DNA from: Nautilus pompilius
Taxonomy: Eukaryota > Mollusca > Cephalopoda > Nautilida > Nautilidae
Assembly (NCBI GenBank): GCA_018389105.1
Contig: JACATO010000689.1
Location: 914,501 to 978,500 of the forward strand
DNA: 64,000 nucleotides
Direction: 5' to 3'
Shown here: positions 1 to 64,000 of the stretch, one piece after another
How positions within the stretch are numbered: the stretch's first letter is position 1
Layout: every line of letters starts with the position of its first letter
Made by a program: the position numbers and the translations under genes
Notes under the pieces: generated by a model
Databases searched by the model: none
What the model was told of the DNA's origin: nothing
What the model saw: only the letters and a program-made list of their open reading frames with translations

Positions 1-1313
1 TTATTTTGGTGATTATATTATTGAATTTTAAATATTTTATAATCTGTTTTAATTTGTTCATGGATACGATTTGTTTATTTGTATTATGATAACTCAAATT
101 CAATAAAATCTAAACCGTTAGTTCCATGCAAATATGCTTTCACCTGCAAGTTTTTGAGCGGTAGTGTACGCGCATATATGAATGTGTATATGTGGGTTTG
201 GTTTACTACATATGTAGAGAAGTGTATCGCATGTGCATTATGTTTGATAGAAATTAATTGAAATTGAAATAAGTCAAGGGAAAAGAAGACGGACGAGTTA
301 GCAGGCAGAAGGCATCGAACAATGAGATGACCGAACGGGGGAAGGAAGTACAAAGATGGGCAATAAGTTTTACCAAAATGTGGAAACTAAAACCGTTCAA
401 ATCTAAATAATCGCTGGCTTGATGCTGATTCTGTACAAACTGCGTCTAACAAAGAGATCGTCGATCTCCGCGCTCCTAGCGGCGGGCGAAGACCGAACGT
501 GATGACACGAATATCGAAATGAAAGAAAATTAATGGGACTTGAGCAGATGTCGTCGACGTACACAAAGGGTAGCTGCACGGAAGCAGTTTCTATCTGATT
601 GTCTACCTGTTCCCTCAGTAAAGAGACTTCTACACGAAAAGAAAACAAGAACAAAAGCTACGTTCTTCGCTTTTCTTTTTCTAAAAAAAATATTTTATGA
701 TTATAATACTAACATTTAGGAAAAACTTCTGATTACTTTAAAATACTGTACATTCTGGAAATATTTCCCCTCATCAACAAAGCAAATAAATTGTACATCG
801 TTTTATTGGTAGACCACACTGGAAATTCGTCAACGTGCCGGATATCTACTGCACAAATGTTGTCGAGCATAAAAACAAACGTTTGTGGCGGACTTCGGAA
901 AGAAAACACGACTCAGAGGGCGACTGAGAGCCAGGGTTTAGCTGAGTAAACACTGGAGACTAGTATCAGCGGAACACTGAGCCGACGGTTTCAGCAAGAA
1001 GTACGCTTATGTAATCGAATAACTTTGCTTCCACTGTACGCCAAACACTTGCTGTTTGGATATTATCAAACACTGGCTGGTTATTTTGGACGCCACTCGA
1101 TGACGTCAACACGGCAACCTCCACACGCAGAGGTTAGACATTTGACAAGACTACTTCTTGAACTGATGCTGAACACGTTTCCAATCAAAATTGTTGGGCT
1201 TTGACGCAATAAACGGGCCTTTATTTATATAAACAGGAGGGGGAGAGAGAGAGATGGTACACTTAGTCCAAAGAAATGAAAACTATACGACAGCGTTGCA
1301 TTTCTTTTTGATT
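1..1313. other. Upstream intergenic sequence
   Basis: No exon could be supported here on either strand; the open frames are short and lack splice context. The stretch from about 830 to 1,200 is less AT-rich than its surroundings and has one perfect CRE octamer, TGACGTCA, at 1,101-1,108. It could be a distal regulatory segment or the edge of a neighbouring gene, but nothing decides this. Confidence 0.4.
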
Positions 1314-1550
1314 GTTCTCTCTCTCTCTCTAGAACTGAAGTCATCTCTCTCTCTCTCTAGAACTGACGTCATCTCGCTCTCTCTCTAGAACTGAAGTCAT
1401 CTCTCTCTCTAGAACTGACGTCATCTCTCTTTCTCTCTCTAGAACTGAAGTCATCTCTCTCTCTCTCTAGAACTGACGTCATCTCTCTCTCTCTCTCTAG
1501 AACTGACGTCATCTCTCTCTCTCTAGAACTGACGTCATCTCTCTCTCTCT
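1314..1550. repeat. CT-rich minisatellite with CRE-like octamers
   Basis: Eight tandem units, each a variable (CT)n run followed by TAGAACTGAMGTCAT. The octamer in the units is TGAAGTCA in the first, third and fifth, and the palindromic CRE TGACGTCA in the other five. Unit length varies only through the CT run, as expected for slippage. Open frames across it are low-complexity artefacts. It lies about 3.7 kb upstream of the MMD start codon. Confidence 0.9.
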
Positions 1551-4540
1551 GGCCCATTATTTAAATTTTAAAAAAACCAAAAAAATACTGTGTTATGCTT
1601 ACTGAATTATTTTCTCTTTTGGTAAACGGTAGCAGAATTATTTTGCATTCAACCAAAATAATTCGTTTGCAAAGTGTATCTGTTTCTCGTTTTTTTTTTT
1701 TTATTCACCGCGAGACTTGAATCAGGAGAATAATATCCAGCTAATCGTCAGTAAACATTATCTGAGTTGTAAAAGGTTTAGTTCAGTCACTGCAGTAGAA
1801 AGAAAGCACGCTCGATAAACGCCTTGGTATTTTTTGTTACCATTTTTGTTTTTTTTTTATTAGTAGAAATAAAATCATCAGTAAACTAATGTTCGCATAC
1901 ACCGGCTAATCAAAGCGTGGAGATATCACGTGATATTGTCATTAAATGTAAATATACTCACAACAAAAATTATATGTAGAGAGAGAGAGACTAAATGAAC
2001 AATATTTAAATCAGATAAATCTACGACCTAATATTTGTGAACCTCGATTTTGCAAAAATGTACGATCAATTTTCAAAATTAATTTTGATAAATTAACAAT
2101 CACTAGTTGGATAATTTTTAATGAATCCGTCTGAAAGAGTGACACAAGGTTACCTATGACGCGTGACACTTACATTTGCTACAATTTCCAGAACTTCTAG
2201 CGAAATAATAGGATTATACTAATACGTAAATAATAATATGACATTTATTTTTGTGGTAACATTTTAAAGCCTCCAGCCTTTTCAAAAATAAATTCATATT
2301 TTCCACACCAATTCCTTTCAATCTAATTTGATCACGTGCTTATTTTTGGAAAATATTATTACTAATCACCCAAAATTTATTTCACCTTGTGTGCTTTCAA
2401 GATATTTCGTTACAAGTTAGTATAATTTATTCTTGTGAAGCATTTCTTTGTTCGTTTTGGCAATATAGACTTCATATAATTTTCAGTACTAAAACTACTA
2501 AACTGATTATCAATGTTAGTTCTCATTTTTCTAAATTATTTTTTTTTCTGTTTCCACACGAATGATTATATATCGTCAATTATACATTCCCATTTTTAAA
2601 AAAAAGTCTTTGTTATGCTTTAATAGAGAACAAAAAATCTGTAATTTCACTAGATATTAAAATAGTATTATGGCCGTAAGTTTTCTGCGGATCGAGTTAT
2701 TTCCTCTGACTTAATTTATTTTCCTACATTCACCTGGCATAACATCGCCTCACTCCAGAAAACATACTTCATTGTATATTATCTGCTTTAATAGGTTTTA
2801 ATCACATTACAGCATGCAATAACAAAAAGAAAAAGATATGGATGCCATATAAGGGGAGGTAATTGAATAACAGAGAATAAAGTGTCGTTAGTGGGAAGGA
2901 AGGAAGAAAATGGACGATAGTGTTTAATGATACGTTTTGAGACTCTCTCGGTGTTACATATGTACTGTAGTACCACGTAGCATAGCCATTAACCTGGGAT
3001 AAGACGCCATAAGCCACCGGAACAACCGAGCAAGTGGTATTAAATATTAATAACTGCGCTGATAATGCTGAATACGAAGCTAACGAAAGCTCGACGAGCA
3101 ATAATAGCCACAAACCTAAACCCGAAATAAATCGGCAATTAAATGGATAACTTTAGCGCAGATCTGAACCTTACAGTCGCCACTAAGACAATTGAAATCA
3201 TTTGCTTCCTTCCAAGGACTCACTCGTAAAAATAATAAAAAAATAATAATAATCTTAAACAGTTTTTCTGGGCGATGTGAAAGGAAAGTTTCATCACCTA
3301 TGTTAAAACAACATTATTAAAAAGATTAATCTATTTGTCTGCATGCAAATTAAGTATTTTTGTGGCTATAGAGAGAAATTGTAATAATAAAAATTCGATA
3401 ATTTTGAAAATCTGTTTGCCGAAAATTGGTTAAGGTGTTAATAATTAAAGGGAGACAACTTTATAGTATTTGATTCTCTGGCGCGGGTGTTCCGATTGTT
3501 ACAAATATTCCCAACCGATACACGGTTCCATTTACATAAATGTGGGATCAAATTTGATATTCGTTATTGTGCATGGCGAAGCTCTTTAAAATAAAGCATC
3601 TTTATGTAGTACATATACTGTTCAAATCACTCGGATAGAAAAAATGAACGTTTCACCTGCCGGCGAAAAGCACCCTTTTTAATGTGAAATTACAAAGTGA
3701 GATAGGTTAAGTCTCCCTCCACGATGATGACTCATTTCAGATTGGATTGGAAGAGGTTTTACAGTATCGCGGGGGCAAATGATATTCACCTGTCTTCGAC
3801 AAGCAACATTTTTGTGCAAACAAATATCAGATATTCATTTCTCACCGTTTATTTTCAGTTGTTACAAAGATTATCGTGCTTCCGCTGATTGACTGATTTC
3901 CTTTTCTTATCACCTCCCGTATATATATATCGTCAGTGTATTCATTTATTCATAAAAATAAGGCTTTATACTCTCTCTATCTGCCTTCTCTCTTTGTTTT
4001 ATCTCTGTCGGTATATATATGCCTCTCTCTATTTGTCTATCTGCCTTCTCTCTGTCGGTATATATATGCCTCTCTCTCTCTCTCTCGTGCAGTATCTCAA
4101 AAAGAGAATTACTACTGAACAAAAGACACCAACACTATTCTGAGGTTGTAATGTAGCTCATATTTTACATCAAGAGAACAATTAGGAATATATAGAGGAG
4201 AGCGAGAATGCAAACCGAACTTACGAATTAAGACTTTTAACAGCGAGTCAAAAAATTTTTTTTCTCTCTCCAATTTTCAGCTTTAGCAGGTCTGAAGGCA
4301 GTTAGCGAGGCAGGAATTAACTAAGGTTGGTGGTATTCCTGATTTATTCAGAATTGATTGTGTGTGGTCTGCATGTTTCAGTCAATTAGTCTAATGTCTC
4401 GCTAAAACCAAATTTTTCATTATACTGGGTAAACTCTAAAAATAAAAAAAAAAAATTTTAATTACAAAGTCGTTGGTTCTAACAAATGCGATAATGTTTA
4501 TCAGTAACCTCGCCAGTTTGTTGTATTTTAGCAGGCAGTG
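1551..4540. other. AT-rich intergenic sequence, no gene seen
   Basis: Very AT-rich sequence with homopolymer runs. I found no coding frame with splice sites and no recognisable mobile element. The only structure noticed is the small duplication near 4.0 kb listed separately. Confidence 0.4.
3977..4086. repeat. Two-copy tandem duplication with CT and TA runs
   Basis: A unit of roughly 45-55 bp occurs twice in tandem. It contains CTATCTGCCTTCTCTCT, then CTGTCGGTATATATATGCC and a CT run. The second copy grades into a pure CT microsatellite at about 4,071-4,085. Confidence 0.6.
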
Positions 4541-5232
4541 CTACAGCACTAATTGCGATGGATGGCCAACTACCTGAAAAAATACCACACGCGGAAAGAT
4601 TGGACCGGCAGGGGGAGAGGTCAGCAAGCAGCGACACCTGGCGTTAATTATTATTACTAATAACGTCTCCGAGCTGAAATGTTGGCCGGTGCATTCGATG
4701 GTTTTGTTCGCGGAGGAAGAAAGAGATCAATACTTCGACACGAAAACCCGTCTTCCCACGTTTCTCCTTTCAAGTGTTCATATTAAAGAAGAAGAGAAAA
4801 CTATCGTGCGGCTGATGTCCAGCAACACAAACCTTTTTCCTGCCATCAGTCCATGGACCCCCCCCCCCCGGGGGTCGATGGAGCGCTGAACTAATGGCGC
4901 CACCGTCCGGAGTTCCTGCTAAATGAAACCACTCGCAGCGAGAAGTTCGGCGGCCCAGAAGAAACATCGAACTTGGGGGTTAATCGAATATCGTCGGATT
5001 TCCGGGTCATCTCCGTAAATGCCCCCCCCGGCCCCCAGGGTTTATTTGAAAACTCGAACATGGCAGATTGGTGCATAATTATAAATTACTTTCGTAGTTG
5101 TGCAGATAACGGACCCCGGGTCCACGACATCGTTGGGATGTAGCAGCAGCTGTCGCTGGACGCTTCATCCCTGCACCACGGATCGACCGCATCCTTGCCC
5201 GAAGGCGGCGACAGGTCTCTCGTCCGCCTTCA
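4541..5232 (+). promoter_or_regulatory. GC-rich 5' region of the MMD-like gene
   Basis: Base composition changes sharply here: 4,850-5,260 is rich in GC and CpG with C/G homopolymers, unlike the flanking DNA. It leads directly into the first coding exon. The coding frame is open back to a TAA at 5,107-5,109 with no other ATG, so this is probably promoter plus 5' untranslated region. No TATA box was convincing, and the transcription start cannot be fixed by eye. Confidence 0.45.
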
Positions 5233-5411
5233 ATGGCTGATATGGACAGATCGCGAATCAGGTGAGCACCGTGTGGATGGATGTGTGTGTGTGTGTGTGC
5301 TGAGGATAGAGCTTCCTTCCAGTATCATTTACCTCTGAGGGTAGATAAAGGATACTACAAACTAGAAGACAACCTACTGTTTGCGCGAGGGTGCTTGAAA
5401 CAATAACAACA

Positions 5412-5470
<59 letters not shown>

Positions 5471-8400
5471 CCTCTGCTGTAGGGATCCCATCGTTAATTG
5501 TTTCGGTTGGAATAATCGAGGCCAAAAGAATGTGAGCAGATTCTAGAACGTAATTCTGCAATCTTACGACCGTTTCTCAGCTAATTCAAACTTGTTCAAA
5601 AGAAAAGAGAAATATAATAATAAGTAGGTATAGGGGCCCCAGGGGGGGTCCCATCCTTGGTTTAGAACTGAAAGAGGTAAAGAAAATCCCGTTGAATGTA
5701 ATTAATATACATCGCTGCACGTATTGAGTGAAGACGAACCCTCCTGTACAGTCACAGGCTGACTGGGGACGCCTTCTGAAGCGACACACGCACGTTTAAT
5801 ATTAAAAGAGCGGGTCTTAGTCATAATGGATAGCATTTATTAGCCCCGTCTCCAGGGTCCTTGTCCGCCGGTCTGGAAGATCTACTCGTTGCACGCGCGT
5901 TTTAGAAGGAACGGGCACGCAGCAGGCACCGGTAAAAGCGATCCTTTAGCGTTATAGGATTCCAAGGGCTCTATGCTGGCCCCCTTTTCAAATATGTGCC
6001 ACCCCTCCACTTTCCAAGCATATTCAAATTAGGGTCAAAACAAGCACTTACTGATATCATATTTCCGTGGTCTTCAGCTACTTTTCTAACTCCCTGTTAC
6101 CGGATGCGCTTCCTTTCTGTTGAAAGGCACCTTGCTTTATTACTATTCATGGACCTGAGAGGAAGAAAATGATGTTCATAAACCCGGCCGTTAAACATCG
6201 GATTCCAGTCCTAATTATTTTTTCTATTTAAAAAAATTTTTTTTTTACAATGATGAAAGAAAACTTATCCTCTAAATTTATGGATGGCACCGCCCTCGAG
6301 CATTTGTGCGGTTCCCCCTTCTGCCATTCACTAACTAAAACAGCAGACCTGGGTGATGGTCTTTCATTGCGCAATTAAAGGAACACAGTCGTTTTCCCCG
6401 AACGAGACGCACAAGAAACAATTAAACAGTGTAATCTGTTAGTCAATAAACCCCAGAGCTGAATGGCGGCTTTGCTCATTTAAATACTGGAAGTTGCTTC
6501 TGTAATCTATAACTCATTCAAAAAATTTTTACTTTTTAAAAAATGATATATTTAATTCAAAACATTCTTGAAAGGGAACATATAAACAAAGCAACGTTTT
6601 AAGAAGCGTCAGGGTTACTGAACCAGGAGGAACTTGTAGCTTTGCAGTCTTTCGAGCCGTCATCTGGATGTGAGGCAGCATCATACTGTGGTGCGGAATC
6701 ACAGCTGAGACGCACGCACATCTTTCAAATCTCTCTTCACGAAGCATAACGGAAGCAACTCGCGAAAATACTGCATGCAGTAGATGAGGATGGTAGTGGA
6801 GAAACAGGGAACAAAGAATTGTCTATTAACCTGGTTCGTTACCTGTGCATTACAGAAGACGTCTGGTTCTGACACCTCGAAATTAGACATGCCACCTAGC
6901 GGCTCCAGCAAACAATAAGCCGTGATCGTTTTATAAGGTCTACGTAGAATGTTCATTGTTACTATTTCAATTTTTTTTTCGTAGCCTCCGTTTATTTGGT
7001 TGCTTTTGTTTTTTGTATTTCTTTTGTAGCTTTATAAATCAGCTTTAACGAGAACCCTTTCCAACCTCTCCTACTTCACCACCGAGGCAAATTTCTGAAA
7101 TAAAGGTATTATTTTTGGGGGCTTCTACCACCTTGCCACACATCAAACCACGCCCTTTAATAGCTCCTCCTGTCGATAATTAAGTGCACTGACACCCCTC
7201 CCCTACCTTTTCCACCACTCTGTAAGGTTACATTGATACCTTTTTGTTACCTCACCTGCCACCCACTGATTCGTGCACTGTCATTATTTTTAAAGGAAGC
7301 CGTTCAATGTTCTTGTCTCAACAATGTTCTCAGACTTTTAACTTTTTCTTAGAAATTGAAACTTAAGGCAGTCAGGGTGATAGGAAAGTTTCTTGTTTTT
7401 GTTTTTGCAATGTACTGATGGGGTAGCTGATTCCCGAAGTGCAAAGGGTGATGGGAATAAGCTACATTACATCACCAGAGGTATTATAATGGGAACAAAC
7501 TACATTACAGAGGGTGATGGGAATAAGCTACATTACATCACCAGAGGTATTATAATGGAAACAAACTACATTACAGAGGGTGATGGGAATAAGCTACATT
7601 ACATCACCAGAGGTATTATAATGGAAACAAACTACATTACAGAGGGTGATGGGAATAAGCTACATTACATCACCAGAGGTATTATAATGGGAACAAACTA
7701 CATTACAGAGGGTGATGGGAATAAGCTACATTACATCACCAGAGGTATTATAATGGGAACAAACTACATTACAGAGGGTGATGGGAATAAGCTACATTAC
7801 ATCACCAGAGGTATTATAATGGGAACAAACTACATTACAGAGGGTGATGGGAATAAGCTACATTACATCACCAGAGGTATTATAATGGAAACAAACTACA
7901 TTACAGAGGGTGATGGGGAATAAGCTACATTACACCACCAGAGGTATTATAATGGGAACAAACTACACTACAGAGGGTGATGGGAATAGGCTACATTACA
8001 TCATCATCAGATCACCAGAGGCATAATAGCAATAAACTACCTTAGAAGGTGATGGGAATAAGCTACATTAGCGGGTGATGCTTGTTCGCTCTCAACGACG
8101 AGGAACTCTTCACCAGAGAAAACCTGGCTCTACCGACATTTCACGAGGCCAAGCGACGATAGCCGAATGTGACCGTTGTATGTCGCCATTTTAACCACTT
8201 GTTCATGTACACAGCCTCTGGCGCTGAATACTCGGTTATGGGGTAGTTGACTGAGTGTTAATGGATACTGCTTACTTCATAGCTCGGCTGGGAAAGATAA
8301 TAAGAGTACCCCCGCAGGTTAGTGCCGAGTAAGATATCCGACTGTGTGTTACCCACGGGCAACCCTCCGGTAACCAGTAGCAACACGGCAGTTCTCGTAT

Positions 8401-11400
8401 CCGCCTCCTCCTCCTTTGACTGTGTCGGGGCAAAAATAAGCGACAGCCTTGTATTTTCCATTTTCAATTCCGAGATGAAAAATGATTCCCTCATCGCAGA
8501 ATTTTGATCAGTTCTTTCTCTCCTACGAGCTCCACTCCACTCCATTTTACTGTCTGTAGTGTCTGTTATTTACTGGCTGTTTTGAGGCTAATTAGTGATG
8601 GCACTAGGAACGAAGAGTATACGCTTATACACTGGTTATTATGACCTTACCTGGACCTGCACACACTTTTTCTGAATAACAGCCAGGAACCGACTAGGAA
8701 GGGAATCCACAGGTGTTGGTGGAATGCGCCTTCATTAATGCTGTGTGCGAGGTCTGGAATCTGTGGCACGTTCCTCGAACCGTGAGCGCACATCGTGGCA
8801 CCTGAACAGAAGAGACCACATGGGAAAGGTCAGGTGATTTGTGTGTCTTCCTCTGTCTTCTCCCATGTTGAAACGAGACCCATCAGAACAGAAATCACTT
8901 ATTGCCAGCTGTTAGTCCGGTGTCCTGCTCCTTACACCACATATGGGCATCCTTCCATGTTGGTAACTGTGATCAGTGGTCTCCCAAGTCCTTTTGTGTC
9001 CCAAAGTACAGCTCTTCATTGATTGTCTCTGGTAGTTGATTTAGCATTTGATCACAATTGGGCCTTATTGTCCTCGCTAATCACTTCCCTTTTGTGTCTG
9101 TGATTGTGGCCGCAAGTTTCCCCTCACAGCAGACACCAATAAAACTGTCTTGGATGCTGTGGCACCCACTGTTATGCCTCTTCCAAATAGTCTCTTTACC
9201 TTTCTCGTATCTGTTAGACTGACTGCAAATGTGCTTGTCCAGATCATAAGTCACCTGTCATTATCGAGTGGTCAACCTAACTTGCACCTGAAACTCAGGC
9301 AAGGCCCAAGTCTGAAAATATACATTGATCCTAATAAAGTGGCCATTCAGTGTATGTGTAAAATGTAATATTTATGATGGTTTTGTGCATGGAATTCAAA
9401 TTTGCTTCACATGTTTGTACAACAAAGTGAAAAAACAAAGTATTTTTAAGATTATAGCTGTTATTAAGGTAATTAGATATGACCTGATTGCACTTAATTG
9501 TATCTCATTAGGAAATGCTGATAATTTAGTTCCTATTTGTTCTGAAGTGTGCACAGAAAGCGAAAAGAATTATTAATGCTCACCCATTAGATATCAAACT
9601 ATACACAGGTGACTACTGTTTATGTTCATGGCCTGTTGCTGAATATGAATACAATTAATTTTAGAAATGTCTGAGCACAATTACTCAGTCAAATTTGTGT
9701 CCTGTTTTCTTGAGTTGTTTTTTTTTTTAAGAAATTTTTTATAATAATAGAAAGAAGACAAATTTAAACCATTTCATTGCCAGTTTCCCTACTTGTCACT
9801 TACTGAATATTAGTATTTCAAGTTTTAGGTCTATCTCTGCATGAAAATACAGGTAGCTATACAGTGTACAGTTTTAATTTTTTTTAAAAAAAACCCATCA
9901 TGTTAAGTTTTGAATGATGTGTAGATACACAAGTACACAAAAATATATAGCTATGTTATTGATTATTACTTGACCTTATAAACATCAATCATAAACTTGC
10001 CACCATTCCTTGTGATTCCTGTGTAAGGACGGATCAGCCAGACATAAAAACAAGTGCTCATTGCAAGCATGAAGGGATACCAACTAACAGGGATCATGCT
10101 GTGACATCTGTAGAAGACATCGTACTTTAAGAATCCGCCTTTTATTAGATATCTTAGAGTTCGTGCATATTTTCACTGATTATTTTGAAGAAAGCTATTG
10201 CCATCTGCATCTCTAACATCTTTGCCTTGCCATATATAAACACAACAGGTTGAGCAAACAGATGACTACAAAAGCTTTTTTCTCCTGATTTAACTGTTGA
10301 GCACTATTTCTCACACTGACAGTTTTGCTTATTTATAAGAGGGTTTGTCTCTCTGTAGCATGATATTCATGCAGTAAAAATCTAATAGTGACTACACTAG
10401 ACAATTCTTATCTACTCCTAATAGACTGATCTGGCACTTTTTTTAGCACACGTTTGCTTTTAGAATGGGAAACTTATTTATTTGTGGTCTACTTTTCTTT
10501 TGAGCTTCATGGCCTTTTCATGAGGATTCTGACTACAAATGTGACACCACATTGATGACTATTTAGGTTGCAGATGTACTTTACTAGAGATTACTTATAT
10601 AGGCACTCATTGTTGATTTTTGGAGTTTTCATTAAACAAGCTGAAGTAGCTTGGCTTTTGGCTTTAATTTTTGGGAATTAAACTCTTTTCACTATCCTTG
10701 CTTATACACTGCTACTGTGCTTCATTTTAAGCTGAGATCTTTGGCACCAGAAATAGAAATTTGAAAGTGTTAAATCTCTTTCTGCCAACTCTAGCTAGCA
10801 TCAAATTATTTTAGAATTTCTCTTTGTATTTACAAATTTATTTTGGGATCACTTTTTCAGTATAAAGAATAACTCCTGGATATGAGTTGCCACTTTCAGG
10901 TATCCTGTCATTTTACTATTTAGAGTTTGTTATTTTGCCCCTAAATTGCTCCCTCAATGTGCATACAAAGTCAACAGTGCCCAGAGAAATAAATGAATTC
11001 ATAGCCTATGGTTTGCTTCCCAAAAGAATGTATTTCTTTTCAGGCTTTTTACCCTTAGAAGTTGTCTTAACATTTTAATTTTAAAAAACCAATAGAAGTA
11101 TGACTTAGTTAAGCATTGAGAATTCTGAATTTCTTACAATAAATATTCATTTGGAGTACAAAAATCTATAAACATGGCCTCTGTAACTTGTACTGATTGC
11201 CTGAAGGTTCTTAACAAGAAAGAAAATCTTATTCTTTGTAGGAAGGAATAATAATAATCCTTGTACTTTATGGATAAATTGACTTTTCTGTTGACTTTCC
11301 CTTTTGTAGTATGTATATTGAGACTCATAAAGATTGATTTTGAATAAATAAATATGAGATATGAAAATCCTGCTTGTTCAGTGCATAATTAGAACAGAAC

Positions 11401-14400
11401 AGGTACAAGAGAATTGATTTTATTTCTAAGTTTATTACTGCTTGACATTGGTTATTATTGTTCCAATGACTTTGGGTGTGGTGCAGATTGAACTTTGAAA
11501 ACTGGTTTAGAAGCAAAGGGTTGTTACTGCCAGTCCCTTTGAGAACTAGGTTGTCAGTTACTGCAATGTTGAGAATTATTGTATACTATGTATTGCGAAT
11601 AAACACAGTATTTAACTGACAATATTAAATTATTAAAGGAATAATGCAGTCAGTGATTTTTAAAAAAAGAATTATATTTCGTTGTGTGTATGGATTTTTA
11701 AAAATCTTATTTGCTAAAAAAAATCTTTCAAAATACATGTAAGAAATGTTTTGTGTCAAGTTTTACTGGGTTTAAGCCTAACTTAGTTCAGCTGTCAGTT
11801 GGAAAATACTGTTGCTAGGGAAGTTTACAAATTTATAAAAAAATTTTCTGCTTTGCTTTGGAAAAATTAATACTGGAGGCTGTGATATTTAGCATGAGCA
11901 TTCAAATCTAAGAAAATAATGGTAAAATAACTTTATGATGGTATATTATTTTCAATTCACCTAGCTGAAGTTCTTGTTGCAATATAGAAAACCAGAAAGT
12001 ATGATAGCTTCTTACAAACCTCTGTCTTAATAAAACCATTTGATTTGTATGATCAGGTGTCACTGTTGACTAAATAGAGGATGGCTATTGCAAGTAGAAA
12101 TTTTTGTACAGTCTGGTCCACTCAGTAATTTTCAGTATGCTTGGTTTTATGTTAGACATAAAACCTTTAATCTAAACGCACAACAATTGTTCAACAATAA
12201 AACTTCTTTCCTTATTCATTTGATAAAAATGTTTTAAAACTAACATGGCAGTTTGGAAATGAATAGGTGCTATTTGCAACAATAAAATATTTGTACCAAC
12301 CAGAAATTCTGGAATTTTTCATAATAATCTAGATGATTCCTGATCTTTCTTTTGTACCCTGGACACTGTCAGAACCTTTCTTTCAATCTAGGAAATTCTG
12401 AAGATTTCTACATGACTTTTTCAAGTATAGCATGTAATTTTTCAGCAAACAATTGTATGCATGGAGTGTTAGTGATTGTGATAGACAGTTGACTGCTATG
12501 TCAAGAAGGGGCCTGACATGTTCAGAAATTGTTGAAAAACTTAGCTGTTGGCAGGATTATTGGAAAAATTAAGGAAAGTGGAGGATCAGCAAAAACTGTC
12601 ACCAAGGAAAGAATGGGTTTTGGCAAGACTTCAAGAAAAGGATATGTTTGTTTGTGCTATATTAGCTAGAGATTTTAAAGAAAGTATTGCCAAGAAGATA
12701 TTGATAACAATGGCATACATCCCAGTTAAAATACCAAGATATAAAACCAAAAGAGATTTACATTATGTGAAATACTAAAATTGGCAAGTAGAAAATTGGA
12801 CAAGGGTGATATTTGCCGATGAACATTCACTTAATCTTTATCAAACTATATTTTACCAATCCAAAAATATCCAGAAAGTGTTCACATTTGGGTCTGTTTA
12901 TTTGCTAATGGTTAAAGAAATTTGATAATTCTGCCAAAAGGAACATCAGTGAATGCAAATTGTTATTTGAATCTTATAAAAACAGATTTTGAAGAATCTG
13001 TTAAGAAACTTCATTCTGATGGTGTAAGTTAGATTTTACATGATAAAGCACCGTGTCACGCAGTGAAGTAAGTCCTTTTTTGTTAAAACAACAATTACAT
13101 CCATTGGTTTGAAGATTTACCTGGGTATTCTCCTGATTTAAGTCCATTTAAGAACATATGGATAGTGGTGGGAAAATATATTACAAAACAAAAACATCCA
13201 AAGAATGGAGAAGAATCAGCACAAGTTAAGGAGACTTGAAAATATTTTATTATACAAGATGCCCATTGAAACAGTGCCAGGTAGAATTAAAAACAGTAAT
13301 TAAAAAACCAAGATTACTAGTCAAAATATTAACTATTTATTTTCGCTGTTATAATTTCAGGATGTTTTTTGAATAATTTTTCTTTGTTTGTTGATAAATA
13401 ATTGATAAAAAACCCAATCACTTTTACACGGCTTTTAAAAAAAAATTGTATAAACATCGACATTTACTAACTGGGCCAATTTTACTGTATATGTAGGCTT
13501 TTATGGATGATGCTTAAGGTACACTTGATATTATTTTAGAACTAGACCTTGAAATATGTTTTTATTAATTATCTTAAAAAATTCATTTTAATAGATTGTT
13601 CCTTTTTCAATTTATCTACTGTTATTTTATTATGCATAAATCTTTTTGAATCCTGTCCCATATTTCATCATCTTGAAATAAAGACATGCACATGAATGGC
13701 TGAAGTTGATGATAGATTTGTCTCTCAAACAGCACAACTCTAAAGTATGTGGAAATTTTTAAAAATTATTTTTATTGTTTGTTTTGTATTAGTAAAGCTG
13801 GAAGTTTGAACTTGCACTCGGTATACTTGTTAGAAAATGTAATATGTATAATTACATAAAAATGACTCTTATTGTTAAAGCTTTACTGTTTGAGCCCCAG
13901 TGAGAATTTGAAATTGAGCCATAAAAAGATAAATAGCTGATGTGATAGGTTGTAGTATCAGATTAAGAATTAGTTTTTGGCAGCTTTATAAAACACTTTT
14001 GGTTTAATTTGATAAGTACAAAGGTAGTGCAAATAAAAGTTTAATACTTGTGGATGTAATATATTGTTTGTAAACTTTGCACAGAGATGGCACCACTATA
14101 TGACTGATATGCAATGTGTGCTAAAAGATGGTGGTTGATGATATAAATGTTAAAATGAAACAGAATGATTGCAGTTTTTTACTAAGAATGCACAAAGACA
14201 TTTCCAATCACAACTGCAAACACTGAGAGGAAGTATTCATGCCATGGAGGACTGTCACATGCACCTGAGTTAGAAGACTTGCTGAAGAATTCCCTACTGG
14301 TTTTTGTGAGTATGGAAAACTATATTCCATCAGCATCAAGGTTTTCCTGGGGTGTCAGTTTATTGGTTTCCAAAAGAATAAACAGGTTTCGAGAGTATGA

Positions 14401-17400
14401 GCATTTGATGGTCTACTGAGCTAAAGTGCTGTCATGACACTAAGGGAGATCACTTCATGAACAGAACATGTATGCAATGTCATGTGTGACAATATTTGGG
14501 TCCATCACTACTCATCAGAATCTAAATGCTCTAGCAGACAATGGTAGCACTGATGTTATTCTACCTTAAAGATGTTCAAGGTAACAACTTTGCTCAGAAA
14601 ATCATTGGAAGATGAAGCATACTTTTTTATTAACTTTCCGAAGGAAGGTGCCACAATCAGTGCAGTGTACAAATATAATGCTCTACAAGATTGCAAGCTG
14701 CAGTTTACAGAAAGAAGCCAGGTTTGATCAGTAAAGGGATTCTGTTACAGGACAACACTTGCCACTTTAATGTTAATATGATCTGTCATTTGGGCTGGGA
14801 AGCAACAGCCAATTCAGTTATCATGAAGCTACAGTCCAAAATGGACTTCTTTGGCAACATAAAATCATGTGCTCTTGACTGTGTTTCCAGAGATCTAAGT
14901 TTGGTGGCATTCATTCATACAAATTAACTGCATATATGTTCATGGAGGATATATATCATGAAATAGTTTGAATAGATTATCTTGTGTTTCATATTTGGTG
15001 ATTAAAAGTATAGATTTCACCTTAATGCCAAGGAAAACTAGGAGGAAAAAAATCAAAGAAGTCTTTAGCTTTTAAAGATGACCACACATTTAATGTGAAC
15101 CCATTTGTGGCTGTAGTAGGAATTTAGCTAAAGTTTTATTTTTCTGGAGGCGCATCAGGAAAGCTGAGGAGGAGCCTTCTTGTTTGATCCTTAGGATTGC
15201 AGAAATCCAGTACTGACATTGACTTAATTAGAACTGAGTGGGAAAATAAATGATCACATGCTGCTGCTGCTGGTGTCATGAAATAGGAAATTGGTCCATT
15301 AAACAGCATTTTGAATAATTTAGACTGCTTCTTGACTACAGTTTGAGTTTATCAGCCACAGCTTAATAATAAAATGATTTCTTAATCTAGTGGCAATTAA
15401 AAATGAGATAATGGTGCAGTAAAAGTTAGCTGACAGCACTTCCTGAAAAAGAGAGTCCTTGGCGCATTTAAGGTGATAACTGTAATGGATAGCAACAGAT
15501 TTAACTTGGCAAATTGCTGATGGCAAGCATCATTTATGCTGGTTATTGATTTTATGTAAACTTCAGCGGATGGATGACTTAGTAATTAGCTCATTATTTA
15601 TACTGTCTGTTTGCTTTGTAAAAAAAATATTGTACTAAAGACACCTACACATCCACACCGCATCAATCTCAGAGGCTTTGTTTTGATCCAGTTGTAGCCT
15701 TTTAGAAATTTCATGTTTGTTTGTAACCATCTTTCTCCCACCACCAAATGCACTTGCATTATCAGAAGAACCCTAAAAATAAAATAATCTTCACGTGATC
15801 TGTATTGTTTATGTTTAATGTACATTTATTAAGCTTTCAAGGAAATTTTCACTAGCACCAAATTTTTTATTTGTTAGTAGAATTTTAAATAAAAAGACTG
15901 ATAGCTTTTAGCATTTCACTATTGCTGACAATCATGTATGTAGAAAATGGGAAACTGGATCCAGGCATTATGAAATAGCCAAATAAGGTTTTACGGTCGT
16001 CTTCAGATGCTCATTCTGTAGATGTTACATTTGGAAGGTTTTGTTTTGCAGACATTTAAACCACAATTATAAAATGAAGACCCCCCCAGATGTTTGAGCT
16101 ATTGTAGACTGACTTAGTGGAAACAGCTACTAGGAAGAACTGCTAACAACTATGTATTAGTGTGCTCTGTATAACATCTGTGTATTTTAAGCTGGCCAAA
16201 GTTATACACAATTATTTTATAATTTGACATAAAAATTTTCCGAACACAATTTCAGTGAAGGATATCAGGTAGTTTTTGTATGTGTACTCAGAATATTTAT
16301 AAACCTATTATGTTGGTATTTAGAAATCCTAACTTCATGGTGATTTATTCATCTTTTTTCTTTTGTGTCATCAGCTGAATATGATTTGTTTTTTCCCTTC
16401 TCATACTTGTTTATATATCATTTTTTGGATAATGTTAATCATACCTGAAGCCAGTAGAAAGTCAAGTTAACCCATATATTGTTGAGTGGAGTTTCCCATA
16501 CAATGTCTTTATATCAGTGAAGCCTGCCCCCTCCCACTAGCCTTATTTTGTTTACCCATGTAATACTGTATTGGTTTACTCACTGGCTGCTGTAGTTGCT
16601 TCTGACTACAAATCTTCTTACTAGCTCACCCTTTCTGGTATTTATAGCGACCGGGTAAACTGGTTTGGTTGTTAGATAATTATTAGAGTGAACAGGCAGG
16701 CAGAGGAGGAAGTAGTAGTAGAGCAGTTGTGTATCCATGGGCAGAAATTTAATTCTCACCTATAAATGCTGAGCCTATGTCAGTGCTGGACTACTGTGAG
16801 AGGGCCAGGTATATATAAAATATATTTACGTGCACACACAATCCTTCTTTAAAAAAATTGTGAAGCTATTTTTAATGTGAGCTTAGTTTTAGAAAAAATC
16901 ATTTTTACTTGCTACATCACGATTGTTATTTCTTTTTAAATTGATGTATTTGTTTTCTGTACTCTGAGGATGAGTAATGCTATCTTTTTTAACACCAAGA
17001 TTACTTGAGGCCTTTGTATTAAAAGAATGCCGTCATGTGTAAGCTATTACAAGGTTTATTGGTTGGTTTTCTTCGTGTTGATGTTTGTTCTGTTCTAGTC
17101 GACAGGCAATTATTTTGTGGCTTGCAGCAACTTTTGCAGGTTGTGAACTTTTGTGGTAGGATTAGTTTGTTCTTCATACTAGCTGTGGTATTGTTTTTAC
17201 CTATTATGGAACTGGTAAATTAGTAGGGCTGATTAGTGAGTTTAAGGAAAGAAAGTTGCTTTGGTGAACAAAGTACATGCTTTTCATTTGCCCAATAAAA
17301 AGACTTCTGTATTGCTTTTGCCCCCATAAGCATCCATAAGAAACTGTTTTTTTATTTTAAAATTTTCATTTAAACAAACTATAATTTTATTTAAACTGTT

Positions 17401-20400
17401 CAAAGCAGTTTATTTTAGAGATTTTACAAATTAATAAATAAAATTTTGACTGTGTCTTGACTTTTTTTTTTATGGCCAACAGATATTTCAGATATTTTTT
17501 ACAACATTAGCAAGTCATCTCCCAGTATCATGTTTTTGAAAAGTCATTAATGTTGTACCATTTATAAAGCTAGCTGGTTTTATTCTTAAAGGAGTATGTA
17601 ATCATTCTTAGAGTAACTGATGGCAACTGGAAGAGTTGTAAAAATCCATAATGTGCTCTTGCTGCATTCTTCTGTAAGAAAGCTCTCTTAATTTTTCACC
17701 ATTAATCTTTGTTTTTTCTTGAAGATACTAATGTTGTCATAAGTACCAGGTCATCTAGGCTGTGGACTACAATGTGGGCATATCTATCTTTTTTTTTTCT
17801 TGCCATCCATCCTTGTACTTTTCTTTTCAGTATTTTGAATATCCATGATTCATTCATGTTTGGATTCCTTGAACTATTTGTATTTGGGACTATTAAAGAC
17901 AATTCTTATAGGTTTATCCTCTGTTGAATTTTGTTTTACATTTTTTATTCTTAAGTTTGGATTGAAAGCTACTCTTTAACTGCATTGGTTAGGTCTTCTA
18001 TGGAATAATATTTAGGTATTTAACCAGGTGATAGGGAAAATTACAGTTGTGCAGCTCCCAAACTCTGGAAGGGATCCAGCAGTCCTAGATGTACTGGTAG
18101 TGCACGAAACACTATATATATATAGAATGTGCATGTGCGTGCGCATACGGATGGACAGATGGTGGGGATCTGATCAGAATACATTCTGAAGGACACCAGA
18201 TTTTTCACAAATTATCAGTTGTCATGCACTGTATTTGGTCATTAAAATTTTTTTAAAAATTTTTTTCCAGGTTAATGAATAACCGGGCAAGACCAGGCCA
18301 GGCATACATCCCAACTGATGTGGAGCATTTGGCAAACATGTTCACCCATGGGGTTGGTTCTGTTGTAATCTCCATCTTATTGATTCTCTTAACAAGTTAA
18401 ATACCAGAATTAAAAAAAAAAATGTACATTTTTTCAGATGTGTTCAGTGGAGATGGCTTGATAAGAAAGTTTAGAACATCAGTCACAATTAGAATGTTGA
18501 AAACAATGAGACAAAACTTAGTATTGTTATCTAAGAAACAAAAAAAAAAAAAAGAGTAACATGAATATTTTTGCTTTAACATAATTTTAGATTTTTTTAC
18601 TTTCTTCCTCCGTAGAAGATCTATGGATATTTCTATTGCTGCAAACATCATAAAGTGTCTGATCTCGTATTGTAACTTATCCACCCATAATTGCAACCAG
18701 CAGATGATGATAACTGATCTAGCATAATTTTTCAAATTTTTTTTTAAAAAAATTCTTAAAGGATCAAAACATTAAATATGTTATGAACCTGCCTCAGAAG
18801 TCATCTTTAATAAAACCTCATCTTCTTTATCTGTACACAATGCAATTTTAGACAGTCATCACAGATCTGGGCCTTGTTTTTGTTTAACTGTTTTTGATAG
18901 CTTGCCTACCTCCCTCCCCATGTCTCCATCACAATCTTGCTTTTTTTCTTTGCAGCTATGGATATTGCCTAGCTTCCTTGGCCTCATCTGGCTGCTGCAT
19001 CAGTCAGTCACACATCAACAGTTTTTCAGTTCTTTGGTTTTTGGCAGTGCGCTACTCACGCTCTTCATAGTTTCTACTGTTTTCCACACTTTGTCTTACT
19101 CAGGCAGATTTATGTATGTACACCTCATTATGTTTTTTTTTTTTTAAATTCTGTTATTCACATGTGAATTATTTGTGGAAACTTACCATCATGCATATTT
19201 AACTAAAAGTTTACATGGGAATATATCCAGTGATGATGTATAGTCTGCATTGATGTTTGTAAGAATAAGTTATCTGATCTTTGCAGACACAAAGTGTGCT
19301 TCAACTCAGTTAAATATATTATATTGTTGTTGCTATTCATCACAGGCACATCTATAATATCTAAAGCCATTGCTAAGCTTCCTATCACTACCCTGCAGAT
19401 AATTTGAAACAGGTTTGTTAGAAAATCGAAATGTCAGGTTTCTAAAGAACATGAAACATTACTTTGCTACAGTTTTGTTGTCTATCCAAAATGTATTCAG
19501 TTTTGTTGATTCATTATGAACTGTCAGTATACCATCAACAAACCATAAATGGATAATGTGTCAAAGTATATTTTCTTTTTAACCATTGTATTGTCACAAG
19601 GTTACTACTGATGTATTGAGTCTGAATTAGACAATTTTCTACTATATAAATTGACCTTAATTCAGATAATGTAGATTTTATAACAGATCAAGTTTCTCCC
19701 ATCATTAGGTTTTAAAACTTTTCTTGGACTTCAAAGCAGCAGTTTCTCACCTTTTGGTGTACACCTATCCATAGAACCTTGTGGAAGTTGTCTCTGCAGT
19801 GCCAGTAGGTAGGATCTGTAGCAAATCTTCAGAAACAGTAGTTCCTACCATTACTAGATCTCTGCAAACTTCGAAATGTGGATCAACTAGATGATGCTGA
19901 TAATTACAGAAATGGATGCCTCCCATGTCTGAGCTTGCTTGACACACATTGCATATGCCAAATGAAAGCACAGCTTCACTTTATAAAGAGCAGCATATTC
20001 ATTTATTTACATTTGTTGAAATGAATCAGGCCCATTTTATTTTTATCTAGAATAAACCCTTTTGATGTGTTTATATGCATGTGATGTTGTGGTTCAGCAG
20101 TTCTGATTTTATCAGTGTTTGGGTGATAATGAAAACTATCGATTAATGATTAGACCAGATTTGAAAAATTGAATTACATTTTACAACTGTTGATGTTATC
20201 TTTGATGTTAATTGTGGACTTATCTGTTGCTTAAGTATTTTTATCTTTTCTTAAAACAGAACTTTGAAATATCTTTTCCATATGGGCGATCGAGCCGTTA
20301 TCTACATCTTCATAGCTGCTTCTTACACTCCATGGTAAGTCAGTGATCTTCGTGGAAGGAAGGTTAGTTTTTTCTTCTACAGATTGAATGTTCTGGCCTA

Positions 20401-23400
20401 AATAGACAGACAGACAGATACGTTGTAGCTTTGACTGAAATTTTATTTACAAAAGATTTGTTTTGACAACTGCTGTTAAAACTAATGCCTCATCACTGCT
20501 ACAGTTGTCACATCTTTTTTTTTTATATATCTTAGTCCTGCAAATGTGCTGGTAGACTTTTTTTTTGATATCATGAGAAGTGGGGAATAATTTCTACCCT
20601 TTTAATTATTGCATGGTTTCTGGTGATATTTACCTGATTATATTCAGGTGAAAGAAAGTATAGAAAATGTTTATGAAGTTGACTTTGTGGTTAAAAACAA
20701 AATTAATTCAGCAAGTGTTCTTTTTGTCAGTATTGAATTCTTTGGTTATTAAACAAACTGAATAAAATAGTGTTAAAAGTCCAAATGAAATGCAAGACAT
20801 TTTTTCTCTCTAAAATTTTCTGATTGTTATGGATCTCTATTTCTCAAGTTAGTTGGATCAAGATATTTATTTAGATCTAGACTTTTTCATCTCACAGCCA
20901 TTTTATTATTTTTTCTCACAAATTTGTCACTACTAACAAATTGTCTTTAATTAAATTTACCATCAGAGATGAGTTACATGGGCAACATGGTAGAGATTGA
21001 TGAGTTTAACAAAAAATATCTGAGAAAGGAAAAAACAATCTGCAAACACCATGAATTTTAAAAAAATTGACAATTTTGTTTTTCCCAGTTGTTCAGTTAT
21101 TTCAGTTTGAGAAATTAATAGATATAATACCTAGCAATACTGAGTAATTTGCTTAGCAGCTTATGTAGAAATATATTATGTATGCAACCTTAATTTTTTC
21201 ATATTAAATTTACATAAAATAATGGGTGCTTATGAATTATGTACTTTGTTTAGTGTTGACTAAAAACAAAGGCTGATTTCACTAAACTGTTTTGAGTTAA
21301 AAAATTAAAGAAAAAAAGATTTAATGGAATGCATGTTTTGTTTGGAGGCTGATGCTGAAAGAAATGGATTCGTGGGGTTTCCAGGTACGATGGATCATCT
21401 GGCTTTTGGCTGTTTTTGGAATAGCATACCAGTACACATTCCATGAAAGGTAAGTGGTCTTAGCTGATTCTCATGCATCACTGTAATCTGTTGTTGGTAG
21501 AAGTTGTTTTTGTGTGTTAGATGCACTACTGGCTACAAAATGTCACTTTTGAATAATGTAAACTCTAGAAGCAGTATTAAATATTATTAAATATCAGACA
21601 AATATGTTCACTAAGTTTCCCCTTCATTTTCCAGGTTTAAATCTTTGGAAACTTTATTTTATTTGATTATTGGAATCTGTCCTGCAGTGACAGTCTTGGC
21701 AATGGTAAGTCTGAGTTCCTTGAAACTACATAAAAAAGGTTTTTTTACTGAAGTTATGTAGACAGAAGACAAAAAAAAACACTACTAGGAGACATTCAAT
21801 AATGTTAAGTGAACATAACATTCTTGTTTTAAGAGAGATTAATAGCAGCAACAGCATTTTTTTTTTTTTTTGTATGCCATAGGGACATTTCTGTGTAGCA
21901 GGAAAGGTCTGTAGTCAGAGCAGGATAATCTGCCTGTGGTTGAACTATAAAATTAAAATAAAATACTGTAAATAGTTCTAATAAAAACAAAATGTATTGC
22001 AATTATTATGCAGGCCGTTTTCATTGAAATATTCGTCATATTTCCTTTTTAGATGCTGTCTGTTTCACTGGAAAACAAGTGAATTTAGCACAGCAAGTCA
22101 TCAATCCATGTTAAAATAGCAAATGCATACTTTAAATGTTGTTTGCTTGAGCCATTATCAAGCAGGGAGCTGTAATGCCTAACAAGGTTCACAGGGAAGA
22201 GAAACTTAACAGTAGTATGATTTTTATGTTGGTACACACTACTAATCACCATTTACAATTCTATTTCTTAAAATGCTTCCATTTTCTAGTTTGAAGGGAG
22301 GTTTAACTTTAACCTGAACTAAAACAAAGAAACTGTCAAAAAATAAGCAAACAAAACCTCACAAAATTAAGGATAATAGAAAAAAAAGAGCATAAGGAAT
22401 GTTAGCTTCTGTGTTTGGAGGATTTTATTAATATTTGAAGCATTAAGGGAGATAACTTATAGCAGTAATTCTGACAGGATTGAATTGAATAGCAATCCCA
22501 GTTAGTATTGATACATTCATATACCAATACATAGCTTCTATGGAAAACCTCAGAATTCATGTGGAGAAAAAAGGATCTTTTAATAACTGCAACGTTATTA
22601 TCTATACAAAAATTCAAACCTGATTAAGGCAAAATAATATTTTATGGTTTTTTTTCAAAGTTTGTGTTTTAAATTTTCTTTCTGGAAAGAGTGAAATAAA
22701 GTTTGTATTTTTAGTGATGTTTACAGTAGAAATAAAATTTATTTTTAGCATATTTTCCTACAGCAAACATGTTACATCATTGTAAATTTACAGCATCACC
22801 ATCTCAATTGAATAGACTTTCTGGATTCAGAAAGAATTTATATTTATAAGCAAACAAGTTTTCAAGAATTTGTTCTTTAATGTCTTGGGTTGCATATTTT
22901 TTCTATTTGCCAATGTACATTACATTTAACATTGGGTCCAATTTTGTGGTCTACCTAATCAAATTATAGAGTAAGAAAATCACACTAACATTTAAAAACA
23001 TTATGCCAATTAGTTATTAACTCTTAAAACAGTGGCCACCATCATCTAATGACCTGATGGGAAATGGCAGCCATTGTCATGTCACATGAAGATTGAACTT
23101 TTCCCACCTCAGTTTAATTTCCAAACTAAATTATGGTAACAGTAGAGACCCATGGAGGTCACTAACATTGCCTAAATTTCCTGGTTCTCAATACCCTGCT
23201 AATAATCATCATGGATACATGTCTCTCAACTTCTCAGAGTGATACATCACATGGTGTGCAGTGTATGCTGACCCCAAACAAAATATTGAGAATGTTGGAT
23301 GATTTGAATGATGAGAAGGGATAGTCACCATCAGATACATCTGGTTTGGAATGTAAAGTATATCAAGTGTGATGATTTGACTGATTCAGTGACCACAAGG

Positions 23401-24179
23401 TTGGTGGCCAATGTGGGATGCTGCTGCCAGCGTGCACTTTTAGCCTCTTTGCATGGCTACTTGCAAGGGTATCTGCAGGATAAATTACATGGTTGGGGGG
23501 GGGGTTGATGAACTAATATGAAATGCAGGGTATGTGTCCAGCGATGAAAGCATAATATCAAAAAATTCTCTAAAATATTTGATTTTGGCCAATAACGTTT
23601 TACTTAGAAATATTTCTTGTGATTCATTTAGAATTTTTTGATATTAGTATGCTTCGTTTGATATTATGCTACCCTATCAGAGCTCTCAATAATGAAACAA
23701 AAAAACATTTTTATTCATTATCAACTTTTGGGCCCTGCCTTTGTGAATGCCTGTGGTCATGTGGTGATGGTTTCATACCAATTTTGCCTGTTTTTGATAG
23801 AGGTAAACAAAACCACCCCTTTTATTGAGAGGTCAGGAATTTTGCATGCAAATCTATCATTTCATAAGTGCTTTGTTTTTGTTTTTTTTGTGCACAGTGA
23901 TGGGATTTTTGGCCCTATACAGCTAGTTAAGGGTTAACTGATTTTATTTAGCTGTTTGAAAATTATTTTCATATTATAATTTCATTTTTATTTCAGAAAG
24001 AAACATCAGGCATGTATGAGCTGGCACTGGGAGGAATCACTTATGTCACTGGGGTGGTGTTTTTTAAATGTGATGGAATTATTCCATTTGCTCATGCTAT
24101 CTGGCATTGCTTTGTGTTCATTGGAGCCCTTTGCCATTATTATGCTATTAGTACATACTTACTTGGAAACCCAACATAG
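5233..24179 (+). CDS. MMD: MMD-like PAQR family seven-transmembrane protein
   Basis: Seven coding exons join in phase: 5233-5261, 18271-18352, 18956-19113, 20260-20334, 21348-21449, 21635-21704 and 23997-24179 (TAG stop). Together they encode 232 aa, close to the roughly 238 aa of vertebrate MMD. The PAQR signature is present: STVFH (His81), FHMGDR (Asp100) and FAHAIWH (His205, His209). These are the residues that bind zinc in adiponectin-receptor relatives. Several hydrophobic helices fit a polytopic membrane protein; MMD/MMD2 are Golgi/endosomal membrane proteins linked to Ras/ERK signalling. The first exon ends in AG, which completes an Arg codon with the first base of exon 2 (R-L-M-N-N-R, like the vertebrate N-terminus). 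Exon 2 uses a GTTGGT donor, slightly weak. MMD versus MMD2 cannot be told apart here. The exon 1 assignment rests on phase, donor and length and is the least certain part. Confidence 0.9.
5282..5299. repeat. (GT)n microsatellite
   Basis: Pure GT run in MMD intron 1, about 20 bp past the exon 1 donor. Confidence 0.9.
5412..5470. repeat. (ATT)n microsatellite
   Basis: About twenty uninterrupted ATT units in MMD intron 1. The poly-Ile and poly-Asn open frames across it on the - strand are artefacts. Confidence 0.95.
5471..7440. other. MMD intron 1, first part; nothing recognised
   Basis: Short unsupported frames only. The GC content falls gradually away from the promoter. No mobile element or exon was recognised. 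Confidence 0.4.
7444..8060. repeat. 66-bp minisatellite in MMD intron 1
   Basis: About seven near-identical 66-bp units, then two or more decayed units. Each unit begins GGGTGATGGGAATAAGC and contains TACATTACATCACCAGAGG and a GGAACAAACTACATTACAGA-like end. Units differ mainly by GGAA/GAAA at one site. Because 66 is divisible by three, one + frame stays open for 176 codons and spells a 22-residue repeat. This follows from unit length and is not evidence of a gene. Each unit contains two related sub-blocks (AAGCTACATTACA and AAACTACATTACA), so it arose from a half-size ancestor. Confidence 0.95.
8622..9358. mobile_element. Possible non-autonomous DNA transposon
   Basis: The right end, CCTAATAAAGTGGCCATTCA followed by GTGTA, resembles a terminal motif (CCTAATAAAGTGGCC) common to DNA transposons in vertebrate genomes. 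The left end shares only TACACTG plus a degraded continuation. The body (about 8,650-9,330) is richer in GC than the surrounding intron and has no transposase frame. The boundaries are approximate and the family is not assigned. Confidence 0.4.
9370..12108. other. MMD intron 1, middle part; nothing recognised
   Basis: AT-rich intronic sequence with scattered short frames and no splice-bounded conserved coding. No repeat structure was recognised. Confidence 0.4.
12109..13487 (+). mobile_element. Degenerate Tc1-like transposon
   Basis: Imperfect terminal inverted repeats begin CAGT at both ends, and TA lies immediately outside each end (12,107-12,108 and 13,488-13,489). The 1.38-kb length suits Tc1. 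A broken transposase frame runs on the + strand from about 12,480 to 13,250. It has an intact 76-codon piece (12,548-12,778), then [15 protein letters not shown], the first catalytic Asp region. An [12 protein letters not shown] motif (second Asp) follows, then a decayed P-L-x-x-N-I-W terminal motif. Stops and frameshifts make it inactive. Confidence 0.8.
12548..13240 (+). pseudogene. Tc1 transposase pseudogene
   Basis: Coding remnant of the surrounding Tc1 element. The recognisable blocks are a DNA-binding/linker part, the FADE catalytic block near 12,817 and the HDKAPCH block near 13,040. Several in-frame stops separate them. Confidence 0.75.
14140..14935 (+). pseudogene. mariner-type transposase fossil
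   Basis: Three + frames must be stitched together to follow the protein. An N-terminal remnant lies near 14,155-14,300, and a block resembling F-L-(I)-x-F-x-x-K-V/G-A near 14,620. The clearest part is an open 78-codon stretch (14,691-14,927) with [20 protein letters not shown]. That corresponds to the KRPGL...LLHDNARPH block containing the second catalytic Asp of mariner transposases. Here Asn-Thr-Cys replaces Asn-Ala-Arg. Terminal repeats were not identified, so the ends are approximate. Confidence 0.65.
14936..18270. other. MMD intron 1, last part; nothing recognised
   Basis: AT-rich intron ending in the polypyrimidine tract and CAG acceptor at 18,270. The short frames in it lack family similarity. 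There is a short TA run near 18,113-18,123. Confidence 0.4.
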
Positions 24180-25013
24180 CAGAAATATCATACTAACTTA
24201 CCTCTGGTTGGTTCTCTTTCCAGGACAAACATCGCATACTCATGTTGTATAGAATTGTGATAACCAAAATCCAACAAGTATTCTTATCTTTTTACCAGTT
24301 TTTTGTGGTTTTACTCAAATATTTATTTGTATATAATTTATCACTATTAACATTTGAAGACAGATCTACAAATTGCATGACGTTGTTCACAGCAAGTGAA
24401 TTGCTTGCTTGTTTGTTTGTTTTTAATGAATTTTGCTTTTGCAAGACAGTTGTCAAAATAATCCTAATATTTTTTCTTCGATTTTTATGACAACAAGCAA
24501 TGGATAAGTAAGGTACCATTTTTTTGGTCCTACAATACTTATGGATACTCTTATTTAAAATTACTTTTACCAAAACTCAACATGAGATGCCAAATAGATT
24601 TTAAATAATTTGTCTATTTGAGGATGGGCCACTTTATTTTTATTTCTGTTCTTGATAGATAGATACTAATTTTTCTTCTACATCTAAACAAATGGACATG
24701 GGATTTTTCTCTGCAGGCATGTTTCACACAACTGTTGCTGGTTGGGTGCAAAGAAATCTTCATGTTATATAGTCAACAGCCCAAATGATGTTTAGACAGT
24801 TGTGTGCGCTGTACCTTTCTTTAGTTTTCACTTTTTGGCAGTTCTTGTTAAAGTCGTTATCCAGTAGTAGTAAGAGCCTACCATGATCTTTAAAACTAGC
24901 TGGCATTTTTATTGTGATGACTTTAAGAGAGAAACCAATGTAATCCAGAGAGGTATATCCTGACTTGATTCTCTGGAACTTATCCTAAGCCTGTATTTTG
25001 TTGTTTTTTTTTT

Positions 25014-25019
25014 AATAAA
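25014..25019 (+). terminator. Candidate proximal polyadenylation signal of MMD
   Basis: Canonical AATAAA about 835 bp after the stop codon. The distal alternative is at 25,544-25,549. Sequence alone does not choose between them. Confidence 0.45.
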
Positions 25020-25185
25020 ATGACTTAGCAACAATAAAGGTTTATGGAAGCTGCATTTGGTGAAAGGTATATTTACAAATCAATGATGTGTTATTTCTAG
25101 AAGGAAACTTATGGACAGTGCCCATACCTGCCATCCTTTCTGACCACATGGTGAGGGAGGGTATGCCTGTTGGATTCCTCACCAA

Positions 25186-25400
25186 TTGACAGATGGAAAA
25201 TTTGCAGATGATGTCAGTTTACTTGCAATAAGGTTCAGCATGCTGAAACCACCAAACTCCATACCCTATCCAAACAGTCTCCAGGCACCATTCAGTTTTG
25301 GAAGAAGTGCATCTGATTGCAGGGTGAGTATTTTGAAAAAGACAGTCACCCTGCAGATGTGTAGCTCGGTGAGTATTTTGATTATTTTAGTGTCAGTCTT
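25186..25400 (+). pseudogene. LINE reverse transcriptase fragment
   Basis: The + frame contains G-K-F-A-D-D-V-S-L-L-A, the palm-domain [FY]-x-D-D catalytic block of non-LTR reverse transcriptases. After one frameshift comes L-H-T-L-S-K-Q-S-P-G-T-I-Q-F, which fits the following region only loosely. About 200 bp survive. No target-site duplication or tail was found. Confidence 0.45.
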
Positions 25401-25689
25401 AGAATGAAATGAACAGCCCTTAAGCAACATACCTGCCAAATACATTGAATGAAAATTTTGTGATGATAAATGAATTCCCTTTGTTAAAGTTAATATTTAT
25501 ATTTGTTGTACATATATTGTCAATTTGTATTGTAGTTTCTTTAAATAAATCATTTTTAGAAAATGTTTGATATCACTGATTCCATGACACTACTGCATGA
25601 TTTTTTTTTTGTAAAAAGAAGTAAATTTCTCAACTGGTAAGCAGTTCATCTTTCAGTAGCAAATAAATTGTGAAGTAGACTGATTAAGA

Positions 25690-25765
25690 ACAACCCGGCC
25701 TTTTAGGCCTTAACGGGAGCTTGCTCCACATCGGGCTTCGGCCACCAGCTCCAAGAAAAAGAAGA
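25690..25765. repeat. GC-rich double-hairpin module with A-rich tail
   Basis: A 60-bp GC-rich island in AT-rich DNA with two perfect short stems. GGAGC-TT-GCTCC is at 25,716-25,727, and GGC-TTCG-GCC (a TTCG tetraloop) is at 25,734-25,743. A GGCCTTTTAGGCC near-palindrome precedes them, and an AAGAAAAAGAAG tract follows. Hairpins plus an A-rich tail suit the 3' end of a retroposon. The family was not recognised. Confidence 0.5.
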
Positions 25766-25769
25766 AAAA

Positions 25770-27800
25770 ACATTTCACTATTAATCAAATATCAGTTATT
25801 ACTGGATGTTGTACTTACGAAAGATATCCTTACTCATCTCCATTATATCCAATACTTATGTTCCCTTTCCAGACTTCTCATATTAACATTTTAGGAGTTG
25901 AAGTCTTTAACCTCTCCTGGAAGCCCATGTTTTAACTATGGTGAAAAAGAAAGGGCTTTCAAGAAATTATGGATCAGAAAGTACTTCACCATCTCTCAAC
26001 TTACCCTACAAATCATAAGTTCATCCTATGATGGAATACTGCTCCTACCTCTGTCCTTAGCATTCTTGATTGAGTTCTATCCAGGGCTGTACACCTGATG
26101 GGAGATGTTGGGCTTACTCAGACTTTAGTCCATGGCTCAATACAATAGTTTCATCTTTATTTTTTTACTGCTGCTGCTAAGGCTCTTGCTTTGTAGAGCT
26201 GATGGTTCTTAAGTACACAGAGTCTGGAATAAAAGATTAAACTCAGCCTAGAAGAGAGTCCAGGCACTACTGTCCTGTAGTCCTACAGAAGAGTCAAAGC
26301 AATGCTTTAGTGACTAGAGTTATCTGGGAGGGCTTTTTTTTTTGTTGCATATTTTCAAGATGTTAAATAAAATAAGACTAAATTTAGCTAAACTCACCCA
26401 AGCGCATAGCCAGAAATTTCTCAAAGGTGGTGAGGACTTCATTCAATGCCAAATTTTTTTTTTTAAAAACTGATTAATTTGATTTTAATAATTCATAGAA
26501 TAGTTATCCCGTGATTTCTTCAAATTTCTAGAATGGATTTTAAAATGTGATTTTTCACTCTTCTTTTTATGACAAGGAGAGAGGGATGCACATTAGTACT
26601 ATATTCTAGTTAATCTGACCAAATTTATTAGCAATTCTCAGCTTCAGTGGCATTCATTATAGGGAATAAATTTCTTTAAGCTAGATGTTCTTTCTCCCTC
26701 AAATTCTTGATAAACTGCCAATGAGATAGTTTCCTTCATGTATTGCTCTTGTTTAATCTTTCTCTTGAAGTCTTAACAGATTATAGCCTTTCAAATCAAC
26801 TGGAATTTTTAGCACTTTCCATTGGGTTAAATAAATGATCAAATGATTTATTAATTTACTGTTGCAACTTTGATGGCAGCCAGGCATATTCTTTAAGAAA
26901 TATTTATTGAAAGATGATAATTGGCAATCAGATGTTTTCTTATTACATTTTGATTCTGTATTTGTACCCAAAAGATTAGTGAAAGTTTCTTTTTAAACGA
27001 TTTGTAATTTTTTCACTGCATCCACATTTTAAAAGCATCTAAGGTTTTTTATAAAATGTCTTGAACATAAAACAAGATTTGAATTTGGAAAGTAATGTTT
27101 AATTGCCTTCATGATTGCTCTTCATCTGATAGCATGTGATGACAGCCTCTTCAAAACTAGGACTAATGGTCTTGTACATAATACTGCTTACTGATTGCAA
27201 GCTCAGTGCAAATTAATGTTTTCAATTTGCTAGAAAAATATATCCAGTTAGAAGTTTAGAAACAACATTAAATAAGCAGTTTTCACCTGGAGTACTAGTT
27301 AGACATAAGTATTCACTGAGAACCTTCATATTTAGTTGCAATCTGTTTGTCAATCCAGTTACTAGATGGAAGCTTACAGGATGGATGGAAATGAAAATTA
27401 TGAAATTTAAGAAGAACCAATTCTATTCTACATCTCTCTCTCAAAAACTCAATTTTGAAGTAGCTTCTAACCTAATAAGGCATTTCTCAAACTCCAACAG
27501 TTTTTTTTCCAAGAGAATCATGAATAGTGAAACCACTTGATCCTTGAAAATCTTTCTGCATGAGTCACATGGAAACGGGCATCATATCAAACAGGTTTAT
27601 ACTGTTTAAATATTTAAATCTAATTTTTCTCGAGTTCATTTTCTTAAAAATATTTTTGGAAGATCTATCACTCCAAAAATACTTCTAAACATTGTGAAAG
27701 ATCCTAGTACTGCCATCAGCTGCCAATCACTCAGAAATCATTTATTGCCATAATCTTTTCTCTCTCAAAATCAATAATTCTTTGAAGAGTAAAGAAATAA
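25770..27800. other. Intergenic sequence between convergent genes
   Basis: AT-rich spacer between the ends of the + strand MMD gene and the - strand C2orf81 gene. No exon, element or RNA gene was recognised. Confidence 0.45.
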
Positions 27801-27804
27801 TAAC

Positions 27805-27810
27805 TTTATT
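27805..27810 (-). terminator. Polyadenylation signal of the C2orf81-like gene
   Basis: AATAAA on the - strand, 63 bp past the TAG stop at 27,873-27,875. It implies a very short 3' untranslated region. Confidence 0.65.
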
Positions 27811-27872
27811 TCTTCCGTTTTGGAGTAATGTTTCAAATAGTCAAGTTGTCTTACTTTTCATGCCCTATAAAG

Positions 27873-30800
27873 CTAAGAGCTTATTTTTGGCTGAGCTGGT
27901 GGATATGGTTCAATCAGTGGGAACGAGGAGGAAACTGTCTTTAGAACTGGGGTTCGCCTCGCCAAGATGTCAGACACTGAGATGTGAGGAGTTGTAGACT
28001 GTGTGGAAATTGGCTTCAAGTTGTTCTGCATTTCAGATAAGTGCAGCTGTCCAACTTGCTGTAAGAAAAAAACAAACAAAAGTGGTATCACTCACAAAGT
28101 ACTGTATAAAGAGGAGAGCTGATAGGAAAAAGTCTGTTTCCATCCCTGACAATGCATAATTAGGCAGCCAATATACAGTATTCTGAGTTTTCTAGGTATC
28201 CTTGGCCAAGTAAAACTAAACAGGAGGGGAAGGAAAAACATGCTGATTAATTGTTATAAATGTGTCAATTAAGTTAAACAGCATTCAGCCATAGAGATCA
28301 GACATTTTAAAGTGGAATCATTAGAGCAGCGATACATGCATGTACAACACACTTACCCTGGGAGGCCCTTTCTTTGTTTTACCTTCAGCTCGAACCAAAA
28401 CTCCTGGGGAGACATCTATCTTGTCCACCTGGAAATTGAGGAAGGATAAGAAATTTACGTGCTTTGTGTTAGACAGACTCGCATCTAAAGTTTTCTGTAT
28501 TTCTGTGTTTTCAACTGCTACTGATAGACCATTAAAGAGACCCATCTTTCAATACAAGGAGGTGATTCATGTTGTATTTACTTTACAATGCAGATCATTT
28601 ATTTAAGCCGATCTAAAATTTACTTGTTCATTTTCCATAAAGTTCTGTGGATATTGGTATATACAAGTTCAAATTCAAATCTAGGAGATGGACTGTAAAT
28701 CTGAAGGTTTAAAAAATGCATCCAATCCACATCAATAATGTAGTTGCTTACCATTGTTTCCATCATGCATTCCTGTGAATTTTCACTTGATTTATCTGAA
28801 GAAAAAACAAGTTTTCAATGCAACATTTCATCTGGTCACATCATGCAGGACAACTTAACACTTATGTATTGTCCTTGTTTAAAGGCATAGGCAGTTTTGA
28901 ACTGCACAAATGTAACTGATACCCATGCAATGCTAATTAACAGTAAAAGTTAATTCCTGTTCTGCAACCATTTCAGTGCAGATTTTGGAAGAAAACTTTG
29001 AAATAATATATAAATAGTGAACTTGGGCAAATGTAAACCTCTTATCCTTAACACTTTTAATCAGATAAATTCTTTGATTTTTACTTGAATGAGAAAATAT
29101 ACTTGGTTAGCCATTTTGTCACATCTTAGGGGGGATGACAAGAAAAAAAAATCCAATCAACAAGTCAGATTGTGACTTGTTTTTGTTCTGTTGTTGCATC
29201 AGTTGTTTTAAGTACATCATCACTAGCTCTGCTTCCTCCTGTAGACCAACAAAATTATAAGCTTTTTCTATGCTCTGAACTGCAAACATCAGACTTAATG
29301 TGCAGACCCACATCTACAGTATTCATCCTGATGCTCAGTGTTGCTTTCAGCCTATCTGCTTTATACATTGAAAAGTAGGGGTCTAGCGGCTTGAGGCTTA
29401 GAAAATATCAAATACTAGTTCTCAAACAAACTGATGGATATTCAGTTCATTCCAAATAAGATCTTCCCTTATTTCAGACAGGAACAAATGTGGGTTAGCA
29501 TATTTGCCAATTATTTTTTAAAATGATATCCATCCTTTAGTCAAAACAATCTTGCAAACTTCCATTTATTGAGGTTTATTGCTTTATAACTATGGCTGCA
29601 TTTCCATAAGAAATAAGTACATTAAGCATGAATATCATAAGACCTAATTGGCTATTATGTTAAAAATGCATTTTTACACTATAAAATATGCATGAAGAAC
29701 AATATTTTGCTTAAAAATAATTTTGGCAGACTTCCTGTGAATAATCACACAACCAGAGACACATGCATTAATATCGTAGGTGGTCTGAACAGATATCAAT
29801 CTTGTATCCTTTTCTTCAGTCTGCTACTGGGTTTCTAATCTTTTCAGATGTTTCATTTACTTGATATTATTTTTATTAAAAAAATCAGTTTTAGATTGAT
29901 AACTACAAAATGCTGCCCTATGGATCTCAATGGTCACAGCCTGTGGCTTTCAGGAATCTAGATAAACTGGACAATAGCAGACACTGAGAATCACATTAAA
30001 GCTCACCATACCATCAGTTATCTTTTTATTCTTCACTCTCTGAAATCTCTTCAGGTCTGCCTGAAAATCTTTCTTTTTTTTATTTCCACTCAAACTATCC
30101 ACAAGAGGCAGTAACTTGTAATCCACCTTCACTCTGTAAAATAAATCATTTTTCATTCAACTCGTCTCCATTTAACAGCACATGAAATGTATTCAACCTT
30201 GTACTAACAAAATCAGGACATCTCTCAAATGATACATACCTATAAATCTTATATTTACTACAGTCACAAAAAATACTTCCCCAAGCTTGTTTTACATTTT
30301 GCATAAATAAGTCACTACTTTTACAGCAGCACCAATGTAATTATATGGTGTAGCTATACATATCTAGGTAGAAACGTATTAACATAACGAATGTAATAGA
30401 GTGACGTAGCTGTTCACATCTTGATGGAAATGAATTAGTACCATCCTTGTAATTGAATAGAGTGGTGTAGTGAAATAAATGAGAAAATATCTAGGTAGAT
30501 GATAAAACATCATTTTAATTTCAAACTAAAAGAGAATCTGCATTTAAAAAGAGCATTTTTTCACAATTTGTTCATATTTATATCATCATAAAAATAAGGC
30601 CCCCTTAAAATACCTGACAAACTTAACATCAAAATAGGGAAAACAACTGGCATTTATGTTAAAAGTTTATGCTAATTTTATTTATTTTTCCATTTTATCA
30701 GAGACATTAACCAGAGAATATCAAAGGCCTTTGTTTACTGCTATTGTTGGCCCTATTCACATTCCTGTTAAAGAAAAAGTACCCTGTTCTGGAGTACAGA

Positions 30801-33800
30801 ACCTGTTTTTGTGTGTGACAGAACAACTCAGTCTGTTAAAGATTATTCTGTAACATAATGTAGACAGTAGATACTTATTTATCATAAACTGGCAAAGCTA
30901 TCACATTATTTTTTCTGTCCAGATGCCTAACTTTGTTTTTAGCTTCTAAATTGTCAGTTTCAAAACAAAATCTAAAATGTAACCCCAAAAAGATCAGAAA
31001 TATTGTAACTATGGCGCAATTACCCTTACTCGGTTAATTGCAGATAGGATAAGTGCAATGAATTCAAAGCCTTGCCTGTTGGTGGGCAATTTTTCAGGGT
31101 CTAGTCTCACCACTGCTACATCTCCAAATTTATCAAAAGTAACATCATCGTTTACAGGCAGCCACTGGTTCTGTAACAAGAAAAAATTGTGGAGTTTGTA
31201 TGTGGAAGCTTTATCACAGCATAATACAGAGAAAATTTTGAAAGATTTGCCAGAACTAGGTATACTGTATATTGTGCTGCATGACTACATAATACTTATT
31301 GAGGTATCAAGACCAGTAAACACAGTATACATGATAGGCTTATCATGGTACAAAACATAGAAAATGAAGAAAGATGCATTTTAACCAATTCTCAAATTTA
31401 AATTTAAAAATCAATATAGGTAATATTTCTGTTACAGAAGAGCGAGTGGAATAAATTAGTAACAAGTGCAGTTAATGATGACTGTCACATCCATAAACTC
31501 TTAGATGAATGGATACTGAACAAATTACACAAACTAGCCAACATGACTTATTCCTCCATGCTTATTCTCAACTCTTTTCTTTTCTTTTATTCTGGTTTTT
31601 CACAGCATGGAATGGAACAAAAATTGTGTACCATAATATGACGTCTTCCTCTTTTGTAGGAGCCATGCATTATATTCTTTGACATTACATGTTCATCTTA
31701 GGAAACGTTCAAAAGATGAGTGAGCATCTCAATGTCAACATAAATCACTAATCAAATACATACTCTTGCAATTTCTTAGGTAGGATTTTCATCCTTTGTG
31801 GTCTGGTCACTCGAGCAGGCTTTGCATCAGTAAAACAACACATTGTTTATGAGTGCCTTAACACTTCAATATCTCTTTTGCACTTCATTATAGAAAGTTT
31901 TGTATATACAATTGTATTCTTATAGCCATTTTGTGCTCTTCTTTTAAAAAACATGGAGTCTGTTAAAACCCTAGGCACTTTGTTGAATTCTTTGTTGTCA
32001 CTTCTTGTTGAACAGAATTTGACAGTGGAAATATCAAATATGCCTGCCACATTAACATCTAAAATGCAGCAGCTAAGGAAAAGTTAATATTAATAGACCT
32101 TCAAATCACTGAGTTTTTGTGCAGATAACACTATAGACAGGATCATGATGCAGATAGGATGCCTCTGCTAGATGCGGCTCTCTGACCATCACTTGTAATC
32201 ATAGTTCAGACATTCTTTGTTAGAATCCTTTGGCAGAGAACTTGCTATCTGCAGTCAAAGTGCACAAAAACAACACTAGAAATATAATATACTGTGGTAC
32301 ATACCTTCATTAAAGAATAATGCATGTCAGATAAGGCAGAACTCCTGTGTGTCAATGACCTTTCAGGGACAATGTCTTTAGCTACATTTAATATTTGCAT
32401 CCCACCAGGATCTTTCTTTTTAACTTGTTTATCCTCCTTCTGGAAAATTAAATAAATTTATATTCTCTCTGAACAACTTTGAAGCATAATGTTCAGAGAT
32501 TAATTTAAAATACAGGCAAATAGAACTTTAAAATACCACACAATGTTAATGCTACAGGAAGAATTCTTCTGTTTCTGCATGATTTATTATGGCTGAACAT
32601 TAACCAAATTGTATGATATAAGAAAGCTTAAGCCAACACACTAATGTAATACTACTATTCATATTTACTAAAACAGTTCCTTGTTGTGAGACTAGTCACT
32701 TACAAGATAGCCAAGCTATTCATCACATTGTGTTTTGTAGTGGACCTTAAGCTACTTGTCCCATTATGTTCTGTATTAAAATCATAGTCCAAAATTTACA
32801 ATCTTGCCAACCTACTCATCACACTGTTTTCTGTAGAGATTCTATTATCAAGCTTACAATTTAGCCAAGCTACCTTGCACTGTGTTCTGTAGTTGCAAGC
32901 TAGACAAGCTACCCATCACATGGTATCTTTACAGAACACAATGGTCACTTGCTACTTGTCACTTTCTGCCCTGTAAACTAAAGCAGATAATTATTGTATT
33001 CCACTTACCTTTTTCTTTGATTTATCTTGAATACCACTTTTTTTGTCTTCATCATAGCTCACAGGTAGTACTGAGTTATTAAATGAAATAGTCTTGTACT
33101 GTTTTTCCAACAATATTTCATTGTTTCTAAAAATAGATTAAAAAAAAAACAGTTTTTAATATTCACCTTTACAAACACTACCCAGCTGTTATAACTAAAA
33201 TTATGGAACAAACAAATATCAGAATTTATTCTGTCTTTTATTTCTAAACCGAAACTTGTGAAAATTTATTTCTGTTTCATTTGTCGGGGCACCAATTTGA
33301 TAACCAAAAGCAAAAATAAATTTTTTAATAAAGCATTTCCAAACCTTTATGCCTGGCAGTAAAGCACAGGAGACTAAACGACAGGACTGATGATCTGAAG
33401 CATTCATCACTTATGCAATTCATTTGAGAGTTCTGCTGGCACAGAAACATTGTTGGCAGTGTTATCTTTAGCTCAAAAGACAATGACATGCACATACAGT
33501 ATTGGAAATAATTATGGAAACATACAGGATGTGAACAAATAATAAGCAATTGCATCTGAAAGATTTATGTTATACATACACAATGCATTATTACAAAAAA
33601 TATGCAAGAACAAAATGAATAGATTGTACAGTGTATTAGTATTTGGTAGGTGTGTGCCCTTTGGTTTATATAAAGACATGACACTTTTTTTTCATGCTCC
33701 CTTGGAGGTTATCCGTGGATAACTGGAATGTTGTTCCAAATATCCTGTAGCACTTTTCATAATTATTCATCTAAGGTGTCTTCTTGCTGTTTGAGTTTCT

Positions 33801-36800
33801 CAGTAGCTATAAACTCCATATAACCTCACTGATGTTCATATCAGGATACTGTACAGACCAAGGCATCTCTGTGAGTATTCTGTCAGCCTCTTTATGTTTC
33901 AGATAGTATTTTTTATCATACTGGCTGTATGCTTGGAGTCAATGTCATGTTGGAAGATAGATCCCTGTGCAATGAGACATATTCCTGAGAAAATGGCATC
34001 ACAAATGAAGACCTGCCTGTACCTCTTAGAAATTTAGAATACAGGTTGAGAATCCCTCATCCGAAATCCTTGAGGCCAAATGTGTTTCGGATTCTGGAAT
34101 TTCTTAAATTTTGGAATATAGATATACTGGTATAATTTGGTAGCTAACCTACTGGGAAGTGGGGACTGAGTACAAGTTCATTTACAACATTATAACTACA
34201 TATGGATACATATAGCCTACAGGTAGTTTCATGTAATATTTTAAAATCATTTTGTGCATGAAACCATAAGAAAAGATGTACATTTAACTATCAGAAAGGT
34301 AAGTTATCACTAGGTAGGCATACTGGTACCATAGGGATATCTGCAGGCCTTTTCAACATTTTCAAAGTATATTAACAAGAAAGCACAGAAAAAGCGCAAA
34401 AGTTACGGTGCGTAATGCATGTACGTCAAGCATGTTGGGACCTGCATGTCGCCCAGGAACCTTCACAGAACTTTTTGGAATTTTCCACTGAAGGTGCTCC
34501 AAAAATATTTTGGATTTTGGAGTTTTTCAGTTTTCATAATCTTGGATAAGGGATTCTTGACCTTTACCATCAATTTTCGGCAAATCACTGATACACTTCA
34601 CATCCATAGTGACCACTTTGTGTTAATGTGTATTGTTCTATCTGTACTTGCAGCTAGGTCATTTGCAAGATCTCCACTGGCTCATCTTTCATCATGCAGA
34701 GAACATACCATAAATAATGAAAAATATTTTTGGAAAGTATGAACTTTTTTCCTCAACTTTGTCTCTTTCAAAAGTACCAGTTTTGCATATTCCTCCCCTT
34801 AAATTCTTCTTTACAGCTCCTGAAACATGAAATAGAACTGCAGTCTGCCCCAAGGAGAAGTCTCCAGTAGTTAAGACTTGATTTCTATATGCTTGTCATG
34901 ATATTTCCTTCTGGAAGAAAATATTCACCACACATTCACTACTTTACAATGACGCCCTTTATAGTCTTTTTGTAGCTATGGTACCTTCTTATTGTTAGCA
35001 TGACATCCAATCAGTGTTTTATATCAACACATGACTGTACTATAAAGCATTTCACTTTTACACATGAGCATTGATTCTATCATGTGTTACTTGAATTTTA
35101 TACAGTTTTTTCTGTTTCCATAGTTATTTCCAATACTGAAGCATACATAAAGTTATATGAGGCAGGAATATTTCAAACTTTTATAAAACCCTTTTTTCAG
35201 TATGAGTTCCTAATCTGCTTTTCAAAATAATAATGATGTCTGCTTCTACTATCTGACTTGGTAAATCATTCAAAACTGTGACATAATTACTTAAATACCA
35301 TTTCTGTCTACTAAATGTTTCATTAAAACTTTTAACTTATGCTCTCTTGTTGCCTATAACCCCAATTTTCATTCCTTATCAGAATAAAATTTGAAAACTT
35401 CAGAATTATCTACAGAAACATTTGTAGGCTAACCCAAGTAACTGAAGCCTCTCTAGTAATTTTTTCTTAAGGTTATGGATGGTGATAATCATTCTAGTAA
35501 ATTGCCTTTGAACCTTTTCCAAGCTATCAACATCATCTCTATTCTCAAATTAAATCTGAAGAAATACTTGAACATTTGAACAAGAAATCATTGGTGGTCA
35601 AGGATTAATTGAATCCTATTATAAGTACTGCCGTCATTTCAATTGATTACCTCAGTTTTTGTTAAATAGTGACTAGATAACAACAAAAATTTGTAGTCTT
35701 TATGTAGTAATGAATTTCTACTTCGGTATGTATTGGTTTCTTGTGTGCTATTTTGACAAATAATACACCTGTAAATGATTTATTGTCACTTTTTTCACCA
35801 GTTGGCTGCACTGGTCACCCCACCCTATCCTGGGTTCCTTTGTTTCTGCCCACATCTAAAAATTAAGAGTTCATGTAGGGCCTTTTGACATAGAATTTAA
35901 TAGCAACCCACTGTGGCTTTTTTTTTCTGTAAACCATAATGCAGTCTGCTGCATCAGCGGCTAATTATCAATCCTCCCATTGTGATAACTGCCAGGCACT
36001 GACAGACATCCTATACAAACATGTCTGGTTAGTTAACTGCTGAAAGTAGTTTGATGCTGTTTTTTTAAAGATACATACTTAGTTTATAATAATAAAACTT
36101 TGGAAATAAAATGATTTTGTAGAGTCAGACTACCATCAAAGAGATTACTGTAGTGTTTAACTCCCTTTTTTGTCATGATGATGAAGGAAAAGAAATTACT
36201 ATATTTTAACAGAGGCTCTGATGTAAAATGAAAAGATGATATCCATAATTCACTGATAAAATACCAGGAAAACTAGTTTCAAATACCTTTCATACATTTT
36301 TTAAAATCATTTTGTTCATATGCATTATTTGTAATAATTGGCTCCTTTCACACATGAAAATAAAGCTGATATTTGTTACATCCTTCAGAACAAAACACGG
36401 TAACCTTAAGGCTGTTGCAGATGCTTACATTTCGTCTATCTCTGGCTCCTCTTCCATAGTGGGAGGATATGCAAATTCCCGAACTACTGGTACAGCACCC
36501 TGAGCCCAGCAATCTGTTACTGCCAGGGGCAGCTCTGGAAGAGAGAACAATTCACCAGCATAGAATGTGTATTGTGTCAAAAGATATTGTAGTGCATACC
36601 TTTTCCACCATGCAAGACTCTTTACTTCTTTTTTAATTACTGGCTTCAAGAGTTAGGATGTTCTGACAGCCGTATATAAGATTAAGTTTACAATTCTACT
36701 GCACACATCTAGATCATGACTTAGAAAGATTGAAGCAAAAAATGTAAACAAAGGGACATAGGTTTACTTGTTTTTAAATGGTGTAGTAACTCCCTGACTA

Positions 36801-39800
36801 TTCTTCTTACAATTTCATGCTGTCCAGTTTTGACCAATGACAAAAAAACCTTAATAATATAAATTTTATGTACAATGAATTTAAAATATATTCAACATCT
36901 CAGTCAGAGTAATCAGCCTCCTGACACAGTTGGTTGCTGCTGAAATGTGTTTTTATACCTGCAAAGTATATGTTACGCAATGTTTCTCTGTACAACAAAC
37001 AGTAAGTGAAGAAATACTGCAAACAACTTTACACGCTAATTACATATTGTTTATTGTTGCATGAAAATTTGCCACCAAATAAATATTTAACCAACTTTTC
37101 AAACTTGCGGGATAGAGATGTTTATGATTATATTAATTGCACTTTCCAGCACTAATATTTAGCATGACCATAATAAGTTTTCAAACATTCTGGCATGGAG
37201 AAAATTAGACTTTTACAATGTTTAGTAGAGGCTGATTTTCATTATTTAATAATGATTGTTTCAAGTTTTTAACTGATTACTCAGGGATGAAAGTTTTCTT
37301 TCATTTACTCTTTGCTTAACATCTTAGACTTCTCCGCAGTTATTCAAATGAATAAAAAAGCATGGAGATTGTGTGGGCCATTCAAATTTTCTTTGTTAAA
37401 AAAAAAAACAGTTCCTTCAATATGTACACACATCTGCCTCCAATTCTTTCTGCCACTTCCAGCTGAACTCCTCCTTGTGAGGTGATACAACCCCAAAACG
37501 GAGCCTGTAGATTACCACTATTAAAAGTGGGCATTGTACACGTCTTATCAAACTTCTCCAGATCCAAGCTACACATGAATAGAGGTCCTTCTTACTTTCA
37601 TCACTCTAGAAAACTTTATCGATAACACTCAAGTTTTTTTTACGTGATATTTTGCACTCTTCTACTTACTGATGAATGGTTTCCCTCAGATCATTCTTCC
37701 ATGAAATCCATGATTGCAGAGCATTTTTTACTGTTTATGGAATAATAATGACTTCGCTCTCCTGCGATTCTTTGGAAACCTGTGTAGCAATTTTTCTTCC
37801 ATCTTCTTTTACCATTATCGATAACTTTCTTGTCCTTTTTTGGATGGGCATCTCTATGCTTACTCACACTTTCAGTCACTCTGAACTTCACAATAATACT
37901 GTAGCGTTTGGTAATTGCTATGTTACACTCACCTCTCTATCTGAAAATCCTTTGGTCTTCATAGCTTTCACCTGCTTTCTCATATCACCACTGCACTCCT
38001 TGATTTTCATATTTGATAGTAACTCAACCATACTAAAAGCACTTTTCTTTATAGCTTTTACACAATATAAATTATTCACATACATTTATTTAATCAAAGT
38101 CCACCAGATGTATGTATTCATTTTTAGTCATGTATAATCAAATCTCAAAATCTGGTTGAATACTTACTTGGAAGCAAGTTTCATGTTGCAATAAACAATA
38201 CATAATTAGGATATTCAAAGTGGAGATATTGACAATACTTTGCCTATTGGTCAGTTCCTACTTTTATTAATTTTCCCTAATAAGGGATTGGCCCTGAGGA
38301 GAAAACTGTTTTTCAAGCCAGTTGTACAGTCCAAATAAGCATAAATGCCTGCTATCACTGCACTTTTTTTTTTTTTATTAATAAGATGACTAATAGCCTC
38401 AAAATAACTATCAACCTTCTGAAAAGTTAAGCTTTTAAATTCCATGTAGAATTTAGGCCTGCTGTGAAACCATCACTACAGTGATGTTTGCAGGAGCAAA
38501 AATTTTACATGCTTTTCTATACATGCAGCAGTTGTGTCCAGGTTAAGTTGTACACCTTTCTGTGAAGCAGCTTCATCAATAATCACCTTCATCAGGAATC
38601 CAGTCAGCAGCTGTAACCCCACCTGTAAGCTGCTCACCTTCATCACGAGCAAGAATCTGCCACTAAGACAAAAGGCAAGAAAATTGGCATTTTTTCACTC
38701 AGAAATAAAGATGATTAAGGCAAAAACAAAAATAGCAAAATAACAATGGATACAAATAATATGCAGGATCCTGATAATTTGAAGAGCCTTCAAAGGCATT
38801 TACTAGAAAGGTTTGGGAAATGAAAGACCATAGTTATTCTGCATATTCACCAAAACTGAAACTTCCTACTATCACAGATTGTGTGGTACTGTAATAGAGT
38901 GTTGTAACTCTGAAAGATAAATAAAAGCTACACGAGCTGTATTTTTTTTTTTTTTTTACCTCTCATACTCTTAAAAAAACAAGAGGATGTAGTCACAAGC
39001 TCTTTAAGGATTGTATTAGGCTACTTTTTCAGAATAATTTGTGTAATATAGTAGTGAATGCATGGGACAGTCTACTTGACATATAATATTCAAAATTTGA
39101 CAAGGATCAAATGATAATCAACAAACCATGAATATTAGATTTACACTAACTCATATTTTCTTTTGATTTCTAACCCCTTCTTTGGAACTTTCATACAAAG
39201 TATTGACCAAATTTCCCCAGGGCATCAAGGTCCGAGATGCACATAAATATACAGACCCTTCATTTTCATGTAAATTTCAGTTCTGAATGCTGACAATTTG
39301 GCATTTAAGAGGTGTTTCAGTACCAAATTGGTCATATTTTAATGTTGGTTGATAGAGAATGGAACAGTAGTGACAGAGATTACATTTGACAACCACAGAA
39401 GTTGCCAAATGGATTAGTATGCTGGAGACTGGAACAATTTCACATCATGTGGCAGATGACTTTGACAATAAATTCTTTCCAGAGCCTGGATTCAGCATCA
39501 AACTTTTGGTAGAGCTACTAGATGACATAGTGGGGGCTAATCCAAGACAAAAAGACAGAACCAGGATTGCATTTTGGTCTTGCAAACAAGGAGGAACTAT
39601 TTCTAGATGGTCATTTTATTGAAATCTGACCTTCAAAATGCAAAAGGTTTCAGTTTCTCAACACAAAATCAGCTTTAAGCTAATGGTATGCATTCAAGAA
39701 AACTCTGCATCTGTATACCACTAACCATGGACCACTGCAGAGGATAGCAGGAGTAAGTTGTAGCTATGTAGGATGGATTGAGAAAGACTGGACCGCTGTA

Positions 39801-42800
39801 CTGTTTACAGATGAGTCCAGATTTTCGAGATAGTGTGGAGAAGGCCAGAATGAAGGTTTCAAGATGCCAACATTGCTAAACATGACGACTATGGAGATGA
39901 GTCACTGGTGGTGTGTGTGTTGTGTGTGTAGGTGGGGGGTGTTGTAAGCTGTACTGGCAAGATTGACCTCCATGTTTTTCAGAACTGCACCATGACAAGT
40001 TTAAACTATAGCTATGAGATCTTTAATGTTTATGTGAGGCCATATAATGGTTCTAATGTGAATGGTTTCATTCTCATAAATGATAATGCCTATTACCACC
40101 ATAGCCAAAATAGTCAAAAAATACCTAGAGCAAGAAACAATCATCTACAGAGAATGGATAGCTTTTTCTCCAGATCTTAATCCCATCAAACACATTTTGC
40201 ATATGCTTCAGGTTACTGTTCTGAGCAGTCTTGTGCTACCATGAACCTAGCAAGAACTTGGTGATGCTCTCATAGAGAAATGGGACAATCTGGCCTACTC
40301 ATCAGGGAGATGGGACACCAGTGGCAAACTGTCATTCATGTCAGATGCATTCACACAAGATGACCTTCTCAACAAGAATTTGCAACTTTGGAGTAAAAGA
40401 TCAAATTTTGCACAATCTGTCTCAATAAACAAAAATCTTTGTTTTTGAGGAGTGCCTCTATTGACGTGTTGTGATATCATTATTTAATGGCATCTGACAT
40501 TTGCCAATATTAATCTCTTCTTAAATTATAATTTATACACACTCCAGATATGTTTTCTTATGGTACTGCAATACTGACATTGTATATCTCAACCTTTAAC
40601 ACCTTTTGAGTAGTATAGCTTAAATCTGCTACAGTCAATATGTTTTAAAATGTGTCAAATAGATACAGAATTGGGGTTTTATATACAATAGTGAAAATAA
40701 TTATTGAAAGAGAGAAAAACTGAGCATACAATGCAAATAATACATAACAAAATCTCATCTCATGTTTAAAAATTAAATGATCACTAGTACAATCATGTGT
40801 TGATATAGTACATTGTGAATGGTTGTTATGCAATCAAAAAGTGACATAACAGTGAAAGAACTATAAAAGTATAGGAAGTGATATCACTGTAATGTGCTGA
40901 AAATGGCAGCTCTGAGAAGGAAATATCATGTGAAAAGTGTATAGAAATTAGTCTTAGCTAGTGAAGGTTACTCAATGAGGATAGATTGCAGCCTGATTTC
41001 ATGTTTCAGAAAGAGCTATATGGAAGTTACCAAGGAGAATATGCAAAACTGGTACTTTTGAAAGAGACAAGGTTGAGGAAAAAAGCCCATACTCTGCAAA
41101 AGTATTGTTAAGTACTTCAGGGTATGTTCTCTGTATGATGGAAGATGAGCCAGTAGAGAACTTGCAAATGACCTGGCTGCAAGTATGGGTGTTAACATTT
41201 CTTTAAGAACAGTAAGATAAACAGTAACACAAAGTGGCCACTATGGATGTGTAGCTTCCTGAAAAGTCTTTTCTGAGTAGAGGCAAACAAATGACAAGGC
41301 TGAAATGGACAGGAGAAATGAAACAGTGGGATAACCAATCCTTGAAGATTCCTCTTTACAGATGAAGCCAAGGTTAAACTTCTTGGCTATAATCAATGGC
41401 ATTTTGTTTGAAGACAGATGAGGGAGTGGTATAATAGTCAGTGTAAAACAGCTACAGTGAAGCATGGGGATGAATCAATACAAGTGTGGGCTGCACATCA
41501 GCCGAGTGTATCAGTGACTTGCTGAAAATTGATGACATACTAACAGCCAACAGGTACAGGTAGGTCCTCATTTGTGATGCCATTTTCTCAGGAATATGTC
41601 TCATTGCACAAGGATCTATCTTCCAACATGACAATGACTCCAAGCATACAGCCAGTATGATAAAAAATACTATCTGGAACATAAAGAGGCTGACAAAATA
41701 CTAACAGAGACGTCTTGGTCTGCACAATATCCTGATATGAATATCAATGACGTTATATAGGGTTTATAGCTACTGAGAAAGTCAAACAGCAAGAAGATAC
41801 CTTGGATCAGTGTTTTCCAACCTTTTATCTGTCATGCACCCCTTCTCTCACCAGAAATGACTGAATCACCCCCACCCACCCACACCAAACAGGAGTTGGA
41901 TGTTTTGTTGAAAACTTTTATTAACACACTGATATACGTTGTGTTTTGAGGATAATTGCTTAGAATTTAATTCAATGAGAGCCCTGCATTTGATGACATC
42001 TGACTAGAGACGATATACATGGTTCCAGTTTAGTCAGCTTCAGTCGTAGGTCACACCGATCACAAATGTTCAACTATTTCGCTTCTTGGTCAAAATGTCC
42101 ACAATGGCTCTGAATCCACATTCTACTTAATAGGATGTTGGACAGGAAGCACCATCTTTCTTGGGGCTGGATAGTTCTTGGAAGCTTCATCAGTCAACCA
42201 CATCATTAGTTTATTTGTTTTATGAACGACTTTCATAGAGTCATTGTGCTGCATTTCTGCCAGTTCATCTCAGTAACACCTATCAACGTCATCAAGTTGA
42301 CAGAGAAATGGTTGTGTCAACCAGTCCAGAAACTCCATCACTTGCAAATCTGCAAACCAGGTCTTGAATTCAGTGATCAGTGAGGCAACATGGTCACATA
42401 TTACTGTCAAAACACGGTCGCTGATCACACAGTGCAGCAAATGGCTGAAACTGATGAAATCCTTCCTGCCCAGATCTCCTCACCACAGCTCTAACTTGGA
42501 CACAAAGCCAAAAATCTTGCACTCAGACTCAATGATGGTCTTTTTGGTGCCTTGGAGATTGCAGGTTAAAGTATTCAGTTTGTCAAAAATGTCTGTGAGA
42601 TAAAGAGTCATAGCCATCACATCTACACCACGCAGTGGTTCAATAATTTTGAGATCCCAGCAAAACTCGAAAACGGTGTCATAAAGATCGACAAATTGCT
42701 GCAGGCATGGTCCTTTTGAAAGCCAGCGTATTTGAGTGTGGGAAAGCAACCTTACAAACTGCTCCTCTGCATCTCTGCAGAACGCTTTCAAAAGTCTTTG

Positions 42801-45800
42801 TTTTCGGGGTGGCTTTAATGTGGTTGATTACTTTGATGATCGCTGTCATAATCGCACTGAGTTCAGAGGAGAGACTTTTGGCGATGAGATGCTCACAATG
42901 AATGATGCAGTGCACAGAGATCAAAACAGGGTTGTCTCTCTTCAGTAACTGGAGGAATCCATTCCTCTTCCCCATCATCGACGGTGCTCCATCAGCAGCA
43001 CATGCCGGCCCGGTGGGGCAGGTGGTAGCGGGTTAGCTCCGTAAGGGGACCGTTGCTCCTGTACCGGGTTCGATCCCAGGCTGGGGTCGGAGGAGAGTTG
43101 TCGCTGATGATCGCCATAGCGTGAAACAGCTGTACGACATCTCCTTGGTGTCCGACGTGAGAGAGACCTCCCGGGTCCTTGGGGCCCACGGTGTCGGGGG
43201 ACCGGGCCATTTGTCGGCTCGACGAACATCTCTCAGTAATGAGGAGGACTCGACAGAGAACAGGCCACTTGTCTTTACGGGATGCGATGCCATTGCAAGA
43301 ACCTCGTTCGGAAGTCCAACTCGCTCAACAACAACAACAACAATCAGCAGCACATGAGACTATGTTAGCAATGGGAATGTCATGGTCATTAAAAAAACTT
43401 CACAAGCAGCTGGTATATGTCCTGTGCAGTTGCAGTTGTCTCAAATGATTGACAGAACAGCATCTCTTCACTGAAATAAGCTGCCTCTTTGTAACAAATG
43501 TATGCGAGAAGAATACTCCTACTGTCCCTCACCGTTGACTTGTCAAACTAAATGGTAAATGGCCTTTGTCGAAGTTTACAAACGAGTTGATCCACCACAT
43601 CTGAGGCAATCTCATCGATTCTGCGCCGGACGGTGTTGTTGCTAAGCGGTATAATCGACACGGGATCATCCAATCTTTGCAGTACAGTTTTTGTGAACAC
43701 ACGCAGCACAGGTATGATTAAATCCTTGACAATTGTGTGAGCATTTCCACACTTAGCGAATGAGAAGTGAGATTTCATAGCTAGCGACCAGTCCTGCATT
43801 TTGCATGGATGTCTGTGACTTAAACATCGAGAGTATGGTCTTCTGAGCCTGCATCTTGTTCTCATGATTGGTTTTTAGATCCCGGAAATATGATGGGTCT
43901 TTATCAGCGGGCTTCCTGTGTTTGGATCGCAATGTACTTCCAGTTTTGCCAGTTTCATGCAATCATTGCATAAAGTCTGATCACAAAGTAAATACAGCGG
44001 CAGTCTCTCATCAGGTGGAAGGGCGATAAAGCCATACTTCAGATATTCAACTGAGTACTTACGTACTTTCATCTTAGCTGAGCTGGCCATTATATAGGTA
44101 TACCACTCAGTTCGCTCGTGTGCATCCATACTGTCCCATGAAGTCCCTATCCAGCTTTTCTAGCATCCACTCCCAGTGGTGCCAGCCACTGGGAGCATGA
44201 TCCAACCACACCAGTCCCACCGTGTAACAGTCCAAGATCCGGCTCCTGGCCTTTTGCGGCCAGGCCCACTGTCCAGAGTAGTAGGATGACTTCTGGCCTC
44301 TGGCCACCGTCGGCAGTGCGTATTGTTTTGGTGGCAGAGCAACATGATGCTGTTTGGGGCCGGCAACACCAGGGTAAGCTGACCCGGAGGGACTATGACA
44401 TAATCAGGCGACCAATGGCTACACCACCACCATGCCTGTGAGTGGGTTGACTAGACATAGACAAGAATTCATGGTTGTCGCAATGCTGATGCTGAGTACT
44501 ATTTTCAGTGCGTATTTGAATTTGAACATCGTTTTTGGTAGGCATGCATCTCCGCCTTTATAGAACCAGGCAGCACTCCCACATTTGTAATAATAATAAT
44601 AATAATAATTATACCTGATGTATATGAGATCAGGCCTGAAAGGGTCTCTTCAAGCAACATAAGCATTGCATTTTTATACCTTTGGCCCTCACTTCACCAT
44701 CAAAGAGAGGCACGAACCTATTAAATTTTGTTCACCCCTATTTTACCCCACAAGTGCTGTGGACCCCTTGGAATTTGCAATTCACCCCTGTGGGTCCACT
44801 TGGACCCTGGTTGGGAAACATTGCTTGGATGAATAATTGTAGAAAGTGCTACAGGATATTTGGAACAACATTCCAGTCATCCATTGATAACTTCTAAGGA
44901 AGCATGAAAATGAAGTGTCATGCCTCTATATAAAGCAAAGAGTTCATATACCAAATATTAATTGTGCAATTTGTTCATTTTGTTTTGCATATTTGCTGTA
45001 ATAATGAATTTTGTGTGTATTATGCAAGCTAAGTCCAGTGACTTGCTTCCTTTCTGCACATAATTATAACTAATTAATAAGCACAATCTGCAAGCAGTAT
45101 ACAGTATAAAGATACTCCATTATAGAACTAATATCTCAAACCAACTTTATAAAGGTTAAATAAATCAAATACTACATCATACCTGGTTTTTACATCATCA
45201 ATGACTTGAATTATTTGATTTGATATTTAAGATATATATCTATTTTGTCAAAAAAGAGTAATCATTATAAACGAAACATTCCATATATTTTACAGCCAAT
45301 GAATTTGATCAGAGAATTCACAATTCAACTTCCATACCTCCACTACATGAAGCAGAGCCTCTTTTGCCAACATCACTGTAAATGGTAGGATTTGTTTCTG
45401 TAAATATTTGTCATAGATTTCATTCATCAATCTGTTGATCAACTCATCAATAATGCTTTGCACAAATTCCCTGTTCTCATCTTTTTCAATCATAAGATTC
45501 CTGAAAATAATAAAAATATGTTTAATGCTAGTAATAGTCTGATTATTCTGTCTGCTGAGAGGTTTACCTCCTGTTATGCTCTACTAACAACCTGCTGGAC
45601 CTTTCTCACCACAGAACAGATTAGCACATGAAAGAGAATTTGTTTTGATGCTAGATACAGGTGAATGAAGAAAAACCCAACAAAGTAATTTAAAGCAAGG
45701 TAATAAAAATTAAATTTTATATAAAAGATGGTGAAAACCCGAAAATTAAGAAAACAATTTACTCATCCAATTTTATTAATAAACATTGTCAGTATTTAAC

Positions 45801-48800
45801 TACTTCCAAATTCATCACTTTAAACATCTCTAAAATTACTTTCCGTCTGTACCACAAAAGTATGTAGTCAGCTATCTCTAAACTTGTGAGGATTCATCCT
45901 AAACAGAACATTCTTGATGAATTTTTCTTAGTTTATTCACATAAATATATTTTTTAATTCAATGTTATTCAGAAGCTTGTGCTTGTTACAATCCTTTATT
46001 CAGTAAGTTAATATTTAATTAAATTTGTTTAATGTGCAAAGCACTTCATTCTAAAAGATTTATACCTGACACAGACTGAAAAAAAAAAACAAAACAGTTT
46101 AGCATACAAGATTTTTGTTATAAGTTTATTAGATGGCTAAAGCAGGCAGAAGACAACTGACAGCATTTAGCAACATAGGAACTCTAATGCACTATGCCCA
46201 TGCATTATCCTGCATTGTTGTACAGTAAAAACTGAGCAAAACAGATCTAAAGGAAAAATTAAACTGTAGAATTTCTTGTCTTTGTTAATAATATTCAAAG
46301 TGAGTTTGCTTTTTTAAAATTTTCAGCCAACAAATTAATTTGTTTTCCATATCATTATTTTTTTCAAGTCAATAAAAATTCCAAACTACTAATGCAAGGT
46401 TAAGAGAACTCACCAAAATAGCTGAATAACATGCAATAGATTTTCATGTTCACTCAGCTCCAAAGATTCTGGTTCCTCAGTACTTTCTGGTGGTTGTGAT
46501 ACAAAACTTAATTTACTCATCTTTCTCTAAGGTAATTAATTAACAGTGTATGTACATGCCACATAAATCAGTGGCAGCAATTAAGACAAAGTATGTGATA
46601 CAGGCTTATGTAACAATACATATTCAGCACAAAAGTACTTTGAAAGAAACATTTACATTACCAGCTAAACAAATTTTATAGACTTTTGAAGCAAAATAAT
46701 CGCAGATTACCTCATAGAGAAACTATGACATCATATGTTTACACTCTAAAAAGAGGCGATTTTCTGCCAAGTTTTCTTCTCTCTTTCTTCTCAAAATACA
46801 TAAATCAATTATTTTGTTGAAAAAATTACAAAGCCAAAAAATTAAACTAAACTAAATAAAAAACAATAAAATGATTTCTGCACTGTTAAGTATTCTAACA
46901 TGTGTTTCTCAAGTATCCTTCTTGTACATCTATGCTAATTCAGTGTAGAGGTCAAATGTTGTTAAAAGTTCCTGCCAACTAAAAAAAAAAAACATTTGTA
47001 CTATAAAAATGTGGTTGATTGGTGGCAGAAAAATTAGATCTGGACTTTCTACATACTGAAAAGTGTTAAAAATGAGAATCTCTAATAATTTTTTCAACAG
47101 TTTCAGCTTGGGACATCAGAGAAAACTGATATCCGTAAAGAATAATTAAAAAGAAAAACAGATTTTGTAAGTATTAGCAGGTACAGACGGCATCATCATA
47201 GTTAACAGGCTCACACAAAGTTAAATTGCAAACATCTTACTTTCATCCAAAAAGTCAACATTCTGAACATTTAGAAAAAAACTATTTCATGCATGAAACA
47301 ATGTCTCGGTTAAAACTAGAAGTTTGATAAAATGTGATTATTTAGATGAAAAAAGTTATATTTGTAACTAGCTGGGTACCTAGCAATGCATGGGGAAAAA
47401 CGGCTTTTATAAAAATGGTTTTATATCAATTTGAAAAACAGAAATTATTTTTTTAAACACACAATCATTATGAAAATTGAAATGATGCTTATGATACATT
47501 TCTTAACATTCTATAAGCTGTACACTTAAATTTAACTTTGTTCCATAAGAGCTATCCTAATTGAGGTCAATAACTTTCATTAGATGGCTCTGCACTTTAT
47601 TTATGGCCATAGCAAAGCTGAGTTATATAGGGAAGTGGATTCTCTTGAATTCAAAGGGAAGATCGGATGGTACTTTGGAAACATTGGCATAAAAACATCT
47701 TCACCTCGGCTGACTCTAAAATATGAGCCATGAGGGTCTTAATTGTCAATCTTGTGCAGAGCATGGGAGGATCTAAATTTATTAGCAGCATGAAGTAGAT
47801 TACAGGTGCATCTCAAAAAATTAGAATATTGTGGATGAGTTCAATATTTTTTGTCAGTTATTTCAGAAAGTGAAAATTGTATATATTCTAGACTCATTAC
47901 ATGTAAACTAAAATGTTTCAAGCATTTTTTAATTTTAATTTTGATAATTACGGCCTACAGCTGAAAGAAATAGAAAAAGCGTATCTCAAAATATTAGAAT
48001 ATTCTATTTCAAGTTTGAGTAAATCACTATAAATACCATGAATTTCTCAGTCTGGTTCAGTACACATAACCACAATCATGGGAAAGACTGCTGACTTGAC
48101 AGCTGTCCAGAAGACACTCACTGACACTCTCCGCAAGGAGGGTAAGCCACAGAAGGTCATTGTTGAAAGGGCTGGCTGTTCGCAGAGTGTTGTATCAAAG
48201 CATATTCATGGAAAGATGACTGGAAGGGAAAAGTGTGGTAGGACAAGGGGCACAAGAAAGAGGGATGACCGCAGCCTTGAGAGGATTGTCAAGCAAAGCC
48301 GAATCAAGAACTTGGGGGAGCTTCATAAGGAGTGGACTGAGGCTGGAGTCAGTGCATCAAGAGCTGCCACGCACAGATGTGTCCAGGAAATGGGCTACAA
48401 GTGTCGCATTCCTAGTGTCGAGCCACCCCTGAACCAGAGACAACATCAGAAGCGTCTTACCTGGGCTAAGGAGAAAAAGAACTGGACCGTTGCTCAGTGG
48501 TCCAAAGTCCTCTTTTCAGATGAAAGTAAATTTTGCATTTCATTTGGAAATCAAGGTCCCACAGTCTGGAGGAAGAGTGGAGAGGCAGAATCCAAGTTGC
48601 TTGAAGTCCAGTGTGAAGTTTCCACAGTCAGTGATGATTTTGGGTGCCATGCCATCTGCTGGTGTTGGTCCACTGTGTTTTATCAAGTCCAAAGTCAACG
48701 CAACCGTCTACCAGGAGATTTCAGAGCACTTCATGCTTCCGTCTGCTGACAAGCTTTATGGAGATGCTGATTTCCTTTTCCAGCAATACTTGGCACCTGC

Positions 48801-51800
48801 TTACAGTGCCAAAACTACTAGTAACTGGTTTGCTGACCATGGTATTACTGAGCTTGATTGGCCAGCCAACTCGCCTGACCTGAACCCCATAGAGAGTCTA
48901 AGGGGTATTGTCAAGAGGAAGATGAGAGACACCAGACCCAACAATACAAACGAGCTGAAGGCCGCTATCAAAGCAACCTGGGCTTCCATAACACCTCAGC
49001 AGTGCCACAGGCTGATCGCCTCCATGCCACACCACATTGATGCAGTGATTCGTGCAAAAGGAGCCCTGACCAAGTATTGAGTGCATAAATGAACATACTT
49101 TTCAGAAGTTCGACATTTCTATATTAAAAATCTTTTTTTTTTAATTGATCTTATGAAATGTTCTAATATTTTGAGATAGTGGATTTTTGATTTTCATGAG
49201 CTGTAAGCCGTAATCATCAAAATTAAAACAAAAAAAAGGCTTGAAATATTTCACTTTATGTGTAATGAATATAGAATATAAGAAAGTTTCACTGTTTGAA
49301 TTAAATTACGGAAAAAAAAATGAACTCTTCCACGATATTCTAATTTTTTGAGATGCATCTGTATGAGGTGGAACATCAGGGGGTTGAGGGTGTTCAAAAA
49401 TTCAATAGAATAATGAACTATTTGTTCTACATCAGTAGTAGTATCTACAGATTTGTAGGACCTGGTATCTCCTGGGATTAACTGCAGCAGCTCCTGATTC
49501 AGTCAACTAAATCACTTTTAGGAGCCAGAATTTCTCTTTTACTCAGCCAGTCCAAATTCATGAAATGGTCTCTAAGTTGGGGAAAACCTTGCTCTTAAGT
49601 TCCTCCAATGTTTTTGAGGTTTGTCGCACATGGCAGAGTAATTTGCCTATCTTCTCCAGATTCTGTTACAATACCATTAGCAATATCCTGCAGAACAGAA
49701 GCAAATTGTCCTGCTTCTTCATCCCCATGAAGGTGAAATCTCATCTTATTTGTTAACTTTAAGGAGTTAACATGTTGCCACAGTGATGAAGCTTTGATGT
49801 AGGCGTCTAATTCATCTACTTTAGTTATTCTTGGGACAACTAGCAAAGTCTGACAAAAATCTCCTACATGAGCAATGAGAGCCCTTCGTTAGGTCTATCA
49901 TTCTTCTGAAGATCTCGCATCATACAATCAAAAGCTTCAAAAGTACCTTTGTGGGACATGCATTTCATCCCATACAATCAACTTACAATCTTGGAGAAGC
50001 CTGGCTGATGCACTGCCTCTTTAAATGTTTCAGACTGGCTGTTCATTGGTGGTAAGGTTCAGAGCAAGCTAAAAGGTTGCATGAGTAGTTCTCCCCCCAG
50101 TCAATAAAGTTGCTGCAATTCCTGAAGCCACTGCAAGAGCAATTTGATTTCTTTGGCAAATCTTTGCAAGGACCAAATTGGTTACAAAGGTCTTCCCTGC
50201 ACCTCTTGGAGCATGAAGGAAAAAACGGACCTCCAAAATGGGAATTGATGGATTGGAGAATTATATCATATGCAATCTTTTAATCAGCAATTAATTTCTC
50301 ATTTTCTTCAAGGAATTTTTCAAGCTCTGCAAATCATAAGAAGTTTCCCTTAATATTTCCATTGAAAGAGAATTCTCTTCTTTTCTACTGGATGCTGGAA
50401 CTCCATAATCTTTCAGGTCTTTCCCTTCCAAAGACCAAACTTTGTCCTCAATTTTAATCAGGGCTTTGTTTAAAATGGAATCTAGAAATTCAGCCTCTTG
50501 ATGTTGTTTGAGCCAAATAAAGGGAATCTTCACTAAAGTTTTCTTTGTGGTTGGTCCAGAGAAAGGAAGGATGGGCTATGTCATTGGTGCGCAGCATGAT
50601 TGCAGAGAGATTTCTCAATTGGGAATGTGACTGACTTACACTTGCTTCAGTGATGGCTTCATTGCAATGACCATCATCCTTAAGGAATCTTCTTAAGTAA
50701 CATGCCTGCCTGAATGTGTCACAAACTCGACCATCCAGTTTTTAAATAATCAAGAGAGGTTGGTCCTTTTACATGGTAAAGCACTGAACATGAATACATC
50801 TGAAGAGTGTGTCTGGATGTCCTTCAACTAAAGTTCTTTGAGCTCTTCTCTTCCAACTCTTCTTGGTAGACTACCAAGTGTAATAATGAGGTACCTCATG
50901 ATACAAAAGAGTCCTTACAAATGAATCTCCCCAATTTAATTTGAAGAATGCTATTAGAGTGGTCTTTCTTGGAGCAAGGGCTTGTTGACCTGCTGTTTCT
51001 TCAGTTAAGTAGATCCTTTTATGATTCTCTAAGTGCACTGCAAGCTGGACAACATTTGAATTTCTTTCATCCACCAAGCTGCTTCACATATCTTGTCATT
51101 TGACGGTTTGTAATTTCATCCTTTGGGTTGACTTCTGTACCAAAGATGGCCATATCAGATCCTTTGTGTACATATTTGCAAATGTAACTGATTAACTTTA
51201 CTGAATTGAAAAAACTCAACATTTATATATGCGACTGAAAGTTCTTTGAGAAGTAAGCATTATGGGACAACCCATCTGCTGCCTATTTCTTATTTTTGCA
51301 TTGCGTACTTTCATGATGTAGCTGAATCTTCCTTCTCCAGGCTTTCTTCTTCTGTACAGAGGATATCCATCATGTCCTGTTTGTGTCTCCTGGAGAAAAC
51401 TTCTTGGTCACTTATATGTACAAAGGTCATCTTTCATGCAAGGGGAATTATGATTTAAATTACTGTAGGATCCACGAACCTTTTGACATTTGACAATGTC
51501 AAGCAATGCTGGATCAGAATCAGGCAGTTCAGCACTTATGAAGTCATCAATTTCATTGGCATGAACTTTTTATTTAAGCCATATAAGGATATGAATGTAA
51601 AGCAAGCCTCTCTTTTTCCATGCTACCATGTACAATCAACACCATAAAGCTCCAAAAATCTCTCTCTTTGTCAAGAGAGCCAACAATTTATTTACCTTTT
51701 GTTTGAAAACTCTGGCAGTGATATCATGAAAAATATGAGGCTGCTGACCCACGAAAAGTTTCCTCTTGATTTCATCCCATTTAGGATTGGAAGTAAATGT

Positions 51801-54256
51801 GATGAAGAGGTCAGGTCTTCCATAGTACCTAGCATAGCTCATTGCATCATGTATCTGCTTGTGGATGTCTCATGGTCTCCTGTGAAGCTTGAGGGTAGAA
51901 CAACAATCTGACCAAAATTTTCACCATTTCCATCATTTATCATTGTGTGCCTGAGGTGGGTATAATCTATGGCTTGCAATTGTTGCTGGGTTAGACTCAA
52001 GTAAAGGAAATGCTCTGATTAAATTTTGCAATACATGTATACCAGGAATTGCTACATAAAGTTGTTAAACTTAAGTGATTAGAACTACGATCTAAAACCA
52101 GTAAATGGTAAACAAAGAAATCATTGGCACTGACTTTCTTGGAAGGGTTTTGGTGCTCCAGTTGATGGATTTTGTTGCTAGATTTGGAAATGGTAACCAT
52201 CTTCACCTTGCCAAAACATCAAAGGATATTGCAGCATCTTAAGATCTGTGTCTTTCTGGAATCCTCTTCAGATTGTTGTGCCTCAGCATGAGTACAATAT
52301 CTCTCTTCTCATGATGCTTGTTAACCAACAGGACAGCAACTTCATTGGTAATTGGAGCAATGAATTGCTGAGAATGGTCTCCATCAGGTCTCTTATCAGC
52401 ATGAATCACTACTCTGTTATCTGTTGAAGGCATGAGCTCTAATACATAGTTAAAAACGTGAACCAAATTATTCTTTTGATGCAGTATGCCTTGAAGCTTC
52501 TTAACTATTTCATTCTTCACTCCAGAGATGACAATGTACCTCTGGTTGCATTGTTCAGTCATATCGCCCATGAAAAATATCTGAACAAATTTTGCTTCTT
52601 CATTTTCCTATGGGTAGTGACCCCCATTTGGTGATAAACCTGACCTTGGATTTTGAATGTAAATATGAAGCCAGTTGGACTTGCATCTTTTGAAGCTCCA
52701 AATGAAGTAATCTGAAAACAGGAGTTGAACTTTCAAAATGAGTCAGGCTCATCTCCATTTAAGAGAAATTTCAATTGGTTTGGAAGTTTTGCAGAGGAGT
52801 CAATTTCACTTTGCCATATGAACAACACAAATCAGGTGATTCACCTGAAAATTTCTTTCCTGAGCAAAATTCACAAATATTTGACATGGTTCCAATAGAG
52901 AATAGACTTTTTGTTGTTATTCTCAGCAAAGATATATAAAAAGCAGCCCTATGCCAATCAAACAGTTCTTTTTCTTGCAGTAGTTTTGTCTAAGACTCTC
53001 TCTAGATGTGCTTCTCTGTCTCTTCAGATATTTCCCTCTCCCTCACTGCAGCCATTCTGGTCCATTATCTAGTCTGACAAAGGTTCTGTTCTAAACTTTC
53101 CCATTCTCTTCCTTCAGCTGTTCTTTTCTGTTGTTGTTCCATATGCCTTCCTCTTTGTTCTAAACTTTCTTGTGTTTTAAATGCAGCCATTCTAATCCAT
53201 TGCTCCTTGTGGGAATTTTCTACCTTTTGTTCTGTTTCCTGTTTATGTGTTTCATTCATTAATTTAACTTTATTTGTAGAGTGACCCAAATTAGATATAT
53301 GAAGTACATACACCTAAAATTGGGGTCCTCTAAGTGCTATGGTTTGGCTGTGAAAGTGTAACAAAGAAATGCATACCCAGTGCTGCACAATTTGTTTCAT
53401 TTTTGTATTATTTAATTTTTGCAAAGTAAGTTGCCAATTATTATCACCTTTTACTTATTCTTTTTTATGGTAAACAAATGTGTTGCAGTGCTGCATGAGA
53501 AAAAGATTTTAGGCCAATGTGTAGTAGCTTTCGTTCATTCATTCATTTCCATTCATTATCTTGTGCTGGGATCCCACAATTTGCATCAACCCACAAGGTG
53601 AAAATGCCTCTGGTCCAGTTTGATATGCTTATTTATTGATATGGCACTGAAGAATCATTGGAGTGTAGGTCATGGAAGCAATGAAGACATAAAACTGTGC
53701 CTTGCCAAAAAGGTTACATCAGGCCAACATGCAGTAGTTAAAACCTTGCCCAGATTCCCAAGTATCTACACCCAAAATTTTGGACCTCAAGGTGGTACAG
53801 TTTGGCCATGATAGAGTAACAAACACACACAAAAATTCCAATCACACAAACACTAGAAAATATGTATTATATTTCATGGTCATGAAAACATGAAAATGCC
53901 ATGCTATACTTGGTACCCTGTACACAAAGATGGTCTGCATACATGGGCTGCCAAGAGCAGCAAAATAATTTCGTGATTTATTTGCATTCCCTGGTCCCAG
54001 AATTGCTGAATAACTTGTCTGTAAATGTGTTACAGTTTTATTCATGTTTGAATGATTTCTATTACCAGCACAGTGAGTGATACAAAGCAACAGTAGTTAC
54101 TGTACAATAAAAATGATGGCAATTTATTCCTTACCAGTGATTCTGATTAAATTTTCCTGGCACAATGTCATACTGAGACACAGTGCTAGATATCTGCTGA
54201 TGCTGTTGTTGATTTGGTTTGGTCTTGTCTAATCTTGATTTACCAGCACGAGACAT
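27873..54256 (-). CDS. C2orf81: C2orf81 orthologue (DUF4639 family), 412 aa
   Basis: Eleven - strand exons join in phase: 54256-54135, 45500-45338, 38662-38587, 36534-36429, 33126-33009, 32439-32305, 31170-31076, 30133-30012, 28795-28752, 28428-28357 and 28058-27873. They total 1,239 nt. Family landmarks are S-Q-Y-D-I-V-P-G-K near residue 30, a conserved Trp at the first splice junction, the helical block ending L-P-F-T near residue 82, then W-Q-I-L-A-R-D-E-G-E (96-105) and D-C-W-A-Q-G-A-V-P-V-V (128-138). R-L-D-P-E-K-L-P follows near 262, and a Lys-rich segment near 290. The function is not established for the family; vertebrate expression suggests testis or ciliated tissue. There are no signal peptide or membrane segments. 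Exon 31170-31076 appears to use a GC donor. The introns hold most of the transposons in this window. Confidence 0.85.
33497..35138 (-). mobile_element. Tc1-family element, copy 1 (with nested insert)
   Basis: The ends are inverted repeats: CAGTATTGGAAATAATTATG at the left, matched by CATAGTTATTTCCAATACTG at the right. TA precedes the left end. The - strand carries a decayed transposase: an H-T-A-x-M-I-K-N-T block near 33,920-33,970 (second catalytic region) and the C-terminal part toward 33,600. The same family recurs in opposite orientation from 40,686. A second element is inserted at 34,042-34,564. It lies in the C2orf81 intron between the 36,429 and 33,126 exon boundaries. Confidence 0.8.
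34042..34564. mobile_element. Nested pogo/Tigger-like non-autonomous element
   Basis: The left end is CAGGTTGAGAATCCCTCATC after a TA; the right end is GATAAGGGATTCTTGACCT before a TA. These are inverted repeats. Internal copies of an A-T-C-C-G/ATTTTGGA theme continue on both sides, as in Tigger-type elements of vertebrates. Its insertion point is proven by the second Tc1 copy near 41,540-41,580, where the flanking sequence is continuous. It has no transposase. Confidence 0.75.
35210..35560 (-). pseudogene. LINE 3' end fossil
   Basis: The - strand reads D-D-V-D-S-L-E-K-V-Q-R-Q-F-T-R-M-I near 35,540-35,490. After decay it continues with L-E-R-L-Q-L-L-G-L, and finally W-x-L-x-N-x-V-x-x-L-N-D-L-P near 35,260. 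This is the C-terminal region after the reverse transcriptase in Jockey/CR1/RTE-like LINEs. Several stops interrupt it. The 5' part is missing, as usual for truncated LINE insertions. Confidence 0.65.
37300..38110 (-). pseudogene. Tc1/mariner transposase fossil
   Basis: Read on the - strand from about 38,020: an HTH-like block K-Q-V-K-A-M-K-T-K-G-F-S-D-R-E-V; a linker; then K-V-F-x-S-D-E-S-K near 37,610 (first catalytic Asp); and W-P-T-Q-S-P near 37,385 (the start of the SPDLNP-type motif). Stops and frameshifts are frequent. The long + strand frame across 37,676-38,137 is its antisense shadow. Terminal repeats were not located. Confidence 0.6.
39340..40460 (+). pseudogene. Tc1/mariner transposase fossil
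   Basis: The + strand remnants in order are T-T-E-V-A-K-W near 39,392, D-W-T-A-V-L-F-T-D-E-S-R-F near 39,795-39,830 (first catalytic Asp), and F-S-P-D-L-N-P-I-K-H near 40,165-40,200 (the third acidic residue is replaced by Lys). Stops separate them. A (TG)n run at 39,910-39,930 interrupts the frame. It lies between the C2orf81 exon at 38.6 kb and the Tc1 copy at 40.7 kb. Confidence 0.65.
42480..44090 (-). pseudogene. hAT transposase pseudogene
   Basis: Decayed open reading frame of the hAT, in at least four frames. The segments are 44,090-43,880 (N-terminal/BED region), 43,960-43,755, 43,865-43,550 (region before the catalytic core) and 42,978-42,480 (core and dimerisation region). The SINE at 43,005-43,342 disrupts the core. 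Such ZBED-type transposases are sometimes domesticated, but the breaks here argue against function. Confidence 0.75.
43005..43342 (+). mobile_element. tRNA-derived SINE with (CAA)n tail
   Basis: The tRNA-like head starts CCGGCCCGGTGGGGCAGG and has a clean pol III B box, GGTTCGATCCC, at 43,067-43,077. A conserved-looking unrelated body follows, then a CAACAACAACAA tail. A perfect 14-bp target duplication, ATCAGCAGCACATG, flanks it (42,991-43,004 and 43,343-43,356), so the insertion is relatively young. It lies inside the hAT transposase. The four or five open frames seen across it are artefacts of its GC content. Confidence 0.9.
44120..44460. other. GC-rich island of unknown origin inside the hAT
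   Basis: This segment lies upstream of the hAT transposase start, between it and the hAT right terminus. Its composition is much richer in GC than the rest of the element, and it has imperfect repeats such as CCACTCCCAGTGGTGCCAGC near 44,166. It is either the element's own leader or another inserted retroposon. No target duplication was convincing. Confidence 0.45.
44588..44608. repeat. (TAA)n microsatellite
   Basis: Short AAT/TAA run inside the hAT terminal region. Confidence 0.8.
46414..46520 (-). CDS. C2orf81: Probable alternative first coding exon of C2orf81
   Basis: An ATG at 46,520 opens 35 codons plus TG, ending at a GTGAGT donor. That is exactly the phase and leftover bases of the main first coding exon (54,256-54,135). 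Spliced to the 45,500 acceptor it restores the same Trp codon. The 36-residue acidic N-terminus (rich in Ser, Glu and Pro, ending V-I-Q-L-F-W) is unlike the main one. An ACCTTAG acceptor-like site lies just before the ATG. Splicing the main first exon into it there gives an immediate TGA. It therefore looks mutually exclusive with the main first exon rather than an internal exon. Confidence 0.6.
47803..49361 (+). mobile_element. Young Tc1-like transposon with IR/DR termini
   Basis: The outer ends are CAGGTGCATCTCAAAAAATT and its inverse; 38 of the first 41 bases match. TA flanks both sides (47,801-47,802 and 49,362-49,363). An internal direct repeat of the tip (TCTCAAAATATTAGAATATTC near 47,984; inverse near 49,157) gives the IR/DR structure of Tc1 elements such as those of fish. 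It sits inside the Helitron helicase region. It is clearly younger than the other Tc1 fossils here, because the ends and frame are almost intact. Confidence 0.93.
48078..49080 (+). pseudogene. Tc1 transposase, one frameshift, altered catalytic site
   Basis: Starting at ATG 48,078, the frame holds through the paired-type HTH DNA-binding half, with the first catalytic Asp in L-F-S-D-E-S (codon at 48,519). It shifts near 48,586, apparently by loss of two bases. It then runs in the next frame to a TGA at 49,078-49,080. The third acidic residue is Glu in S-P-D-L-N-P-I-E-S (48,892-48,894). The second catalytic Asp is Tyr: Q-Q-Y-L-A-P-A-Y at 48,787-48,789. Spacing to the Glu is 34 residues (DD34E). 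The frameshift and the Asp-to-Tyr change make it inactive. From memory it closely resembles Tc1 transposases widespread in teleost fish. Confidence 0.9.
53270..53840. repeat. Duplicated block at the Helitron 5' region
   Basis: A block of about 70 bp occurs twice. At 53,305-53,370 it reads CACCTAAAATTGGGGTCCTC then ...TTTGGCTGTG...GTAACAAA. At 53,768-53,825 it reads CACCCAAAATTTTGGACCTC then ...TTTGGCCATG...GTAACAAAC. Such repeats are common in Helitron 5' leaders. Confidence 0.55.
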
Positions 54257-54994
54257 TTTTGTTTTCTCTCAGTTTTGATATCTCTGTGGTCACTAATATA
54301 ACCTAAAAGAAAAACAAAACAATAAATAAATGTTTATTCTATTATGTACGAGAATGAAATATTATTTTCATTGATCTGTTAGAGTACATTGTCAACAAAC
54401 AGTGAAGAAATCCCATGTAAATACACTTAAAACACAACCAGCAGTGAATGATGATTTAAAAGTCAACAACATTTAAAATAAAAAATCATCATCAAATAAA
54501 TGTAGTAAAGAATTGTAGTTCTTCACAATTAGTCTATGAGTGACAGTCCTTATCGGTAAAAATCTGATTCACTTATGTTCCATATTTAGGTTAGTTCCTC
54601 TAATTATTTAAGCTGAAAATAATAGAATCACTAAAAAAAAAAAAACAATTTTAAAACAGTTCTGCTCCATACTGTCAGTTTGATAATTTTTCTGAACATC
54701 AAAAGCAGAGTTAGACCAATAAACATTTATAGAGATATGTATAATGCACACCAGATTTGTTAATGTCAAACTTACTACACAGTAAGTCACATAGCTTGTT
54801 ATGAGCTGCTGTGGATCAAAATAAAAAAAAAAGACAAATGTTTTCAGCATTGCATCTTGGGCCAAAAATAATATTTGGTAAATGGCCAGATGCACAGTAC
54901 AATGCAAAATCATGTTGCTATCTGAATAAAATGATGAAAACCATAAATTTAGCTGCATTTAAGTATTTAGAAGGACTGTTGGTAGTCCAGTATT

Positions 54995-55090
54995 AACTTA
55001 TTTGATTGCCATGGTTAAGGACCCAAGTTAAAATCTCAGTTAGGACTGGTTTGGCTTAGCATGTTTTTTTTTCACCAAACAGCCACATGG
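54995..55090 (+). repeat. Possible decayed tRNA-derived SINE
   Basis: GCCATGGTTAAGGACC at about 55,007 resembles a pol III A box region, and AAGTTAAAATCTCAG downstream resembles a mutated B box. The distance is too short for a full tRNA head and no target duplication was found, so this is a weak call. Confidence 0.25.
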
Positions 55091-56200
55091 TCCCCCCCAT
55101 CTAAAAATAGAGATTTCTGATAGGGTTTTCTGGGTACATGTGTTAAAGGTTCTGCAAGTAACTTTCAACTGGCTTGCACCTTGACTGCCACTCAAGAGTC
55201 CCCAGCTACTTGCTTAGACACCCACCATAATACCCCACATCTTTCCCATTCTAGCTTACTATTGAGATTTCCTTAGACCTCAGAAATCAGGAAAAGGCTT
55301 CACCAAAAAGAAGTATTTAGACAAGAGTAGTGAATGAAGAAATGTAACCTCTCTGATCATCTCATCATAGAAGTCATTTACACAGGTTTCAGCAAATTTG
55401 TCCTGCTTACTTTCATCCGATCACCCTTCACCTGAGATTTTCTTCTGAGTTAGGTATTTGCTAAACAATTCAGAACTATGTATAGTTATTGCCTTCCAAA
55501 AGCCAAAATGGTTTTGCCAGCTCTCTTATGTAGTAACTGACATACCATACAAGAAAGGTGCAGCACAATGGTTTGTTCGTCTTTTTATTGATACACTATC
55601 ATAAAAATTCCCATTACATAAATCATACTTCCCCTCCTTGTGCCGGTGACACCAGAGTGTTAATGCTGGATCTTTCTTTCTGATCTTTTTTTCTCATAAA
55701 CTTTGATTTATCATCTCATAACATTTGGCTAATTTTTCATCTACTTTACATATTTTGGAAAACTTAAGAATCTGCTGGCTTCTTTACAAACCCCAATACA
55801 GCTGAACTTCTCCACGCTATCTATCCAATCTCTGGCTAAAAGATGTTTTCCACACTTTCTTGTACAAGTTGTCTATAATCTTTCTGAGTAATCCACTTTT
55901 TCCTGTCTTTACCAATTTTTTCCTGAAAGGAATCCCTTTCTCTTTGTATATTCAATATCTTACTAACATCTGCATGACACATTACATTATGTTTGAAACC
56001 ATCACTTCATCTATCATCTTGGCTTTCTTCGTCATGCATACTTTGGAATTTTGCGATAATACGACAACAATAGAGAACTTCAAAATACTTTCATATTCTT
56101 CAAGTTGTCAACAATTTCACCACTGTCTAAAACCGTGAAAAGCAACCAGTATTCACACTTCCTCACTGTCTTATGGATAAAATGGATATTAGAAACACAG
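55090..56200. other. C2orf81 5' intron or leader; nothing assigned
   Basis: The - strand from 56,150 to 55,500 has vaguely coding-like, Lys-rich text broken by stops, which could be an old transposase. No catalytic motif could be read, so it is not assigned. Confidence 0.3.
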
Positions 56201-56202
56201 CA

Positions 56203-56206
<4 letters not shown>

Positions 56207-56233
<27 letters not shown>
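56207..56233. repeat. (TG)n microsatellite
   Basis: Thirteen TG units, followed by a short CT run. Confidence 0.9.
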
Positions 56234-56238
<5 letters not shown>

Positions 56239-57114
56239 TCTCTCTCTGTGTGTTTTGGCTACATGATTTGTGAAAAATGTCCCAAAGTAGCACAGAACAG
56301 ATTTTATGAAAAAAAAACAAAAACAATGTAAATGTACAGTATGAAATACATTTCTATAAATTACAAAAAAATAAATCTAAAAGGTTGATAATCTGTTTTC
56401 CATTAACAGAATTTAAAAGCACAGTACAATGTAAAATAATAAATATTTTAAAATAGTGTTAAGTATAACCCAGAGCAATTTGTAAATATTCATTTGGCAT
56501 TGTGTTTGACTAACAGTACCTATTAATTTTAGTGAGGAAACAGCCACGTTAAGTGCGGAGGTTCACTTCAAAGTCCAGAGAATTAAGTTGCAGTTTTAAA
56601 ATAACTGTTTTTTTTTCTTTAAAAAACAACAAACTAGCTAACTTCTAAACAGTTGTTGATGTTGATGTTGCTGTTGTTGTTCTACATGGACCGCAACAAT
56701 TTTTAAAAGGAAAACGACAAATGGAGCAATGGGCTAAAAAAACACAGGCTTGCGTATTTGTTGACAAGCAAGCGTCTGAAAATCACAAGAAATTAAATTT
56801 AAATAAAAACGTGAAAAATCTCGAAGGGGACCCAAACTTGTTGCAACTCGTCCTTTATTCGGAATAACTGGGGGAAAAAGAAAGAAAGGAAAAAAAACAA
56901 GCCCCCCCCAACTGAATTAATAAGGAGATGGGGGTTCGTTCCTACCCTGAAATACAGTTTAGAACATCAACAAACATGGTCCTTCTGGATGTGGCAGCTG
57001 GCAGAAGTACAAAAGTGAAACAAAAACAGTCTTGTGCGTTTTAGACAGACGACAGTAGAAAAAGAAAAGAAGAGTGTACTACCATGAGGAGGAGAGCCCC
57101 TGTCGCCGCCCCTC

Positions 57115-57123
57115 TATAAAAGG
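57115..57123 (+). promoter_or_regulatory. TATA-like element on ENKD1 side
   Basis: TATAAAAGG is a good TATA consensus on the + strand. It would place initiation near 57,145, upstream of the proposed noncoding ENKD1 exon. Confidence 0.35.
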
Positions 57124-57144
57124 TCGGTTCCCCTGCTTGGAGGA

Positions 57145-57559
57145 GGACACAAACACACCACCGGATGTGCTCTGTTTCTATGGAAATCATACCGCATAAA
57201 ATATCTAGCTTTATATTTCTATAAAAATTAATATTTAAAACTAGTTTATTATTTATATATATATAAATATAACAAAATATATAATCTTATCACTTTGAAG
57301 CTTGGTCTTTTATTATTAACAACGAACCTGTAGCGACTGAACAATATGGCGGTGCGTCGATAGAAATAAGGTTAGGCTTCTGTCGTAAGTTGGTTGAGGT
57401 CTGACTTTGACAGTAGGCTTGCACCACTCTGCTTGTATTCGTGATAAAGGCAACCCTCAGTCGAGTATACCGTACTGTGGATAAATAAAATCCGTTTATT
57501 TTTTGTCTTGTTGAGGCGTGTGGATGTGATTACGCCGAGTAACGGATGTGGAGGACAAG
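57145..57559 (+). other. ENKD1: Proposed noncoding first exon of ENKD1
   Basis: The 3' boundary is a strong donor, ...GACAAG|GTACGT at 57,559/57,560. The acceptor TTTTTCAG at 58,888 begins the exon with the start codon, and an in-frame TAG before the ATG shows that the upstream part is untranslated. The 5' limit is only a guess from the TATA-like element. Confidence 0.4.
57174..57187. promoter_or_regulatory. RFX X-box-like palindrome
   Basis: GTTTCTATGGAAAT fits the RFX site form RYYNYY-N(1-3)-RRNRAC with a 2-bp spacer and one mismatch, the last base (T for C). RFX factors drive ciliary genes across animals. It lies between the two head-to-head genes, about 50 bp from the TATA-like element. 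Confidence 0.5.
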
Positions 57560-57708
57560 GTACGTACGAGTTGTATCCTGTTTGATACTTCTATTTATCT
57601 GTCGGACTACGACTCGCAACAGTCTTTTAGCTTTTGTTGTTTTTTTTTCTTGGCTAAACGTTTTCTTTGTTTTATCGAAAAATTCGCGGACTCGAACATC
57701 CTGTTATA

Positions 57709-57791
57709 CTAGAGACGTTTGAATGAAACCCGGCTGAAGTAGATAACCGGCTGTAATGATATCTGGCCGGGTTTCATTTGAACGTCTCTAG
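57709..57791. mobile_element. 83-bp palindromic MITE with TA duplication
   Basis: Two arms of about 26 bp, starting CTAGAGACGTTTGAATG and ending CATTTGAACGTCTCTAG, are inverted repeats with only two mismatches around a 31-bp loop. TA flanks both sides (57,707-57,708 and 57,792-57,793). It is a mariner/Tc1-type MITE or a similar foldback. It lies in ENKD1 intron 1, 150 bp after the donor. Confidence 0.7.
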
Positions 57792-58974
57792 TATGATTGT
57801 CTACTAATGTAGAGCCTGTTATTTATAATATTTCATTTTAATGTTGGTATTAATGACTGATAAATTGCTAAAAAACAATAAAATATTCAATGCGAGAATT
57901 CCAGGGTGCTACGTTGTACGTATGAGAGAAGAAAACAAAAATCAAATAAGTATTGAGTGTTTTCAAATTATCAGGCGAACTACTTGTGAATAAAGTACGA
58001 GCTCATGAATTCTGCTTTTGCTCATAATAGTAGTAATAATAAATAGTAATAAGAAGAAATATAAGTAATGCTTAATTTAACAATATGTGGAACGATACAT
58101 TAGAGGTTTTGGAGTTGCCAAGCTGGATAAAGGACTGAGAGAGAACTTGATTGATGTATTTTAGATTTAACAATGTGTATTAAAATTTTTTTTCTCACTT
58201 AAAGCGCTAATTCCAGTAGAAGATTTCACAAGTTATCTAATTTGATAAAACAGATCCAGAGGGTTGGGAGGTTTCAAAATTTGTGGAAAGCTTTTCCTTA
58301 AATGGTTTTCTAACAGATTTCAAAAAACCACTGACACATTTTGCTTCTACCACTACTTGGTTGGTAAACCTTTTCATATGTTTATATCCTGACTGCTAAA
58401 ATAGAATTTTTAAGAATTTAGTCTAGTCTGTTTGTTGTGTATTAATATGAACAGTGGTTCCATAAGCTATCTTATCTGTCAAATAATTAATTCAGAGGTA
58501 CACATTTTTCTGAAAATGAATTTGAATACATTGAATATCTGTAAGGTTTTTTTTTTTTTATTTTTTTAAATAGTTTTGTGTGAAATGGTCCAGTGGAACA
58601 GGTTATAAGTTTTTGGATCTATAAGCAGATTTATGAATAAATTTCCTTGACATTTACTTTGGACTTATAGAAGGAAATGTTACAAGAGTCAGATTTAGCA
58701 CTATTGCTGATACACTAGAAATATTAAAACTTTATAATTGAAATAATTTGCTTTCATGAAGCTGAATAATTTTTAAATATTTTTTTCTCTTAAATAATAA
58801 TGATATTGAAAACCAATTGTAGAATTCTATGCTATTTCTGATATCTGACAAACATTTTATAACTTGGAAATGCACTTTGATTTTTCAGAGCAACACGTTA
58901 TACAACGATAGAAAAACAATTATCAAGAAACATTTTCCAGGGAGTCACTAAAGAGGATCTCTGGTTCAAACAAA

Positions 58975-61900
58975 ATGCATCAAGGATCTGTAGGCATGCA
59001 ATTAAAAGTTGATGGATGTGGAATAAGAATGAGCCGTCTGTGTAAAGAAGGTAACTGTCATTACTTGTATTAGCATTAAAACTTACCTGCTACTTGGTGG
59101 TGAGTGAATGCTTGATTGATATTTATTATGATCAACAACACTTTTTGCATGCTTTAAAAATAAAACTAGAAATGTTAACCTTTTGTCTTTTTAAAAAGTC
59201 CTAGAAATCCTGTCACTCAATGTTCAGGCCAACTGTTTGCTTTTTGTTGTAAGCTAATTTGTCTTATAATAAACATGGGCACATGCAAAAACAAAAAAAA
59301 AAAATCATCAAACTTCTATAATACAGAGATGTTTTTTTTAATATAATCTGCTAATCTCATCTCTCTAGTCCAGACTCATAGGCTTTGCCTTGTAATCTTT
59401 CATTTTGTTAAAAAAAGTGATTTATGTATTTAGAGAAAAAAAAAACAGTCAGTGCCCATCATTTTCCAACTACTTTTTCATTGAGGTGGTGAAATAAAGT
59501 TACAAATTTAGAAATAACTGATAGTAGGGGCCTTTATCTCCTCGCCTGCTCTGTTTTATTCTATAAACTAGATTTTAATTTTTGAGCATTTCAAATTTGT
59601 GATTCTGAAAGTTTGCTCAATGAAATTAGACGTGTTTGACAAATATTAAAAAGAAATTCTTAGATCAATGATATTATCAACAAATCTTTAATTAAAGATA
59701 AGTCAGGCTTGTCTAAGAAAAAAAATAATGTGACTCTTCCTTTTATTCTATGAATTACTGATATAAAAATCTCTAGAATTCTTCACTTGTATGTGCAAAA
59801 GACCCCGTGGATACCAAATGCATCCATGTTATTTAGTAAACAAATCTACATTAGTCAAACATAGTATTGTTTAATATTATGGTCTCTCAATGCAGAAAGA
59901 CTGTCCAATAGAGAATTTATCTCTAATCTGCATTTGCTTCATGTATATTAATTGAAAATCATAACAGTTCTCCCATTTGGTCTGACAGAAAATTCTTAGC
60001 TTATACATCCAACAAAAATTTGAAAGAAGTCAACAAATCTGTTCTCATTTTCCTACACGATAATGTTATTAACAAAAACAACAGTCTTAGAATTGGCACT
60101 GTTTGCTTTTTAGGTTTTAAAACAAAGCAAAAAAATTCTATACTCAAGTATATAACAATTTCCAAAAAGCATTTTTTGCATTTTGTCATTTTTTTTTTTT
60201 TTAATTTTTCTCTGTAACTGAATGTATTTTTAATTTTTTCCTTTAAATATTATTTTTGTTGTCCATGCTTTGAAAAAGTTGGCAAAAGCTCAGTTATTTC
60301 CATTTAAAAATTATACTAGTATTATGCAACACTTAGAAATTTTCCAGAAGTTATTACTTGATGCAGTTTACAATTGCTGTGACAGTTAAATTTAATCTAA
60401 CAAGATGTCTGGGATTTATGTATGTTGAAAATTTATTTGACCTGATCATATTTTTACTTCTCCATTTAAAGTGTTGCATACAGCTTTTTGTCACATCTTG
60501 TACTGGTTTTATTAGCAAAAAAAATATAATCTTTATTTTGCCAGTCTTCACTAATGACTGCTGCCATAAGTGAGTTGATTAGGTTAGATCTTTTTATTTA
60601 CTATTTTGTATGCTCAAAAATAAAAATTGTATCCAATAGGAGAGACAAAAAATCCCATTTCTTACTGGAAAAATGGTTCTAAAAAAAGAAATAATATTAT
60701 AAATTGCACAAATTTTGCAATATTTTGTGGTCTACTGGATTAAATGTTTCTACAGGGATATTAATTTCTCAATTCCTTGGCCGAACTAGTAACCTATATT
60801 GGTTTTCCTTTGGTTACTGTAAGTAGTAAGGAGCATTCATTACGACCTAGAGGGTGGTCAAATTCAAATAAATTGCATTATGACAACATTATCGCCTAGA
60901 GGAGTTTACAATGCAAACCCATGGGACATTTTGCCGAGTTAGCTAAAGCATGAGTAAGCGAGAGGAATTGTGAAAGTTTTTGACCGTGGAAATAAATCAG
61001 AGTTTATTTATACATGGACAAGATATTCCTAGTAGTGACACAAACGATGATCATGCAAAACATGGGCACTCGTCAAAGCTTGGAATTTTCTAACCTTTTT
61101 CTAAGTGGTTTGCCAAATTTTCCATTTGTATAAAGTCAAATATTTTGAATCCGCATACCACTGAGGAAGGCAACTTTCAGAATTCTACTTGATGAAGCAT
61201 GGAGAGACAAAAACTCACATTGATAGTGTTTGAAAACTTCAGTTACATTCTGGCAGCCATGCAAATTGCTGCACTACAACATATGGTTAGTACTTATGAA
61301 AGCTTGTGGTATTTTGTTATTGGTAAGATCTTTGTTTCAACAGGGGACTGTTTTCTGCTTGGGATGGATCCAAAAAAACAGTAACTCATGAAAACCTTGA
61401 TTTTTTTTTTTTTTAAATTTATAAAATTTTTATAAATTAAAATTGGAACAAATTTTGATACCAAAATGAAATTTCTAACATAATCACAAAAATACTGTGA
61501 AGAAACACTATGTACATATGAAGTGCTTCCTATCAGCATGCTATCTATCTAATGAAAGAACAACATGAATTAATAATATCAGATTCATTATTCTTGTAAC
61601 TCTTGAATACCAGTGGTTTGATGCTTGATTATTCATTGTTTTCCTTTTGTTAGTTTTGAAGCCGAAGAACTTCATAAGAGATAATGTGAAACAACTGCGG
61701 GAGGTTCAGAAGACATGTAAACAGAAACAACAAAGTGGTGCTAATCAGCCACTCAAAGCTTTATGGAAGTCGGACAAATATAAGAATGTTCCATCGAAAG
61801 TGAAGCTAGCTTTGGAGGTGTGTAAAAATGATGCAATTATTTTGAATGCTAAACCCTCTTATTATTTTTTAGTCATCTTTGTAAAAAGTTACTGTACTTA

Positions 61901-63742
61901 ATCTATTCTGATTTTTTTGTAAAAGGAACCACAGGCTGCTAGACCATCTACTGCACAATTTCTCCGAGCTCATTCTCGGGTTGGTCAGCCTGTCAAGTGT
62001 CCTCCCTCTCGTCCACATAGTGCATGTGAGCTGCCTTTGGCAAAGCCTGCTGTGCCACCAGCTTCTGATGCAGTGAAGGTAAATGTGAAGCTAGGTTCAT
62101 TCCTCATCACTTGCTGCAAAGTATCTCTTGACAGTTAATATTTTCTGTTAATACTATATGTACGCTTAGCTTATTAACCCTTCCTTTGCAGCTGTTGACC
62201 TTTGTTGCAGGGTGGTATCTTTTTAATATTTTGGTGTCCTTTTTAAATAAAGATTATTGTGGTAGTTAATATAAACTAATTTGATTGCATACACGTTTTT
62301 ACAATACTTTTCATACTCTTGAGAGTTTGAATTATTTTTAACCTTTGGAACAAATTTTCTTTGTTTTGTTCTGGTTGCTTTCATGGTGTAGCAGATAACA
62401 TGATTGGCACTTTTAAAATTATGTCATTGTTCATGCATGTGTCCCTATTTCATTTAAACACCTGGAGAATACAGCTTTCTTTAACAGTTTATCTTTATGC
62501 TGCTTCCCTAGACTGCTTTTCCATGCCTTTTATTTTTTTTTAACTTTTGTTACTCGTAGTACATACTAAAAGATCATTGGAATAAATGTATTCAACAAGA
62601 ATAAGAAGCAGCTAATGTGAACAGATTTATCTGATATAATGAATGGTTTAAATATTTGTACTCATGGCTGTGCTCAGGTGACTGATTTTCTTATAGAACA
62701 AAATTGGTAAATATTTCTAAGCCCCAAATGATACATAGTTTGCTAGTGACATGGGAAGTGCAATTTTTATCTTGAATGTAATGGATGCTGAAATATGTTT
62801 ACAACAGTATTACTTTACCAATATGCTGCTGTAATTAGATTTGTTTGACAGTGAAGGAATAGCTGCTGTCATCATGGAATGGTTTGAGCTGACTTTTTAT
62901 ATAGATGCCAGTCTCTTTATCTATTTCATTATTTGACATGTTGCTTTAGACTTTTTAAAGCAATAAAAGGATGTTCTGCATACTGACATAGCATAATCTA
63001 CAGGATGTTGACTGCTGTCTAAGAGCCTGCACTGCAGCAGTGTGTTCTTTCCGTTGCAGGTGAAACTGGTTCACAAGAATGTGGACTTCATTAAAATGAA
63101 CAACCAGGCAGTTAGACATAACAGCCTGAACAGGTGTCCTAGTCTGTCTGCACTAGATGACATGAAGAATAAACAAGATGGTGATTTGAAGAAATACAAG
63201 AAAGGCGAGGTACCTAAATAGTAAGTTAACAACAAGCATCACCCCTTTCTATCCATCAGAAATTACAACATGAATAAAAAGATTTTGTGATTGGATTCTG
63301 TCAGCTTTGTAATGTTTTGTATATTTTGATTTTCCCAGGTGTCCCTTCAGTTTTTCTAGTGTTTTTTAATTGTCTACCTTTGATTGAATGAATATTTTCT
63401 CAAGCAGTCAACCACCAGTGTCTCACCAGCTGGTCTTTTGTACCTGAAGGTGTACTTGACATCTTTAGTTTTTATTATTGATAATGGCTTGTTGTGTGAA
63501 GATACTTTTTGTAAAACAAGTTTTATCATTTTCAAGATTGAGATTTAGAGGAAATCTCTTTTAATTGAGATGTGTAGAATTAGTTGAGTACTTTTTCTTT
63601 TCTAGTTTAAAGCAAAGAAAAATTCAATGGGACCAAGAAGAGAGAGACAAAATTGCTAACACTCCTGATCCATCTCTTCCTCCTGGACACAAAATTTTGC
63701 CAGAAAATGAACGGCTGGATACTTTGCAGCTTTTAAAGAAGA
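58975..63742 (+). CDS. ENKD1: ENKD1 (enkurin domain-containing 1), 5' part
   Basis: Five coding exons are in the window: 58975-59050, 61654-61817, 61926-62078, 63060-63220 and 63606-63742; the next exon is past the right edge. All junction phases agree. The first 230 residues include L-K-P-K-N-F (27-32), Q-P-L-K-A-L-W-K-S-D-K-Y (57-68), F-L-R-A-H-S-R near 92-98, N-V-D-F-I near 138-142, and the enkurin-domain start. The last has G-E-V-P-K-Y-L then D-P-S-L-P-P-G-H-K and E-N-E-R-L-D-T-L, matching vertebrate ENKD1 in order. ENKD1 binds microtubules and acts at centrosomes and cilia. The start is the first ATG after an in-frame TAG in the same exon. The N-terminus before the conserved part is only about 26 residues, much shorter than in mammals, so an exon in the 2.6-kb first coding intron could have been missed. 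Confidence 0.9.
59051..61653. other. ENKD1 intron; unassigned sequence
   Basis: AT-rich intron. From 60,830 to 61,300 the composition is more balanced and reads like old coding or repeat sequence (short open frame 61,199-61,384), but no family could be named. Confidence 0.35.
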
Positions 63743-64000
63743 GTATGTGTTGCATTTAAATAGACACATTTTGAACTGTATTTGCTGATGACAACAAAAT
63801 CATATGGTTACTAAATCTTTGTGAAGTTGTCTCCACTTTACACCATTGCACAATTGTTTTAACCTTTGTGCTGTATTATTATTCTATTTCTTCATGATTT
63901 GTACATTTTTAGCTAAACTATATACAGCAGGTAAATGTTGGAATTGTTTCAAAATACAGAAGATGATGATACAGCCGCAGTTTATTTTATTGCAAACTTA
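63743..64000. other. ENKD1: ENKD1 intron at the window edge
   Basis: A GTATGT donor starts at 63,743. The reading frame is left with one base (phase 1), so the coding sequence continues outside the window. Confidence 0.7.

Follow-up and report, generated by a model that had tools for sequence, protein, structure and literature searches.

In a 64-kb window of the Nautilus pompilius genome (the whole stretch of DNA analyzed here, 64,000 nucleotides; assembly GCA_018389105.1, contig JACATO010000689.1, forward-strand positions 914,501 to 978,500), a C2orf81 gene on the minus strand and an ENKD1 gene on the plus strand diverge around a single CpG-rich stretch. Such a layout fairly suggests that the two genes share one promoter or have promoters placed back to back, and we regard this, its RFX-controlled variant included, as probable. 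On balance we favor the reading that both genes are transcribed from the CpG-rich promoter region through untranslated first exons, with an X-box-like 14-mer in that region being incidental. A preliminary description of this DNA had proposed a shared ciliogenic promoter. The divergent layout around one CpG-rich stretch and the cilium- or centrosome-related nature of both products stand, whereas X-box control is at most slightly backed by the sequence and the shared starts derive from splice-like sites.

On the minus strand lies a gene of the C2orf81 family (DUF4639, PF15479). Four coding exons splice in frame to give 156 residues, and the joined protein matched the Pfam DUF4639 profile with E = 8.7e-30 (104.6 bits against a gathering score of 27), upholding the name that the gene had been given. 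The exons are as follows.

54135..54302, minus strand: first coding exon of C2orf81, with the ATG at 54256; contains YDIVPGKF
45338..45500, minus strand: second coding exon of C2orf81, NLMIEKDENREFVQSIIDELI..HVVE
38587..38662, minus strand: third coding exon of C2orf81, WQILARDEGE..
36428..36534, minus strand: fourth coding exon of C2orf81, LPLAVTDCWAQGAVPVV..; border at 36428 approximate; DUF4639 E = 0.006 alone

The open frame 45290-45580, which holds the second exon, matched DUF4639 by itself (E = 3e-7, 30.2 bits, cut-off 27). Omission of the third exon changed the E-value of the joined protein from 8.7e-30 to 5.4e-18. When 29001-38999 was scanned on the minus strand with Pfam, no further C2orf81 exons emerged, the one weak match being a piece of the known fourth exon, and the frame 27876-28091, tested as a later exon, did not qualify as one. 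A search for a solved relative of the C2orf81 fragment returned five matches at chance level (best E = 0.43). The first coding intron contains two overlapping plus-strand frames of a Tc1-type transposase (HTH_Tnp_Tc3_2 and DDE_3, 48042-49080) and a minus-strand Helitron helicase-like fragment (Helitron_like_N, E = 1.4e-18, 51636-51869).

The plus-strand gene is ENKD1. Between 58975 and 63742 it has five coding exons, which splice to give 230 residues, and the joined protein matched the Enkurin profile (PF13864) with E = 4.5e-06 (27.5 bits against a gathering score of 23.6) over profile positions 1-46 of 92, in agreement with its earlier naming. The assignment to ENKD1 rather than to another Enkurin protein relies on the resemblance of its N-terminal half to human ENKD1. 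Presumably the remainder of that domain is encoded past the end of the window.

58889..59050, plus strand: first coding exon of ENKD1, with the ATG at 58975; acceptor-like site at 58889 below the 7-bit cut
61654..61817, plus strand: second coding exon of ENKD1
61926..62078, plus strand: third coding exon of ENKD1
63060..63220, plus strand: fourth coding exon of ENKD1
63606..63742, plus strand: fifth coding exon of ENKD1, covering Enkurin profile positions 1-46

The joined coding exons confirm that the two genes point away from each other on opposite strands. The gap between them had been put at a few hundred bases; the start codons (54256, minus; 58975, plus) are in fact 4,718 bases apart. The smaller figure depends on untranslated exons that we infer from splice-like sites, scored by splice weights with a cut of 7 bits. 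The interval 56946-57559 is the space between a minus-strand donor-like site (56945, 7.2 bits) and a plus-strand donor-like site (57560, 9.5 bits), which presumably were the supposed ends of untranslated first exons in the preliminary description. The minus-strand site carries little weight because it is one of seven with at least 7 bits in the 3.7 kb from 53900 to 57600 on that strand. The plus-strand site is listed below.

57560..57565, plus strand: putative donor (GTACGT, 9.5 bits) that would end an untranslated first exon of ENKD1

An acceptor-like site (54302, 10.7 bits) abuts the first coding exon of C2orf81 on its upstream side. Within this exon there are in-frame stops 5' of the ATG, and its reading frame continues into the next exon. 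We also considered whether C2orf81 might have a coding first exon at 57 kb. The minus-strand open frame 57041-57286 matched no Pfam family at E-values up to 1, and, with the conserved N terminus at 54.3 kb, the idea was rejected.

Promoter-like DNA was seen in one place between the two start codons.

56401..58300, no strand: CpG-rich promoter-like stretch; CpG o/e 0.55-1.54 in 400-base windows starting at 56401-57901, against a mean of 0.30 for the whole 64 kb

The remaining members of the top 25 CpG windows are far off, within 101-1200, 4401-6200, 8001-8500, and 42801-43400. Both coding starts are CpG-poor, with o/e values of 0.15-0.35 and 0.19-0.34 in the windows containing the two ATGs, and so neither gene seems to begin next to its own ATG. 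In a bidirectional promoter, by definition, the two divergent start sites are no more than about 1 kb apart. Since the start codons enclose a single CpG-rich stretch, the genes could plausibly share a promoter or have promoters placed back to back. Leftward C2orf81 transcription and rightward ENKD1 transcription would both start in the CpG-rich region that holds the interval, and each untranslated first exon would be joined to the coding exons at 54.3 kb (C2orf81) or 58.9 kb (ENKD1). Starts near the interval have indirect support from the acceptor-like sites that immediately precede the first coding exon of each gene, from the in-frame stops 5' of the C2orf81 ATG, and from the confinement of CpG-rich DNA between the start codons to windows starting at 56401-57901.

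Counting against this reading, the CpG-rich stretch could be the promoter of ENKD1 alone, with C2orf81 starting elsewhere and the two genes being neighbors by accident of gene order. The CpG peak is on the ENKD1 side, rightward of 57.2 kb, and overlaps an inverted repeat in part; the C2orf81 coding start is 2.7 kb from the left edge of the interval, its untranslated exon being a proposal. However, CpG o/e was at most 0.47 in the 400-base windows starting at 53501-56301, and the acceptor-like site just 5' of the C2orf81 coding exon calls for an exon upstream. We consider a promoter serving ENKD1 alone rather unlikely.

The inverted repeat (57706-57794) has 29-base arms that are 93% complementary and separated by 31 bases; it resembles a small hairpin element and adds to the CpG count. 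A partial 33-base match to it was present in one of the fetched loci, L031. For the interval 56946-57559 itself, no match pointing to a repeat origin was found in 318,400 bases of sequence, a small sample.

The interval contains the motif that had been taken for an RFX site.

57174..57187, minus strand: X-box-like 14-mer, ATTTCCATAGAAAC on the minus strand and GTTTCTATGGAAAT on the plus strand

The motif, described as a 14-bp palindrome, is present exactly at this place, but the palindrome is imperfect, with five of seven pairs complementary. The claim that it fits the X-box with one mismatch is true of the plus strand against RYYNYYATRRNRAC; the minus strand, which had gone unmentioned, fits with zero mismatches (loosest consensus, RYYNYY N1-3 RRNRAC). 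The published form has an N1-3 spacer; the AT-spacer form RYYNYYATRRNRAC, taken here to be an X-box, was found in no paper by a literature search. From GTTNCCATGGNAAC, a strong form of the X-box, the 14-mer differs at two positions, and places with two mismatches to it occur twice in the 64-kb window against a shuffle mean of 2.23.

In a bidirectional ciliogenic promoter, RFX, perhaps with a FOXJ1-type forkhead factor, would bind 57174-57187 and activate C2orf81 and ENKD1 alike in ciliated cells and in sperm. We consider this unlikely. The zero-mismatch fit of the minus strand to the loose consensus speaks for it, as does the finding that, when the interval was dinucleotide-shuffled 1000 times, 2.2% of the shuffles contained a zero-mismatch fit with the AT spacer fixed. 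Against it, 56% of the shuffles contain such a fit with the N1-3 spacer, and none of the five stricter consensuses in the available part of PMC2375033 occurs in the interval. Across the window, zero-mismatch fits to RYYNYYATRRNRAC numbered 2 (mean 2.82 in 100 shuffles), and fits with at most one mismatch numbered 81 (mean 55.45; one of 100 shuffles reaches 81), eight of the 81 being copies in a minisatellite near 7.4-8.0 kb. The interval has five fits with at most one mismatch, at three places (57078, 57174, and 57215) of which two count on both strands, against a length-scaled shuffle mean of 0.53. This slight excess in window and interval would favor the RFX model. The 14-mer is nonetheless a weak match, not clearly beyond chance, and the X-box evidence adds little to the case for a promoter. 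The minisatellite (7445-8003) consists of 8.5 copies of a 66-base unit that are 97% alike and is largely inside a 179-codon open frame (7384-7923); no stretch of that frame passes alone in Pfam, and its matches look like repeat artefacts.

In the 727.6-Mb assembly there are 29 exact copies of the 14-mer and 10 of its letters in reverse order (either count may be a lower bound), a difference that would favor an RFX site. Markov models of order 1 to 3 were trained on the window and on the retrieved loci that surround copies of the motif; the motif was masked in some training runs and left in place in others. Over all training sets they predict 20.4-29.0 copies of the 14-mer (20.4-28.5 with masking, three sets; 21.7-29.0 without, one set) and 12.3-20.5 copies of the backward control. 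The 14-mer is thus about as frequent as composition gives, or slightly more so, which counts against RFX, and the control falls under its prediction. Among the 28 other loci, 19 are CpG-poor (median o/e under 0.5); none of these has an o/e of at least 0.6 around the motif. That value is reached by 6.6% of 822 background windows, which predicts about 1.3 such loci, and the lack of any is a further point against an RFX site. Nine loci that are CpG-rich throughout were set aside for this count. Over all 29 sites, nine reach an o/e of 0.6, the site in this window included, compared with 35.0% of 1273 background windows. The copies elsewhere show no tie to promoter-like DNA, and the flanks of the 29 copies (500 bases each side) share no similarity. 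The nine CpG-rich loci (L009, L012, L013, L015, L025, L026, L027, L029, and L036) have a median CpG o/e of 0.82-1.11 and may be a second organism's sequence in the assembly or an unmethylated compartment.

Other elements in the interval were chosen by eye from 13 words, five of which are absent, and are weak for that reason. Their counts were compared with shuffles of the interval.

57115..57122, plus strand: possible TATA box, TATAAAAG; mean 0.073 per shuffle
57346..57352, plus strand: YY1-like element, ATGGCGG; mean 0.021 per shuffle
56969..56976, minus strand: forkhead-like core, TGTTTGTT; mean 0.04 per shuffle
57161: CCGGATGT, one of the words chosen by eye

The forkhead-like TGTTTGTT is about 200 bases from the 14-mer, as would suit the RFX model. 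If TATAAAAG at 57115 serves as a TATA box, the rightward start would be near 57145, to the left of the 14-mer, and the X-box-like site would then be part of the transcribed ENKD1 sequence instead of separating the two starts. No small RNA gene was detected behind the TATA-like element by Rfam at gathering scores in 54000-60000. On the counts above, we judge it more probable that the 14-mer matches incidentally than that it is an RFX site.

RFX control of C2orf81 is absent from the titles of papers found under C2orf81 or its mouse name, 1700003E16Rik, and DUF4639 gave no literature. Neither ENKD1 nor C16orf48 is named among the matches listed for these names with RFX, FOXJ1, or X-box. Human C2orf81 and ENKD1 are on different chromosomes; that an RFX- and forkhead-driven bidirectional promoter would couple C2orf81, a central-pair protein, to ENKD1, a centriole/cilium protein, in this lineage, unlike in human, seems to us doubtful. 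ENKD1, C16orf48, and C2orf81 are all absent from the main text of PMC5838959. In the available part of that paper, the X-boxes of human RFX targets mostly lie no farther than 500 bases from the start site in either direction, a window called robust, and the 14-mer would fall within 500 bases of the proposed starts, in keeping with RFX control. According to the part of PMC2375033 at hand, a Drosophila study, an X-box upstream in one species does not predict RFX-dependent expression, an X-box that two species share is a good predictor, and control genes have X-boxes as often as targets do, the last of which weakens the RFX model. One paper, PMC5245798, came up for X-box, RFX, bidirectional promoter, and cilia together.

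In vertebrates, each of the two proteins has been linked to the cilium or the centrosome, which the RFX model would lead one to expect. C2orf81 had been said to have no known role. Papers of December 2025 and April 2026 contradict this in their available portions: imaging of mouse ependymal cells placed GFP-tagged C2ORF81 at the central pair of their motile cilia (PMC12979858), and in the epithelium of the fallopian tube C2orf81 is described as restricted to motile cilia, with a reduction in one hydrosalpinx sample (PMC13096173). The same portions do not name ENKD1. The available text of PMC12116779 describes ENKD1 as a centrosome-associated protein, bearing out what had been said of it. As C2ORF81 has already been imaged at the central pair (PMC12979858, available portion), inference from coregulation would add little. 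If the two genes do share a promoter, they would make one more divergent ciliary promoter pair and place C2orf81 within the motile-cilium program of this animal too.

Divergent animal gene pairs may have bidirectional CpG-rich promoters. The present pair is like these in that two genes diverge with one CpG-rich stretch between them, and differs in that the coding starts are 4.7 kb apart and the transcription starts are those we infer. As in the ciliary X-box promoters of PMC2375033 and PMC5838959 (available portions), the loosest consensus, RYYNYY N1-3 RRNRAC, fits near the proposed starts; unlike them, the 14-mer is a candidate site that matches none of the stricter consensuses tried. The plus-strand gene encodes an Enkurin domain like ENKD1 in the accessible part of PMC12116779, although the joined protein is without the second half of that domain. 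The minus-strand gene belongs to the same Pfam family, DUF4639, as the C2ORF81 central-pair protein in the part of PMC12979858 at hand, from which it differs in that 156 residues were joined here, a profile scan down to 29 kb having yielded no later exons.
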